DNA of 64,000 bases from Idiomarina zobellii. GTDB lineage: Bacteria > Pseudomonadota > Gammaproteobacteria > Enterobacterales > Alteromonadaceae. A program made the position numbers and the translations under genes. Positions 1 to 64,000 of the stretch are shown here, piece after piece (the first letter of the stretch is position 1; each line of letters opens with the position of its first letter). Location: NCBI RefSeq assembly GCF_900100855.1, contig NZ_FNCB01000001.1, positions 248,001 through 312,000 of the forward strand. The letters are read 5' to 3'. The notes under the pieces were generated by a model. The model made no database searches. It was not told the origin of the DNA and saw nothing but the letters and a program-made list of their open reading frames with translations.

Positions 1-2
1 CC

Positions 3-1319
3 AGTCATCCTGAATATTTAGACCGGGTTGCTAAACGCGCAGAGCCTTATTTACATCTTATCGTCGAAGAATTAGAGCGCCGTGAAATGCCTATTGATCT
101 GGCGCTGTTGCCTATTGTCGAAAGTGCGTTTGACCCGTTCGCCTATTCTCATGGCAGTGCATCCGGTGTTTGGCAGTTTATTCCGGGCACAGCCCGTCAA
201 TATGGTTTAGATATTAACTGGTGGTACGACGGCCGCCGGGACGTATTTGCCGCGACCCATGCTGCGCTGGACTATTTAGAAGCCCTCTACCGTTATTTCG
301 ACGGCAACTGGATGCATGCTTTGGCTGCTTATAACTCAGGTGAGGGGCGCGTTGGTAATGCAATTCGAAGAAACAAGCGTGCCGGCAAGCCAACCGACTT
401 CTGGAACCTGGACTTACCGCGTGAAACTCGCGCTTATGTTCCTAAATTATTAGCCTTGGCTGATATTTTAGCCAATAGCGAGAAGTACGGTATTACCTGG
501 TACCCCATTGAGAATCAGCCAATGCTGGAAGTAGTAGAAGCGCCAGCGCAAATCGACTTAGCCCTCGCGGCCGATATGGCTGATTTGTCATTGGAAGAAC
601 TGCACCAATTTAACTCGGGCTATAACCGCTGGGCCACAGCACCTGACGGCCCTCACCGCTTTTTGTTACCGGCTGAAAATGCAGAGCGGTTCAGCCTGGC
701 ATTGCAAGAGACCGAGCCTAAAGACTGGCTTTCCTGGACACGCCACAAGGTGAAGTCAGGAGAAAGCCTGCTAACGATATCAAAAAAATACAATACTTCT
801 GTCGATGTCATTCAACAACTTAACGACATTAGCAGCCATATTATTCGCGCCGGTGAGCACTTACTGGTTCCTGTTGCCACCTTAGGTCTTGAAAATTACA
901 CCTTGTCGCAAGATCAGCGCCGTGAAAACCGTCAAGATCAAAAACGCGACGGCAAACGTATTGATTATATTGTTCAGTCGGGTGACACTCTCTGGGATAT
1001 CAGTCGTGCTTATGACGTCAATCTACGAGATCTAGCTCGATGGAATTCAATGGCGCCCGGAGACTACTTAAGACCTGGGCAAGAGCTTGTTGTTTGGACT
1101 GAAGCTGAGGCCTCTTCCGTCGTACGCAGTAGTGTTAACAGCATTATTCGAACGGTTAATTACCGCGTACGTTCAGGAGACTCTCTTGCAAGGATAGCTA
1201 ATAAGTTTAACGTGACCATTCGCCAAATTGAGCAATGGAATAATATTCAACGCAACCGTTACCTGCAGCCTGGACAGATGCTGAGACTGAAAGTAGATGT
1301 AACCGAGGTGAGTAGTTGA
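3..1319 (+). CDS. mltD: Membrane-bound lytic murein transglycosylase D, 5' end missing
   Basis: Lytic transglycosylase that cleaves peptidoglycan glycan strands, leaving 1,6-anhydro-muramyl ends; it acts in the periplasm, anchored to the outer membrane in the family. The frame is open from the left edge, so the protein starts outside the window; the Met at 87 is internal, because the upstream codons already belong to the SLT domain. Seen: the SLT fold with the catalytic Glu codon at 120-122 in PIVESAFDP, the GVWQFIP and ALAAYNSGEGRV motifs, and then three LysM peptidoglycan-binding modules at about 744-880, 963-1096 and 1158-1296. The signal sequence and lipobox lie upstream and cannot be checked. 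The stop overlaps the region before the next exported protein. Confidence 0.96.
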   Translation, partial: SHPEYLDRVAKRAEPYLHLIVEELERREMPIDLALLPIVESAFDPFAYSHGSASGVWQFIPGTARQYGLDINWWYDGRRDVFAATHAALDYLEALYRYFDGNWMHALAAYNSGEGRVGNAIRRNKRAGKPTDFWNLDLPRETRAYVPKLLALADILANSEKYGITWYPIENQPMLEVVEAPAQIDLALAADMADLSLEELHQFNSGYNRWATAPDGPHRFLLPAENAERFSLALQETEPKDWLSWTRHKVKSGESLLTISKKYNTSVDVIQQLNDISSHIIRAGEHLLVPVATLGLENYTLSQDQRRENRQDQKRDGKRIDYIVQSGDTLWDISRAYDVNLRDLARWNSMAPGDYLRPGQELVVWTEAEASSVVRSSVNSIIRTVNYRVRSGDSLARIANKFNVTIRQIEQWNNIQRNRYLQPGQMLRLKVDVTEVSS

Positions 1320-1327
1320 GGCCCGTT

Positions 1328-4817
<3,490 letters not shown>

Positions 4818-4843
4818 GTGCTCTATCAACCTTCTTATTATTG

Positions 4844-7800
4844 TCAGGCTTCCGTCATAGCGACGGCTTGCTCTACATCAACGGCAACCAGGCGCGACAC
4901 ACCTGCTTCCTGCATTGTCACCCCGGCAAGGTGTGACGCCATTTCCATAGCCACTTTGTTGTGACTGATATAAATAAACTGTACCGATTCTGACATTTCA
5001 CTCACTAAGCGGCAAAAGCGGCCTACGTTCGCATCATCGAGTGGCGCATCAACCTCATCTAACAAGCAAAATGGTGCTGGGTTCAACCGGAAAATGGCAA
5101 ACACCAATGATAATGCGGTCAATGCTTTTTCTCCACCACTTAGCAGGTGAATCGTACTATTCTTTTTACCCGGTGGCCTTGCCATAATAGTAACGCCTGT
5201 TTCCAGCAAGTCGTCGTCAGTGAGTTCTAAACTGGCACTACCGCCGCCAAACACTTTTGGAAACAATACCTGTAAGTCACTGTTCACCGCATCAAAAGTC
5301 GTTTTAAAACGATGCCGGGTTTCTTTATCAATTTTTCGTATGGCCGTTTCCAGCGTTTCTAAAGACGATGATAGGTCATCCACTTGCTGATCCAGATACT
5401 GTTTACGCTCTCTTTGCGCTTCAGCTTCTTCAATCGCCGCCAGGTTAATGGCTCCCAGGCGCTTAATTTTATTCTGCACGTTCTCCAGGTTAGTCTGCCA
5501 CGGCTGCTCCTCTGCTTCCTGTGGCAACTCCTGCAGTAAGGTTTTCAAGGTCATGCCGGTTTCTGCCAGTCCCTCAAGCACACCCTGGCTGCGCTCTTGC
5601 AACTTGGCCTTTTCAATCTCAGTGCTTTGCAGTGCTTCTTTAGCTTGCGCAATACGCATTTGAACAGCCGACTGACCTTGATTAAGCTCTGACAATTCAT
5701 GTTCTAACTCAGACAGTTGCGCACGCTGCTCCTGCAAAATGGCTTCCTGCTCCTGACGCTGGTCAAGAAGCTCTGTCAGTCGCTCTTCCAATTCCTGCTT
5801 ATTTTCTTCGCCGTCAGAGCTTTGTTGCGTGGTCTTTTCATCCACTAACTGCTGGTAACGCTGTTCACTGCGTTGTAAGACCGTGTCGAGCTGCTGTACC
5901 TGAACAGTAATGTTTTGTTGCTGCATAGACAGCTGCTGTTGTTTAGACTTTAGTGCCTGCAGCTGCTCTTTCTTGTCGCTGGCCAGCCGTTCTAACTCAT
6001 CACCTGAGTCGTCATTCGCCGCGTCGCTCTCCAATAACCGTTCGTTCAGCTCTTCTCTTTGTAATGCAGCTTCCTCAATACGCTCATTAAGCTCTTCTGC
6101 TTTTTGCTCAAGCTCTGATTGTTGCTCGCTAAGCCTCTCCAGTTGTTGCGTATACTGTTGTTGCTGTTGCTTAGCCCAGTTTAACTGCTGCTCCGCTTTA
6201 TTTGTGTCATTCTGCGCGGTTTGTTGCTGCTCTTGCTCGCGCTCAAGTTCCTGCTCAATCTCTTTCTGAGAAGCGCGTGCCTGTTCCAATTTTTGTGTCG
6301 CTGTTTCTAGCGAGTTTTCTAACTCTTCTTGCTCACGTTTCAGGCTGTCACACTGACTCTGCAACTGCAGTTGGCTGGTGTTGCTATCAATTCGCGATGA
6401 CATAAACCCGTTAGGCCAGTGCCAGTTACCCTGTTTTGACACAGCAAACTCAGCCTCACCATCTAATACCTGCTTTTGTGCTTGCTCATCACTGTCAGCC
6501 ACAGCACACAGTTGCAACGGCGGCCAATGTCTTAATGCGCCAGAGACTTTGCTCGCCAAAGTACCCGATTTAGCCTCTCCGGCGCTTGGCCATATCAGTT
6601 TCAGACCTGCTACTGACTCAGTTCGCTCAGGTGAGCTTTCAAGAACCGCGGCATCCAGCCACTCATACAAAAACTGCTCAACAGCCAATTCCCAGCCAGG
6701 CTCTGCTTTCAGAACGTCACGGACTCTCGGGGTATTTGGATAATGCGTTTCAAGCCACTCATCCGCGCTGTCATCGCCTGACTGATGCTTGATGAGTAAC
6801 TGCTCAATGGCTTGCAGGTTCGCCTGTACTTTATTTTGTTCTAATTCAACACTGCGCTTCGCTTCCTGTGCCTGCTCAACCTGCTCGCGACTGTCCGCTA
6901 ACCGTTGCTTTGTTGTTTGAAGCCGCTCAATAGCGCTGTTTAATCGCTCACTAGCCTCATCAAATTCGCGTTGCAGGCTGTCTAACGATACGTCACTAAG
7001 CTGCTTTTTAACGTCCTGTTGCTGGTCGTTAACTTGCTCTAGCTGTTGCTTAGTGTAATCACGGCTTTGCTGAAGCTGTTGTTCTTTCAGCTGCGCCTGC
7101 TGATGCTGTTGTTCAATATCGCGCACTTTTTGCTGCTGTGAGCGTTGCTGCTGTTGCCAGCTTCGGTAGTTTTCATCAGCCTGTTGCGCTTGCTCAGACA
7201 CCTCTTCAACCTGTTCGGCTAGCTCTTCAAGCTGCGGTTCAAGCATCATTTCCTGCTCAGCCAACTGCTCTTTTTGCAGTTTATCTTCGTCAAGTTGCGA
7301 CTCAAGTTGCGTCAGTTCGCTTTGAATTCGCTGCAAACGCTCTTCACGCTGCGCTTTAATTTCATGCTGATGCTTTAGAGTTTGCTCAATACGAGTCACT
7401 TCATTACCCAGGATGAACATTTTCTCTTGCGATTGTTCAACTTGAGAGCGTAACTCTTCAGCCCTTTCTCTCAGCTCTATAGCTCCACGTTCGTCGCCGC
7501 TTTGCTGCGCTTGCCACTTTTCAAGTTCAGCCTGCTGCTCAGAGTATTGGGCATCAAGTTGCTGCCGCTGGTTATCTAACTTTAACCAACGCAATGCCTG
7601 CAGTTCGCCTTTCAACTGGCGCTCTTGTTTTTTCAGTTCTTTATATCGAATTGCCGCAGCCGCCTGACGCTCTAGCTTATCCAGCTGTTGACCCAATTCT
7701 TCACGCACATCACTCAGACGCTCCAAATTTTCGCGCGTGTGATTCATCCGGTTTTCTGTTTCACGGCGACGCTCTTTGTATTTAGAAATACCCGCAGCTT

Positions 7801-8296
7801 CTTCAATAAACACCCGCAACTCTTGAGGTTTTGACTCAATTAAGCGGGAGATCATGCCTTGTTCAATAATGGCGTAGCTTCGGGGGCCGAGGCCGGTCCC
7901 GAGGAATAAATCAGTAATATCGCGGCGTCGGCAACGACTGCCGTTCAGAAAATAGTTCGACTGGCCGTCCCGGGTAACTAAGCGTTTGACGGAGATTTCG
8001 TTAAACGCGGCATACTCACCCTGAATACGCCCTGCGCTATTATCAAATACCAGTTCAACACTGGCTTGAGACACAGGCTTACGGGCGTTAGAACCATTAA
8101 AAATCACGTCAGTCATGGCATCGCCGCGAAGGTTTTTCGCTGAGCTTTCACCCAGAACCCAGCGCACAGCGTCGATGACATTCGACTTGCCACAGCCGTT
8201 CGGACCCACTACGCAGGTCATTTGATCGGGAAAAGGAACTTTGGTCGGGTCAACAAATGATTTGAAGCCCACAAGTTTGATGTGTTTCAGTCGCAT
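4844..8296 (-). CDS. smc: Chromosome segregation ATPase SMC
   Basis: SMC subunit of bacterial condensin, which extrudes loops to organise and separate chromosomes with ScpA and ScpB, both encoded here at 52.4-53.7 kb. Length 1150 residues. Walker A (GPNGCGKS) is at residues 31-38, the ABC signature LSGGEKAL near 1052, and Walker B (CLLDE) near 1077-1081. Between them are two long Gln/Glu-rich coiled coils and a short, divergent hinge at about residues 505-640 that lacks the clear glycine-rich dimer motifs of textbook SMC hinges. Gammaproteobacteria related to E. coli use MukBEF instead. Transcribed with zipA and ligA; divergent from cysZ. Confidence 0.98.
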   Translation of the reverse strand: MRLKHIKLVGFKSFVDPTKVPFPDQMTCVVGPNGCGKSNVIDAVRWVLGESSAKNLRGDAMTDVIFNGSNARKPVSQASVELVFDNSAGRIQGEYAAFNEISVKRLVTRDGQSNYFLNGSRCRRRDITDLFLGTGLGPRSYAIIEQGMISRLIESKPQELRVFIEEAAGISKYKERRRETENRMNHTRENLERLSDVREELGQQLDKLERQAAAAIRYKELKKQERQLKGELQALRWLKLDNQRQQLDAQYSEQQAELEKWQAQQSGDERGAIELRERAEELRSQVEQSQEKMFILGNEVTRIEQTLKHQHEIKAQREERLQRIQSELTQLESQLDEDKLQKEQLAEQEMMLEPQLEELAEQVEEVSEQAQQADENYRSWQQQQRSQQQKVRDIEQQHQQAQLKEQQLQQSRDYTKQQLEQVNDQQQDVKKQLSDVSLDSLQREFDEASERLNSAIERLQTTKQRLADSREQVEQAQEAKRSVELEQNKVQANLQAIEQLLIKHQSGDDSADEWLETHYPNTPRVRDVLKAEPGWELAVEQFLYEWLDAAVLESSPERTESVAGLKLIWPSAGEAKSGTLASKVSGALRHWPPLQLCAVADSDEQAQKQVLDGEAEFAVSKQGNWHWPNGFMSSRIDSNTSQLQLQSQCDSLKREQEELENSLETATQKLEQARASQKEIEQELEREQEQQQTAQNDTNKAEQQLNWAKQQQQQYTQQLERLSEQQSELEQKAEELNERIEEAALQREELNERLLESDAANDDSGDELERLASDKKEQLQALKSKQQQLSMQQQNITVQVQQLDTVLQRSEQRYQQLVDEKTTQQSSDGEENKQELEERLTELLDQRQEQEAILQEQRAQLSELEHELSELNQGQSAVQMRIAQAKEALQSTEIEKAKLQERSQGVLEGLAETGMTLKTLLQELPQEAEEQPWQTNLENVQNKIKRLGAINLAAIEEAEAQRERKQYLDQQVDDLSSSLETLETAIRKIDKETRHRFKTTFDAVNSDLQVLFPKVFGGGSASLELTDDDLLETGVTIMARPPGKKNSTIHLLSGGEKALTALSLVFAIFRLNPAPFCLLDEVDAPLDDANVGRFCRLVSEMSESVQFIYISHNKVAMEMASHLAGVTMQEAGVSRLVAVDVEQAVAMTEA

Positions 8297-8438
8297 TCGG
8301 CTGTTTTTATAGTTATTACTGACGTTATTTATAATCCAAAGACTCTAGCAGATCCCGTAGTCATTTGTAACAATTTCAACCACACATAAGGGTGGTTTTG
8401 CCCTATTATGAGCAACAAAAGTGACAGCAGGAGTTCGC

Positions 8439-9185
8439 ATGCACAAACCGATCTACAGTGAGTCGGGAATATCCTATATAGGAAGGGGTTTACAGCTCAT
8501 CCGCACCAAAGGGCTACGCCGCTACGTTATTGTCCCTATTTTGGCCAACCTGATTCTCTTCACCATTGCCTTCAGCTGGCTGTACGGCGAAGCCGACTAC
8601 TGGCTTAATAAATTCATGGCTTGGCTACCCGACTTTTTCCAATGGTTGGAATTTATCTTATGGCCACTGGTGGTCATTGTGATGGTCGCCTTTTTCTCCT
8701 TTATTTTTACCAGCATCATGAACTTTTTCGCCGCACCTTTTAATGGCTTACTGGCGGAAAAAGTCGAGCGTTATGAAAGTGGCGAAGCTTTAGGGGATGA
8801 GGGGTTTATGGGACTCGTTAAGGACATACCCCGAACGGTTGGCCGTGAATTTCAAAAACTCATGTATTACCTGCCACGGGCCATCGGCTTTTTCTTGCTG
8901 TCTTTAATTATCCCGGTATTTGGGCAAATTCTCTGGTACGTTTTTGTTTGCTGGATGATGTCTATTCAGTATTTGGATTATCCGTTCGATAATCACAAAA
9001 TTTCATTTAATCGTATGCGCTCTGAGTTGGGGTTACAGCGGAGTCGGACTTTCTCGTTTGGCTTGGGAATCACGCTATTAACCATGATTCCTTTTGTGAA
9101 CCTAATTATTATGCCGCTGGCTGTATCGGGTGCGACAGCATTGTGGGTCGACCATTACCGTCGCAGTGCATTAGAGCAGCGCTAA
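8439..9185 (+). CDS. cysZ: Sulfate transporter CysZ
   Basis: Inner-membrane protein that brings sulfate into the cell for cysteine synthesis. The 248-residue product has four hydrophobic stretches (around FLLSLIIPVFGQILWYVFV and similar segments) and the EI24/CysZ signature YLDYPFDNH. Length fits the family (about 250). The ATG at 8439 has a CAGGAG ribosome-binding site 5 bases upstream; an in-frame GTG at 8421 is less well placed. Divergent from smc across a 142-base spacer. In E. coli the order is cysZ-zipA-ligA on one strand, so cysZ is inverted relative to zipA here. CysB, the usual activator of cysteine genes, is encoded at 15.7 kb. Confidence 0.95.
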   Translation: MHKPIYSESGISYIGRGLQLIRTKGLRRYVIVPILANLILFTIAFSWLYGEADYWLNKFMAWLPDFFQWLEFILWPLVVIVMVAFFSFIFTSIMNFFAAPFNGLLAEKVERYESGEALGDEGFMGLVKDIPRTVGREFQKLMYYLPRAIGFFLLSLIIPVFGQILWYVFVCWMMSIQYLDYPFDNHKISFNRMRSELGLQRSRTFSFGLGITLLTMIPFVNLIIMPLAVSGATALWVDHYRRSALEQR

Positions 9186-9196
9186 AGGACTTAGAA

Positions 9197-9223
9197 GACG
9201 ACTGAGCGCATTGCTCAGTCGTC
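9197..9223. terminator. Perfect 11-bp hairpin between convergent cysZ and rmuC
   Basis: GACGACTGAGC at 9197-9207 pairs perfectly with GCTCAGTCGTC at 9213-9223 around a 5-base loop. It begins 11 bases after the cysZ stop and covers the last codons of rmuC. There is no strong T run on either side, so it may be a terminator helped by Rho or an mRNA 3'-end stabiliser serving both genes. Confidence 0.5.
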
Positions 9224-10522
9224 GCTTTCTGAGTCATTTTCTAAGTAGTCTGAACTTAACCGTTTATTCGTTTGTACACCCATCTGGCGGAACTTGTCGA
9301 CTCGACCAATAAGGTTCCCGCGACCAGTACTCAGCTTTTTCATCGCTTCCTGATAACGGTTATCCAGTGTTTGTAAGCCGTTACCAATTTTCTCCAGATC
9401 TTCTACAAACCCGACAAACTTGTCGTACAAGCGCGCAGCGTCGGTGGCAATTTTCTCAGCGTTTTGATTCTGATATTCATACTGCCAGATATTGTGAACC
9501 GTACGTAGTGCAACCAGCAAGTTAGTTGGGCTCACCAGCATAATCTGATTGTCCAGCGCCAGCCGGATGAGCTCTGGGTCACGGTCAACCGCCAATAGAA
9601 ATGCCGGTTCAATTGGAATAAACATCAACACATAGTCGAGCGTTCTCAAGCCTTCCAATTGGTGGTAGCTCTTTTTCCCAAGCTGCTTTATGTGTTGTTT
9701 AAGTGACTGAACGTGTTCATTTAATGCTCGTTCGCGCTCAAGGTCATCGTCGGAGTTAAAGTAACGCTCATAAGCGGACAAACTGACTTTCGAGTCGATA
9801 ACCACGTCTTTTTTATTGGGCAAATGCACAATAACATCTGGTTTGAATGACTTACCGTCTTCATCGCGATGGTGTGCCTGGGTTTGATACTCATGCCCTT
9901 CACGCAGCCCCGACTGTTCGAGAATACGTTCTAGTACAACCTCCCCCCAGTTACCCTGCTGCTTGGTATCGCCTTTCAATGCTTTAGTCAGCGCCTCAGC
10001 TTCAGAGGCCATACGACGGTTTAAGTCTTTCAGTGACAACAGCTCGTTTTTAAGCGCTGAACGCTCTTTTGTTTCGTCGGTATACTGCTGAGTAATTTGC
10101 TTTTTAAATGCATCGATTTGTTGCTTAAAGGGCTCTAATGTTGCCTGCAAAGACTGCTGATGATGTTGCTGCAGCCCTTTCGACTTTTCTTCAAAAATAC
10201 GGTTAGCCAGGTTCTCGAATTGCTGCGTCAGTCGCTCCTCGCTGGCTTTTAACAAGTTCAGCTTTTCTTCTGCGGTTTTTTGCTCGTGATCAGCGCGGGC
10301 CAACGTCTCGCGCAGACGACTGTCTTTTTCATAGACGTCGTGCTGCAATTCATCGATACGCTCACGAAGAATTTCTGCATCTTGTTCCAGTGCCTTATTT
10401 TGTTGCTCTGTCTGTATACGCAAACGGCGCTGCTGCTGCCAAAGCAACAACAACGCCGTAATAACAGTCAGAACTGGCACACCTATTATTGCCATCCATT
10501 GCCACAGTGCCAGCGACATCAT
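9215..10522 (-). CDS. rmuC: DNA recombination protein RmuC
   Basis: RmuC-family protein, thought to act as a nuclease that limits inversions at short inverted repeats. The 435-residue product begins with one membrane helix (WMAIIGVPVLTVITALLLL), continues with about 150 residues of Gln/Glu-rich coiled coil, and ends with the RmuC restriction-endonuclease-like domain, including GNWGEVVLERILEQSGL, KPDVIVHLPNKKDVVIDSK and YVLMFIPIEPAF. The start codon shares one base with the stop of the fumarase gene (TAATG), which suggests translational coupling; there are two consecutive ATG codons (10522 and 10519). The role of the family is known from mutant studies; its chemistry is not fully settled. Confidence 0.95.
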   Translation of the reverse strand: MMSLALWQWMAIIGVPVLTVITALLLLWQQQRRLRIQTEQQNKALEQDAEILRERIDELQHDVYEKDSRLRETLARADHEQKTAEEKLNLLKASEERLTQQFENLANRIFEEKSKGLQQHHQQSLQATLEPFKQQIDAFKKQITQQYTDETKERSALKNELLSLKDLNRRMASEAEALTKALKGDTKQQGNWGEVVLERILEQSGLREGHEYQTQAHHRDEDGKSFKPDVIVHLPNKKDVVIDSKVSLSAYERYFNSDDDLERERALNEHVQSLKQHIKQLGKKSYHQLEGLRTLDYVLMFIPIEPAFLLAVDRDPELIRLALDNQIMLVSPTNLLVALRTVHNIWQYEYQNQNAEKIATDAARLYDKFVGFVEDLEKIGNGLQTLDNRYQEAMKKLSTGRGNLIGRVDKFRQMGVQTNKRLSSDYLENDSESDD

Positions 10523-12045
10523 TAAGCTCCTAATTTTTCGTTCAAGTCAGCAATTTTCGCTTTCCAAATAGCAGGACCTTGAGTATGTGCATTTTGACCG
10601 TCGCTATCGACAGCGACAGTGACTGGCATGTCTTCCACTTCAAACTCATAAATAGCTTCCATACCCAAGTCTTCAAACGCAACGACTCTGGCTTTCTTGA
10701 TCGCTTTAGCAACCAGGTACGCCGCACCGCCCACAGCCATCAGGTAGACGGCTTTGTGCTTGCGAATACTCTCGACGGCTTCTGGCCCGCGTTCAGCTTT
10801 ACCCACCATGCCGATAATACCGGCTTCTTCCAGCATCTGGTCGGTAAATTTGTCCATACGTGTCGAGGTTGTCGGGCCAGCAGGGCCTACCACTTCATCA
10901 CCCACCGGATCGACAGGTCCGACGTAATAAATAAAGCGGTTGTTGAAATCAACCGGCAACTCTTCACCGTTATCCAGCATACCTTTAATGCGCTTGTGAG
11001 CGGCATCGCGACCAGTAAGTAACTTACCGGACAACAACACTGTTTCACCCATTTTCCAGTCTTGAATGTCTTCTTTCGTCACTTCATCCAGGTTCACACG
11101 ACGAGCATCATCGCCCAGCTCAAAAGTGACATCCGGCCAGTCTTCCAGTTTCGGTGGCGCTAAGTCTGCGGCACCACTACCGTCAAGTGTGAAATGAACG
11201 TGGCGAGTCGCCGCACAGTTTGGAATTAAGGTCACAGGTTTAGAAGCGGCGTGTGTCGGTAGTGATTTAATCTTCACATCCAGCACCGTTGTTAAGCCAC
11301 CTAAGCCCTGGGCGCCAATACCTAGTGCGTTAACGCGGTTGAAAATTTCTAAGCGTAATTCTTCTTCCGCGTTTTGCGGACCACGCTCAATCAGTTCATG
11401 GATGTCCACAGACTCCATCAACGACTCTTTCGCCAATACGGCTGACTTCTCAGCAGTACCACCAACACCAATACCCAGCATACCCGGTGGACACCAACCA
11501 GCGCCCATTTTTGGCAGAGTTTCTACAACCCAGTCAGCAATCGAGTCGCTGGGGTTTAGCATAGCCATTTTCGACTTGTTCTCAGAGCCACCACCTTTTG
11601 CGGCAATCATGACTTCAATTTCGTCGCCCGGCACCATATCGATGTGAACAACGGCTGGAGTGTTATCACCTGTGTTTTTGCGCGCACCTGCCGGGTCTGC
11701 GACAATTGACGCTCGTAATGGATTATCCGGATTGTTGTAAGCTCGGCGAGTTCCTTCGTCTACCATTTGTTGAACTGTCCGGTCGGTCTTATCCCATTGC
11801 ACACCCATACCAACTTTAACAAAGCAGGTGACAATACCGGTGTCCTGACAAATTGGACGGTGCCCTTGCGCAGACATACGCGAGTTCGTCAGCACCTGAG
11901 CAATGGCATTCTTTGCTGCTTCGCTCTCTTCACGCTGATACGCCTCGTCCAACGCTTTAATAAAGTCTAATGGGTGATAATAAGATATGTACTGCAGGGC
12001 ATCGGCAATACTGTCAATAAAATCCGCCTGACGAATGGTGGTCAT
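10522..12045 (-). CDS. fumA: Fumarate hydratase, class I (iron-sulfur)
   Basis: Interconverts fumarate and malate in the TCA cycle using an oxygen-sensitive [4Fe-4S] cluster; cytoplasmic. The 507-residue length fits the single-chain class I enzymes. The three expected cluster cysteines are present: Cys66 (RPICQDTG), Cys185 (GAGWCPPGM) and Cys277 (LIPNCAATRH). The C-terminal beta domain contains VGPAGPTTSTRMDKFTDQ. No class II FumC is in the window. The next gene, rmuC, starts on its stop codon. Transcription probably begins in the 178-base spacer shared with pabB. The choice of fumA over fumB as symbol is arbitrary for a single-copy gene. Confidence 0.97.
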   Translation of the reverse strand: MTTIRQADFIDSIADALQYISYYHPLDFIKALDEAYQREESEAAKNAIAQVLTNSRMSAQGHRPICQDTGIVTCFVKVGMGVQWDKTDRTVQQMVDEGTRRAYNNPDNPLRASIVADPAGARKNTGDNTPAVVHIDMVPGDEIEVMIAAKGGGSENKSKMAMLNPSDSIADWVVETLPKMGAGWCPPGMLGIGVGGTAEKSAVLAKESLMESVDIHELIERGPQNAEEELRLEIFNRVNALGIGAQGLGGLTTVLDVKIKSLPTHAASKPVTLIPNCAATRHVHFTLDGSGAADLAPPKLEDWPDVTFELGDDARRVNLDEVTKEDIQDWKMGETVLLSGKLLTGRDAAHKRIKGMLDNGEELPVDFNNRFIYYVGPVDPVGDEVVGPAGPTTSTRMDKFTDQMLEEAGIIGMVGKAERGPEAVESIRKHKAVYLMAVGGAAYLVAKAIKKARVVAFEDLGMEAIYEFEVEDMPVTVAVDSDGQNAHTQGPAIWKAKIADLNEKLGA

Positions 12046-12084
12046 GGCTCTACCTCTTCATTTTTATATCGAACGGTTCCGATA

Positions 12085-12112
12085 TTGGTTCTGATAAACG
12101 TGGCGCTATAAT
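12085..12112 (+). promoter_or_regulatory. Candidate promoter for pabB
   Basis: A perfect -10 hexamer TATAAT at 12107-12112 has TTGGTT 16 bases upstream, matching the -35 consensus only in TTG. It would give a leader of roughly 105 bases before pabB that includes the dyad at 12135-12163. The -10 sits in a small palindrome, so it might also serve the minus strand (fumarase). Confidence 0.35.
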
Positions 12113-12134
12113 AGCGTTTTCACTAACAACTGAC

Positions 12135-12163
12135 CAGTGTAACTAACCGAGTTAGTGTCACTG
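12135..12163. promoter_or_regulatory. 29-base interrupted dyad in the fum/pabB spacer
   Basis: CAGTG-TA-ACTAAC-CGA-GTTAGT-GT-CACTG: 11 of 14 symmetric base pairs match around the centre at 12149. It may be an operator for either divergent gene, or a hairpin in the pabB leader. I do not recognise the binding protein. Confidence 0.5.
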
Positions 12164-12223
12164 TGATAGAATGATTCTTATCCTTAATTCGTGGCTGTTA
12201 TTAAGTAAATCAAAGGGCTAAGT

Positions 12224-13606
12224 GTGAGCATTTTTCCTAACTTGTGTGCCGTAAAACTGGAAACCACCCTAACAGCGCTTGAGCTATTTGAGCTCTGCCA
12301 AAGCGAACCTTATGCACTTTTCCTTGACTCAGCCTCGACAACACACGAAGACGCTCATTATGACTTTATCTTCAGAGCGCCTGAATGCGTCATCCGAAGT
12401 AAAAACGAGCAACTCACTGTCTCCGCCAATAGCATAGCCCAACTCCCGAAAGTCCCAACTCACGCTGCCCAGATGTTCGATTACGCTGAGCAATTAATGG
12501 CGCTGACAGGCCATTATAACGGCCCCGAACACTTGCCTTTCCAGGGCGGTTTTGCCGGCGCAGTGGGGTACGATTTCGGCCGTTGCCTGGAAGTCATTCC
12601 TGAGTTTAACCGTGACGAATACAACTCCAGTGATGCAGTACTTGCGTACTATTGCGAAGCGGTTATTTTTGATAAAAAGCGCAACAAAGTTTGGCTGGTC
12701 GCTCCTGAACAGGCGCTTAAAACGCAGAAAGCTTATTGGGAGCAGTCACCGCAGTCAGACTCAAACACTCCTTTCAAGCTGGCCAGCGCCTGGCGAAGCA
12801 ATATGTCAGAGGCAGAGTACCATACTAAATTTAATGCGGTACAAGCCTACTTACTTAGCGGTGACGCCTATCAAATTAACTTAGCGCAACGTTATCAGGC
12901 GAGTTATCAAGGCTGTGAGTGGGCAGCTTATAAAAAGTTAAGGGCTTCTAATAACGCGCCGTTTTCAGCCTTCATGCGCACCCCTGAAAGCGCCATTCTC
13001 AGCGTTTCTCCTGAGCGCTTCCTAAGCACTACTGGTGCGGGAGAGGTGCAAACTAAGCCGATAAAAGGCACCCGCCCACGTTATGAAGACAGCAGCAGGG
13101 ATTCCGCCAGTAAACAGGCCTTGCTGAATTCAGAGAAAGATCGTGCCGAAAACCTGATGATTGTCGATTTACTGCGTAATGACCTCAGTAAAAACTGCGA
13201 GCCCGGTTCGGTAAAAACGCCGAAGCTGTTTGCCATAGAGAGCTTTCCGGCTGTGCATCATTTAGTATCAACCATTACCGGGCAATTAAAAATGGGCGGC
13301 TCTGCTTTACGTCTGTTTAAAGGAGCTTTCCCCGGTGGCTCGATTACCGGAGCTCCTAAAATTCGGGCTATGCAAATTATTGAAGAGCTCGAGCCGAATC
13401 GCCGCGGCATTTATTGCGGCAGCATAGGCTACTTCTCACAGAACGGCCAAAGCGACTCTAGTATTACCATTCGCACGTTATTAGCAGAAAACGGTCAGCT
13501 TTATTGCTGGGCCGGCGGAGGTCTGGTTGCCGACTCTAAAGCCGATGAGGAATACCAGGAAACCAAGGACAAAGTGTCTCGTATTTTGCCGGTGTTAACC
13601 TCATGA
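12224..13606 (+). CDS. pabB: Aminodeoxychorismate synthase component I (PabB)
   Basis: Converts chorismate and ammonia to 4-amino-4-deoxychorismate, the precursor of p-aminobenzoate for folate. The 460-residue product has the anthranilate-synthase component I fold. It carries PIKGTRPR with Lys281, the lysine diagnostic of PabB; the TrpE in this window (59976) has PIAGT at the same place. The other active-site motifs (DLLRNDLS, PGGSITGAPK, YCGSIGYF) are intact. Start is GTG with AAGGG about 7 bases upstream. No pabA is present here, so the glutaminase may be the TrpG at 61.6 kb or a pabA elsewhere. The stop overlaps the nudL start (ATGA). Confidence 0.95.
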   Translation: MSIFPNLCAVKLETTLTALELFELCQSEPYALFLDSASTTHEDAHYDFIFRAPECVIRSKNEQLTVSANSIAQLPKVPTHAAQMFDYAEQLMALTGHYNGPEHLPFQGGFAGAVGYDFGRCLEVIPEFNRDEYNSSDAVLAYYCEAVIFDKKRNKVWLVAPEQALKTQKAYWEQSPQSDSNTPFKLASAWRSNMSEAEYHTKFNAVQAYLLSGDAYQINLAQRYQASYQGCEWAAYKKLRASNNAPFSAFMRTPESAILSVSPERFLSTTGAGEVQTKPIKGTRPRYEDSSRDSASKQALLNSEKDRAENLMIVDLLRNDLSKNCEPGSVKTPKLFAIESFPAVHHLVSTITGQLKMGGSALRLFKGAFPGGSITGAPKIRAMQIIEELEPNRRGIYCGSIGYFSQNGQSDSSITIRTLLAENGQLYCWAGGGLVADSKADEEYQETKDKVSRILPVLTS

Positions 13607-14217
13607 CTATCAAAAACCGCGCCGAGTTTGTTCGACGTTTCAGCCTCACCCCATCGCCGTCAGTTGACCGAAAACTTGACGAGCCCTTGCGTAAACGCTT
13701 GCGACCAGCAGCAGTGCTTATTCCTATCATTGAGCGCCCGCATGGGCTGTCATTGATACTGACACGTCGTTCCGCTTCATTAAGAAAACATGCCGGACAA
13801 ATTAGCTTTCCCGGTGGTCGCTACGACAGAACCGACAATGACTTGCTGGATACGGCATTAAGAGAAACCGAGGAAGAAATTGGTTTGCCTCGGTCTCAGG
13901 TTGAAGTGATTGGTCGTCTACATGACTATCCGGTATTGTCTTACTTTATGATACGTCCTTATGTGGCCTTTGTGTCGCCTCAGCAGGAGCTTGTTGCCGA
14001 AGAGAGTGAAGTCGCCGAGATATTCGAAGTCCCTCTGGCGGACATTCTTGATCCGAGCAATCATTACGTTTACCGCATTCGCAAGTTCATTTATGACCGG
14101 GTTTATTTTATCCCCTGGCAACACCGCAATATCTGGGGAGCAACCGCAGGAATTTTGCGAGAATTGGCTGAGCAGCTTCAGCCAGAGCGGAAAAGTCACT
14201 TTAAGCCACTCAACTGA
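13603..14217 (+). CDS. nudL: CoA pyrophosphatase, Nudix family (NudL-like)
   Basis: Nudix hydrolase of the group that splits coenzyme A into 4'-phosphopantetheine and 3',5'-ADP. The 204-residue product shows the CoA-specific extension LRKHAGQISFPGG directly before the Nudix box, and the catalytic part of the box, RETEEEIGL. The usual Glu at the start of the box is Asp here (GGRYDRTD). It overlaps pabB by 4 bases (ATGA), so translation is probably coupled; the pabB-nudL (yeaB) pairing is also seen in enterobacteria. Substrate is inferred from the family motif only. Confidence 0.88.
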   Translation: MTIKNRAEFVRRFSLTPSPSVDRKLDEPLRKRLRPAAVLIPIIERPHGLSLILTRRSASLRKHAGQISFPGGRYDRTDNDLLDTALRETEEEIGLPRSQVEVIGRLHDYPVLSYFMIRPYVAFVSPQQELVAEESEVAEIFEVPLADILDPSNHYVYRIRKFIYDRVYFIPWQHRNIWGATAGILRELAEQLQPERKSHFKPLN

Positions 14218-14310
14218 CCAGTTATTTCGCTATAAAGCTTGCCAGCCCCCACACAATTCATGCGACAATACTATAATTAATAGTAACGAACGCGACAGGT
14301 AAGGATAAGT

Positions 14311-15684
14311 ATGATCAGCGTTTTTGATATTTACAAAATTGGTATCGGTCCTTCGAGTTCCCACACAGTGGGTCCTATGAAAGCGGCCTTCGATTTCCTG
14401 AAAGCCGCTAAAGAAGCTGGCCACTTAACTCAGGCAGACGGCGTTAAAGTTGAGTTGTTTGGCTCTTTAGGGCAAACCGGCAAAGGTCACGGCACCGGCA
14501 AAGCGGTTATTTTAGGTTTGGCGGGCGAATTACCGGAGACCGTAGACACCGACAACGTTGACAACTTCCTTGAACAGACTCGCAAAACCGAGAAACTGGC
14601 TTTATTAGGTGAGCACGAAGTCGCATTCCCGGCAGAAGGCGCTATTACATTCCATCGTCGTAAAACCATGCCAAAGCATGCCAACGCTATGGAGCTTAAG
14701 CTCCTAAAAGGCGACGATATTATCTATAGCGACCTATACTACTCTATTGGCGGCGGCTTTATTGTTCGTGACGAAGACTTTGATGAAACCTTAGAAGAAG
14801 CCATTGAACAGTCATCTAAACCTATTCCCTATCCGTTCGACAGTGCCGCTGAACTATTAGGTCATTGCAAGGAGCACGGACTGCGCATTAGCTCATTAAT
14901 GATGGCGAATGAAAAAGTGTTCCGTAGCGAAGATGAGATTCGCGAAGGCTTAATGAAAATTTGGCGCACCATGCAGCAAAGTATCACCAACGGTATTACC
15001 ACCGAAGGTATTTTACCCGGTGGCTTGAAAGTGCGTCGCAGAGCGTCTTCGTTGTATCAGCGGCTGAAAAAAGAAAAGTCGAGCGATGCCATGCAAGTTA
15101 TGGACTGGGTCGATTTATTCGCTTTGGCAGTAAACGAAGAAAACGCTGCGGGCGGTCGTATTGTCACCGCGCCAACTAACGGTGCAGCAGGTATCGTTCC
15201 GGCGGTCATGAGTTATGCCGATAAGTTCATTGAAACACTGGACGAAGACTCTGCGGTTCGCTTTCTACTAACGTCGGCCGCTATTGGCATCTTGTACAAG
15301 AAAAATGCCTCTATTTCCGGCGCTGAAGTCGGTTGTCAGGGTGAAGTGGGTGTTGCCTGCTCCATGGCCGCCGGCGCACTGGCTGAGTTCATGGGCGGAG
15401 GCCCTGAAACCGTTGAGAATGCTGCCGAAATTGGTATGGAGCACAACCTTGGCTTAACCTGTGACCCTGTCGGTGGCCTGGTTCAGGTTCCGTGTATTGA
15501 GCGTAATGCAATGGGCTCCGTCAAAGCCATTAACGCAGCCCGTCTGGCAATGCGTGGCAACGGCGACCATAAGGTGTCTCTGGATAAGGTCATTAAGACC
15601 ATGTGGGATACCGGTAACGATATGAAGACTAAATACAAAGAGACCGCCCGGGGCGGCTTAGCGGTTAATATTATCGAGTGCTGA
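14311..15684 (+). CDS. sdaA: L-serine ammonia-lyase (iron-sulfur, one chain)
   Basis: Deaminates L-serine to pyruvate and ammonia. At 457 residues it is the single-chain type in which beta ([19 protein letters not shown] near the N-terminus) and alpha domains are fused. The cluster cysteines are visible in [16 protein letters not shown] and [18 protein letters not shown]. The ATG follows TAAGGA by 6 bases. The gene stands alone after nudL, with a 93-base spacer that contains TATAAT at 14272-14277 but no good -35, so its promoter is unproven. Pyruvate made here could feed the oxaloacetate/malate genes elsewhere in the window (inference). Confidence 0.97.
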
Positions 15685-15692
15685 AAAACGAA

Positions 15693-16691
<999 letters not shown>

Positions 16692-16793
16692 TCAGTTTGC
16701 GAATTGTGATATAAAAAAATAGTATAATAATCTTATTAACTATGACAAATAGAAAAGCTGGTAGGTATAAGCAGCTGGAACCGGAATTCAACT

Positions 16794-17477
16794 ATGACAC
16801 AGCCCACATTCGACTTTTCTGCGATACTCGCCTCCTCTGCTCACGACATGAAAAATTCGCTTTGCTTGCTTATTCAGCTAATTGAAGAGGTTTCCGAGCA
16901 AGTACCACAAGGCAGTGCAACAGAAAACATGGCAAAAGTCCATTACGAGGCGCAACGAATTAACTCAGGGCTTATACAACTGCTGACCTTATACCGAGAC
17001 CAGCAGGGAGCGTTGCCGCTGAATGTTGACGAACATCATTGGGACGAGGTGCTTGAGGAACTGCTACTTAACAATGAAGTGTACCTTGAGCAACGTGGTA
17101 TCAGCGTAACAACCGATATCGACGAGTCAGCGGCGGGCTATTTTGACAAAGACCTCATTAGCCACTTACTGAACGACGTTATTATTAATGCTATGCGCTA
17201 TACCGCCGATAAACTCTTTATTACAGTGACAGTCGACGAGAATAAAGGGTGTCAGATTTCAGTGCACGATAATGGCGATGGTTTTCCGAACGACATGCTA
17301 AAACAAGCGCAAATGCCCATGCAGCAACTGGATATGAAAAAAGGCCGTACCGGTTTAGGGCTTTATTTTGCCCACCTAATCGCTGAAGCCCACCAAAGAA
17401 ACGATAAAAAAGGTTTTATCGAACTGAAAAATAATGGACACTTAGGTGGTGGTGTTTTTTCTCTGACATTACCTTAA
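16794..17477 (+). CDS. Soluble histidine kinase without a sensor domain
   Basis: The 227-residue product consists of a phosphoacceptor helix with His17 (SSAHDMKNSL) and a HATPase domain with N box (LNDVIINAMRY), G1 box (HDNGDGFP) and G2 box (GRTGLGLYFA). It has no membrane segment, PAS, GAF or other input domain, so it should be cytoplasmic and would need a partner to sense anything. No response regulator is fused or directly adjacent on the same strand, but receiver proteins lie 2-4 kb away at 18583 and 20659. That it phosphorylates one of them is my inference. It starts the run of plus-strand genes to 18.6 kb. Confidence 0.85.
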   Translation: MTQPTFDFSAILASSAHDMKNSLCLLIQLIEEVSEQVPQGSATENMAKVHYEAQRINSGLIQLLTLYRDQQGALPLNVDEHHWDEVLEELLLNNEVYLEQRGISVTTDIDESAAGYFDKDLISHLLNDVIINAMRYTADKLFITVTVDENKGCQISVHDNGDGFPNDMLKQAQMPMQQLDMKKGRTGLGLYFAHLIAEAHQRNDKKGFIELKNNGHLGGGVFSLTLP

Positions 17478-17504
17478 AAATAATAACAACCTAATGAGCG
17501 TTAT

Positions 17505-18263
17505 ATGATTTACACCATTGTTATAGCACTGATTATACTTTTGATAATACTGGCGATTGTCGTCGGTTCAGTGCAACAACATAAGCAGCGTCAGGAGCTT
17601 GAGCGACGCAAAAAACTTGCCCGATACAGAAGCGCTCTGGAGCAGATTGAAGACCTTATTCACATGTCCAGCTTCTTCCCTATTGGTAAGTCGATGTTGG
17701 CTGTCCTGAATATGCGTGCCTACGAAGTTCTGCAACAAATGTATGCCGTATCACCGACCAAAGACTTTCAGGCTCGTATTGAAGATTACAAAGAAAGAAT
17801 GGAAGGAGTTGATCCAAAAGACACTTCTCTAATTAGTGAAGAGTTTGAAATTCCACAGAACAACAAGCAAATTATTGCCATGATCAATGCGCTCAAGCGC
17901 TTGAAAGCGACCCTAAGAAGCGAGCACGCTCGTGGCCGCGTTGACAGTAATGTATTTAGTGTAGAAGACCAGCGTTTAAGCAAGTTACAGCTGAAAATTA
18001 GTATTGAAACGCTCATCCGTCGCGGTCGTCACGCCTATGAAAGCCATATGTTAGGGTCAGCGCGTCAATACTACGAGAAAGCGTTGCGCACTATCGAAGA
18101 GCAGAGCTTTTCTGACGATTACACAACGTCTCGTGAGGAGTCCATTAAAAAAGCTCTGGAACAAATTGCGCAAGAGCTGACCGACGCACATGCTCGTGAT
18201 CAAGCAAAGAACAAAAAAGAAGACGACCTGGAAGAACTCTTTCAACCGAAAAAGAAATGGTAG
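17505..18263 (+). CDS. Membrane-anchored cytoplasmic protein of unknown function
   Basis: I cannot name a family. The 252-residue product has one N-terminal membrane helix (rich in Ile/Leu/Val, residues 3-24) followed by a basic stretch, so the rest should face the cytoplasm. The body is mostly helical and charged. Residues 165-215 (RRGRHAYESHMLGSARQYYE) look like one or two TPR-type helical hairpins, and the C-terminus is very rich in Lys, Asp and Glu. It lies 27 bases after the histidine kinase gene and 3 bases before the yciH gene, so the three are likely one transcript. Confidence 0.8.
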   Translation: MIYTIVIALIILLIILAIVVGSVQQHKQRQELERRKKLARYRSALEQIEDLIHMSSFFPIGKSMLAVLNMRAYEVLQQMYAVSPTKDFQARIEDYKERMEGVDPKDTSLISEEFEIPQNNKQIIAMINALKRLKATLRSEHARGRVDSNVFSVEDQRLSKLQLKISIETLIRRGRHAYESHMLGSARQYYEKALRTIEEQSFSDDYTTSREESIKKALEQIAQELTDAHARDQAKNKKEDDLEELFQPKKKW

Positions 18264-18266
18264 TTT

Positions 18267-18602
18267 ATGTCTGACTGGAAAAATCAACTCAGCCAAATGG
18301 TGTATTCGACGGATTCAGGCCGCATTGAACCCGAGAAAGAGCCTGAGCAGATACCAGAAAGCGACGGCATTGTACGCCTTAGAAGAGAAACCAAAGGCCG
18401 AAAAGGAAAAGGCGTTACTATTGTCACTGGTCTGGCGCTGCCAAAAGACGAACTGAAGGCATTTGCGAAAAAGCTAAAACAACAATGTGGTGTGGGCGGC
18501 TCTGTCAAAGACTACGATATTGAACTTCAGGGTGACCAGCGAGACAGTATTGAAAACTATTTAAAAGTGCAAGGCTATAAGGTTAAACGCTCGGGAGGTT
18601 AA
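18267..18602 (+). CDS. yciH: YciH, SUI1/eIF1-like translation factor
   Basis: Bacterial homologue of eukaryotic initiation factor eIF1 (SUI1); in E. coli YciH can influence start-codon fidelity in vitro, but its in vivo role is not settled. The 111-residue product has a variable N-terminus and the SUI1 core: RRETKGRKGKGVTIVTGL, then KKLKQQCGVGGSVKD and a C-terminal IELQGDQRD motif. The usual length is about 108. It starts 3 bases after the upstream stop. Its last 20 bases overlap the convergent end of the receiver-phosphatase gene. Confidence 0.93.
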   Translation: MSDWKNQLSQMVYSTDSGRIEPEKEPEQIPESDGIVRLRRETKGRKGKGVTIVTGLALPKDELKAFAKKLKQQCGVGGSVKDYDIELQGDQRDSIENYLKVQGYKVKRSGG

Positions 18603-20253
18603 GGTCATACTCTATATATAGGCACTGCCCTTCGTCCTTCCACTCATAATAACGAGAGAAATTTTTAATCAACTGCATTCCGCGCCCGTGCATTTTTTCT
18701 TCATCCAGCACTGGCGAAAATTCGTCTGCCGGATAGCCATTCTCTCCGTTAGAGCGAATACCGAAACAAATCACACTATCAACAGGCTGGTAGTTAACAT
18801 CAATTGCTACTTCTATGTCTTCAAGACTTTTCAAGCGGCGCTCACGCTCAGAATAGTAACGCTCAAAGCCCTCGTCTTCTTCTTTTATGTCGGAGTTTAG
18901 ACGCAATAGATTATGCTCTAAAATGTTATTGAACGCTTCAGCTAACAACAAATAAAGCGTCGTTTTATGAGCTTTTATCCCTTCGAGGTGCGACAAAGAG
19001 TCCACTAGCCGAGTGACCGGATCTTCCCCTTTGATATTGTGTTCGGTTAAGCTCACTTTTAGTTCAAATGGCAGGTGGATTATTGAGTGATCATCCTGCT
19101 TTACCGGTAAACCGGTTGGCACGCAGTTCACAACGACTAATGAAATATCATCGCTTTGTTCTGTTCCCTGCTGAAAGCTTTCAAGAGAACTCACCAAGTC
19201 ATCGAACTGGTCTTGATGACCAAACTGCTTGAGCTTGTTTTCAAACCCACTTTCTTTCAGTCGGTTACCGTCAGTATTCGCCATTTCAATCACACCATCT
19301 GTGTATGCCACCAGCCGTTGTCCACGCTCGATAAAACAATGGCTCAGAGAGCTGTTAAACTCGTCGGGCGGTAAAATTCCCAGTGCGAGATGCTCAGACG
19401 GTAAGCGATTGGTTACTTCTCCGTTATTATCAATGAAAAGAGCGTCCGGAATGCCTCCGTTCCAATAGCTGAGGCGGTCGCCCCCTGCTGATAGCTCTGC
19501 GACAAATGCTGCACAAAACATGTCGTCAGGTAACAATTTTACCAGGCGCCGATTAAACTCTTTGACCATAGTCGCAACCGACAACCCTCTCTCAGCCAAA
19601 TCGAAAAACGTCTGCGCAACCGGCAGTGCTCCCGTTGCCGGCGCCAAGCCATGACCGGTAAAGTCACCGACAAAAATATAGTAGTTTCCTAAGGGGCCCC
19701 CTTTTGACAGGACCAAGTCACCATTAAATTCGGTTGCCGGCGATAAATAGGTTTGCAGAAAATCGAACCTCAGTTCATTTTCTAACAGTGCGTTGCTTAG
19801 CATGTGGCTCACCACATTTTGCTCACGCTCCATGCGGTTCGAGTGATAAGCCAGTACTTCATTCTTTTCTTTCAGCTTAAAGCTCAATTCTCGCACACGT
19901 GCGTGAGCATTTAGCTTAGCCTGTAAAACAATAGGCTCTGGCGGCGTACTGATAAAGTCATCGCCGCCCGCATCCAGGCATTCTAAAAGAGTTTTCTGAT
20001 CATCAAGTGCAGTAATAAACAGCACAGGAAGATGAATTTCACCACTTAACTGTTTTAAGTGTTTTGCGGTTGTAAGGCCGTCCATAACCGGCATCATGAC
20101 ATCAAGCAACACAATGTCAGCACCTTTGTGACTGAAAAGCTCCAGCGCTTGCATACCGTTTTCCGCGCAGCTCACATTGTGTCCAAAACGCTCAATAAGC
20201 CCCCTCAGCATTACCCGATTAGCGGCTTGGTCATCAACAATAAGTATGTGCAT
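18583..20253 (-). CDS. Receiver-PP2C phosphatase-HATPase partner-switch regulator (CrsR-like)
   Basis: Three signalling domains in 556 residues. Residues 1-120 form a receiver with phosphoacceptor Asp51 (VLLDVMMPVMDG) and acidic pair Asp7/Asp8; the conserved switch Lys is missing, with Thr at FISTPPEP. A short coiled linker leads to a SpoIIE-type PP2C phosphatase (GDFTGHG at 196-202, later AYTDGVIEMAN). Residues from about 415 form an anti-sigma-type HATPase with N box LLLAEAFNNILEHN and GRGM motif; its G1 box is unusual (RSNGENG). This order matches CrsR of Shewanella, where the phosphatase acts on the STAS protein CrsA and the ATPase-like domain restrains RpoS; HsbR of Pseudomonas is related. 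The STAS partner is the upstream gene, coupled by TAATG. The RpoS link is inference. Confidence 0.88.
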   Translation of the reverse strand: MHILIVDDQAANRVMLRGLIERFGHNVSCAENGMQALELFSHKGADIVLLDVMMPVMDGLTTAKHLKQLSGEIHLPVLFITALDDQKTLLECLDAGGDDFISTPPEPIVLQAKLNAHARVRELSFKLKEKNEVLAYHSNRMEREQNVVSHMLSNALLENELRFDFLQTYLSPATEFNGDLVLSKGGPLGNYYIFVGDFTGHGLAPATGALPVAQTFFDLAERGLSVATMVKEFNRRLVKLLPDDMFCAAFVAELSAGGDRLSYWNGGIPDALFIDNNGEVTNRLPSEHLALGILPPDEFNSSLSHCFIERGQRLVAYTDGVIEMANTDGNRLKESGFENKLKQFGHQDQFDDLVSSLESFQQGTEQSDDISLVVVNCVPTGLPVKQDDHSIIHLPFELKVSLTEHNIKGEDPVTRLVDSLSHLEGIKAHKTTLYLLLAEAFNNILEHNLLRLNSDIKEEDEGFERYYSERERRLKSLEDIEVAIDVNYQPVDSVICFGIRSNGENGYPADEFSPVLDEEKMHGRGMQLIKNFSRYYEWKDEGQCLYIEYDLNLPSV

Positions 20254-20558
20254 TAAGCAATAGTAAACATCTTATCGAAACGAGAAATATCAAGAATACG
20301 ACGAACATCCGGCTTGGCGTTAATAAGCTGAATGTCTTTAACACTGCTGCCTAAAGACTTACGCATATTCAACAACATACCCAGCGCTGAACTGTCCAGG
20401 TATTCGGTTTCTCTCAAGTCAATGATCACCGTTGGCTGAGAGTCGCCAATATGGCTATAAGCCTGACGAAATTCTTGTACCAAACTGAAATCAAACTTAC
20501 CCTGAATGGCAATAATCAGTTGTTTGCCATCATTTGAAAACTCACGACTAACGCTCAT
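20253..20558 (-). CDS. STAS-domain anti-sigma factor antagonist (CrsA-like)
   Basis: The 101-residue single STAS domain is of the SpoIIAA/RsbV type. The phosphorylatable serine lies in EYLDSSALGML (Ser56/Ser57), after the buried strand TVIIDLRE. Its stop codon shares a base with the start of the receiver-phosphatase-ATPase gene (TAATG), so the two are translated together and should form the partner switch: the ATPase domain phosphorylates the serine or binds the unphosphorylated form, and the PP2C domain removes the phosphate. The start has an AGGGGTA stretch upstream. In Shewanella the homologous protein CrsA frees RpoS; that this one does so is inferred from domain order. Confidence 0.9.
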   Translation of the reverse strand: MSVSREFSNDGKQLIIAIQGKFDFSLVQEFRQAYSHIGDSQPTVIIDLRETEYLDSSALGMLLNMRKSLGSSVKDIQLINAKPDVRRILDISRFDKMFTIA

Positions 20559-20599
20559 AGGTACCCCTTTTTTTCATGAGCCTAACACAATTTTATGAT

Positions 20600-20646
20600 T
20601 GAGTTTATTGCCTGAATACCCTAATCTTTGCTACATCATAAACTCA
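20600..20646. promoter_or_regulatory. Inverted repeat and candidate promoter between STAS and double-receiver genes
   Basis: TGAGTTTAT (20600-20608) and ATAAACTCA (20638-20646) are perfect 9-bp inverted arms 29 bases apart in the 100-base divergent spacer. Within them, TTGCCT (20608-20613), 17 bases and CTACAT (20631-20636) could be a promoter for the plus-strand gene. The -10 begins like the CTA-type hexamers favoured by RpoS, but the match is partial. Confidence 0.35.
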
Positions 20647-20658
20647 TTTTGACCGATT

Positions 20659-21456
20659 ATGGCGATAGCCTTCGACGAACTCCGAATTTTGCTCATCGAG
20701 CCTTCCGATGTGCAGCGTAAAGTCATTACCCAACACCTCAATCAGGCAGGTATCCAACATACCCGAGGCTCTTCTACTATAGCGGAAGCAAAAGAAGAAA
20801 TCCTGCGTTGGCAGCCTGATATCGTAACGAGCGCCATGTATTTTGAAGATGGTACGGCGCATGAACTTATTCAATTCATCAACCGAAACGATCTTCACGA
20901 CACCTTACATTTTATGTTGGTATCGTCTGAACACCGAGCCGACCAGCTCGAACAGTTTAAGCAAGCCGGTATTATTGCTATTTTACCGAAACCTTTTACT
21001 CCGGAGCAATTACAGCGCGCTATTACGGCGACTATGGACTTAATGGAGCCGGAATTACTCCACCTAGAGCTGTATGACATAGAAGACTTACGGGTGCTTA
21101 TTGTTGATGACAGCCTGACTTCGCGTCATGTATTACGTCGCGTGTTTGAAAACCTGGGCGTTGAAATATTTGTTGAAGCCGAAAACGGTCAACAAGCCAT
21201 TGATATATTAGAAGAACATCAGTTCGATTTAATTGTCACCGATTTCAATATGCCGGAAATGAATGGTCGTGAATTAACACAATATATTCGCAACAGTTCA
21301 GCACATGCACACACTCCTGTACTGATGGTGACAGCGCGCGCCAATGAGCCACAACTGGCAAACGTAAAACAAAGCGGCGTCGATGCTCTGACCGACAAAC
21401 CCTTTGAGCCGGCAGCCATACGCGGCTTAATCTCACGTTTACTTGACCAACAGTAA
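20659..21456 (+). CDS. Double-receiver protein with a degenerate first receiver
   Basis: The 265-residue protein has two receiver folds and no output domain. The second (from about residue 144) has all key residues: Asp150/Asp151, phosphoacceptor Asp195 in IVTDFNMPEMNG, a Thr switch (MVTARA) and Lys in TDKPFEP. The first (residues 8-128) keeps the Lys (LPKPFTP) but has Ser/Ala where the Asp belongs (DIVTSAMYFEDG) and Glu-Pro instead of the acidic pair, so it cannot be phosphorylated in the normal way. Such pseudo-receivers often bind partners. It is divergent from the STAS/phosphatase pair, which suggests a shared pathway. There is no clear ribosome binding site, so the ATG rests on the domain start. 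Confidence 0.85.
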   Translation: MAIAFDELRILLIEPSDVQRKVITQHLNQAGIQHTRGSSTIAEAKEEILRWQPDIVTSAMYFEDGTAHELIQFINRNDLHDTLHFMLVSSEHRADQLEQFKQAGIIAILPKPFTPEQLQRAITATMDLMEPELLHLELYDIEDLRVLIVDDSLTSRHVLRRVFENLGVEIFVEAENGQQAIDILEEHQFDLIVTDFNMPEMNGRELTQYIRNSSAHAHTPVLMVTARANEPQLANVKQSGVDALTDKPFEPAAIRGLISRLLDQQ

Positions 21457-21467
21457 CCCATAAAAAG

Positions 21468-21506
21468 AAGGCCCCTGACGCTTTATCACGCCAGGGGCCT
21501 TTTTCT
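21468..21506. terminator. Bidirectional Rho-independent terminator
   Basis: AAGGCCCCTG (21468-21477) pairs with CAGGGGCCTT (21492-21501). The stem is flanked by an A run on the left and by TTTTTCT on the right, so it works in both directions. It lies exactly between the convergent double-receiver gene and the amidohydrolase gene. Confidence 0.9.
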
Positions 21507-21525
21507 ATTTAGCCGTTAACTCATT

Positions 21526-22827
21526 TTAATTAGCCGGCTTTTCCTGATACTTGTTGTAAAGCTCAGTGTGACGGCTTTCTAAGCTCACATTGCGACCATC
21601 AATAAACATGTGCGTTAGGCTCTGTCCAATAGGGTCCAGCAAGTCCCCTTCTGAAACTATCAAGGAAGCGCTCTTGCCAACATCAAGCGAACCGAGCTTG
21701 TCTGAAACGCCCATAAACTTGGCTGGCTGAAGCGTAATAGCTTCCAGTGCTTTTTGCTGATCCAAGCCAAAGGCAACCGAGTGTCCGGCCGCGAAAGGCA
21801 GGTTCCGAACATCCCAGTAACCTGGGTAGGAGATAGCAAAGTTAACACCGGCATCCGCCAATTTAGCTGGCGTAGAAAAGTCTTGATCATAACCTTCGTC
21901 GTCACGGCCCGGTAACCCGAACGGTGAACCGAAAACAACCGGAACCTCAAGTTCAGCCAGTTTATCAGCAATGCGCCAGGCGTCTCTTGCCCCCATAAGT
22001 ACCAACTTAAAGCCATACTCACGACTCACATCAATGGCTTGCTCCATTTGGCGTTTGTCGTTGGCGTGCACATACAGAGTTTTGCTACCGTCAAACAGCC
22101 CGAGCATTGCTTCCCAGCGCTGATCCATATCGATGTCTCTGTCTGCTTTTTTCGCATCAAAGTAGGCTTTCGCATCAGCAAACACCTTCATCAACTCTTT
22201 ACGAGCCTCTTCATTAGCCTTGCGTTGCTCTTCAGGAGAACGGCGCTCCCACCATGTGTTGATAACATAGGTTCTCGGCCAGCTCACATGCACACCCATT
22301 TCACCAGAAACCAGTGCGTCTTGATAATTCCAGCCATCAAGGTGCATGAGCGACGACTGCCCCATGACCAATGAGCCTTCCGGAACCACTTGCGCATGGG
22401 TAATGCCGTTATAGCGTACCGTAGGAATAACTTCTGAGTCCGCATTAAAAGCGATGTGCCCAGCCACTTCCGGGTGTACCGGACCCACTTCGCGTGCGTC
22501 TCGCGTCGCTCGCACCGCTTCAATTTCGTTCAAACCCAAAGTGGTGTCCATCGCGATAACACCCGGATAAACATGCTTACCGGACACGTCTATGACTTGC
22601 GCGTTACCAGGAACCTCAAGATCTTTTCCAATGGCTGTAATCTTGCCGTCTTCAAAAACCAAATCAGAGTCGGTTAAAACGCCGTTAGTCACCGTGTGCA
22701 AAGTACCACCCTGCAAAACTATAGGTTGTTGCTGTGCATCGCCAGGCACTTCGTCATGAGCAACGGCGGTCGATACGGTCACTGCACCAATCAGCGCAGC
22801 ACTCAATGTGGATAGTAAAGTCTTCAT
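21526..22827 (-). CDS. Exported amidohydrolase-like protein, metal site missing
   Basis: The 433-residue product has a signal peptide (MKTLLSTLSAALIGAVTVSTAVA) and the composite fold of the amidohydrolase superfamily: the N-terminal beta-sandwich GGTLHTVTNGVLTDSDLVFE, the barrel, and a C-terminal LGSLDVGKSASLIV strand pair. The first-strand HxH metal motif after VYPGVI is replaced by AMDTT, so the normal catalytic site is absent. It starts on the stop codon of the larger amidohydrolase gene upstream (TAATG), which suggests a 1:1 pair in the periplasm, with this one a structural or regulatory subunit. Substrate is unknown; related pairs in marine bacteria are annotated only as amidohydrolases. 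Confidence 0.85.
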   Translation of the reverse strand: MKTLLSTLSAALIGAVTVSTAVAHDEVPGDAQQQPIVLQGGTLHTVTNGVLTDSDLVFEDGKITAIGKDLEVPGNAQVIDVSGKHVYPGVIAMDTTLGLNEIEAVRATRDAREVGPVHPEVAGHIAFNADSEVIPTVRYNGITHAQVVPEGSLVMGQSSLMHLDGWNYQDALVSGEMGVHVSWPRTYVINTWWERRSPEEQRKANEEARKELMKVFADAKAYFDAKKADRDIDMDQRWEAMLGLFDGSKTLYVHANDKRQMEQAIDVSREYGFKLVLMGARDAWRIADKLAELEVPVVFGSPFGLPGRDDEGYDQDFSTPAKLADAGVNFAISYPGYWDVRNLPFAAGHSVAFGLDQQKALEAITLQPAKFMGVSDKLGSLDVGKSASLIVSEGDLLDPIGQSLTHMFIDGRNVSLESRHTELYNKYQEKPAN

Positions 22828-25800
22828 TAGTGTTGTCCTCCATGCTGATGCGCTTGCGTAGTGAAGTGATCCAGCCAGAAGTCATGCTCGGTATCACAGT
22901 GCCAGGTCGGCTGTGCGTCTTTATAACCGTCGGTGTCGCCTTTCAGAGCTTCATCACCGGCTGCTAAGACTTTCTGAATGAGAGCATTCTTCTCTTGTTT
23001 TACCGCTTGCTGACGCTGTTTATCTTGTTCGCGGTCAAAGAACTTACGACCATTAATCCAGGTCTGCTCTGCTCGCGCGTAAGCGCTTAACGGATAGTGA
23101 CTCCAAAGCACAAAGTCAGCATGTTTGCCCTCTTCAATTGACCCAACGTACTTATCAACTTTTAATTGTTTAGCAGGGTTAATAGTGACCATTTTGAACG
23201 CTTCATGTGGGTCCATACCACAATAGCGAACCGACTTAGCCGCTTCGGTATTCAGACGACGCTGCAAGTCATTACTGTCCGAGTTAATGCTGGTTAATAC
23301 ACCTCTGTCATGCATTAAGCACGCGTTTTGAGGTATTGCGTCATACACTTCGAATTTGTATGCCCACCAGTCAGCGAACGTTGACCCGCTGGCACCGTGC
23401 TCCGCCATTTCGTCTGCGACTTTGTAACCTTCCAGAATATGAGTGAAAGTATCCAGCGTGAAACCATAATCTTCAGCCACTTCCATCAGCATAAGAATTT
23501 CAGACGCGACATACGAGTGCGCATGAACAAAGCGCTCGCTGTTTAGAATTTCGATTAACGTCTCTAAACGATAGTCTGGTCTTGGTGGTGCAATCCGGTT
23601 CTTCTCAGAACGACTCATGCGGTCATACGCTTGTTTACGCTGCTGGTATTCCAACGCCGCCTGAAAGCCGTCACGAACAATGGTTTCAACGCCTAAGCGA
23701 GTCTGAGGGTAACGAACGGTCATGTTGTCGCCCCAGTTACTTTGCTTCACGTTTTCACCTAATGCGAACTTGATAGACTCAGGTGCCGCATCAAACTTCA
23801 TAATATTAGCATCAGTCCCCCAGCGCAGTTTAATAACCTGCGCCTGGCCGCCAACCGGGTTAGCAGAGCCGTGCAGCAGCTGAGCCATTGTCGTACCACC
23901 CGCTAATGAGCGATAAATATGAATATCGTCCGGGTTTACAACGTCACCAATACGAACTTCTGAGGTGATGGCTTCAGAGCCTTCGTTCACACCACCATCA
24001 ATTGCGATGTGTGAGTGTTCATCGATAATGCCCGGTGTTAAATGCATACCCGCTGCATCAATAACCATTGCGCCTGACGGTGCGCTTAAGTTTTTACCGA
24101 CTTCGGCAAATTCGCCATCTCTAACTAATACGTCGGTTTCTTCAAGAATACCGTCATCGCTGGCAGTCCAGACCGTCGCGTTACGAATTAGCACATCTTG
24201 TCGCTCCGGCAGGCCATCTAGACCATAGGCAACGTTCGGGAACGTAAGCTGGCTGACATAGTCAACCTGATTGTTGCTATCGCTCTGAGCTTCTTCACTC
24301 GTTTCATTAGCGTCGCTAACTTCAGCTGTCAGAGCTTGTGACTCACCTTCTGGAGAAACCGTTTCCAGTGTGAAGTTTTGTTGAGACGCAGGAGTCAGTT
24401 TAAAGCGCCATGTGCCCGCTGGCTGGACATCCATATCGGCCACAAAAGACAGGGTATCTTCCGTACGCTCTACATTACGAAGAGACTGAGTGTTATCACC
24501 AAGCGTCAGTTCGCCGCTTAACTTAGCGCCCGGCTTCAAAGTGAGCGCCACACTCTGACCATTCCAGTCAATGGTGTAGTTACCAGCAAAGTCCACCAAT
24601 TCTCGAGAAACCAGCTCGTTCTCTTCACCTTGTAACCAAACTGACTGTATTTCACCGTCTTCAAAAATATCGCCTTTCACCATGACAAAGTCGGCCATAT
24701 AGCCACTGGCTAAGCGTCCCACTTTGTCATCAACACCGGCAATTTTAGCGGCGGTTGTCGTTAATGCAGCAAGCGCTTTCTCTTTACTTAAACCGTGCTT
24801 TACGGCTTTACGCAGGTTTGGCCAGAAGTCGCCTGACTTCTCAAGCTCATTCAGGGTCAAGGCAAAATCAACGCCGGCATTCGCTAACATAGCCGGATTT
24901 GACGGAGCGCGCTCCCAATGGCGTAACTTAGCTAAATCAACATCAAGATGGGCATCAACACCACTGACATTAGGCGCTGCCGGGAAATTAAGAGGTAAAA
25001 TTAAATCACTTCCCGTATTTTTTATTGAGTTCAGACGAGCGTACTCATAACCCGAGCCAACATACACACTTGGTACGTTAAACTGATCCAACACGTCATC
25101 GGCACGTAGCAAGGTTTTCTCATCAGAAACCTTGAACACGATGCCTTCAGATTCAATATTTTTAAGTGAATCCAACGCAGCATTAAACTCCGCCGGCTGA
25201 TTATGTGACTGCTTACCGTAAGCATTTTCGTACCAGTTCGCGTCAGACAGGGTTTGTCTGACCAAAGCGATGCTACCCATCAAGGACGACGGGTACTGCT
25301 GCTGCGAGGTTCCTTTGTCAAAAGAGCCAAAGTGTTTGGACTCGCTGCGATAAATAACATCGTTGGCAATTTTATCGGCCAGCGAAACTGTCGCTGCCTG
25401 CCCCTGAAAAATACCGTCTAGCTTAGCCGTCTGAACGCTGGTAAAACCTTCAGAAACCCACTTTTTGGCATCGTCAGAGTTGGTTTTAAAGACACTGTAC
25501 CAGTCTTTTTCAGCGTGAATGGCGTCATTTGCCGCGTTTCCACCTTCACGTTCATTGTTATAAATAGGCTTGTCGGTATCGGCTTTCTCGTAAGTCACGT
25601 CAATACCATAGCTGGCATAAGGGTCGATAAAGCCCGGGTAAATGGTGTAGCCGGTGCCATCGATAACGCGTGCCCCTGCCGGTGCGCGGTTACCGCTTTC
25701 AACGCTTTTTACTTTACCATTTTCAATAACCAGCGTTGCGTTGGTGACGACTTCGCCAGGCTCGGTCACAACCGCGGCATTTTGAATGGCGGTTAAGCTG

Positions 25801-25913
25801 GGCGTGTTGTCCCGCATACCATTCGTTCGAGAGGTTTGATCAGCGCTCGTCGGTAACGCCAGCACGGAGGTAACCGCTAACGCTGCCGCACTGAGCTTAT
25901 GCATTGTCTTCAT
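22827..25913 (-). CDS. Exported two-domain amidohydrolase
   Basis: The 1028-residue product has a signal peptide and two amidohydrolase-type halves. The N-terminal half (about residues 30-450) ends in a second beta-sandwich (RLASGYMADFVMVKGD) but lacks the HxH motif (FIDPYASYG), so it is probably not catalytic. The C-terminal half (about 570-1000) has the metal ligands: HxH in IIDEHSHIAID, later His in HAHSYVAS and THILEG, and the Asp in SINSDSND. About 120 residues of beta-rich linker lie between. I choose the ATG at 25913, with GGGGA 8 bases upstream, over a GTG at 25928. It is likely an imidase or peptidase-type hydrolase, but the substrate cannot be told from sequence. Confidence 0.88.
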   Translation of the reverse strand: MKTMHKLSAAALAVTSVLALPTSADQTSRTNGMRDNTPSLTAIQNAAVVTEPGEVVTNATLVIENGKVKSVESGNRAPAGARVIDGTGYTIYPGFIDPYASYGIDVTYEKADTDKPIYNNEREGGNAANDAIHAEKDWYSVFKTNSDDAKKWVSEGFTSVQTAKLDGIFQGQAATVSLADKIANDVIYRSESKHFGSFDKGTSQQQYPSSLMGSIALVRQTLSDANWYENAYGKQSHNQPAEFNAALDSLKNIESEGIVFKVSDEKTLLRADDVLDQFNVPSVYVGSGYEYARLNSIKNTGSDLILPLNFPAAPNVSGVDAHLDVDLAKLRHWERAPSNPAMLANAGVDFALTLNELEKSGDFWPNLRKAVKHGLSKEKALAALTTTAAKIAGVDDKVGRLASGYMADFVMVKGDIFEDGEIQSVWLQGEENELVSRELVDFAGNYTIDWNGQSVALTLKPGAKLSGELTLGDNTQSLRNVERTEDTLSFVADMDVQPAGTWRFKLTPASQQNFTLETVSPEGESQALTAEVSDANETSEEAQSDSNNQVDYVSQLTFPNVAYGLDGLPERQDVLIRNATVWTASDDGILEETDVLVRDGEFAEVGKNLSAPSGAMVIDAAGMHLTPGIIDEHSHIAIDGGVNEGSEAITSEVRIGDVVNPDDIHIYRSLAGGTTMAQLLHGSANPVGGQAQVIKLRWGTDANIMKFDAAPESIKFALGENVKQSNWGDNMTVRYPQTRLGVETIVRDGFQAALEYQQRKQAYDRMSRSEKNRIAPPRPDYRLETLIEILNSERFVHAHSYVASEILMLMEVAEDYGFTLDTFTHILEGYKVADEMAEHGASGSTFADWWAYKFEVYDAIPQNACLMHDRGVLTSINSDSNDLQRRLNTEAAKSVRYCGMDPHEAFKMVTINPAKQLKVDKYVGSIEEGKHADFVLWSHYPLSAYARAEQTWINGRKFFDREQDKQRQQAVKQEKNALIQKVLAAGDEALKGDTDGYKDAQPTWHCDTEHDFWLDHFTTQAHQHGGQH

Positions 25914-26052
25914 GAATGTGTTCCCCACTATAATGAGCTTTTCTTTTATTATTTCGTATACAAGTTAAAGCGTTTATCATGCCAGAAACAAGCACTAACC
26001 GATAAATCGTGTATTATTAACGGTAAGTGCACGATAAAAAGGAGAATATCCA

Positions 26053-26517
26053 ATGAAAAAATCACTATCCGTACTTTTTACAGCGGTTGCTTTAGGTTTA
26101 TCGACAAGTGCCGTAGCAGACGAGAATGCGTTTAACGACGGCGACAAAGCTGTTGAGTACCGTCAAAAGGCGCTGTCGGTGATGCAACAAAACTTTGCTG
26201 CTATGGCAGAAATGGTTAAAGGCGAAGTGGACTATGACGCGCAGGTTTTTGCAAACCGTGCAAATGATTTTGAGAAACTAGCTGGCATCCCCTGGAGTGG
26301 TTTCGCTGTCGAAGGTGCTATGCCCGGCGATAACAGCGATGCATTAACCGCAATTTGGGACAACTGGGAAGACTTTCAAGAGCGTTCAAATGACTTACAA
26401 CAATACGCTTCAAAGCTTGCCAGCGCCGCAGAGTCGGGTTCAATGGATAACATTAAACCCGTATTTATGGACACAGCGCAAACCTGCAAAGGTTGTCATG
26501 ACGAATACAAAGACTAA
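26053..26517 (+). CDS. Cytochrome c'
   Basis: Periplasmic four-helix haem protein. The 154-residue precursor has a signal peptide (cleavage near AVA-DE) and the single haem-binding CKGCH at the C-terminus, the arrangement typical of class II cytochromes c. Family members bind NO and related gases or scavenge radicals; the electron partner is often unknown. The ATG has AGGAGA 8 bases before it. It is convergent with, and 2 bases from, a cytochrome b561 gene. Cytochrome c' and b561 genes are often neighbours, and b561 could reduce it (inference). Confidence 0.94.
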   Translation: MKKSLSVLFTAVALGLSTSAVADENAFNDGDKAVEYRQKALSVMQQNFAAMAEMVKGEVDYDAQVFANRANDFEKLAGIPWSGFAVEGAMPGDNSDALTAIWDNWEDFQERSNDLQQYASKLASAAESGSMDNIKPVFMDTAQTCKGCHDEYKD

Positions 26518-26519
26518 TT

Positions 26520-27164
26520 TTAAAGCAGTAACATAAACAGCAGCCACACAGCTATCGCCAGCAGCAAACCTTGCCACCCGGGCTTTAATTGCGGGGCCGG
26601 TTGTGTGGTCTTTTTGTATCCATGAACCATGGCACCTATTAGCTTCACCCCTTTCAGACGATACATAAGCACAGCAACTATGTGCAGCCCAATAACAATT
26701 AAAATCGCATCAAACTGAGTTTTGTGCCAGTCAGTCAGGAGCTCTTGTGCGTCAGAAGAAACCCAGCTTGCCAATGGTCCCGAAAATAAAATTCCGTCAC
26801 TAGAAAACAAGCCTGTCACCGCCTGAGCAACTAACAAACCCAGCATGATAATTACTGCCCATCCGCCGGCTGCGCTGTGCGTTGTTTCCGACTGATACTG
26901 GCCGCTAAAAAGCTTTTTCAAATGTGAGGGAATTTGCAAAGGAGAGCGAACGAATGTTTTAAAACGTGCGTTACTACTACCAAAGACACCCCAGGCAATA
27001 CGCATGACTAACAGTGATAAAATGGCGATACCAAAGTCTTTGTGCAAATCCATACGGCCGTTATCGGCTGTCCACCACAAGCCGGCAACTAACAGAATAA
27101 TCAGTAAATGGAAAAGACGTACAAAACTGTCCCAGACTTTTACAGGATTTTCTTTCTGAATCAT
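26520..27164 (-). CDS. Cytochrome b561 family membrane protein
   Basis: The 214-residue protein has about five hydrophobic segments and histidines placed as haem b ligands: RLFHLLIILL in helix 1, DLHKDFGI before helix 2, and DWHKTQFDAILIVIGLHIVA in the later pair. This is the Ni/Fe-hydrogenase cytochrome b / b561-type fold, which passes electrons between the quinone pool and periplasmic acceptors. Here the likely acceptor is the cytochrome c' encoded convergently 2 bases away. No terminator is visible between the two genes. Confidence 0.9.
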   Translation of the reverse strand: MIQKENPVKVWDSFVRLFHLLIILLVAGLWWTADNGRMDLHKDFGIAILSLLVMRIAWGVFGSSNARFKTFVRSPLQIPSHLKKLFSGQYQSETTHSAAGGWAVIIMLGLLVAQAVTGLFSSDGILFSGPLASWVSSDAQELLTDWHKTQFDAILIVIGLHIVAVLMYRLKGVKLIGAMVHGYKKTTQPAPQLKPGWQGLLLAIAVWLLFMLLL

Positions 27165-27242
27165 CGTGTTAACTCCAAAACACTAGGAAAAACCGGTACC
27201 AGGTGCTAGGGTATAGTTAATTCAATGAAAAAGGTAGTAGGC

Positions 27243-27605
27243 ATGACGAAAGTTTTAATTGCTGACGATGACTTTATCAGTCTGGAAGTTTTAAAAGCGA
27301 TGCTCGGCCAATACGACGTCGAGATTCTTACCGCTACAACCGGCCAGGAAGCGCTGGCTCAAGCCAAAGAAATGCCTAACCTTATTTTCCTCGATTACGA
27401 AATGCCTGATATGTCTGGTGCTGAGGTTTGTAAAACACTGCGCGGCAAACCAGAATTTGAAAATACGCCGATTATTGCGATTACTAGCCACCAAAGCGCC
27501 AGTGAAATGACGGCCTGCAGAGAGGCCGGCATGGATGCCACGCTACATAAGCCGGTATCACCTGAGGCTTTAGAAGAGCTTTTTAAAGAGTACGTGAAGT
27601 CTTAA
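27243..27605 (+). CDS. Single-domain response regulator
   Basis: The 120-residue protein is just a receiver (CheY-like) domain. It has the acidic triad (IADDDF), phosphoacceptor Asp in IFLDYEMPDMSG, Thr switch (AITSHQ) and Lys in LHKPVSP, so it should be phosphorylatable. There is no output domain, so it acts by binding a partner or by passing phosphate on. The ATG at 27243 follows AAGG/TAGG and starts at the first receiver strand; an in-frame ATG at 27225 would add six residues. The cognate kinase is not adjacent; the hybrid kinase at 37.7 kb, with an HPt domain, is one candidate. The end overlaps convergent tyrA by 4 bases. Confidence 0.9.
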   Translation: MTKVLIADDDFISLEVLKAMLGQYDVEILTATTGQEALAQAKEMPNLIFLDYEMPDMSGAEVCKTLRGKPEFENTPIIAITSHQSASEMTACREAGMDATLHKPVSPEALEELFKEYVKS

Positions 27606-28744
27606 CGCTCCTTAAAGCGTTGGTCGTCAGCCAGCTGGACTAAGGCTTCACTTTCCTTCATAAACTGTTGGGAAAAGTCCCCAAAATAGCTCTGAGCTTC
27701 TGCATATAACGCAATAAGCTCTTGTTTATTGCCTTTCTTAAGAGTTTCCAGCAACTCCGAAAATAAATCAAGATAACGGCTGATAGACTCTGTGCGTTCA
27801 CCATGAGACAGCATAATGTCAGCGTATAGCTCCGGGTTCTGTGCGAATAGACGACCAACCATCATCAACTCCATACGATAAATAGGCGAGCTGACATTCA
27901 GTAGGTTATCAATATCGACATTTTCTCTCGCCATATGCAGGCCATACACAAAGGTGCTTAAATGCCTGAAGGCCTGAACCCAGCCCATTGCTTCATCGTG
28001 TGAGTCAGCGTCGGTTTGATAAAGGTGTGCTCCCCAGTTCGAGAGTTGATCTATCAACCACTCGTATTTGTCCGGATCTCGACCGGGCGTCACCACAATA
28101 AGCTGCTTGGCAAATGTTTTAATCGTAGGGCCAAACATTGGGTGTAACCCCACCACCGGGCCTTTATGGGAGCTCATCATTGCGCTAAGAGGACCCGATT
28201 TAGTGCTTGTCACGTCGGCTAAAACGCAGTCGCTTGAAAGTTCCGGCAATGCCTTTATCACTGCCTCAGTATTGTTAATAGGGACACTAATAAGCACTAA
28301 CTGTAAGCTTTTAAGGGTTTCGGCATTTGGCCAGACATCGCCTTTGTCGATAATAATAGTGTCATAACCCGTTTGTTGAAAAAACTCCGCAAATTTAGCC
28401 CCTAATGCGCCTTTACCACCCACAATCATGACCGGCCTTTGCGGTGCATTCGATGTCTGGCTGGCTTGCCCTGTTTGAGTTTGGTAAGAGTTGCGAATAA
28501 CCCGGCGTAAGATATCTTCCACAAAGTCTTCTGAAACCCCAAGCTCTCTCGCTTTTTGCTTGCGTGACTGTATCATTTTATTTTCGCGCTCAGGCACATA
28601 GAGCGGCTGCCGCAATGCTTTTTTGACGTCCCCGACTTCGGCGGTTAATGCCTCACGCTTCGCCAGTAAGCGGATGAGTTCTTCGTCAGTGCTGTCTATC
28701 GACTGTCGTAGCTCGTCTAATTTTTCTTGCGGTGTTTTATTCAT
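27602..28744 (-). CDS. tyrA: Bifunctional chorismate mutase/prephenate dehydrogenase TyrA
   Basis: Converts chorismate to prephenate and then, with NAD, to 4-hydroxyphenylpyruvate for tyrosine synthesis. The 380-residue protein has an AroQ chorismate mutase domain (residues 1-90, LDELRQSIDSTDEELIRLL, KKALRQPLYVPERE) and a prephenate dehydrogenase domain from about 100, with the NAD motif IVGGKGALGAKF and GLHPMFGPT. It follows the dnaJ-related gene by 10 bases and is probably cotranscribed with it. I find no clear TyrR box in front of the pair. Confidence 0.97.
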   Translation of the reverse strand: MNKTPQEKLDELRQSIDSTDEELIRLLAKREALTAEVGDVKKALRQPLYVPERENKMIQSRKQKARELGVSEDFVEDILRRVIRNSYQTQTGQASQTSNAPQRPVMIVGGKGALGAKFAEFFQQTGYDTIIIDKGDVWPNAETLKSLQLVLISVPINNTEAVIKALPELSSDCVLADVTSTKSGPLSAMMSSHKGPVVGLHPMFGPTIKTFAKQLIVVTPGRDPDKYEWLIDQLSNWGAHLYQTDADSHDEAMGWVQAFRHLSTFVYGLHMARENVDIDNLLNVSSPIYRMELMMVGRLFAQNPELYADIMLSHGERTESISRYLDLFSELLETLKKGNKQELIALYAEAQSYFGDFSQQFMKESEALVQLADDQRFKER

Positions 28745-28754
28745 GGGCTTCGCT

Positions 28755-29348
28755 TTAATTAAGGCTGACTAGAATAGCGCGGTACGCTCTTTGAACATTC
28801 TGCATCTTGGCAACACTTCCCCCTTTGTCGGGGTGGTATTTATGTACCAGGCGACGATACTGCTTTTTCACTTGTTTTTCGGTCAACGGCGGTGTTAATT
28901 CCATCACTTCACAAGCTTCGTCGGTCGGCATAAGTTGCTTAGTCGAAAAATCTTGCCCCATTCTTTCCCAAAAGTCATTAAGCATCGACTCGACATCGGT
29001 TTCTGAAGTACTGCTTAATTGACTCAAATCTAAATAGTATTCAGCTAGAGGGTCGTTTTCGGCTAAATCTTTCTCACCTTGCTGCCAGGGCTGACATTCT
29101 ATATTCAGCGTATGAATGAATAACTCATACTTCTTTTGCAAACGCCAACGCTCTCGTAGTTTGTATAAACTATGGAATAAAATGAAGTGGGTTTGAAATA
29201 AGTTCAGTGGGTCGCGCAGCGCCGCCTTATCAAAGAATTGATATGGCTCGGCTTGCAAAGCTTCAATGAGTTGATGCTCTGTCCAGTGATGTTGGGAGTC
29301 CAAACATTCAGCCAAAATTTGGATAAGTATTTCAATGTCTTCTTCCAT
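28755..29348 (-). CDS. DnaJ-related J-domain protein
   Basis: The 197-residue protein has the DnaJ-related N-terminal region (about residues 1-130, FFDKAALRDPLNLFQTHFIL) and a C-terminal J domain with the HPD motif (HKYHPDKGG) near residue 170, which stimulates DnaK ATPase. Such proteins with a C-terminal J domain are conserved in marine gammaproteobacteria; their client is unknown. The start codon lies only 17 bases after the U tract of the rplS terminator, so expression may depend on read-through of the ribosomal operon. tyrA follows by 10 bases. Confidence 0.88.
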   Translation of the reverse strand: MEEDIEILIQILAECLDSQHHWTEHQLIEALQAEPYQFFDKAALRDPLNLFQTHFILFHSLYKLRERWRLQKKYELFIHTLNIECQPWQQGEKDLAENDPLAEYYLDLSQLSSTSETDVESMLNDFWERMGQDFSTKQLMPTDEACEVMELTPPLTEKQVKKQYRRLVHKYHPDKGGSVAKMQNVQRAYRAILVSLN

Positions 29349-29364
29349 AGCAATTAGGCTAACA

Positions 29365-29391
29365 AAAAACCCAGCACAAGGCTGGGTTTTT
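29365..29391. terminator. Terminator of the rpsP-rimM-trmD-rplS operon
   Basis: AAAAACCCAGC (29365-29375), loop ACAAG, GCTGGGTTTTT (29381-29391). It is flanked by A and T runs, so on the minus strand the stem is followed by at least six U. It lies 29 bases after the rplS stop and 17 bases before the dnaJ-related start. Confidence 0.93.
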
Positions 29392-29420
29392 CTTTGCTAT
29401 TTCGGTTTTTAATCGCGTTC

Positions 29421-29780
29421 TTAAGAAAGCTTCTCGCGAATACGTGCAGACTTACCTGAACGCTCACGCAAGTAGTAAAGTTTCGCACGACGAACTGCAC
29501 CGCGACGCTTAACTTTAATGCTATCTACCAATGGGCTGTGCGTTTGGAAAGTACGCTCAACACCTTCACCATTCGATACTTTACGTACCGTAAATGCAGA
29601 GTGAAGACCACGGTTACGAATACGGATAACAACGCCTTCGAACGCCTGCAGACGTTCACGGTTGCCTTCCTTAACTTTTACATTTACAACAACAGTGTCA
29701 CCTGGTGCAAACTCAGGTAAATCTTTTTTCATTTGCTCTTCTTCAAGAGCCTTGATGATATTTTGGCTAACTTTTGCCAT
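29421..29780 (-). CDS. rplS: 50S ribosomal protein L19
   Basis: Large-subunit ribosomal protein at the 30S-50S interface. The ATG at 29780 gives 119 residues with the canonical [16 protein letters not shown] start and an AGGAGAT site 8-9 bases upstream; longer in-frame starts reach into the trmD end. L19 signatures [20 protein letters not shown] and [13 protein letters not shown] are intact. Last gene of the rpsP operon. Confidence 0.99.
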
Positions 29781-29817
29781 TTTTATATCTCCTATCCTAG
29801 ATAAACTGTCCGCTTTT

Positions 29818-30573
29818 TTAGCTGGATGACCGTTGTTCGATAAATTCACTCAACAAGGCTTCCTGCTCGTCAGTCAGAGCTAGGTCTTTAAGTAACTCCG
29901 GACGTTGCAGCCATGTTCGCCCTAAGGACTGCTGCAACCGCCAGCGACGTATTTTTTCATGGTTACCGCTCAGTAGTACTGAGGGAACCTGCTGCTCGTT
30001 ATAAACTTCCGGTCTCGTATAATGCGGGCAATCCAGTAATCCGTTCGCAAAAGAGTCTTCTTCTGCTGAGTCCTGGTGACCCAATACGCCAGGTACTAAC
30101 CGTGAAACTGCGTCAATAAGTACCATTGCTGGTAACTCACCACCGCTTAACACGTAGTCCCCAATTGACCATTGTGCATCGACATATTTTTCAATAACGC
30201 GCTCGTCAATGCCTTCATAACGGCCAGCAATTAGTATCATTCGATCATTACCAGAGAGCAACTGCACTCCTTTATGATCCAACTTTTGCCCTTGAGGTGA
30301 CAGATAAATTACTGGGGTGTCCTGACCAAGGTCGCTTTTAGCTGCTTCAATAGCATCAACCAGTGGTTGTACCATCATCAGCATGCCAGGTCCTCCACCG
30401 TATGGTCTGTCGTCGACCGTGCGATGGCGATCGTGAGTGAAATCGCGAGGATTCCAGACACTGACCTCAAGCAAACCTTCCTTTATAGCCCTGCCGGTAA
30501 CACCGAAACCGGTAACCGCAGAAAACATTTCAGGAAATAAGCTAATAACACCAATTTTCAATGGGACTTCCAT
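29818..30573 (-). CDS. trmD: tRNA (guanine-N1)-methyltransferase TrmD
   Basis: Methylates G37 next to the anticodon using S-adenosylmethionine, which prevents +1 frameshifting. The 251-residue protein has the SPOUT trefoil-knot motifs [10 protein letters not shown] and [12 protein letters not shown], and the N-terminal [11 protein letters not shown]. The start codon shares one base with the rimM stop (TAATG), so translation is coupled. It is followed after 37 bases by rplS. Confidence 0.98.
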
Positions 30574-31100
30574 TAGAAGTCAGATGGCCAGTCAACCTGA
30601 ATACGCTTCTCTTTCCGGTTTATCTCAGTGATATATTCACTTTGAATAAACGGAATGAGACGCTCAGACTTTCCAAACGCATCGTTGCTATTCGCTTTCA
30701 CCACCAACACATCATTCGATGCGGTTGGCATTATCTGTTCAACCACCCCCATGTCATAACCTTGAAGGTTCACTACTTGCAGACCAATTAAGTCATGCCA
30801 GTAGAACTCGTCGTCGGCTAATTCAGGCAGCTCATCTGCAGTAATGCAGATATCCGCTCCAGTCAGGCGCGCAGCTTGATCACGGTCGGACACACCTTCC
30901 AGTCGAGCAATCAGTCCCTTATTGTGGCGACGCCACTCAGCGACTTCGATAGTTTGCTCACCTTTTTGTTTGAGCAGCCAAGGGCTGTATTCAAATATTG
31001 ACTCAGGATCTTCCGTGAATGATTGCACTTTCAGCCAACCCTTGACGCCATATACCGCACCTAAGCGACCTATAACGATATGTTCTGACTGAGACATCAT
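30573..31100 (-). CDS. rimM: Ribosome maturation factor RimM
   Basis: Assists maturation of the 3' domain of 16S rRNA in the 30S subunit and binds S19. The 175-residue protein has the N-terminal RimM beta barrel ([17 protein letters not shown]) and a C-terminal PRC barrel ([24 protein letters not shown]). Two ATG codons stand together at the start (31100 and 31097). It is 23 bases after rpsP and coupled to trmD by TAATG. Confidence 0.97.
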
Positions 31101-31123
31101 TAACTATCCTGAACAATTAATGC

Positions 31124-31372
31124 TTACGCCGCAGCGCTTGCATCTTTAACTAATTTAGCAACGCGCTCAGATAATTGTGCGCCTTTGCCTACCCAGTGCT
31201 CAATGCGGTCAACATCAACACGAAGTTTCTCTTCCTGACCACGAGCCTGTGGGTTAAAAAATCCTACTTTCTCGATGAAACGACCGTCGCGTGAACGGCG
31301 ACTGTCAGCAACTACCATTTGGTAGAAGGGGCGCTTTTTCGCACCGCCACGTTGTAAACGAATGGTTACCAT
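31124..31372 (-). CDS. rpsP: 30S ribosomal protein S16
   Basis: Small-subunit protein needed for 30S assembly. The ATG at 31372 gives 82 residues beginning [20 protein letters not shown], the same length as in E. coli, with TTGAGGA 6 bases upstream. It is the first gene of the rpsP-rimM-trmD-rplS operon, with a promoter candidate at 31447-31474 and a leader hairpin in between. Confidence 0.98.
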
Positions 31373-31404
31373 TGCGTTCCTCAATATAACTGTTGTTTAA
31401 ATGT

Positions 31405-31440
31405 AAAAAATAGCAAAGCCCTCCGACTGAGTCGGAAGGC
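31405..31440 (-). terminator. Hairpin with U tract between ffh and rpsP
   Basis: On the minus strand GCCTTCCGAC (31431-31440) and GTCGGAGGGC (31418-31427) form a 10-bp stem with one mismatch and a 3-base loop; TTTGCTA and then six T follow (31405-31410). It could terminate ffh. Because the rpsP promoter candidate lies before it, it may also be a leader hairpin or attenuator for rpsP. Confidence 0.6.
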
Positions 31441-31446
31441 TCGGCA

Positions 31447-31474
31447 ATTCTACTGATTTTTCGTTGAAATGCAA
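31447..31474 (-). promoter_or_regulatory. Candidate rpsP operon promoter
   Basis: TTGCAT (31469-31474), 16-base spacer, TAGAAT (31447-31452) on the minus strand. The predicted start is near 31440, directly at the base of the hairpin at 31418-31440, about 70 bases before the rpsP start codon. The same -10 hexamer is seen at the tRNA promoter at 44.2 kb. Confidence 0.6.
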
Positions 31475-31491
31475 GCTTGACGCGCTTTTTC

Positions 31492-32856
31492 CTAACGGCC
31501 TGGAAACATTCCCGGAGGGAATTTGCCGCCCATACCACGCATCATTTTTTGAAGGCCGCCGCCTTTCATTTTTTTCATCATTTTTTGCATCTGCATAAAC
31601 TGCTTCAGCAACTTATTCACGTCCTGCACTTGTGTACCTGAACCCGTTGCTATACGGCGTTTACGAGAACCTTTAATGACGTCTGGGTGGCGTCGTTCCT
31701 GAGGGGTCATTGAATTAATAATAGCTTCCATACGGACGGTCATCTTATCATCCATCTGACCTTTAATTTGATCGGTCATTTTTCCCATGCCGGGCATTTT
31801 ATCCATCAGCCCCATCATGCCGCCCATTTCACGCATTTGCACAAGTTGGTCACGGAAATCCTCCAATGAGAACTGGCCTTTTTTCATGACCTTCTTGGCA
31901 ACTTTCTCGGCTTTTTCTTTGTCGACTTTTTGTTCGACTTCTTCTATCAGTGACAGTACGTCACCCATACCAAGAATACGTGACGCGACACGGTCTGGGT
32001 GGAAGGCTTCCAGGGCATCGGTTTTCTCGCCAACCCCGAGGAACTTAATAGGCTTACCGGTAATGTGACGAATTGACAACGCAGCACCACCGCGTGCATC
32101 ACCGTCGGTTTTCGTCAAAATAACACCGGTTAACGGCAGAGCGTCACTGAATGCTTTAGCTGTGTTTGCCGCATCCTGACCGGTCATGGCATCAACAACA
32201 AACAGCGTTTCAATAGGGTTAATGCTTGAATGCAGCTGTTGAATTTCGGCCATCATATCTTCGTCGACGGCAAGACGACCGGCAGTATCCACTAGGACGA
32301 CATCAACAAATTGCTTACGCGCTGCAGCTATGGCTGCATTTGCAATATCCACCGGTTTTTGTTCAGTAGATGATGGGAAAAACTCGACACCAACCTGCTC
32401 AGCAATAGTTTCCAACTGCTTAATGGCTGCCGGACGATAAACGTCGGCACTGACCACCATCACTTTCTTTTTCTGGCGCTCTGTCAGGAACTTAGCAAGT
32501 TTACCAACACTGGTGGTTTTACCCGCACCTTGCAAACCCGCCATTAAGATAACAGCTGGTGGCTGTGTATTTAACTGCAAAGGCGCATTGGCTTCGCCCA
32601 TTGCCGCTTCCAGCTCTGACTGGACAATTTTCACGAACACCTGACCCGGTGTCAGGCTTTTATTGACCTCCGTACCAACTGCTCGCTCTTTGACCTTAGC
32701 AATAAAGTCTTTAACCACGGGCAACGCAACATCGGCCTCAAGTAACGCCATACGCACTTCGCGTAACGTTTCCTTTATATTATCTTCTGTTAGCCGACCC
32801 CGGCCACCGATAGAACGCATGGTCTGCGATAAGCGTTCTGATAGATTCTCAAACAT
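31492..32856 (-). CDS. ffh: Signal recognition particle protein Ffh
   Basis: GTPase that with 4.5S RNA delivers nascent membrane proteins to FtsY and the translocon. I choose the ATG at 32856 (MFENLSERLSQTMR), giving 454 residues as in E. coli; upstream in-frame codons do not look like Ffh. N domain, then G domain with GLQGAGKTTSVGKLA, DTAGRL and TKTDGDARGG, then the methionine-rich M domain ending GKFPPGMFPGR. The 4.5S RNA gene is not in the window. It is divergent from ypjD. Confidence 0.99.
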   Translation of the reverse strand: MFENLSERLSQTMRSIGGRGRLTEDNIKETLREVRMALLEADVALPVVKDFIAKVKERAVGTEVNKSLTPGQVFVKIVQSELEAAMGEANAPLQLNTQPPAVILMAGLQGAGKTTSVGKLAKFLTERQKKKVMVVSADVYRPAAIKQLETIAEQVGVEFFPSSTEQKPVDIANAAIAAARKQFVDVVLVDTAGRLAVDEDMMAEIQQLHSSINPIETLFVVDAMTGQDAANTAKAFSDALPLTGVILTKTDGDARGGAALSIRHITGKPIKFLGVGEKTDALEAFHPDRVASRILGMGDVLSLIEEVEQKVDKEKAEKVAKKVMKKGQFSLEDFRDQLVQMREMGGMMGLMDKMPGMGKMTDQIKGQMDDKMTVRMEAIINSMTPQERRHPDVIKGSRKRRIATGSGTQVQDVNKLLKQFMQMQKMMKKMKGGGLQKMMRGMGGKFPPGMFPGR

Positions 32857-32947
32857 ATCGGTCGTCTCTTCTAATTCTGGAATTCTGGCGTAGAAAGTTA
32901 ATGGGGGCAGTATATCTGAATTGCAAGAAAGTTTCGCCCCCGAAGTA

Positions 32948-32976
32948 TTGGGTTTACCCGTTTGACAACGTATACT
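32948..32976 (+). promoter_or_regulatory. Candidate ypjD promoter
   Basis: TTGGGT (32948-32953), 17-base spacer, TATACT (32971-32976) on the plus strand, about 40 bases before the ypjD start. The -35 is weak. A consensus-like TTGACA at 32962-32967 is too close to the TATACT to pair with it. Confidence 0.35.
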
Positions 32977-33017
32977 CAACATCAAGAACAACAAACATCA
33001 GGGAACGTGAGCGCGTG

Positions 33018-33812
33018 ATGCTCTTTATATTGCTGCTAATTAGTGTCGTAGGTTATACGGCAAGTGCTTTCATTATTTTACAGACGGTATTTAATGGCAA
33101 AGCGCATAAACCAGCGTTACAGATTATTCCCGCAGGCACTGCCATTATTGCGCATGGCTGGCTTATCGTTCAGCAGCTCGCCCTCGATGACTTCGACCAC
33201 ATTAATTTATCGTCAAGCCTGAGTATTGTTGCCCTGTTTGTAACTATTACTTCATTTGTTCGATTCCAGCGTTTTAATAACCTTTTTCTGAAACCGGTCA
33301 TTTATCTGTTTTCAGCATTAACCTGCGTTTTGTTAGTCTTCACTCCGGTTCACCTGGGAGCTGACATCAGCTCGAAACACGCGTTGTTTATTCATATTGC
33401 TCTGTCATTAATTGCGTACGGCATTCTGGCTTTAGCAACTTTATACGCAATACAAACCAGTTATCTAAGCCGCATTTTAAAGCAGCGCAAAAATCATTCT
33501 CTACTCAGCAAACTGCCACCACTAATGAGCATTGAAAGAAACTTCTTTAACTTATTGGCGTTAGGAACCATTGCTCTATTTGTCGCCTTAGGCAGTGGCT
33601 TTTTGTTTCTGGAAGATATGTTTGCTCAGAACCAGGCTCATAAAACAATTTTAACCAGCCTGGCGGCAGTTATTTATCTGATAGCACTTATTCTGCACCG
33701 GATTTCCGGCTTGCGCGGACGCATTATCGTATTGCTGACGCTTATAGCCAGCACACTTCTGACACTCGGGTATTTTGGCAGCCGTTTTGTTAAAGACTTC
33801 CTTTTGGGCTAA
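33018..33812 (+). CDS. ypjD: YpjD, cytochrome c assembly-like inner membrane protein
   Basis: The 264-residue protein has about eight membrane helices and belongs to the CcsA/HemX-like cytochrome c assembly family, with histidines in HIALSLIAYGILALATLYA and near the last helices. Its exact role is unknown; E. coli YpjD is the same length (263). I choose the ATG at 33018, directly at the first membrane helix (MLFILLLISVVGYTAS); a GTG lies 3 bases upstream. Its place between ffh (divergent) and yfjD matches the E. coli order. Confidence 0.9.
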   Translation: MLFILLLISVVGYTASAFIILQTVFNGKAHKPALQIIPAGTAIIAHGWLIVQQLALDDFDHINLSSSLSIVALFVTITSFVRFQRFNNLFLKPVIYLFSALTCVLLVFTPVHLGADISSKHALFIHIALSLIAYGILALATLYAIQTSYLSRILKQRKNHSLLSKLPPLMSIERNFFNLLALGTIALFVALGSGFLFLEDMFAQNQAHKTILTSLAAVIYLIALILHRISGLRGRIIVLLTLIASTLLTLGYFGSRFVKDFLLG

Positions 33813-33880
33813 TCAACCCTTGACTTCATGGCTCAGCACTCTAAATTGTCACATTCTAAGTTAACGTAAGGAAATAACCG

Positions 33881-35179
33881 TTGGACGAGATATCGACGAG
33901 CTTGTTGCTCGTTATTTTAGCCGTACTGATATTTTTATCCGCTTACTTTTCAGGCTCTGAAACCGGGATGATGTCGATTAACCGATATCGCCTAAGACAT
34001 CTGGTGCAAAGCAATCACCGTGGAGCTAAGCGTGTCCAGCATTTATTAGACCGCCCTGACAGGCTTATCGGCCTTATTCTCATTGGCAACAATCTGGTCA
34101 ACATTGGCGCGTCAGCCATAGCCACCATCATTTGCTTGCGTTGGTTCGGTGACGCCGGTATTGTCATAGCAACCTTCGGGTTAACCTTAATCATTTTGAT
34201 CTTTTCGGAAGTCACCCCGAAAACCATCGCGGCTTTGCATCCAGAGCGGGTTTCCTTTCCAAGCTCATTGATTCTCTTGCCTTTGCTTAAAGTCATGTAC
34301 CCTGTTGTTATTGGCGTCAATGCAATTACTAACACTTTTATGCGCATTCTGGGCGTCAACCCCAAACAGTCGCAAATGGCCGATGCGTTGAGTTCGGAAG
34401 AGTTACGAACAGTGGTTAACGAAGCCGGCAATTTAATTCCGTCGTCTCACCAGGAAATGCTGGTCAGCATACTCGACTTAGAAAAAGTGACGGTCGAAGA
34501 TGTCATGATTCCGCGAAATGAAATTATCGGTATTGATATTAACGACGAGTGGAAGTCCATAGTTAAGCAGCTGTCTAACGGTCAGCACACTCGAGTTTTG
34601 TTGTACCGCAACGAAATTGATGACGTTGTCGGTTTCCTGCATGCTCGCGATGTCATGCGGTTAATGACAAAGAATCAGTTTAATGCCGATAAGTCCATTT
34701 TGGTCAGGGCGGCGCGAGATATTTATTTTATTCCAGAAGGCACTCCACTCAATGTCCAGCTATTAAAGTTTCAGCGCAGTAAAGAACGTATAGGGCTGGT
34801 GGTCGATGAGTACGGTGACATCCAGGGGCTAGTAACACTGGAAGACATACTGGAAGAAATTGTTGGAGACTTCACGACAACAATGGCGCCAGCGCCAAGC
34901 GAATCGGTTACTCAGGAAAGTGACGGAGTCTATGTCGTTGACGGCTCTGCCAACCTGCGCGAGTTGAATAAAGAAATGGAATGGGACTTCCCAATTGACG
35001 GTCCTAAGACACTTAGTGGTCTTATTATAGAACAGTTTGGTGATATTCCTGACTCACGCTTATGCTTACGCCTTGGTGGTTACCCGGTTGAGCTGGTAGA
35101 AGTCGGAGATACGATGATAAAACAAGCTCGGGTTCTGCCGGCACTTTATAAAGCACCGACAGAAACCAATAACGACTAA
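33881..35179 (+). CDS. yfjD: YfjD, DUF21-CBS-CorC membrane protein
   Basis: The 432-residue protein belongs to the CNNM/CorC family linked to magnesium or cobalt efflux. N-terminal DUF21 membrane domain with AYFSGSETGMMSINRYRLRH and IFSEVTPKTIAAL, then a CBS pair (VEDVMIPRNEIIGID; GLVVDEYGDIQGLVTLEDIL) and the CorC/HlyC domain (GVYVVDGSANLRELN, FGDIPD). The start is TTG, with AAGGA 8 bases upstream and no better ATG, so the TTG is well supported. It follows ypjD by 68 bases, as in E. coli. Its end overlaps the convergent lipoprotein gene by 4 bases. Confidence 0.93.
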   Translation: MDEISTSLLLVILAVLIFLSAYFSGSETGMMSINRYRLRHLVQSNHRGAKRVQHLLDRPDRLIGLILIGNNLVNIGASAIATIICLRWFGDAGIVIATFGLTLIILIFSEVTPKTIAALHPERVSFPSSLILLPLLKVMYPVVIGVNAITNTFMRILGVNPKQSQMADALSSEELRTVVNEAGNLIPSSHQEMLVSILDLEKVTVEDVMIPRNEIIGIDINDEWKSIVKQLSNGQHTRVLLYRNEIDDVVGFLHARDVMRLMTKNQFNADKSILVRAARDIYFIPEGTPLNVQLLKFQRSKERIGLVVDEYGDIQGLVTLEDILEEIVGDFTTTMAPAPSESVTQESDGVYVVDGSANLRELNKEMEWDFPIDGPKTLSGLIIEQFGDIPDSRLCLRLGGYPVELVEVGDTMIKQARVLPALYKAPTETNND

Positions 35180-35814
35180 CCAAAGAAGAGGCGCCACAAC
35201 CACCCTTTTTGTAAGTCCTCTTCACAGGTTTTCAATTGCGTCGCGTAAGTTAACGAGCGACGCTTAACGATTCTAGACACACGCACCAACCACGGTTTTT
35301 TCAGGTAGGTTTTACGTTGGTAGCCTCCCCACCCTTCGTGATAATTCAGATACTGTCCGTAAGCATCCCATTTAGATACTCCGTTAACTTGATAGGTTTT
35401 ATAAATAAACCAACCCATAAAATCGATAGCATCTTCGAATGAAGAGCGACTCGCCCAACTGTTTCCGGTCTCACGCTGGTAGTCTTCCCAAGTCATGGTT
35501 TTGGCTTGCGAATAGCCATACGCAGAACTGACTCTTCCCCAGGGGATAAAACCTAATAAATAGTCTCTTGGCGGCAGCGCATCGTGTTTAAAGGAGCTTT
35601 CCTGATACATCATTGCCATGGGGACATGAATGGGCACGCCCCAGCGTTCACGCGCGTCTTCCGCCGCATCGTACCAGTCACGGTGCTCTTCAAAAATCGC
35701 ACAAATATTTTCAGGGTTCTCAGGTGGAGGTGTGGCACAGCCACTTAACAGAATAGCGAAAGCCGCTGCTGATAAGGTTGTTCGGTGTATAGGTTTAAAA
35801 AAAATCGTTTTCAT
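35176..35814 (-). CDS. SLT-like lipoprotein, putative lytic transglycosylase
   Basis: The ATG at 35814 gives 212 residues with a lipoprotein signal (LLSGC lipobox near residue 25), so the protein should be attached to a membrane in the envelope. The mature part resembles the SLT lysozyme-like fold: a likely catalytic Glu in MMYQESSFKHDA, then SSAYGYSQAKTMTWEDYQ in place of the usual AxGLMQ motif, and a GNSWASRSSFEDAIDFMGWF helix. The C-terminus is basic. Activity on peptidoglycan is inferred from this pattern and not certain. Upstream in-frame codons (to 35856) do not make a signal peptide and are left out. Confidence 0.82.
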   Translation of the reverse strand: MKTIFFKPIHRTTLSAAAFAILLSGCATPPPENPENICAIFEEHRDWYDAAEDARERWGVPIHVPMAMMYQESSFKHDALPPRDYLLGFIPWGRVSSAYGYSQAKTMTWEDYQRETGNSWASRSSFEDAIDFMGWFIYKTYQVNGVSKWDAYGQYLNYHEGWGGYQRKTYLKKPWLVRVSRIVKRRSLTYATQLKTCEEDLQKGWLWRLFFG

Positions 35815-35898
35815 TGAACTTTCTTCAAATAGGCCACTCTGAGTATATGAACACATTGTGAGTTAACGTATTTGTTCATCCCCTGAACGTTTTATTTG

Positions 35899-35926
35899 AC
35901 GCAGCCAACATTGGCTGCGTTTTTTT
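35899..35926 (+). terminator. Strong terminator facing plus, between two minus-strand genes
   Basis: ACGCAGCCAA (35899-35908) pairs perfectly with TTGGCTGCGT (35911-35920) and is followed by a run of seven T (35920-35926) on the plus strand only. On the minus strand the stem is followed by CAAATAAAAC, not by T. Yet the neighbours gshA and the lipoprotein gene are both on the minus strand. It implies a plus-strand transcript ending here, perhaps a small or antisense RNA. Confidence 0.8.
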
Positions 35927-35947
35927 ATGCATTCGAGCCTAGCGTAG

Positions 35948-37549
35948 TTATCCAGGCTGTTTTGCGTTTTCAAAATAATTGGCTAAAAACGTATCGAAAT
36001 CGACGGTATTGTCTTGCTCGTAACGATCACTAAACGCTTTTTCAGACGCTTGCGCCCACTCGCTAAAGTCACTTTTATCGTAAAACTCTAACGCAGAGTC
36101 TGTCATTTCCTGTCTGTACTTTTTAGCCAACAGCATACCGATACGGCTGTTGTCCCAGTTCTCCGACTGCAACTGATGCATAATTTGCCCGGACAATGTG
36201 CGCTCTGGATTCAGCACCCATTCATACAAGTCCGCCAAATCATTTTGATAATCCTTTGTATCGGCTGAATTGTCCAACGTCTTCGCTAGTATAGAAAGGT
36301 CGGCAAACAACTCTTCCAGCCAGTCGGCCATAAGCCGATCAATACCGTTTTGCGCCAAGCTTAAGCGCGGGTTACGCCCTTCCATAACAACTTTGGTAAA
36401 GTTTTTATCCGCTTGCTGCTGCTGTTCCCAAGTCATTTCTTCACTCGGCTGCAACAGACAGTACAACAGTAGCAAGTCGAGAAAACGCATTTGCTGAGCC
36501 GTAATACCAACATCACTGTATGGGTTAACATCGAGTGCGCGTATTTCAATATACTCAACCCCACCACGCTCGAGTGCCTGGCTAGGAGTTTCACCATCCT
36601 GAGCAATCTGCTTAGGGCGAATCGGTGAGTAAAATTCGTTCTCAATCTGCAGGATATTATCGTTTAGTTGACGATAGTCGTCGTCGACTTTTACACCAAT
36701 TTTCGAAAACTGCTGCGACTGCGTAGTTATCGCCTTACGTAACCCTGCCACATACTCTTCCAGAGAGTTATAAGTAATTTTTAGTGTGGCCTGCTCTTTA
36801 TTGGTATAGCCCAAGTCGCTCATGCGCAACGACGTGCCGTACGGCAAAAACACTGTGCCCTTCCCAACAGTGTCAAAGTCCCACTTTTTCAGCAGCTCTT
36901 CATTATTTGTTTGTGTAAAAAACGACTTACAAAGCGCCGGCGAGGCGCCAAAAAGATAAGGGATAACCCAGGCGAGGCGTTTAAAGTTGCGAATTAACCC
37001 AAAATACCTCTTACTGCGGTAGGCGCTATCGTTCACTTCGCCATCCACTTGCGCCAACTGCTCCCACATGTCATCAGACACTGAGAAGTTATAGTGCACA
37101 CCGGCAATAACCTGCATCGTTGCACCATAGCGATAGGTCAACCCACGACGATAAAGGCTTTTCATTCGTCCGGAATGAGAGTCGCCGTATTTCGCTATAC
37201 GGATATCTTTGTCTGACCCCAAATAGCACGGCATACTCATTGGCCACAACAACTCTTCACCGATGGCGTTATAAGTCACTCGGTGAATATCTCTAAGCTG
37301 CTTTAACGTAGTATTTATATCCGTCGCAACAGGCGTAATAAACTCTAAAAGGTTCTCAGAGTAGTCTGTCGTGATAGTCGGGTGAGTCAACGTCCGACCC
37401 AGCTCTCTCGGGTGGTCGGTTGTTGCCAAAGTACCATTTTCATTTATTCGCAAGGCCTCGCGCTCAATACCGCGTTTTATTCCCTGCCAAACATCTGGCT
37501 TATCACTTTGCTTAAGCGTTTCTACAACTGATTGAAATGTGGCTTGCAA
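35948..37549 (-). CDS. gshA: Glutamate-cysteine ligase GshA
   Basis: First, rate-limiting step of glutathione synthesis: ATP-dependent joining of glutamate and cysteine. The 533-residue protein belongs to the gammaproteobacterial type 1 family (518 in E. coli), with GIEREALRINENG near the N-terminus, MQVIAGVHYNFS, and GVEYIEIRALDVNPYSDVGI. No gshB is in the window. No proper minus-strand terminator follows; the strong hairpin at 35899 faces the other way. It is divergent from the hybrid kinase gene. Confidence 0.98.
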   Translation of the reverse strand: MQATFQSVVETLKQSDKPDVWQGIKRGIEREALRINENGTLATTDHPRELGRTLTHPTITTDYSENLLEFITPVATDINTTLKQLRDIHRVTYNAIGEELLWPMSMPCYLGSDKDIRIAKYGDSHSGRMKSLYRRGLTYRYGATMQVIAGVHYNFSVSDDMWEQLAQVDGEVNDSAYRSKRYFGLIRNFKRLAWVIPYLFGASPALCKSFFTQTNNEELLKKWDFDTVGKGTVFLPYGTSLRMSDLGYTNKEQATLKITYNSLEEYVAGLRKAITTQSQQFSKIGVKVDDDYRQLNDNILQIENEFYSPIRPKQIAQDGETPSQALERGGVEYIEIRALDVNPYSDVGITAQQMRFLDLLLLYCLLQPSEEMTWEQQQQADKNFTKVVMEGRNPRLSLAQNGIDRLMADWLEELFADLSILAKTLDNSADTKDYQNDLADLYEWVLNPERTLSGQIMHQLQSENWDNSRIGMLLAKKYRQEMTDSALEFYDKSDFSEWAQASEKAFSDRYEQDNTVDFDTFLANYFENAKQPG

Positions 37550-37716
37550 AAGACTACTCCATTGACCAAAACGGATTATTTTCTGTTGCTAAGCTTACTG
37601 GTAATTACTTTAAACGTCCATGATAGAGACACTAATTTTCCTAATATTGCTTGGCGATTCGCCGCCGACATGGCAGACTAACGCACGTATACAACCCCTT
37701 TCGGTTATGGACTACC

Positions 37717-40323
37717 ATGAGCTCATTCTGGACGTTTTTACAGCTAATTTTCGTTGTTCTGCAGGTATCGAGCCTCGTGCTCTACGCTCTACTCCCCTCT
37801 CCATGGAGCGACACCGTTCTGGTCGCAATGATAACGTTCAGCTTAATTATTGGTATTGCCATTTGGTGGTGGTCGCGCCGCAACGCGTTAACGGCGCCCT
37901 TCCGTCAGCCGTTTTTATCGTCAGATTCAATGCAGCTGTTTGAACAAGTGTTTAACGACTTGCCGACGCGCGTTTACTGGCGTGACTCGGAACTCAACTT
38001 ATTAGGCGGTAACGAAGCCTTCGCCAAAGATTTAGGCCTTAATCCGGAAGAAGTAACCGGGAAGTCTGACAATGATATCCCGGTGCTCGCGAACAACCTT
38101 ATTTTACGAGAGAAAGATCAAACAACCTTCGCAACGCAAAAGCCGTCTACTAACGACGAGCTAGAACTGTCTCTCGCGCAAGGCAGTCGTTGGGTTGAGC
38201 ACTCCAGCGTTCCCCTGCATGATGACGACGGCAATATTATTGGTATTTTAGGCAGCTATTACGACATTTCCGGCATTAAGTCAGTTGCCGAGGAAATGGA
38301 GAAAGCAAAAGAAACTGCGGAAAATGCTAACCGCTCTAAGGGCGAATTTCTCGCTAATATGAGTCATGAAATTCGTACGCCAATTAATGCCATTGTTGGG
38401 ATGGCTAACCTGTGCCTCAAGACAGAGTTAAACCAAAAACAAAAACGCTATATAAAAGTTATCGACTCCTCTTCGCAGGCGTTATTAGGTGTTATTAACG
38501 ATATTCTCGACTTTTCAAAAATTGATGCCGGCAAGCTTACTGTTGAAGAAATTCCGTTTGATTTACAGGATGTTCTTACATCATTAGCTGACATGTTTGC
38601 GTATCGCGCCTACGACAAAGATCTCGAGTTTATTATCAATTTGCCGGCTAATATCCCCACCAAGCTAATTGGTGACCCGCTACGCTTAAATCAGGTCCTT
38701 GTTAACTTAATTAGTAACGCCATCAAATTCACTGAAGACGGCGAAATTAATGTTGCAGTGAACTTATTAGACAGCTCTGATGAAGACGTTCTACTGCGTA
38801 TTTCCGTTACCGATACCGGCATTGGCATGGACGAAGAACAACGCGCGAACCTCTTCAAAGAGTTTACTCAAGCCGACACATCAACCACGCGAAAATACGG
38901 CGGCACTGGCCTGGGGCTGGCTATATCTCGTCGGTTAATTCTCTTAATGGGAGGGGATATTGGCGTAACCAGTGCGGTCGAGCAAGGCTCTACATTCTAT
39001 ATAGAAATAAAGTTGCCGGTTCAACGAGAGCAGGACAATACGCATCACGAGTATTTATTGAAGCACTTAACCGGCAAACGCATTTTGGCGGTCGATGACA
39101 ATCTCAGCACCCGTGAAATGCTTTATGAAATGCTTAGAAGCTATCAGGTCGATGTCAAAGTATGCCGTACGGCCGAGCAAGCTCTTAAAGTGTTTGACGA
39201 GTCCGTTCATGAAGGAAACCCTTACGAGTTATTGTTAGTCGACTGGCGGTTACCAGGAATGGACGGGCTGACTTTGTGTGAGAAAATAACACAGACCTAC
39301 GAGGCTGACGTACGACCTAAGCTAACATTAGCAACGGGTTACTACGCAGAGGAGCTCTCAGAAAAAGCCAAGCGTGCCGGCGTAAACGATATTTTATCGA
39401 AGCCGTTTACCGCCTCGACGCTTGGGCGCAGTTTAACGTCAACACTGCTCCATCGTGATATTGATGAAGACATGAGCTCTGAGTCAACTGAAGGCGTTCC
39501 TGATAACCTCACCGGTGCACCGGTGTTAGTCGTTGAAGACAACGAAATAAATCAGCAAGTTGCCCGAGAGATATTGAGCAGCCATAAGTTTCAGGTGGAC
39601 ATTGCCGAGAATGGCCAACTGGCGGTTGATGCTGTTCGCGAGAAAAAATACGCCATAGTGCTTATGGACATTCAAATGCCGGTAATGGATGGGCTGAAAG
39701 CTGCTCAACATATTCGCACTGAGTTTACCTACCAGCAACTGCCGATTCTAGCTATGACGGCTAACGCCATGAGTGGTGACAAAGAGCGCTCTTTAGCCGC
39801 CGGCATGCAAGGTCATATACCTAAGCCTATCGATGAAAAAGTGTTACTTAAGGCCATTGCCAATTGGGCGGTCCCAGGGGACTACTCAGCCGATGACACC
39901 AATAATTACGTTGACTCAGCCGAACAGCAACCAGAGCCTGCACAGAAAGCGCCAATAAAAATCCCCCAGGTGAAAGGTATCGACTTTGAATCTGCCCTTG
40001 GCCGTCTGCAATACAATGTTGAATTGTACCTGAAGCTGGTAGAACAGCTTTATGAGAGCTACCAAGGCAGCGCAACCAAAGTCTCTGACTTTATTACTCG
40101 TGGCCAGCATGATAGTGCTAAGCGTTATTTCCACTCATTAAAAGGCGCTGCAGCTAACTTAGGTTTCACTCAGCTTAGAAATAAAGCCGCTGACTTAGAG
40201 GCATTCATGGCGGAAGGCGAAATTGATAAGGTTGCCGACCAAATTACCGAACTGGAAAAGCGTTTGCGTTTCGCTCATCAGGCGGCACAAGATTTAGAAA
40301 CCATTCAGCAGCACCAATCTTAA
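37717..40323 (+). CDS. Hybrid sensor histidine kinase with two receivers and HPt
   Basis: The ATG at 37717 gives 868 residues. Order: two N-terminal membrane helices (about 4-50) with almost no periplasmic loop; a PAS domain (about 70-190, TRVYWRDSELNLLGGNEAF); HisKA with His217 (NMSHEIRTPINA); HATPase (NLISNAIKF, DTGIGM, GGTGLGLAISRRL); receiver 1 (LLVDWRLPGMDG); receiver 2 (VLMDIQMPVMDG); and a C-terminal HPt (FHSLKGAAANLGF). All phosphorelay residues look intact. The lack of a periplasmic domain suggests that it senses membrane or cytoplasmic signals through PAS. An upstream in-frame TTG at 37651 would add 22 atypical residues. The final response regulator is not adjacent; BarA-like layout, but the ligand is unknown. 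Confidence 0.93.
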   Translation: MSSFWTFLQLIFVVLQVSSLVLYALLPSPWSDTVLVAMITFSLIIGIAIWWWSRRNALTAPFRQPFLSSDSMQLFEQVFNDLPTRVYWRDSELNLLGGNEAFAKDLGLNPEEVTGKSDNDIPVLANNLILREKDQTTFATQKPSTNDELELSLAQGSRWVEHSSVPLHDDDGNIIGILGSYYDISGIKSVAEEMEKAKETAENANRSKGEFLANMSHEIRTPINAIVGMANLCLKTELNQKQKRYIKVIDSSSQALLGVINDILDFSKIDAGKLTVEEIPFDLQDVLTSLADMFAYRAYDKDLEFIINLPANIPTKLIGDPLRLNQVLVNLISNAIKFTEDGEINVAVNLLDSSDEDVLLRISVTDTGIGMDEEQRANLFKEFTQADTSTTRKYGGTGLGLAISRRLILLMGGDIGVTSAVEQGSTFYIEIKLPVQREQDNTHHEYLLKHLTGKRILAVDDNLSTREMLYEMLRSYQVDVKVCRTAEQALKVFDESVHEGNPYELLLVDWRLPGMDGLTLCEKITQTYEADVRPKLTLATGYYAEELSEKAKRAGVNDILSKPFTASTLGRSLTSTLLHRDIDEDMSSESTEGVPDNLTGAPVLVVEDNEINQQVAREILSSHKFQVDIAENGQLAVDAVREKKYAIVLMDIQMPVMDGLKAAQHIRTEFTYQQLPILAMTANAMSGDKERSLAAGMQGHIPKPIDEKVLLKAIANWAVPGDYSADDTNNYVDSAEQQPEPAQKAPIKIPQVKGIDFESALGRLQYNVELYLKLVEQLYESYQGSATKVSDFITRGQHDSAKRYFHSLKGAAANLGFTQLRNKAADLEAFMAEGEIDKVADQITELEKRLRFAHQAAQDLETIQQHQS

Positions 40324-40332
40324 AGGCCAATT

Positions 40333-40506
40333 ATGATACGTTATTTCTTTTTAATTCCTTTGCTGCTAAGCCTGCTTTGGTTGCTTTACCTTAAGACCAA
40401 CGGCTGGACGATAAAGCAGGGATACAAAGGGTTTGTTTATATTGCGGTGATAAGTGCAGTCATCGCCGCTTTTTACACGGCGATGATGTTTATTACGGGG
40501 CGATAG
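40333..40506 (+). CDS. 57-residue membrane protein behind the hybrid kinase
   Basis: A short frame with good coding signs: AAAGG 6 bases before the ATG and a TAG stop at 40504-40506. The protein has two hydrophobic helices (YFFLIPLLLSLLWLLYL and VYIAVISAVIAAFYTAMMF) separated by a basic, Gly-containing loop (KTNGWTIKQGYKG). The start lies 9 bases after the kinase stop, so it is almost certainly cotranscribed. The codon pattern fits the neighbours. I do not recognise a family. Because of its place and two-helix form, an accessory role for the kinase is possible but unproven. It fills the gap before the convergent oadB gene, leaving 11 bases. Confidence 0.75.
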   Translation: MIRYFFLIPLLLSLLWLLYLKTNGWTIKQGYKGFVYIAVISAVIAAFYTAMMFITGR

Positions 40507-40517
40507 TGTCTTAACTG

Positions 40518-41645
40518 TTAAACAAGAGCCAGCAAGACACCTGCAGCAACTGCTGAGCCCAGGACCCCGGCAACGTTTGGCCCCATTGCATGCATCAGCA
40601 GGAAGTTCTGCTGATTAGAGTCTAACCCAACCTTATTAACCACTCGCGCTGCCATAGGAACAGCCGAAACACCTGCGGCACCAATAAGCGGGTTGATTGG
40701 ATCCTTACTAAACTTAGCCATTAATTTCGCCATAAGTACACCGCTTGCCGTACCTATAGAGAATGCCACAGCACCAAGCAGCAAAATACCCAACGTCTGG
40801 AAACTTAAGAACTGATCAGCCTGAAGTTTTGAACCTACCGCAAGGCCAAGGAAAATAGTGACAATATTAATAAGCTCGTTCTGAGTCGTTTTGGTTAAAC
40901 GTTCAACAACTCCAGACTCACGCATTAGGTTACCTAAACAAAACATGCCAACCAACGGCGTTGCCGACGGCAAAAACAGTAGCGTTAAGGTAATAGCAAT
41001 AAGCGGGAAAAACAGCTTTTCGCGACGCGCTACAGGTCGCAGCTGCTCCATTTTAACCTGACGCTCTTTTTCTGTTGTAAGCAGCTTCATAATTGGCGGC
41101 TGAATAATTGGCACCAACGCCATGTAAGAATAAGCTGCAACAGCAATTGCTCCCAGTAAATCCGGCGCTAACTTTGATGCCAAAAATATCGCTGTCGGTC
41201 CATCTGCGCCGCCAATAATGGAAATAGCAGCCGCATCTGACATTGAAAACTCAATACCTGGCACAATGTTCAAAGCAATAGCACCAAACAAAGTTGCGAA
41301 AATACCAAATTGCGCCGCGCCGCCCAGAAACAGCATTTTCGGGTTAGCCAACAACGGACCAAAGTCAGTTAATGCACCGACCCCCATAAAAATAAGTAAC
41401 GGAAACACACCCGTGTCTATTCCCACCGAGTACACGTAGTAAAGCACACCACCCGGCTCGGTAAAGCCCGCCAGGGGAATATTAGCCAGTATCGCGCCAA
41501 AACCTATAGGTAAAAGCAGTAGTGGTTCAAACTTTTTCGCAATAGCTAAGTACAACAATAACCCGCCGACCAGTATCATACTAAACTGACCCAGCGTCAT
41601 TGCGGAAATACCGGTGGTTTCCCACAAAGTCATTAACTTATCCAT
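40518..41645 (-). CDS. oadB: Sodium-pumping oxaloacetate decarboxylase, beta subunit
   Basis: Membrane subunit that decarboxylates carboxybiotin and pumps Na+ out of the cell. The 375-residue protein has about nine to ten hydrophobic helices and the family motifs [23 protein letters not shown] (split across 41.2 kb) and [15 protein letters not shown]. It starts one base after the oadA stop (TAA-C-ATG), the last gene of oadGAB. Such pumps are common in marine Alteromonadales. Confidence 0.97.
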
Positions 41646-41646
41646 G

Positions 41647-43446
41647 TTAGCCCACCGTTACTAAGCTATCGCCAACCGTTACCGCATCGCCTTCTTTTAC
41701 ATGAATAGCATTGACGGTACCGTCACTTTCCGCCTTGATATCGGTTTCCATTTTCATGGCTTCCATAACCAAAACAACATCCCCGGCTTTAACCTGGCTT
41801 CCTTCTTTTGCAACGACTTTGAAAATATTCCCTGCTAATGGCGCTTTTATCGTTGTCCCTTCACCATTACTGGCGGGTTTAGATGCCTGCTGATCGTTAC
41901 TTGAGCTTTGTGCTTGGACTGAATCAATTTGACCAGAAGGCCCCACTTTCACACTGAACTTTTGACCGTCAACTTCCACATCATAAAGCTCAACACCACC
42001 GCTGGACGGTGCCGCAACAGACTCTTCTCCAGATGTCTTACTTGAACTCTCACCGGGCTCCTCAGGAGCTGGTTCAAAGGCATCCGGGTTATCACGATTT
42101 TTCAGGAATTTCAGACCGATTTGCGGGAACAGCGCATAGGTCAATACATCATCTTCAATGTTGTCGGCCAAACGAATGTCCTGCTCCTTGGCTGTCTTCT
42201 TAAGCTCATCGGTAAGAGCATCCATTTCATCGTCGATTAAGTCAGCCGGACGACAGGTAATTGGCTCTGCGCCATCGAGTACACGCTTTTGCAGCTCTTT
42301 ATTCACTTCTGCAGCAGTCGACCCGTACTCACCTTTAAGAACAGCAGCGGTTTCTTTAGAAATGTTGGCATATCGTTCTCCACTCAATACATTAAGTACC
42401 GCCTGTGTCCCGACAATTTGCGAAGTCGGTGTTACCAGTGGAATAAAGCCGAGATCTTCCCGAACCTTTGGAATTTCTTCCAGCACTTCATCAAACTTAT
42501 CGATAGCGCCCTGCTCTTTTAGCTGGCTTTCCATGTTCGTCAGCATACCGCCAGGCACCTGAGCTAACAGAATTCTGGCATCCACGCCTTTCAGCGAGCC
42601 CTCGAACTGAGCATACTTCTTACGAACGTCGCGGAAGTATGAAGCAATTTCCGCTAAATCAGGTAAAGACAACCCAGTATCTCTGTCAGTACCTTCCGTC
42701 ATTGCAACCAGTGTTTCTGTTGGCGAATGACCGTAAGTCATACTCATCGAAGAAATCGCTGTATCGAGCATATCAATGCCCGCATCAATTGCTTTTTGGT
42801 AGGTTGCGACACTTAGGCCTGTGGTTGCGTGGCACTGCATAGAAATAGGTAAGTCGGTCTTTTCTTTAAGTGCACTGACTAATTCATAAGCGTCATTCGG
42901 ACGCAACAGGCCAGCCATGTCTTTAATAAATAATGAGTCACAACCCAAGCCTTCAAGTTCTTGCGCCATCTCGACCCATTTATCCAATGTATGTACCGGA
43001 CTTACGGTGTATGACAAGGTTCCCTGAGCGTGCCCTTCAACATCTTTAGCCGCCTTTATTGCAGTTTTTAAGTTGCGAACGTCGTTCATAGCATCAAAAA
43101 TACGGAATACATCCACACCATTTTCTTTTGCTCGTTCAACAAAACGGCGAACAACGTCATCGGCGTAATGACGGTAGCCCAACAAATTCTGTCCTCGCAA
43201 CAGCATTTGCTGACGGGTATTTGGCATTGCCTTGCTTAACTCTCGAATGCGCTCCCATGGGTCTTCGCCCAGATAACGAATACAAGAATCAAAAGTGGCG
43301 CCACCCCAGGACTCCATGGACCAATAGCCGACTTTGTCCAGCTTTTCGGCAATAGGTAACATATCGTCTAAGCGCATTCTGGTCGCTAGTAAAGACTGAT
43401 GAGCATCTCTTAAAACAAGCTCAGTTAACAACAAAGGCTTACTCAT
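41647..43446 (-). CDS. oadA: Sodium-pumping oxaloacetate decarboxylase, alpha subunit
   Basis: Carboxyltransferase that moves CO2 from oxaloacetate to biotin. The 599-residue protein has the TIM-barrel carboxylase domain ([14 protein letters not shown] near the N-terminus, [11 protein letters not shown]), a conserved middle domain, a low-complexity Pro/Glu/Ser linker at about 455-520, and the C-terminal biotinyl domain with the biotinylated Lys in [11 protein letters not shown]. It overlaps oadG by 4 bases (ATGA) and is 1 base from oadB. It resembles pyruvate carboxylase subunit B, but the flanking beta and gamma genes settle the role. Confidence 0.97.
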
Positions 43447-43706
43447 TTAGACATCTCCTTATTTTCTGCGGCCGAATGGCTCTGACGGTACTGGTGCACA
43501 GCAGCAGTTATTGCTGCAATCACTTTTGGGGACGTCCCGGCGGGAGCGTCAGAACGGGTTTGACTGAGTGCCTCTGGTGCTGGAGTCGGTGTCGGTATTA
43601 ACCGTTTCATAACGGCCATACACACAACCAATATGCACAAAAAGACAATGACAGCGCCCATACCAACGAGCATAAGCTGTGCTGCCTGGGTAAGTAACTC
43701 TTGCAA
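43443..43706 (-). CDS. oadG: Sodium-pumping oxaloacetate decarboxylase, gamma subunit
   Basis: Small membrane subunit that joins alpha to beta and aids assembly. The 87-residue protein has one membrane helix ([20 protein letters not shown]), a Pro-rich linker and a helical C-terminus ([15 protein letters not shown]). The start is TTG, with GAGG 6 bases before it; a later in-frame ATG would cut into the membrane helix, so I keep the TTG. First gene of oadGAB. Confidence 0.93.
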
Positions 43707-43723
43707 AAAACACCTCGGAACGA

Positions 43724-43782
43724 CTGCAAATTGTTATAAATTTATTAAATACTATGGTAGCAAGTAGCGCAAGAATTTGCAG
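43724..43782. promoter_or_regulatory. Spaced 9-bp inverted repeat upstream of oadG
   Basis: CTGCAAATT (43724-43732) and AATTTGCAG (43774-43782) are perfect inverted arms 41 bases apart, in the 160-base spacer between oadG and the tRNA genes. They frame an A/T-rich stretch where the oad promoter should lie. A pair of operator half-sites is possible; I do not recognise the protein. Confidence 0.35.
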
Positions 43783-43866
43783 CGTCAAATAGTCGGTATT
43801 CAACAGCTAAATAAGGGAAATATGAGAATAAATAGCAAAAATAAAATGTATGGAAAAGCAAAGAAA

Positions 43867-43943
43867 TGGCGCGCCCGAGAGGAGTCGAACCTCTAACCGC
43901 CTGGTTCGTAGCCAGGTACTCTATCCAGTTGAGCTACGGGCGC
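43867..43943 (-). tRNA. tRNA-Arg (anticodon ACG), copy 1
   Basis: 77 bases with encoded CCA. Acceptor GCGCCCG pairs with CGGGCGC, discriminator G. Anticodon stem CCTGG/CCAGG with loop CTACGAA, so anticodon ACG (A34 normally read as inosine, codons CGU/CGC/CGA). T arm AGAGG/CCTCT with GTTCGAC. Identical to the copy at 43971; third gene of a Ser-Arg-Arg tRNA transcript downstream of csrA. Confidence 0.98.
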
Positions 43944-43970
43944 ATTGCCTGAAGTGTTTTGAAGTGAAAA

Positions 43971-44047
43971 TGGCGCGCCCGAGAGGAGTCGAACCTCTAA
44001 CCGCCTGGTTCGTAGCCAGGTACTCTATCCAGTTGAGCTACGGGCGC
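43971..44047 (-). tRNA. tRNA-Arg (anticodon ACG), copy 2
   Basis: 77 bases, identical to copy 1, with CCA encoded and anticodon ACG in loop CTACGAA. The 27-base spacer before copy 1 begins after this gene's CCA. AAGTGAAAA (43962-43970) and TTTTCACTT (44052-44060) are inverted 9-mers just outside this tRNA and may form an extended stem during processing. Confidence 0.98.
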
Positions 44048-44062
44048 AAATTTTTCACTTAA

Positions 44063-44159
<97 letters not shown>

Positions 44160-44176
44160 AAATCGTTGTGGCGTGA

Positions 44177-44204
44177 ATTCTAGCGATGTTGGCAATAATG
44201 TCAA
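44177..44204 (-). promoter_or_regulatory. Promoter of the tRNA-Ser-Arg-Arg transcript
   Basis: Perfect -35 TTGACA (44199-44204), 16-base spacer and TAGAAT (44177-44182) on the minus strand. The predicted start is about 10 bases before the tRNA-Ser 5' end. It lies downstream of the csrA terminator, so the tRNAs have their own promoter. Confidence 0.8.
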
Positions 44205-44285
44205 TTGGTTTTTTAAAAACAATGGTTCAAGTGTGGGATAATTAACCATCTCGTTGGATTTTTCCGCAAATTATGCGTTGCGCAT

Positions 44286-44311
44286 AAAAAACCGGCGAAT
44301 GCCGGTTTTTT
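44286..44311. terminator. Terminator of csrA
   Basis: ACCGGC (44291-44296), loop GAAT, GCCGGT (44301-44306), flanked by A and T runs that extend the stem; on the minus strand the stem is followed by six T. It starts 4 bases after the csrA stop. Confidence 0.88.
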
Positions 44312-44315
44312 CTAA

Positions 44316-44507
44316 CTATTCTTTTTCGTCATGTTCATCGTCTTTTTCAGACTGAATGCGCATGTAAATTTCTTCTCGATGGACGGAAACATCCTTCGGG
44401 GCATTTACACCAATACGTACCTGGTTCCCTTTTACGCCAAGGACAGTGACCGAAACATCATCACCTATCATCAGTGTTTCACCTACACGGCGAGTCAAAA
44501 TTAGCAT
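44316..44507 (-). CDS. csrA: Carbon storage regulator CsrA
   Basis: Small dimeric RNA-binding protein that represses or activates mRNAs by binding GGA loops near ribosome binding sites. The ATG at 44507 gives 63 residues with the canonical [18 protein letters not shown] start and an AAGGAG site 6 bases upstream; the RNA-contacting residues (RR near 6-7, and [10 protein letters not shown]) are intact. The C-terminus is an acidic/basic tail. It follows alaS, as in E. coli, but is divided from it by 121 bases, so it may have its own promoter. Confidence 0.99.
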
Positions 44508-44628
44508 AAATTGCTCCTTCAATACTGTCCCGATGTTACCGCAACGATCGAACATTTCCCTAAATGTGATGTAAGCAGTCTACCAATAATGGCAATGATT
44601 ACACTATAACGAAACTCATAACCCTAAG

Positions 44629-47229
44629 TTACGATAGCTGCTGCTCTAACCAAGTTGTTGCCGTAGCCAAGGCTTCATTTAAATGTTCAGGCAGTGAACC
44701 CCCGGCTTGCGCCATATCAGGACGACCACCACCCTTGCCGCCGACTACATTAGCGGCCTGGTTGACTAAATCTCCTGCTTTGACTTTAGCGGTTAAATCG
44801 CCAGTAACGCCAGCGATTAAACTCACTTTGGAGCCATTGGCAGTTCCAAGTAATACGACACCAGAGCCAATTTGGTTCTTCAGATCATCAACTAATTCTC
44901 GCAGTGATTTAGGATCAGCTTGATCTAACTCAGCAATAATAGCTTTAACGCCTGCAATTTCAGCCGCTTGTGAAACCAAACCGCCCCCCGCTTGAGACGC
45001 CAGTTTTTTCTGAAGCTGCTCATTTTGACGCTCTAGCTCACGCTGCTTCTGCAACACCTGCTGAATCTTCTCAATTAAATTATCAGGTTTCGCTTTAATT
45101 TCGGCCGCAACCTGATTAAGCATAGCTTGCTGGCCTTGTGTATAGCGAATAGCCGCTTCACCGGTAACCACTTCAATACGGCGCACGCCCGAGGCAATAC
45201 CACCTTCAGAAGTAATACGGAATAAACCAATGTCACCGGTTGAACGAACGTGAGTACCACCGCATAACTCCATCGAAAAGTCACCCATGCGTACCACACG
45301 GACCTGCTCGTCATACTTTTCACCAAATAACGCCATTGCACCAGCAGCTTTTGCTTCTTCAATGTCCATTAACTGTGTTTCTAGCGACAAGTTCGCTCGA
45401 ATTTGCGCATTCACTTCACGCTCAATTTGAGCGATTTGTTCAGCGGAAACAGGTTCAAAGTGTGAAAAGTCAAAACGCATTTTGTCCGCTTCTACCAGCG
45501 AGCCTTTCTGAGTAACGTGCTCACCTAACAGATTACGTAATGCAGCGTGCACCAAGTGTGTCGCAGAGTGATTCCGTTTAATATTTTCCCGGCGTTCAGC
45601 ATCAATCTCAGCTTTCACTGAATCACCTAGCTGAATAGTCGCCGACGCCTTACCGTGATGCCCAATCGCTTTACCAATATATTGAGTATCGGTGACCTCA
45701 AAGACGCCGCTATTCGCTACTAATTTACCGGTATCACCAGTCTGACCGCCGCTTTCTGCGTAAAAAGGAGTTTCGGACAAGACAATAATGCCGCTTTCAC
45801 CCGCTTCTAAACGTTCAACCGCTTTACCTTCCTTGAAAAGCTCTACGACTTTAGCGTCACCATTGACCTGCTCGTAACCAGTAAATGCCGTTTTCTGCTC
45901 TGACTTAATTTGTTCGTTATAGTCCATACCGAACTGAGAGGCTTGCTGAGCTCGCTTGCGCTGTTCAGCCATTGCCTTTTCAAAGCCGGGTTCATCAACC
46001 GTTAGCTCTTGTTCGCGAGCTATGTCAGCGGTTAAATCAACCGGGAAACCGTATGTGTCATAAAGCTTAAAGACGACATCACCAGGAATAACAGTGCCAT
46101 CAAGCTGCTTGATCTCATCGGAGAGAATTGCCAAGCCTCGTTCAAGCGTACGCGCAAACTGCTGCTCTTCACGCTCTAACGCATCTTTTATAATCGACTG
46201 TTTTTCTACCAGTTCCGGATACGCTTCGCCCATCTGGTTAACAAGTTCATCAACCAGCTGGAAGAAAAATGTTTCTTTAGCACCCAGTAAGTGACCATGT
46301 CGAACCGCACGGCGGATAATACGGCGCAACACATAACCGCGCCCTTCATTCGATGGCATTACGCCATCAGCAATTAAGAAAGAGCATGAACGGATATGGT
46401 CAGCAATAACACGCAATGACTTATTGTTAAGGTCGTCAGTACCAATGATTTTAGCCGCTGACTGAATCAGTGCCTGGAATAAGTCAATCTCGTAGTTACT
46501 GTGGACATTCTGCATGATGGCCGAAATACGCTCTAACCCCATGCCTGTATCTATTGAAGGGTTTGGCAATTGTTCCAGCGTACCGTCAGCCTGACGGTTG
46601 TACTGCATGAAAACCAAATTCCAAATTTCAATATAACGGTCACCGTCTTCTTCCGGTGTGCCCGGAGGACCGCCCCATACTTCAGGGCCATGGTCGTAGA
46701 AGACTTCTGAGCATGGCCCACACGGCCCTGTATCACCCATCGACCAGAAGTTATCTTTTTCGCCAATACGTGAAATACGATCTTCCGGTACACCAATATC
46801 TTTTGCCCAGATATCGTAAGCTTCGTCGTCTTCTGTAAAGACAGTCACCCACAGCTTTTCAGCCGGTAATTTCAATTCGTTGGTAAGAAAGTCCCAAGCA
46901 TATTCAATAGCTTGCTTTTTAAAGTAGTCACCAAAGCTGAAGTTACCCATCATTTCAAAAAATGTATGGTGTCTAGCCGTATACCCCACGTTTTCCAGGT
47001 CATTATGTTTGCCGCCAGCGCGCAGGCAACGCTGAGCAGAAGTTGCCTTGTCGTAACGACGCTTATCGCTCCCCAAAAAAACATCTTTAAACGGCACCAT
47101 ACCGGCATTAGTAAATAATAACGTTGGATCATTACCCGGTATCATTGATGCCGAAGGCACTCTTTCGTGTCCTCGTTTCGCAAAATAACTGAGAAATGTT
47201 TCACGAATTTGGGCACTGTTCATGCTCAT
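44629..47229 (-). CDS. alaS: Alanyl-tRNA synthetase
   Basis: Charges tRNA-Ala. The 866-residue protein has the class II catalytic core ([24 protein letters not shown]), the tRNA-recognition domain, the editing domain with zinc ligands [11 protein letters not shown] and CGGTHV, and a C-terminal DHHA1 domain with [14 protein letters not shown]. The first ATG at 47229 has AGGA 6 bases upstream and is preferred to the second at 47223. The 5' leader carries three copies of GACAAACTA, one of which covers the ribosome binding site and start. Confidence 0.99.
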
Positions 47230-47264
47230 AGTTTGTCCTACTTTTAGTTTGTCTAGTTTGTCCT
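47229..47264 (-). repeat. Triple GACAAACTA repeat over the alaS ribosome binding site
   Basis: Read on the minus strand: AGGACAAACTA (47254-47264), GACAAACTA (47245-47253), a 5-base gap, and AGGACAAACTA (47229-47239), whose last base is the A of the ATG. The first and third copies match over 11 bases, including the AGGA ribosome-binding core. Confidence 0.85.
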
Positions 47265-47336
47265 GCTTGCTTTGCCAAAAGCCTATGGGTGTAATTGCTT
47301 ATATACTGTTAGATTATCACGAAGTCGTTGCTCAGC

Positions 47337-47807
47337 CTAGCTTTCTGGTCGATTGACGCAAGCGAATATTTGCTCCGAATTAAAACCTCGTTGCTGCAGA
47401 AAGCGAACTTGTTTCAGCCATTGTTTCTGGTCAGCGGGTGGTTCTTCCCCAAAACGCCGCTCCTTTAATTCCGCACATAAGCTAAACCAGTCCACTTCCA
47501 TTTCTTCCAACAGCCGCTCGACAAGCTCTACCGATAATCCTTTTTGCTGAGTTGCCTGAGCTAAAATTTTCAGCCGACCTTGTTTTTGCGATACCTTTTC
47601 ACGTATGAAAATTTCGGCAAACCGCTCGTCGCTTTGCCAGCCTTTTTCTTTAAAGTCTTTCAACACTGCGTCAACCATGTCGTTGGGCCAACGCTTTTGA
47701 ATCAATTTTCGGCGCAACTCCTGATAGCTTTGCTCACGACGCCCTAACAGGCGAAACACCGAGTCTCTCAATGCGCTTTCATCATATTCTTCTGAACTTT
47801 CACCCAT
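47337..47807 (-). CDS. recX: Regulatory protein RecX
   Basis: Inhibitor of RecA filament growth. The 156-residue protein has the three-helix RecX repeats (SVFRLLGRREQSYQELRRKL, then FKEKGWQSDERFAEIFIREK and the third copy near RFLQQRGFNSEQIF). It sits between alaS (107 bases downstream) and a divergent exported-protein gene. In many gammaproteobacteria recA is directly upstream of recX; here it is not, so recA must be elsewhere. I see no LexA box in the 53-base upstream spacer. Confidence 0.95.
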   Translation of the reverse strand: MGESSEEYDESALRDSVFRLLGRREQSYQELRRKLIQKRWPNDMVDAVLKDFKEKGWQSDERFAEIFIREKVSQKQGRLKILAQATQQKGLSVELVERLLEEMEVDWFSLCAELKERRFGEEPPADQKQWLKQVRFLQQRGFNSEQIFACVNRPES

Positions 47808-47860
47808 GACCTATACTCCATAGCTAAGAGTTATGGGAATTCTATACAGGGACACTAATC

Positions 47861-48580
47861 ATGACCAAGAGTTACTTAAAATCAAGCATTCTTTCGGTTT
47901 GTCTGTTAGTTCTTACAGCAGGCTTCCACCAAGTCTCACAAGCAACAGAGCAGCGCATTACGGCGACAGGCAACGGCAGCGTCAGTGCCGTGCCGGATTT
48001 AATGCGAATTACCTTCTGGATAGAAGAGCGCGGCAATAAACTCAGTTCGCAAAAAACCGTGGTCGACAATACGACTGAACGCTTACTAAACGACTTACTT
48101 AAAGAAGACGTTGCAGAAAAAGACATTCAGTCTTACCAGTTGCAAATTTACCCGCAGTACGAACAAGACTCCGACGGTAAAACCAAGCAGAGCGGCTTTA
48201 TTGTCAGACGAGAGATAAAAGTGACTCTACGCAACCCTGAAAATTATGACAATGTGATTGATTTAGCTTTATCTAGAGGTGTGACCCGGGTTGGACAAAT
48301 TCAGTTCGAAATTGGTGACCAACAGGCGCTTTATCAACAAGCATTAATTAATGCCTACAAACAAGCCCGGCAAAAAGCCGAACAGTTGGCGAGTACAGCC
48401 GGCCTTGATCTCACCGGTACCTTAAGTATTACTGAGCGCTCAATCTCGCGCCCATTTATGATGCAAATGGCAGAAGCCAGTGTACGTTCTGACAAGGTGT
48501 CGCTGCCGGGTCAACAAACCATCGAAGCCTCCGTTGAAGCTGTATTTAGTGTCGAAAACATACAAAACAAAGGCAATTAA
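47861..48580 (+). CDS. Exported SIMPL-domain protein
   Basis: The 239-residue protein has a signal peptide (YLKSSILSVCLLVLTAGF) and the SIMPL (DUF541) domain: RITATGNGSVSAVPDLMRI at the start, QSYQLQIYPQYE and the alanine-rich ARQKAEQLASTAGL helix. Bacterial members such as YggE are periplasmic or outer-membrane proteins linked to oxidative stress; function here is unproven. The ATG has AGGGA 8 bases upstream. Divergent from recX. Confidence 0.92.
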   Translation: MTKSYLKSSILSVCLLVLTAGFHQVSQATEQRITATGNGSVSAVPDLMRITFWIEERGNKLSSQKTVVDNTTERLLNDLLKEDVAEKDIQSYQLQIYPQYEQDSDGKTKQSGFIVRREIKVTLRNPENYDNVIDLALSRGVTRVGQIQFEIGDQQALYQQALINAYKQARQKAEQLASTAGLDLTGTLSITERSISRPFMMQMAEASVRSDKVSLPGQQTIEASVEAVFSVENIQNKGN

Positions 48581-48646
48581 TTGATTGCGTCGGGACGCGA
48601 GTCAGGTAGAATAATTAGCAACATTTTATTAACAGAAAAGTAGCAA

Positions 48647-50485
48647 TTGGTTTTTAAGTTGCGATTCATTTACATCGTATTGCTGTTACTGTCGTTGCCG
48701 CTCTTTGCACAAGAGTGGCAGCAGCAGCGTATTGACGCAAGCAGCAATCCGGACGAATGGATAACCAAAACCAATCAATGGATAAGCCAATACGATGAAG
48801 GTCGCGAGTTCGAAAAGCTCGCACTCGCTTATGCCCTGCAATCTGAGGCCTACCGCTATTCCGGCAATGAAACCAAGCTTATTGAAACCGTTAAAGAAGG
48901 ACTGAGATTCGCTAAATTAGCAGATTCTGAAGTCGCTTCCGCCCTGCTTCGTATCAATCAAACCTGGTATCAACTTCAGCGTGGTCAACTACAGCAAGCT
49001 AACGCCAGTGTCATTTATGCTATTGAAAACGCCAAAGCGTCGGGTAGTGAAGACTTATTTATTGAAGCGGAGATACTTCACGCTCAAGTCATGCAACATG
49101 CCGGAGATATTGCCGAAGCTCTGGAAATTTTAGAAGGCTTAAACCGAGACGCATACAGCGCTATACCCAAACTTCAAGTTGAGTTTCATGGTCTTATCGG
49201 CATTATCTACACCGATGTCGGTGCCTTTGATATCGCTATTGAACACACACTTGAAGCCCTGGAGATTAGCAAGGAGCATCTTGGCCAGTGGGACACCTCG
49301 GTTCTAGAGTATAACCTTGCCAGAATTTATCACCAGGCGGGTCAGCCCAATAAAGCGCGACAGCACTTTGAAACAGCTCTGGAAATAAGCCGCGAAATAG
49401 AAGACGAACTCGGCGTCGCTTATGCCATGTTCCGCTTGGGGACATTAGAGCTGGATAATGAGAATTACCAAGCTGCTTTATCTAACTTTGAGCAAGCCTT
49501 GCCTCAGTTTCGGTCTGCCGGGGCACATCCCATGGAGGCCGAAACACGACTCAGCCAGGTTGAAGTTTACTTGGCAACTCAGCAAATAGAGGTCGCTCAA
49601 CAAGAGCTTGAAGCCGCTACCTCATTAATTAATACACTTAACGATGACGGCCTGAAACAACGCCTTGAAAGCAAGTGGTCTCGCTATTACGAAGAAACCC
49701 AACAGTTTGAAAAGGCGCTAACACATTACAAAAGCTCGGTTGAGAAAATGAAAGCCGTGCAAGAGAACCTTCAGGACAAGCAAGTTCAGGAAGTTATGGT
49801 TCGCCTGGAGATTAAAGAGCAGGAAACAACGAACGAGCTTCTCAAAAAAGAAAACCAGATACAGCAACTAGCGTTACAAGAGCAGCAAAACTCTTATTAT
49901 TTGCTCGTCTTGGCAATCATCACGGTTGCTTTGCTGGTTGTTATTATTTCTGGTTTTCTGCTTCAACAATGGCGAGCGCGTAAAAACTTTGCCGAGCTCG
50001 CTCTTAAAGACGATTTAACCCAGGCCCCTAACCGCCGAGCCATTGTGCAACGTTGCAAAAAAGAGTTAGAACAAGCTAAGGAACAAAACCGCAGCCTTGC
50101 CTTAGCAGTGGTCGACTTCGATTACTTCAAAAGTATCAACGACGAATTCGGACACGACGCCGGCGACCGCGTATTGCAAAGGTTTGCACAGGTTGCCGAT
50201 GAGTCCCTGAGGGAACAAGACAGTTACGGCCGTTTAGGCGGTGAAGAGTGGTTGTTGCTATTCTTAGATGCCTCAAAAGAAGATGCCCAACAACTGTTCA
50301 AGCGACTTCAGGAAGGTTTGAACAGTCAGCCCATAGAAGGAATTCCTGAAAACTATCAAATAACCTTTAGCATGGGCTTTACTGAAGCGCTGCCCGATGA
50401 CTCCTTTGACGAACTCTATAAGCGCGCCGATGATGTACTTTACGACGCGAAAAAGTCAGGCCGTGAGCGTTTGGTTATCGCTTAA
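48647..50485 (+). CDS. Periplasmic-TPR diguanylate cyclase
   Basis: The 612-residue protein has a signal-like N-terminus, about 340 residues of TPR repeats predicted to be periplasmic, a coiled stretch, one membrane helix (YYLLVLAIITVALLVVIISG) and a cytoplasmic GGDEF domain. The active site is GGEEW at 531-535, a variant of GGDEF/GGEEF with Trp in the last place, and an RxxD inhibitory site lies exactly 5 residues before it (522-525), so it probably makes c-di-GMP under product control. The start is a TTG at 48647 (or 48659); an in-frame stop lies directly upstream, and the ribosome-binding signal is weak. The last 30 bases overlap the convergent deiminase gene. Confidence 0.92.
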   Translation: MVFKLRFIYIVLLLLSLPLFAQEWQQQRIDASSNPDEWITKTNQWISQYDEGREFEKLALAYALQSEAYRYSGNETKLIETVKEGLRFAKLADSEVASALLRINQTWYQLQRGQLQQANASVIYAIENAKASGSEDLFIEAEILHAQVMQHAGDIAEALEILEGLNRDAYSAIPKLQVEFHGLIGIIYTDVGAFDIAIEHTLEALEISKEHLGQWDTSVLEYNLARIYHQAGQPNKARQHFETALEISREIEDELGVAYAMFRLGTLELDNENYQAALSNFEQALPQFRSAGAHPMEAETRLSQVEVYLATQQIEVAQQELEAATSLINTLNDDGLKQRLESKWSRYYEETQQFEKALTHYKSSVEKMKAVQENLQDKQVQEVMVRLEIKEQETTNELLKKENQIQQLALQEQQNSYYLLVLAIITVALLVVIISGFLLQQWRARKNFAELALKDDLTQAPNRRAIVQRCKKELEQAKEQNRSLALAVVDFDYFKSINDEFGHDAGDRVLQRFAQVADESLREQDSYGRLGGEEWLLLFLDASKEDAQQLFKRLQEGLNSQPIEGIPENYQITFSMGFTEALPDDSFDELYKRADDVLYDAKKSGRERLVIA

Positions 50486-51517
50486 TCCAGCTAGGTTATG
50501 ACTAATACAATGCAGTCCACCGCCGCCTAATACTAACTCCCGCGCAGGAACACTCAATACCCTTTTTTCGGGCAGCACTTCTCGTATTATCGACAAGGCA
50601 ATAGTGTCTTCCGGCAAGCCAAATTCCGGCACAACCACAAGAGTGTCAGTCTGTAACACATTAATATAGCTGCACAGCAACGGAAGCTCTTCCGTTCTGT
50701 TTAAACTCGTCTGAAGCTGTTCCAGACTTTCTCGTTCAATCCGTGTCGGTCGCAATGGCTTAGGTAATGGAACGGCTACTTTCTGAATTGAATCAGGCAG
50801 CAGTTCAATAAGCTCCGCTAACCGCTTACAGGTTTTATAGTCGGGGTGGTTTTCGTCTTTAGTTAGCGCATAGATAAGAGTATTTTCATTAAGAAATAGC
50901 GCCATATTGTCCATATGTCCCTGAGTCTCATCAGCAGTCAGAGCGCCTTCAAAGAAAAACAACGACTCACCCGAAAAGCAGTCGTTTAGCTTATTCTTAA
51001 TAACGTCTTTCGATAACGAGGGATTACGCTGAATAATGCTGGATAAGCCAACAAGCCATGTACCTTGACCATTATGAGTAAAGGTGCCTCCTTCTGTGAC
51101 CAAATCACAGACTGATAACGAGCGTTCCAACTTTAACGACAGTTGTGAGGCTAAGGCTCTATCACACTCCACCGCTGACTGAACGCCGCCCCAACCATCA
51201 AATTGGAACACGATACCAGACGTCTGCCTCTTCTTTGAAAACCATAACGGCAAGGTGTCTCGTAGCCAAATATCATCGTATCGCTCGACGATAACAGAGC
51301 AGCAGTCATACAGCTTCTTTGGCACAGAACCCTGGTAGTCTGGATGAACCAGTAAAGTAACGGGGGTATAGTGACTGACCTGACGCGCCAGCTCAGCAAT
51401 GACTTCGCGAGCAGGCAATGCATTATCTCGCCAAACGTCCCGGCGGTAAGGCCAGGCTAAGAGTAAACGCTGGTTATCAGAAAAATCTGCTAACCAGCGC
51501 TTGGTAGAGCCTTTCAT
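50456..51517 (-). CDS. Agmatine deiminase family protein
   Basis: The 353-residue protein is of the peptidylarginine/agmatine deiminase family (guanidino-group hydrolases). Visible active-site features: YDDIWLRDTLPLW, FDGWGG, the His-Asp pair in TQGHMDNMALFL, and the nucleophile Cys in GGGGLHCISHN near the C-terminus. Agmatine deiminase proper makes N-carbamoylputrescine from agmatine, but the substrate is not sure from sequence. The start is coupled to the rluB stop (TAATG). The usual partner, N-carbamoylputrescine amidase (aguB), is not adjacent. Confidence 0.87.
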   Translation of the reverse strand: MKGSTKRWLADFSDNQRLLLAWPYRRDVWRDNALPAREVIAELARQVSHYTPVTLLVHPDYQGSVPKKLYDCCSVIVERYDDIWLRDTLPLWFSKKRQTSGIVFQFDGWGGVQSAVECDRALASQLSLKLERSLSVCDLVTEGGTFTHNGQGTWLVGLSSIIQRNPSLSKDVIKNKLNDCFSGESLFFFEGALTADETQGHMDNMALFLNENTLIYALTKDENHPDYKTCKRLAELIELLPDSIQKVAVPLPKPLRPTRIERESLEQLQTSLNRTEELPLLCSYINVLQTDTLVVVPEFGLPEDTIALSIIREVLPEKRVLSVPARELVLGGGGLHCISHNLAGLSDNQTLTA

Positions 51518-52374
51518 TATCTGCGACGCTTATCTGTCTTTTTGTATTCGCGGTGCTTTGCCGTCGCTCGGCGTATTTTAGCGAACTTACGCTGCCTGGA
51601 CTCTTGATTCCGAGGGTCAATAAACGAACGCTCTTCAGGTGGCAGTTTCACCTGCTTTCTCAACGCATTCACTTGCTCCAGCGGCATTTCCGACCAGCCA
51701 CCTTGCGGTAAGCCTTGCTCAAGAGGAATGTCACCGTAACGCACACGAATCAGTCGGCTCACCTGCACTTCCTGTGACTCCCACAAGCGGCGCACTTCAC
51801 GGTTACGGCCTTCACTGATGGTTACGTGGTACCAACGGTTCATGCCGTCACCACCAGCCGGCTTTATCGAATTAAAATGCGCGGGGCCGTCTTCCAGCTG
51901 CACACCCTTTTTAAGACGACTCATCATTTTATCGTCGACTTCACCGAAAACACGCACTGCGTATTCGCGCTCAACCTGCTGGCTCGGATGCATTAACCGG
52001 TTGGCTAATTCCCCGTCGGTGGTAAATAACAACAATCCTGAGGTATTTACATCAAGTCGACCAACAGCGACCCAACGCGCTCCGCTCATGCGCGGTAAAC
52101 GGTCGTACACCGTTGGACGTCCTTCAGGATCTTTGCGTGTACACAACTCGCCTTCAGGCTTGTGGTACATCAAGACCCGGCAGATAACTTCTTTTTCAGG
52201 CTTTATTTCAACTTCATGACCATCAATGCGAACTTTTGCGTCTGCATCAACTCGCTCGCCCAGCTGCGCCACTTTTCCATTTACACGAATGCGTCCAGCA
52301 GCAATTTTGGCTTCAATTTCTCGTCTTGAGCCATGTCCTGAGCGGGCTAATACCTTTTGTAACTTTTCGGTCAT
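51517..52374 (-). CDS. rluB: 23S rRNA pseudouridine synthase RluB
   Basis: Makes pseudouridine 2605 in 23S rRNA (E. coli numbering). The 285-residue protein has an N-terminal S4 domain ([20 protein letters not shown]), the catalytic Asp in [15 protein letters not shown], and a very basic C-terminal tail. It is 2 bases after scpB and coupled to the deiminase gene by TAATG. The scpA-scpB-rluB order is common in bacteria with SMC. Confidence 0.96.
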
Positions 52375-52376
52375 TC

Positions 52377-52946
52377 TTACTGTTCTCTCTCGTTAATCGC
52401 TGTCTCAGCGGTACGTTCATCGTCTTCATCAAGCGTGTCGATATCCGGCAATTCGGACAAGTCACTTAAGTTAAAGTCATCTAAAAACTCTTTGGTGCTG
52501 GCGTACAGTTGCGGTCGCCCCGGTACTTCTTTATGGCCCACCACCTTTATCCAGTTTCTTTCCTGTAGTGTCTTAATAATATTACTACTGACACTCACAC
52601 CCCGTATTTGTTCGATTTCACCCCGGGTAATAGGCTGTCTGTAAACAATCAAAGCCAGAGTTTCCAACAGGGCTTGAGAATACTTCTGAGGCTTTTCCTG
52701 CCATAACGAAGCGAGGCGCTGCCCAAGTTCCGCCCGTGTTTGAAACCGGTAACCAGAAGCCACCTTCACTAATTCAATACCACGCTCCTGGTAATCGGTT
52801 TGCAGTTCTTTCAGTAAGCCTTTAACCATAGTCAAAGAGGCTTCACCTTCGCTCAACAACAGTTGATGAAGCTGCTCTGCCGATAACGGCTGTGGATGGG
52901 CAAACAATGCCGCCTCTATTAGCTGTTTAAGCTGTAACTGATTCAT
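52377..52946 (-). CDS. scpB: Segregation and condensation protein B
   Basis: Winged-helix kite subunit of the SMC condensin, which binds ScpA as a dimer. The 189-residue protein has the two winged-helix domains ([40 protein letters not shown] and [13 protein letters not shown]) and an acidic tail. It overlaps scpA by 20 bases and precedes rluB by 2. Confidence 0.97.
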
Positions 52947-53742
52947 CCTGCTGACGGTTTCTCAAACTGATGCGAATATCACTCATGGGTTCAACTTGCG
53001 ACAATTCTATCATTGATTCCTTCACAAGTTCTAAAATTGCTAAAAAACTGACCACCGCACCTGCACGCCCCTCTGTGCGTTTAAACAACTGACTGAAAGC
53101 AACGTATTTTTTCTCAGACAACAATTCAATAACCTGACTCATACGTTGACGGGTCGACAGCTGCTCACGTTGAATATGATGATGGGCATTGAGTTCAACC
53201 TGCTGCAACACCCGGCTAAACGCGAGCGTTAAGTCTTCAATAGTCACTTCCGGTGGTGGTGTCGTCACATGCTCGCGCGCATCAGTTGCCACTTCGCTTA
53301 ATAAAATATCCCGGCCAACCTGCGGTTGTGAATCGATATGCTCGGCACCCTCGCGTATCGCCTCATACTCTTTCAAGCGCCGCACCAGTTCTGCTCTTGG
53401 ATCGTCTTCCTCGTCCTCTTCCTGCGGTGGCTTCGGAAGCAGCAAACGGCTTTTTATTTCCGCTAATATAGCCGCCATTACCAAATAGTCAGCTGCTAGC
53501 TCAAGCTTCAGCTCTTTCATCATTTCCACGTATTCGACGTACTGTCGGGTAATGGTGAGAATCGGCATATCGACGATATCGAGCTTTTGCTTGCGAATAA
53601 GGTATAAAAGCAAGTCCATAGGACCACTGAAAGTATCTAATATAACTTCCAGTGCGTCGGGCGGAATGTAGAGGTCTTCCGGTTTTTCAATAACCGGCTC
53701 TCCACGAACAAATCCCAGTGGTAACGACTGTTGTTCAGCCAT
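52927..53742 (-). CDS. scpA: Segregation and condensation protein A
   Basis: Kleisin that bridges the SMC heads. The 271-residue protein has the N-terminal SMC-neck-binding helices (FSGPMDLLLYLIRKQKLDIV, ADYLVMAAILAEIKSRLLLP), an acidic linker, and a C-terminal winged helix (GRAGAVVSFLAILELVKESM). It pairs with the SMC at 4.8-8.3 kb. Confidence 0.97.
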   Translation of the reverse strand: MAEQQSLPLGFVRGEPVIEKPEDLYIPPDALEVILDTFSGPMDLLLYLIRKQKLDIVDMPILTITRQYVEYVEMMKELKLELAADYLVMAAILAEIKSRLLLPKPPQEEDEEDDPRAELVRRLKEYEAIREGAEHIDSQPQVGRDILLSEVATDAREHVTTPPPEVTIEDLTLAFSRVLQQVELNAHHHIQREQLSTRQRMSQVIELLSEKKYVAFSQLFKRTEGRAGAVVSFLAILELVKESMIELSQVEPMSDIRISLRNRQQDESVTA

Positions 53743-53752
53743 TTAAGTCGCC

Positions 53753-54376
53753 TTAAAAATCAAAAGGTTCCGTCTCACCAGAGCCTTCACGACGTATCAC
53801 CGGCGCTCCTTCTGACAGATCAACAACCGTAGTCGGTTGTTCGCCTAAGTGACCTCCATCAACAATTAAGTCGACTAATTTCTCAAGCTTATCGCGAATT
53901 TCTTCAGGGTCTGACTCAGCCAGTTCGCCATCTCCGAGAATAAGGCTGGTCGACATTAACGGCTCATTAAGCTCTTCTAAAAGCGCCATTGCAATACGGT
54001 TGGTTGGTACACGAATGCCGATAGTTTTCCGTTTTGGGTTCAACAGACGCTTCGGCACCTCTTTCGTGCCTTTTAAAATGAAGGTGTAAGGCCCCGGCGT
54101 GTTGTTTTTCAGTAACCGGAACGCATCGTTGTCGACGCGGGCAAAAGTTGATAACTCCGAGAGGTCACGGCACATCAACGTAAAGTTGTGTTCTTTATCG
54201 ATATCACGAATACGGCAAATACGGTCTGCAGCCGCTTTATCGCCTATTTGGCAGCCAATGGCATACCCTGAGTCGGTTGGGTAAACCACAACCCCGCTTT
54301 GGCGAATAATTTGTACGGCTTGCTGAATTAAACGCGCCTGAGGATTTTCCGGATGAATTTCAAAAAATTGACTCAT
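53753..54376 (-). CDS. yciO: YciO, Sua5/YrdC-family protein
   Basis: The ATG at 54376 gives 207 residues, the usual YciO length, starting MSQFFEIHPENPQARLI. It has the YrdC/Sua5 fold (GVVVYPTDSGYAIGC, then NNTPGPYTFILKGT and RKTIGIRVP). YrdC itself makes threonylcarbamoyl-AMP for tRNA t6A; YciO has the fold, but its role in t6A synthesis is doubtful. It lies 10 bases from scpA and 19 bases after rnm, as in enterobacteria, where yciO and rnm (yciV) are neighbours. Confidence 0.92.
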   Translation of the reverse strand: MSQFFEIHPENPQARLIQQAVQIIRQSGVVVYPTDSGYAIGCQIGDKAAADRICRIRDIDKEHNFTLMCRDLSELSTFARVDNDAFRLLKNNTPGPYTFILKGTKEVPKRLLNPKRKTIGIRVPTNRIAMALLEELNEPLMSTSLILGDGELAESDPEEIRDKLEKLVDLIVDGGHLGEQPTTVVDLSEGAPVIRREGSGETEPFDF

Positions 54377-54395
54377 AACCTCCCCCAACCTTTTT

Positions 54396-55222
54396 CTACT
54401 GTGACCAATGCTCCCATATTGGCACACAGTCGGCTGGCAGACAAAGGTTTTTACCGAGCTCACGCCAATTGCCGGGGTAATGAAAATCAGACCCCTGAGA
54501 CGCTTTTAAGCCATATTCCTGACTCATTTTAGCGAGCGCATCACGGTGTCCCGGTGACTGCTGGCTTAAACTGACTTCCATGCCATCAAGACCCCACTCC
54601 TTCCCCTCGACCAATAATCGACGCAGCCACTTATTCGACATTTTGTAGGCATGAGGATGTGCCAGTACAGCCTGGCCGCCGGCCTTATGAATAGCTTCAA
54701 TGGCCTCAGGAATGTCGCACCACTGCGGCGTAACATAAGCGCTGTTGCCCTTTCCAATGTAATGATCGAACGCTTTTTGCGGATGGCTGACAATGCCTTT
54801 TTCGACCAGGGTATCGGCTATGTGTTTGCGGGTTGGCATGCCATCAACCTGACATTCCTCAGCAGACAACATGACACCACGCTTTTCCAGCTTTTCTAAA
54901 ATGGCTGCAAAGCGGTCATAGCGCCGTTGCTGTTGTTGTGCCAACAAACCTTTTAAATGTTCGTTGTCAGGGTCAAAGTTCAAACCAACAATATGAATTT
55001 CAAAACTTTCCCAGCGACAGCTAATTTCCACGCCGTTAATAAACTGAAGCGGCAGCTGTTCTTTTTCGACCAACGCTCTTGCTTCAGCTATCCCTTCAAC
55101 GCTGTCGTGGTCGGTTAACGCCAGTACATCGACGTTGTGCTCGCAGGCACGACGCAAAAGCTCCTCGACAGACAAGGAGCCATCTGAATGCGTGCTGTGA
55201 CAATGCAGGTCGTATAAAGTCA

Positions 55223-55223
<1 letters not shown>
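54396..55223 (-). CDS. rnm: RNase AM, PHP-domain 5'-3' exoribonuclease (YciV/TrpH)
   Basis: Mn-dependent 5'-3' exonuclease of the PHP family, which in E. coli trims the 5' ends of rRNAs and degrades short RNAs. The 275-residue protein has the PHP metal motifs DLHCHSTHSDGS, ALTDHDSVEG and SQGSDFHYPGN. It starts on the fadH stop (TAATG). Confidence 0.95.
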
Positions 55224-57253
<2,030 letters not shown>

Positions 57254-57258
57254 TTATT

Positions 57259-57274
57259 TTAAACGGGTGTTTAA
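57259..57274. promoter_or_regulatory. PsrA-like palindrome before fadH
   Basis: TTAAAC-GGGT-GTTTAA: perfect 6-bp arms around 4 bases, ending 15 bases before the fadH start. The AAAC-N4-GTTT core is like the operators of PsrA, a TetR-family repressor of fatty-acid breakdown in Pseudomonas and several Alteromonadales. A second AAAC-CC-GTTT stretch lies at 57297-57306. Confidence 0.5.
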
Positions 57275-57315
57275 TTTTTTCCTAACTGTACTTCGTAAAC
57301 CCGTTTAACTCAAGT

Positions 57316-58014
57316 TTAGAACGCCATGGCTTCACGCAATAAAAACCGCGAGAGCGCCATGCTGTCCACTTGCAGGCTCGAATTACCGCTTTGTACCTGC
57401 TCAACAACCTGATCTAAAATCGGCCAGAGTAATTCTTTCACCTGAGCATCAGGGTCTTGCATTGACTGTAAGTCGGTTAAAGCCAGCTCATCCACGTGAA
57501 CACTGAGAATCGGTTCGCCTTTATCAAACAAGTTAATAGTGACATTGTCCATCACCCATTCATCGACCTGCCAGCGAAGCGGCACTGAGTTGACTTTTTG
57601 CACTTTCATGTCACTCATTTGCTTTAAAAACTCATGCAAATTTGAGCGCCCTGTTCCGTAATAGGAAACCGTAAGCTGAGCATCTGACACCGCTATTTTA
57701 GAGATATCGACACGACTACTGCCTAACGCCTGCCAGTCTCCGGTCAAAACAAGCTGTTTCGCCAGCAATAACTGATTCTCTGGCTCTGATAATTCGTCAA
57801 CACGGGTCGCCAGGCGAACTTTATTTGCTGTTAAGCCGTTGGTCAGTGAGTTTACCTGTAGCTCGCTAACCTCTAAATCTGCGTTTAGCTGCTCTGACGC
57901 CATAGTTTGTAAGCCATCTTTCATGGCGTCGGACAAGCTTTGAGCAAACACCGCAATGCTGCTCAGTGACAATAAAAGGCCACACCCCGCAGCCACTAGT
58001 TTGTTTTTCATCAT
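57316..58014 (-). CDS. Exported protein of unknown function, AsmA-like in pattern
   Basis: The 232-residue protein has a signal peptide (KLVAAGCGLLLSLSSIAVF, cleavage near FAQ-SL). The mature part has alternating beta-type stretches with the LQVNSLTNGLTANKVRLAT and VDISKIAVSDAQLTVSYYG patterns that recall a short piece of the AsmA/YhdP bridge-like fold, but I cannot assign it to a family. Two ATG codons stand at the start. It lies 71 bases before fadH on the same strand, so a shared transcript is possible. Confidence 0.7.
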   Translation of the reverse strand: MMKNKLVAAGCGLLLSLSSIAVFAQSLSDAMKDGLQTMASEQLNADLEVSELQVNSLTNGLTANKVRLATRVDELSEPENQLLLAKQLVLTGDWQALGSSRVDISKIAVSDAQLTVSYYGTGRSNLHEFLKQMSDMKVQKVNSVPLRWQVDEWVMDNVTINLFDKGEPILSVHVDELALTDLQSMQDPDAQVKELLWPILDQVVEQVQSGNSSLQVDSMALSRFLLREAMAF

Positions 58015-58166
58015 TGTTAACCTCTAAAAACCCACTCTTTTAGAAAACGAGACTCAATACGAGAGTCCAGTCGCAGGAATAAAACCAATAATCGCATAAC
58101 CTTTGACTCTTTAAAGTAATTATTTGTTAATCTGAAGCGACATTATAAAAAACGGAGAACAATCTC

Positions 58167-59702
58167 ATGCGAAAGAGTCTCGCTTTAATTGCTTCTTTGT
58201 CACTAATGGGTTGCTCTGTAGTATCAGCACCTGTTGTTGCCGAAGAGAGTTCAACGAATCATAAACGCATGTTGCCGGTCGACACCGAAGTGGTTACCGA
58301 GCACAGCGTAGAAATTAATGGCGAAACTGTCGACTACACAGCCACAGCCGGCACTCAACCGGTATGGGACGACGAGGGCAACCCAACCGCTTCGCTGTTC
58401 TATACCTACTACGAGCGTCAGGACGTCGATAACCGTGAGTCACGCCCTATTGTATACTCATTCAATGGTGGTCCGGGCTCGGCATCGGTTTGGATGCACA
58501 TTGCTTACACGGGTCCAAAAGTATTAAACCTGAGCGACGAAGGTTATCCAGTTCAGCCTTATGGCGTGCAGGACAACCCGCACTCTATTCTCGATGTCGC
58601 TGACATTGTTTTCATTAACCCGGTGAATACCGGTTACTCGCGCGTTCTGCCAAATGAAGACGGCAAAATGCCTTCGCGTGCAGAGCAAAAAGAAAAGTTC
58701 TTCGGTGTTAATGCCGACGTTAAATATCTTGCCGAGTGGATGAACACCTTTACTTCACGCATGAACCGCTGGCAGTCACCTAAGTACTTAATTGGCGAGA
58801 GCTATGGTACAACTCGTGTATCTGGCCTTGCTTTAGAGCTTCAAAACAGTCAGTGGATGTACCTAAACGGCGTTATTCTAGTGTCACCAACTGATATTGG
58901 TATTGACCGCGACGGCCCGGTAAAACAAGCTAACCAGCTGCCTTATTTTGCTGCAGCCGCCTGGTATCACGATGCACTTCCAGACGCTTTGCAAAACAAA
59001 GATCTGGAAGAAATGCTACCAGAAGTTGAGCGTTTCGCACTTGAGCAATACCTGCCAGCATTAGCGAAAGGCGCTATGCTGACCGGTGACGCCCGCGAGC
59101 AAATGGCTGAGCGTGTGGCCTATTACTCCGGGTTATCTAAGCAAGCGGTATTAGATAACAACCTGGCTCCAAGCACTTGGTATTTCTGGAAAGAACTCCT
59201 GCGTGACCGCGACCGCACTATTGGCCGCCTTGACTCGCGCTATTTAGGGTTGGATGAAAAACGCTCAGGCGACCGTCCTGACTACAACGCTGAATTAACA
59301 TCGTGGTTGCACTCGTTCACGCCAGCCATTAACTATTACCTGCGTGAAGAACTCAACTTCGAAACTGACATTAAATACAACATGTTTGGTCCCGTTCACC
59401 CGTGGGATCGCTCAAACAACAACACCGGCAAGCAGTTACGTCAGGCGATGGCTCAGAACCCTTACCTGAATGTACTGATTCAGTCAGGCTACTTCGACGG
59501 CGCTACTAACTATTTCGATGCGAAGTACAACATGTGGCACTTAGATCCGAGTACGCAAATGAGCGATCGTATCGACTTTAAAGGCTACCGCAGTGGTCAC
59601 ATGATGTATTTACGTCGTGCCGACCTGGAAAAAGCCAATGACGATTTACGTGAGTTTATTCGTCAGTCTGACTCTAAAGGTCAACCGGCTGAATATAAGT
59701 AA
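58167..59702 (+). CDS. Exported S10-family serine carboxypeptidase
   Basis: The 511-residue protein begins with a lipoprotein-like signal (SLSLMGC), so it is probably lipid-anchored. It has the S10 carboxypeptidase motifs: oxyanion region FNGGPGSASVWMH, nucleophile Ser in IGESYGTTR, Asp in GYFDGATNYFD and His in YRSGHMMYLR. Secreted S10 peptidases are common in protein-degrading marine bacteria and fit a peptide-based lifestyle. The ATG has GGAGA 8 bases upstream. It stands alone before the trp operon, with no obvious terminator behind it. Confidence 0.93.
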   Translation: MRKSLALIASLSLMGCSVVSAPVVAEESSTNHKRMLPVDTEVVTEHSVEINGETVDYTATAGTQPVWDDEGNPTASLFYTYYERQDVDNRESRPIVYSFNGGPGSASVWMHIAYTGPKVLNLSDEGYPVQPYGVQDNPHSILDVADIVFINPVNTGYSRVLPNEDGKMPSRAEQKEKFFGVNADVKYLAEWMNTFTSRMNRWQSPKYLIGESYGTTRVSGLALELQNSQWMYLNGVILVSPTDIGIDRDGPVKQANQLPYFAAAAWYHDALPDALQNKDLEEMLPEVERFALEQYLPALAKGAMLTGDAREQMAERVAYYSGLSKQAVLDNNLAPSTWYFWKELLRDRDRTIGRLDSRYLGLDEKRSGDRPDYNAELTSWLHSFTPAINYYLREELNFETDIKYNMFGPVHPWDRSNNNTGKQLRQAMAQNPYLNVLIQSGYFDGATNYFDAKYNMWHLDPSTQMSDRIDFKGYRSGHMMYLRRADLEKANDDLREFIRQSDSKGQPAEYK

Positions 59703-59731
59703 CTATTTGCATACACAAGTCAAAACAACTG

Positions 59732-59760
59732 TTGACAGACTTCCGCACAAACGTTAGTTT
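59732..59760 (+). promoter_or_regulatory. trp operon promoter with overlapping inverted repeat
   Basis: TTGACA (59732-59737), 17-base spacer, TAGTTT (59755-59760). ACAAAC-GTTA-GTTTGT (59747-59762) is a perfect inverted repeat over the -10, where an operator would be expected. It does not match the CTAG-centred TrpR consensus of E. coli. Confidence 0.65.
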
Positions 59761-59797
59761 GTCAGCATTAACGCAAATTAAGAGAGCTATACAACTT

Positions 59798-59860
59798 ATG
59801 TTTTTACGTACAACAACCCAACATTGGTGGTGGCACTTCCCGAACGAGCGGGTGGTGTAG
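59798..59860 (+). CDS. trpL: trp leader peptide TrpL
   Basis: A 20-residue frame MFLRTTTQHWWWHFPNERVV ending in TAG, with three Trp codons in a row at 59825-59833. It is followed by the mutually exclusive hairpins of a transcription attenuator. Shortage of charged tRNA-Trp would stall ribosomes at the WWW run, freeing the antiterminator. AGAGAG upstream is a fair ribosome binding site. Confidence 0.93.
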   Translation: MFLRTTTQHWWWHFPNERVV

Positions 59861-59920
59861 TTGTGCGTGTAACGTAAATAGCTTCACTTTGAGAAACCCG
59901 CTCCTTTGAGCGGGTTTTTT
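59806..59920 (+). terminator. trp attenuator: pause, antiterminator and terminator hairpins
   Basis: Segment 1 ACGTACAAC (59806-59814) pairs with GTTGTGCGT (59860-59868), with one G-U. Segment 2 GAGCGGGT (59846-59853) pairs perfectly with segment 3 ACCCGCTC (59896-59903), the antiterminator. Segment 3 AAACCCGCTC (59894-59903) also pairs with segment 4 GAGCGGGTTT (59908-59917), followed by U: the terminator. Segments 2 and 4 share GAGCGGGT, which explains the switch. Confidence 0.93.
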
Positions 59921-59975
59921 ATTGCCGTTTCACTGGAGCAGGTTTAAAAATCAACAAGAGAAAACGAGGTCTGAG

Positions 59976-61619
59976 GTGGACAACCTGACAACTGAACAAG
60001 ACGGCAATTTAGAGACATTAAGAGTGTCACTGCCTTATCAAGCGGAGCCGCTGCAGGTTTATCAAAATACCTGCCAAACCAATGGTGCTCATTTATTGCT
60101 TGATTCGGCTGACATTGGTACCAAACAACAAGTCAAAAGCTTATTGCTGATTGATGCCGCGTTGCAGCTTACCTGTAACGAGCAACAAGTGACCATTCAG
60201 GCGCTGACAGATAATGGTAACGCCCTGCTTCCATGGATTCAGAAAAAGCTGGAAAGCTGTGCAACCATTACTGCCCTCGGTAATGGCTTAGTCGCCGATT
60301 TCACCCTTACAACCCCCTCTCAAGGGGATGTGCCGGTAGATGAAGACTCCCGCTTGCGCCAAATAAGCAATATGGAGCCATTACGCATTCTTCAGCAGCA
60401 ATTAATGAAAGCAAACGACACAGCACAGCAGCACCCATTTTCAGTGTTTCTTGGCGGTGCCTTTGCCTATGACTTTGTCGCCAGCTACGAACCGTTACCA
60501 CAAGTTGAAGAAGGTGAGAACGACTGCCCTGATTACGTTTTTTACTTAGCTGAAACACTGCTCATTATTGATCATCAAGCGCAAACCACCGAACTGCTTG
60601 GCAGTGTGTTTGGGGGCAAAGACCATGATAAGCGTTACCAGGCCATGAGTCAGCGCGTTGGTGAACTAGCGGCGCGCTGCCAGTTACCGGCAATAACACC
60701 GAAACCACTGCCGGTTGATGTCTCAGTAACCGCAACACCCTCGGCTGACGAATTTGCTTCCATTGTTACCCAGCTGAAAAAGAACATCGTCGCCGGAGAT
60801 ATTTTCCAGGTAGTGCCGTCGCGCCGGTTTAAAATGCCCTGCCCGGAGCCTCTGGCTGCCTACAATCAGTTAAAGAAGAACAATCCGTCGCCTTATATGT
60901 TTTTTATGAGTCACCCGGATTTCTGCCTGTTTGGTGCTTCACCTGAGTCCGCACTTAAGTACCAAAAAGATTCGAACCAAGTCGAGCTATACCCTATCGC
61001 CGGTACGCGCCCACGCGGCAAAAATGCGGACGGCAGTATTAACCTCGACTTAGACAGCCGTATGGAGCTGGAATTAAGACTCGACCAAAAGGAACTGGCA
61101 GAACATTTAATGCTGGTGGACTTAGCCCGCAACGACCTCGCACGTATTAGTGAAACCGGTAGCCGTTATGTCGCCGACTTACTGCAAGTGGACCGTTATT
61201 CTCAAGTCATGCACCTAGTGTCACGCGTGGTAGCTAAATTAAGAGACGACTGCGACGCTTTGCACGCTTACCGGGCTTGCATGAATATGGGCACATTAGT
61301 TGGCGCCCCCAAAGTCAGCGCTGCGACGTTAATTCGTCAGGTCGAAAAGCAGCGTCGTGGTAGTTACGGCGGAGCCGTTGGTTATCTTGCCGGAAATGGC
61401 GACATGGACACCTGCATTGTCATTCGCTCGGCGTTCGTTAAAAACGGCGAAGCCATAGTGCAGGCTGGTGCCGGCGTCGTTCACGATTCAAACCCTGACA
61501 GCGAAGTTGCAGAAACAGAAAGTAAAGCCAAAGCCGTTATTTTAGCGATTCAACAGGCGCATTCAGTTCAGGAGGATACGTTTCAACACAGCACGGTTCA
61601 ACAAGGAGTGCAATCATGA
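59976..61619 (+). CDS. trpE: Anthranilate synthase component I TrpE
   Basis: Makes anthranilate from chorismate with TrpG. I choose the GTG at 59976, with GAGG 6 bases before it, giving 547 residues; an in-frame TTG at 59922 lies right behind the attenuator U tract and is unlikely. The feedback-site motif is LLLDSAD (LLES in E. coli; Ser kept), so tryptophan inhibition is probably retained. PIAGTRPR separates it from PabB. It overlaps trpG by 4 bases (ATGA). Confidence 0.97.
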   Translation: MDNLTTEQDGNLETLRVSLPYQAEPLQVYQNTCQTNGAHLLLDSADIGTKQQVKSLLLIDAALQLTCNEQQVTIQALTDNGNALLPWIQKKLESCATITALGNGLVADFTLTTPSQGDVPVDEDSRLRQISNMEPLRILQQQLMKANDTAQQHPFSVFLGGAFAYDFVASYEPLPQVEEGENDCPDYVFYLAETLLIIDHQAQTTELLGSVFGGKDHDKRYQAMSQRVGELAARCQLPAITPKPLPVDVSVTATPSADEFASIVTQLKKNIVAGDIFQVVPSRRFKMPCPEPLAAYNQLKKNNPSPYMFFMSHPDFCLFGASPESALKYQKDSNQVELYPIAGTRPRGKNADGSINLDLDSRMELELRLDQKELAEHLMLVDLARNDLARISETGSRYVADLLQVDRYSQVMHLVSRVVAKLRDDCDALHAYRACMNMGTLVGAPKVSAATLIRQVEKQRRGSYGGAVGYLAGNGDMDTCIVIRSAFVKNGEAIVQAGAGVVHDSNPDSEVAETESKAKAVILAIQQAHSVQEDTFQHSTVQQGVQS

Positions 61620-62248
61620 CGCAACCAACTCGTATTGTACTCATTGATAACGTCGACTCGTTTTCTTACAACCTGGTCGATGAACTGCGACAACTGGGTT
61701 ACCCTCTGGTGGTCTATCGTAATCAGCTGGCTGCTGAAGATGTCATAAGACAACTAGATAATTATCAGGGACAGCAACTGGTGTGTCTGTCTCCGGGACC
61801 GGGGCACCCCGCTAATGCCGGTAACTTAATGGAAATTATTCGCTTTTGCAGCGGTCGTATTCCAATGCTGGGCATTTGTCTGGGCTTTCAGGCACTGGTT
61901 GAATACGCAGGTGGTCGTGTGGATACCTGTGGCGAAATCGTTCATGGCAAGACGGCTACTATCACCACCCTGCAACACGCCGTATTTACTAATGCGACTG
62001 ACAACAACCAATGTGTTGTCGCTCGTTATCATTCGTTAAGTGGTTACGACCTGCCGGACACCGTAAAGGTCATTGGGCAAATTAACGGTCCCGAAGGCAG
62101 TATTCCCATGGCGGCAGAGTTTCTTGATAGTCACGGCCATAGCGACGCTATTGGTTTTCAATTCCACCCCGAGTCGTTGCTAACACCAAAGGGAAAACAA
62201 TTACTCAGTAACAGCATTCATTATTTATTGGAAGGAGCACAGCCATGA
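61616..62248 (+). CDS. trpG: Anthranilate synthase component II (glutamine amidotransferase) TrpG
   Basis: Supplies ammonia from glutamine. The 210-residue protein is a class I glutaminase with nucleophile Cys in MLGICLGFQ, and the His-Glu pair in FQFHPESLLT. It is separate from trpD, unlike the fused TrpGD of E. coli. It may also serve PabB, as no pabA is in the window (inference). It overlaps trpE and trpD by 4 bases each. Confidence 0.96.
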   Translation: MTQPTRIVLIDNVDSFSYNLVDELRQLGYPLVVYRNQLAAEDVIRQLDNYQGQQLVCLSPGPGHPANAGNLMEIIRFCSGRIPMLGICLGFQALVEYAGGRVDTCGEIVHGKTATITTLQHAVFTNATDNNQCVVARYHSLSGYDLPDTVKVIGQINGPEGSIPMAAEFLDSHGHSDAIGFQFHPESLLTPKGKQLLSNSIHYLLEGAQP

Positions 62249-63258
62249 AGGCCCTACAAACTCTGATGTCCGGTGAGTCTCTGACACAAGATCAAACCCG
62301 TGAGTTTTTCCAGCGCTTGATTAAAGGCGAGCTCAACGATACTCAAGTGACAGCCGCGCTGATCGCAATGAAAATGCGTGGCGAAACACCCGCTGAACTG
62401 GCTGGTGCCGCTGAGGCTATTTTGTCAGCAGCGAAGCCTTTTATTCGCCCGGATTCAACCGTTATTGACAGCTGCGGTACCGGCGGCGACGGCAGTAACA
62501 CTATGAATATCTCGACCACCGCCGCTTTGGTAGCAGCAAGCATGGGACTGGCGGTTGCTAAACACGGTAACCGCAGTGTGTCCTCGCGATCAGGGTCTGC
62601 AGACGTTTTAGAGTCGTTAAAACTGCGCGTCAACTTAGACCCGTCTGACGCTTCTTCGCAACTGGCAGATAACGGTTTTTGCTTTCTGTTTGCGCCACAC
62701 TATCACCCGGGTATTAAACACGCGATGCCGGTAAGACAAACCTTAAAAACACGGACTCTGTTTAATTTAATTGGGCCACTGGTTAACCCGGCGCGCCCTG
62801 ACGCACAGCTTCTGGGCGTGTACAGCGATGAATGGGTACAACCAATGGCTGAAACCCTACAAAGATTAGGCGTAAAGCGTGCTATGGTTGTCCACGGCAG
62901 TGGTCTGGACGAACTGGCTTTACACGGGCCGACCCGAGTTATTGAGCTACGCGACGGTGAACTTAACGAATATCAGGTCGAGCCCGCTGACTTTGGCGTA
63001 CCATCGGCACCGCTCAGTGAATTAAAAGGTGGGGACGCTGACTTTAATGCTCGCATACTCGAAGATATTTTGGCCGGTGGAGGCAGTCCTGCACAGCGCC
63101 ACTCTGTTGCCATGAATGTTGCTGCCCTGCTGTATTTAAGCGGACAATACGACAATATGAAAGCGGCCACAGCGGCGACCCTTGAGCATTTAGATACCGG
63201 GCAGGCGCTGTTGCACTTACGCCGTGTTCAGGACGCTCAGGAGACGTATCATGTCTAA
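62245..63258 (+). CDS. trpD: Anthranilate phosphoribosyltransferase TrpD
   Basis: Attaches phosphoribose to anthranilate. The 337-residue protein has the DSCGTGGDGSNTMNIST phosphate-binding loop, KHGNRSVSSRSGSADVLE and NLIGPLVNPARPDAQ. It starts within the trpG end (ATGA) and overlaps the trpC start by 8 bases. Confidence 0.97.
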   Translation: MKALQTLMSGESLTQDQTREFFQRLIKGELNDTQVTAALIAMKMRGETPAELAGAAEAILSAAKPFIRPDSTVIDSCGTGGDGSNTMNISTTAALVAASMGLAVAKHGNRSVSSRSGSADVLESLKLRVNLDPSDASSQLADNGFCFLFAPHYHPGIKHAMPVRQTLKTRTLFNLIGPLVNPARPDAQLLGVYSDEWVQPMAETLQRLGVKRAMVVHGSGLDELALHGPTRVIELRDGELNEYQVEPADFGVPSAPLSELKGGDADFNARILEDILAGGGSPAQRHSVAMNVAALLYLSGQYDNMKAATAATLEHLDTGQALLHLRRVQDAQETYHV

Positions 63259-64000
63259 TGCAATATCACTGCAAAAAAATGTACTGAAAACCATTGTTGA
63301 TCGCAAAGTTGAGCAAAACAAAGTCCAGTCTGAGCTTATGCCACTGAGTGAGATAAAGCCTCAACTAAGCCGCAGCGACAGAAGCTTATATGAAGCATTG
63401 AACGGTGAGAAGGCAGGCTTTATTCTGGAGTGCAAAAAGGCGTCTCCGTCAAAAGGTCTCATTCGTGCCAATTTTGACGCTCCTGAGCTGGCAAAGAGCT
63501 ACGCGCCCTACGCAGCTGCCATTTCTGTTCTGACAGAGCCGGAGTTTTTCCAGGGCCGTTTGGACTACCTGACAGCCGTTCGCCAGCAAGTGACTCAGCC
63601 AGTACTGTGCAAAGACTTCTTCATTGACGAAGAGCAGGTTTACCGTGCTCGCTACTTTGGCGCGGACGCCATTTTACTGATGTTGTCAGTGCTTAATGAC
63701 GAACAATACACCGCGCTTCGCAATATTGCTGATTCACTTAGTATGGATGTTCTGACTGAGGTTGCTAACGAAGAAGAAATGCAGCGAGCGGTTAAATTAG
63801 ATGCCCGTATCATTGGTATTAACCACCGCGATTTAACCGACTTAAGCATTGATCCGAACCGCAGCGCAGAGTTAGCGCCGTTAGCACCGCAGGGTGCGTT
63901 GCTAGTCGCGGAATCAGGCTTTTCAACACATGCAGACATTCGTCGGGTTGCTCCTTACGTTAATGGTTTTTTAGTCGGCAGCGCCTTGAGCGCACAACCC
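63251..64000 (+). CDS. trpC: Indole-3-glycerol-phosphate synthase TrpC, cut by the right edge
   Basis: The ATG at 63251 opens a frame that runs 250 codons to the window edge without a stop. Motifs for the synthase are clear: ILECKKASPSKGLIR, LCKDFFIDEEQV, GADAILLMLSVL, GINHRDLTDL and VAESGF. In related gammaproteobacteria trpC is fused to trpF; whether that is so here lies beyond the window. It overlaps trpD by 8 bases. Confidence 0.95.
   Translation, partial: MSNAISLQKNVLKTIVDRKVEQNKVQSELMPLSEIKPQLSRSDRSLYEALNGEKAGFILECKKASPSKGLIRANFDAPELAKSYAPYAAAISVLTEPEFFQGRLDYLTAVRQQVTQPVLCKDFFIDEEQVYRARYFGADAILLMLSVLNDEQYTALRNIADSLSMDVLTEVANEEEMQRAVKLDARIIGINHRDLTDLSIDPNRSAELAPLAPQGALLVAESGFSTHADIRRVAPYVNGFLVGSALSAQP

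Follow-up and report, generated by a model that had tools for sequence, protein, structure and literature searches.

We identified in Idiomarina zobellii a pair of adjoining minus-strand genes, encoding a STAS anti-sigma-factor antagonist (20253–20558) and a CrsR-like receiver-PP2C-GHKL protein (18583–20253), which probably constitutes a partner switch of the CrsR/HsbR type, most likely acting on RpoS, the sigma factor of the general stress response (we put the probability at approximately 0.6, judging from sequence). Coordinates refer to the window, that is, the whole stretch of 64,000 nucleotides that was analysed. Our results further suggest that in Idiomarina this switch was rewired at its input, with its core kept, rather than lost. 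Following the logic of CrsR, the C-terminal GHKL domain would hold a sigma factor (RpoS being the likeliest) and would use ATP to phosphorylate the STAS protein on the serine of its DSS motif, and the PP2C domain would strip this phosphate. Without its phosphate, the STAS protein would then occupy the GHKL domain and so free the sigma factor.

The CrsR-like gene encodes 556 aa, in which Pfam detected a Response_reg domain (aa 3–114, 3.9e-24) and a SpoIIE/PP2C domain (aa 189–376, 2.3e-34). Using an AlphaFold model of the full protein (pLDDT 86.9, pTM 0.52), we delimited a receiver (19900–20253, aa 1–118), a helical linker (19759–19899, aa 119–165) running on from the final helix of the receiver (helix predicted at aa 107–158), the SpoIIE-type PP2C phosphatase (19114–19758, aa 166–380) and a GHKL anti-sigma/kinase domain (18586–19074, aa 394–556), all on the minus strand. 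In a Foldseek search with the full model, the nearest structures were those of Pseudomonas aeruginosa RssB (3f7a and 3eq2), to which the receiver-PP2C part was closest, and Rv1364c RsbU-RsbW (3ke6) appeared at rank 7. Thus, the receiver, PP2C and GHKL domains follow one another in a single protein, as in CrsR and HsbR, and the domain order proposed in the sequence-only reading was borne out by Pfam and by the AlphaFold and Foldseek results, with the GHKL domain recognized from the model. Asp residues 179, 197, 319, 368 and 369 of the PP2C domain, which we take to be metal ligands, were invariant in all 129 proteins of our comparison table (L067, whose N terminus is cut off, was omitted, and nine loci judged to duplicate genomes already included were dropped). 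No other SpoIIE-type PP2C was found in the genome.

The STAS protein (101 aa) matched Pfam STAS (9e-14) and, above the cut-off, TIGR00377 ant_ant_sig (2.9e-15). Its motif DSSALG was shared by 52 of the 57 aligned proteins (the window and 56 loci from L050–L107, named loci being left out), the others having DSAGLG (four) or DSAALG (one). The first Ser of DSS is presumably the phosphorylated one, by analogy with SpoIIAA. Three STAS matches were present in the genome, namely the module's own and those in frames of 556 and 103 aa; judging from their lengths, we guess that the latter two are SulP- and MlaB-like. The STAS gene directly adjoins the CrsR-like gene, the stop of the former overlapping the start of the latter through TAATG, and the same gap of -1 was found in 16 of the 18 Idiomarina loci showing both genes. 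Divergent from this pair lies a plus-strand gene for a double-receiver protein (20659–21456, 265 aa, two Response_reg stretches by Pfam). All gene parts named from sequence were present according to Pfam or the structure model, as were the TAATG coupling and the divergent double receiver. On the other side of the pair is yciH, a SUI1-family translation factor (18267–18602, plus strand; NF006536 above cut-off), which within this family is linked to the double-receiver gene. Within 18400–21600, promoter-like sites showed no excess over shuffled sequences (5 versus 5.3), and five terminator-like sites were found (3.5 in shuffles). The only strong terminator (14 pairs, 21468–21501, listed on the minus strand) separates the double-receiver gene from the amidohydrolase gene.

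The receiver keeps D7, D8, D51 and T81, and the position of the switch Lys is occupied by Thr103 (motif FISTPPEP, codon 19945–19947), so that the window protein has an incomplete D, D, D, T, K phospho-switch. This Lys was missing in all 19 Idiomarina genomes: position 103 was T in five, V in seven, I in five and M in one of the 18 Idiomarina rows, and L067, the 19th, had I. Among 103 proteins from outside Idiomarina, Pseudidiomarina and Aliidiomarina, eight lacked the Lys, four of them having Arg. It should be noted that the full set of five residues is not a strict criterion of the family, because Che1-linked members also lack the Lys. Since both this loss and that of the G1 Asp described below extend throughout Idiomarina, they are traits of the genus, and a sequencing error or one-off mutation was ruled out. 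The lost Lys and altered G1 box noticed in the sequence-only reading were therefore genuine, and its idea of a changed input step gained support from the Lys-less receiver. The Idiomarina receiver is nevertheless more conserved than its own PP2C domain (70.1% versus 62.1% identity), and of 13 close Idiomarina pairs, the 10 giving a dS value had a receiver dN/dS of 0.017–0.064, although some of these ratios are rough, with dS above 2. Because of this strong conservation, we infer that the receiver, with its acceptor Asp kept, would still set the state of the PP2C domain via the helical linker, whether by phosphorylation with altered kinetics or by partner docking. A model of PP2C activation through a coiled-coil linker is described in PMC12143880.

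The C-terminal ATPase was not called by Pfam, HATPase_c_2 reaching only E 0.004 in the genome search. Modelled alone by AlphaFold (pLDDT 87.7, pTM 0.83), it most resembled LvrC, followed by the anti-sigma kinase SpoIIAB in complex with a sigma factor or antagonist (1th8, 1l0o). Its G1 box reads SNGENGY (IRSNGENGY, 18733–18759), whereas most relatives have DSGxGF. The G1 Asp was replaced in all 18 Idiomarina rows (S in 16, E in one, N in one) and was also gone in L067, and it was missing in four of seven Pseudidiomarina and in 6 of the 103 proteins that do not belong to any of the three Idiomarinaceae genera (L071, L255 and four f21 proteins). In addition, 16 of 18 Idiomarina proteins have lost Gly448 of the N box, which all 111 other rows keep. 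Kinase activity may therefore be reduced or gone, and there is a real, if minor, chance that the GHKL domain is a pseudokinase, binding the sigma factor and the STAS protein without phosphorylating the latter. Control would then be exerted by protein docking, and the PP2C domain would be vestigial or act on phosphate from another kinase. However, E439, N443 and H447 of the N box and the G2 motif GRG (523–525) were as invariant in the 129 proteins as the PP2C Asp residues, and the replacement of the G1 Asp in the six proteins outside Idiomarinaceae also speaks against this explanation. The GHKL domain showed no excess divergence, its identity minus that of the PP2C domain being -8.6 points in Idiomarina, -8.6 in Pseudoalteromonas and -8.7 in Alteromonas-like genera. 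Moreover, no stand-alone RsbW-sized kinase was found among the 11 HATPase_c_2 matches of the genome, all of which lay in frames of at least 342 aa. Given the invariant N box and G2 motif and the ordinary rate of divergence, the altered G1 box alone does not imply that the ATPase is dead, and the view that it marks a decaying domain was ruled out. A literature search on degenerate G1 boxes gave no matching paper.

A decay of the entire locus, with receiver and kinase pocket heading to loss and the module of little function in the family, appears highly improbable. It would agree with the receivers of Pseudidiomarina, in which acceptor Asp and Lys are both gone (7/7), and with the loss of the acidic pair in I. 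xiamenensis (L066). On the other hand, every domain of the CrsR-like protein had a dN/dS of 0 to 0.11 in the close Idiomarina pairs giving a dS value (many dS values yielded no ratio because of saturation, and some of the usable ones exceeded 2), STAS proteins across Idiomarina were 76–98% identical to the window copy, and none of the 19 Idiomarina CrsR-like genes contained an internal stop. We favor a partner switch with a rewired input on a conserved core.

RpoS is a plausible target of this switch, as judged from genome content. It was present in all 19 Idiomarina genomes and in all 10 other related genomes tested, and it was retained together with the pair in seven Pseudidiomarina genomes and one Aliidiomarina genome in which neither the kinase discussed below nor the double receiver was found. 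Two-hybrid assays have shown RpoS to interact with the GHKL domain of CrsR as well as with that of HsbR (PMC6482189). The same source reports that P. aeruginosa HsbA binds FlgM and the diguanylate cyclase HsbD, so another target could be envisaged, and a FliA-sized sigma match (frame of 253–261 aa) occurred in all 19 Idiomarina genomes. However, searching with the RpoS model, we found no such match in 4 of the 10 related genomes (Pseudidiomarina G317–G320), all of which keep the pair and RpoS. This favors RpoS over FliA/FlgM and, with the two-hybrid results, makes a different target unlikely.

In the neighboring double-receiver protein, the first receiver lacks the acceptor Asp (SAMYFxDGT, with Ala59) and the second is canonical (D195, K247). 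Among 54 aligned rows, of which 47 are distinct in the final 150 aa, S58 was found in 54, A59 in 52 and D195 in 54. Its gene adjoined the pair in every fetched Idiomarina locus whose contig extends to that side (17/17), in 7/7 loci L069–L075, in 17 of 18 named Alteromonas-like loci (the contig of L235 stops short) and in 2/2 Catenovulum-like loci; the linkage thus extends over several genera and three gene orders. We also examined co-occurrence in 295 genomes of the order, using a hand-set list of CrsR-type proteins (61 with long matches; G127, although partial, was retained, and G111 and G013, the latter with a match truncated at the contig end, were left out). Of these, 37 had the double receiver but no CrsR-type protein, a count that, like the others from this set, ignores phylogeny and genome size. 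The double receiver was also absent by search from all eight Pseudidiomarina and Aliidiomarina genomes keeping the pair. It is therefore not obligatory: the idea of an extra part held as far as linkage is concerned, but neither this gene nor the kinase always travels with the pair. This pseudo-receiver/receiver protein would be the best candidate for a docking partner of the CrsR-like receiver. We propose, with low confidence, that a phosphorelay-driven switch is turning into a docking-driven one in Idiomarinaceae. The Lys would have been lost in the stem of Idiomarina and Pseudidiomarina, the adaptor at 20659 would feed the Idiomarina receiver, and where it was lost, in Pseudidiomarina, the receiver would have eroded, with phosphatase, STAS protein and sigma-binding domain kept.

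A sensorless histidine kinase (HATPase_c by Pfam; 16794–17477, plus strand), ending 1.1 kb from the pair, had also been counted as an extra part, which our data did not support. It is followed by orf252 (17505–18263, plus strand), a gene without Pfam, NCBIfam or PHROGs match. We inspected the 29 best of 90 kinase matches other than the window's own gene, these 29 lying outside the genus. Among them, orf252 followed the kinase in 29/29 and cysB lay beside it in 23, and no CrsR-like or STAS gene was found within 1.5 kb on either flank (0/29). The kinase also occurred without a CrsR-type protein in 45 of the 295 genomes. We therefore rejected it as a component; by its gene neighborhood it is not part of the module and appears to belong to another pair, with orf252. 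It is very unlikely to phosphorylate either the CrsR-like receiver or the double-receiver protein, even though its gene is found close to the pair both in the window and in 17 of the 18 Idiomarina relatives fetched, 19 of the 26 genera with CrsR carry it, and both it and the double receiver were missing from the eight Pseudidiomarina and Aliidiomarina genomes. As synteny in Idiomarina spans unrelated genes, nearness carries little information here.

The locus represents a third genomic class of such switches, found in Idiomarinaceae, Alteromonas-like genera, Pseudoalteromonas and Catenovulum, which may already be listed in a 2018 review (Bouillet et al.). CrsR-type homologs are described as widespread (PMC6482189). 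Our literature search of titles and abstract openings returned nothing on such a switch in Idiomarina or Alteromonas, and the main text of PMC12143880 does not contain the word Idiomarina. Idiomarina, Pseudidiomarina and Aliidiomarina offer a natural series, with inputs ranging from near-canonical through Lys-less to eroded and the output core kept, in which one can ask what role the receiver has in the switch and how evolution swaps one input for another.

Among known systems, in RssB-RssC of P. aeruginosa it is RssB whose solved structures come closest to the receiver-linker-PP2C part, but RssB lacks the C-terminal GHKL domain that the Idiomarina protein has (solved chains of 366–378 aa). 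Rv1364c (RsbU-RsbW) of Mycobacterium tuberculosis likewise carries a PP2C domain followed by an RsbW-type domain in a single chain; it differs in its sensor input and in having a STAS domain fused to it. HsbR-HsbA of Pseudomonas shares the domain order and the STAS neighbor. The nine named Pseudomonas proteins, probably HsbR, were 33–35% identical to the Idiomarina protein and retain the switch Lys and DSGxGF, which the latter does not. In a tree of the PP2C and GHKL domains built by a quick method, they formed a clade of their own (support 100) and Idiomarinaceae grouped elsewhere (99), the deep forks having support of 81–86; Idiomarina was not one clade, since I. xiamenensis (L066) joined Pseudidiomarina (95). 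CrsR-CrsA of Shewanella oneidensis has the same receiver-PP2C-GHKL protein, STAS antagonist and RpoS in the genome (PMC6482189, PMC9855816). According to these sources the inputs differ, Che1 serving the Shewanella switch and HptB the Pseudomonas one. No chemotaxis gene was detected by Pfam among the 17 proteins at 10522–28744 of the window, whereas in the Che1-linked STAS-CrsR clusters of L091 and L100 the same scan found MCP and CheR beside the pair. The single CheA-sized Hpt frame of the Idiomarina genome (729 aa) lies beside the FliA-sized sigma gene. The Idiomarina protein has lost both the G1 Asp and the switch Lys, the latter being gone from the Che1-linked proteins too; this Che1-linked group, our stand-in for Shewanella CrsR (which is not in the tree), fell in a clade apart from the Idiomarina protein.

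The window (G000:C21:248001-312000) lies within a 2.58-Mb genome, and the genes considered here follow the order cysB (-), a sensorless kinase (16794-17477, +), orf252 (17505-18263, +), yciH (18267-18602, +), the CrsR-like gene (18583-20253, -), the STAS gene (20253-20558, -), the double-receiver gene (20659-21456, +) and two amidohydrolase-family genes (-). The sequence-only reading had described a receiver-PP2C-ATPase protein, a STAS protein, a double receiver and a kinase at this locus, and the domains proved to be as stated. Its interpretation as a whole, a CrsR-type partner switch acting on RpoS with a modified input and with the double receiver and kinase as extra parts, was supported in part.

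Two altered sites had been noticed in the CrsR-like protein, a missing receiver switch Lys (position 103, Thr in the window) and a degenerate ATPase G1 box (normally DSGxGF), and both could be confirmed. In an alignment of 129 CrsR-type proteins (18 Idiomarina, 7 Pseudidiomarina, 1 Aliidiomarina and 103 others), the Lys was missing from 18/18 Idiomarina (T 5, V 7, I 5 and M 1), 7/7 Pseudidiomarina and 8/103 other proteins (R 4, W 2, I 1 and M 1), and was kept in the single Aliidiomarina protein. The G1 Asp, which contacts adenine in the GHKL fold, was missing from 18/18 Idiomarina (S 16, E 1 and N 1), 4/7 Pseudidiomarina (each N) and 6/103 others (H 4, all from family f21, and N 2). Both residues were also gone in a 19th Idiomarina genome (L067), whose gene is at a contig end. 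The PP2C Asps, GHKL residues E439/N443/H447 and the GRG motif were unchanged in 129/129 proteins. Judging from the alignment, the two losses are real and either tolerated or selected, and the remaining catalytic residues of the CrsR-like protein are intact. Among 57 aligned STAS proteins the motif was DSSALG in 52, DSAGLG in 4 and DSAALG in 1. Four f21 loci (L079, L081, L083 and L089) had EHNGxGF in the G1 box and DSAGLG in the neighboring STAS protein, so that both partners were changed. Six of the eight Lys-less proteins outside Idiomarina and Pseudidiomarina grouped as one tree cluster (L091, L092, L094, L096, L098 and L099; R, W or M at the switch site), in which L098 carried Asn in place of the acceptor Asp.

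No sign of decay of the CrsR-like protein could be observed in Idiomarina by domain identities or dN/dS. Mean pairwise identities of receiver, PP2C and GHKL domains were 70.1, 62.1 and 53.5 in 18 Idiomarina, 70.2, 68.2 and 59.6 in 14 Pseudoalteromonas, and 61.7, 47.9 and 39.3 in 13 Alteromonas-like proteins; the GHKL-minus-PP2C gap was -8.6, -8.6 and -8.7, respectively. Per-domain dN/dS ranged from 0 to 0.11 in pairs with usable dS. Pfam does not call the C-terminal ATPase domain, which is too divergent; the search of the genome gave HATPase_c_2 with an E of 0.004. Modeled alone, the GHKL domain gave a confident AlphaFold structure (pLDDT 87.7, pTM 0.83), for which Foldseek ranked LvrC of Leptospira first, followed by SpoIIAB complexes; with its sequence profile, only LvrC/SenB (9qih, 2.2e-7) fell below 0.001 among PDB sequences, RsbW being at 0.52. 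The receiver-linker-PP2C part matched RssB of P. aeruginosa (3f7a, 3eq2) and E. coli, as well as Rv1364c. A predicted helix (residues 107-158) runs from the receiver into the linker, and the domain arrangement is unsure because the whole-protein model had a pTM of 0.52.

At seven Pseudidiomarina loci and one Aliidiomarina locus, the fum to tyrA synteny, the CrsR-like/STAS pair and yciH were still present. Residues 1-130 of the Pseudidiomarina CrsR-like proteins were barely alignable and lacked both acceptor Asp and switch Lys; the N terminus was still of receiver length (L247, L260, L263, L268, L270, L271 and L284), and the PP2C domain and STAS gene were retained. The Aliidiomarina receiver was altered in part (S8, A81), with D51 and the Lys retained. 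No match to the double receiver, orf252 or the kinase was found at these eight loci. Across the eight whole genomes, matches in the double-receiver search were only partial and mainly fell within different, larger reading frames, the best E of each genome ranging from 3.8e-20 to 7.4e-12; in that search true orthologs reached ≤6.3e-87, except L215 at 1.5e-81. The kinase search gave no match in five of the genomes and weak matches within ~1,130-aa frames in three. RpoS was found in 8/8 of these genomes and in both Catenovulum-like genomes. Among cross-matches of the RpoS model, no FliA-sized match was seen in four of the eight (G317-G320), in which the pair was kept; in our reading this speaks for RpoS as the predicted target more than for FliA/FlgM.

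It had been proposed that the double receiver is a linked part of the module. This held for its position beside the pair in several genera, and failed for the eight Pseudidiomarina and Aliidiomarina genomes in which it was not found. It adjoined the pair in 17/17 fetched Idiomarina loci whose contig continues on that side, in 7/7 loci L069-L075, in 17/18 named Alteromonas-like loci (L235 stops short) and in 2/2 Catenovulum-like loci; it should be noted that named-locus counts include a few genomes already present under G handles. The order was yciH, pair, double receiver in Idiomarina and pair, yciH, double receiver in Alteromonas-like genomes; yciH was not seen at the two Catenovulum-like loci. 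In named Pseudoalteromonas the double receiver lay 6.5-9.5 kb from the pair at 8/21 loci and was not seen in the fetched stretch of the other 13 (some contigs short). At L109, L110, L118, L126 and L201-L204 the double receiver and yciH were adjacent as well, and the sequence fetched there contained no full-length CrsR-like gene. Among 295 genomes of the order, 36 had both proteins, 25 the CrsR-type protein only and 37 the double receiver only; thus, the two do not always travel together. In REC1 of the double receiver, EP stands in place of the acidic pair and the acceptor position is Ala: A59 occurred in 52 of 54 aligned rows (47 distinct), preceded by an invariant S58, and D195 of REC2 in 54/54. 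In two Alteromonas-like genomes a TerB-family gene lay close 3' of the CrsR-like gene (L070:5617-6072 and L073:4648-5094).

The kinase does not always travel with the pair either. Among the best 29 of 90 matches, all outside the genus, orf252 followed the kinase in 29/29 loci and cysB adjoined it in 23/29, so that the kinase and orf252 (window 16794-18263) form a conserved pair in several families; orf252 had no Pfam, NCBIfam or PHROGs match. In the closely related genome G301, whose CrsR-like protein is 93% identical, other genes beyond yciH, including a DnaB-type helicase, replace orf252 and the kinase (L050:1-6000), perhaps as an inserted element.

By analogy with CrsR, as described in the accessible portion of PMC6482189, the GHKL domain would hold RpoS and phosphorylate STAS, the PP2C domain would take the phosphate off STAS, and free STAS would displace RpoS from GHKL. 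PP2C domains of this kind are activated when the coiled-coil linker of the dimer becomes ordered (PMC12143880, available text), and a Lys-less receiver with its acceptor Asp could still drive PP2C through altered phosphorylation or docking. The genome's candidate phosphate donors are the Hpt of a 729-aa frame next to a FliA-sized sigma (probably flagellar CheA), the Hpt of an 892-aa frame within the window, and two small proteins encoded elsewhere, at locus L189 (5202-7342 and 8454-11238). One of these is an Hpt-like protein of 118 aa, adjacent to a gene taken as FapA from its sequence; the other is a separate ArcB-like Hpt of 116 aa, adjacent to an ArcA-type regulator that exceeds the NCBIfam ArcA cut-off, with a sensor kinase also present there.

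Finally, the switch was compared with known systems in a PP2C+GHKL tree (quick method, midpoint root). Idiomarinaceae formed one clade (99), joined at support 86 to Pseudoalteromonas, Alteromonas-like and Catenovulum-like proteins (99 each). Elsewhere in the tree (81) lay the HsbR-type proteins of Pseudomonas (100), as did the cluster that holds Che1-linked L091 and L100. In L091, from the Lys-less cluster, and in L100, from the sister cluster, the pair adjoins genes for an MCP and CheR; the L091 neighbors (an MCP that carries globin and PAS domains, CheR, CheD and CheB) resemble the Shewanella che1 locus as far as the available part of PMC9855816 describes it. Because L091 shares this che1-type synteny, we infer the tree position of Shewanella CrsR from it. 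From the separate tree positions and this synteny, we conclude that, among CrsR-type switches, the window's represents a third genomic class, with Shewanella CrsR placed by synteny. Its direction could differ from that of CrsR, since in the HsbR system the bound form is phosphorylated HsbA, according to the accessible part of PMC6482189.
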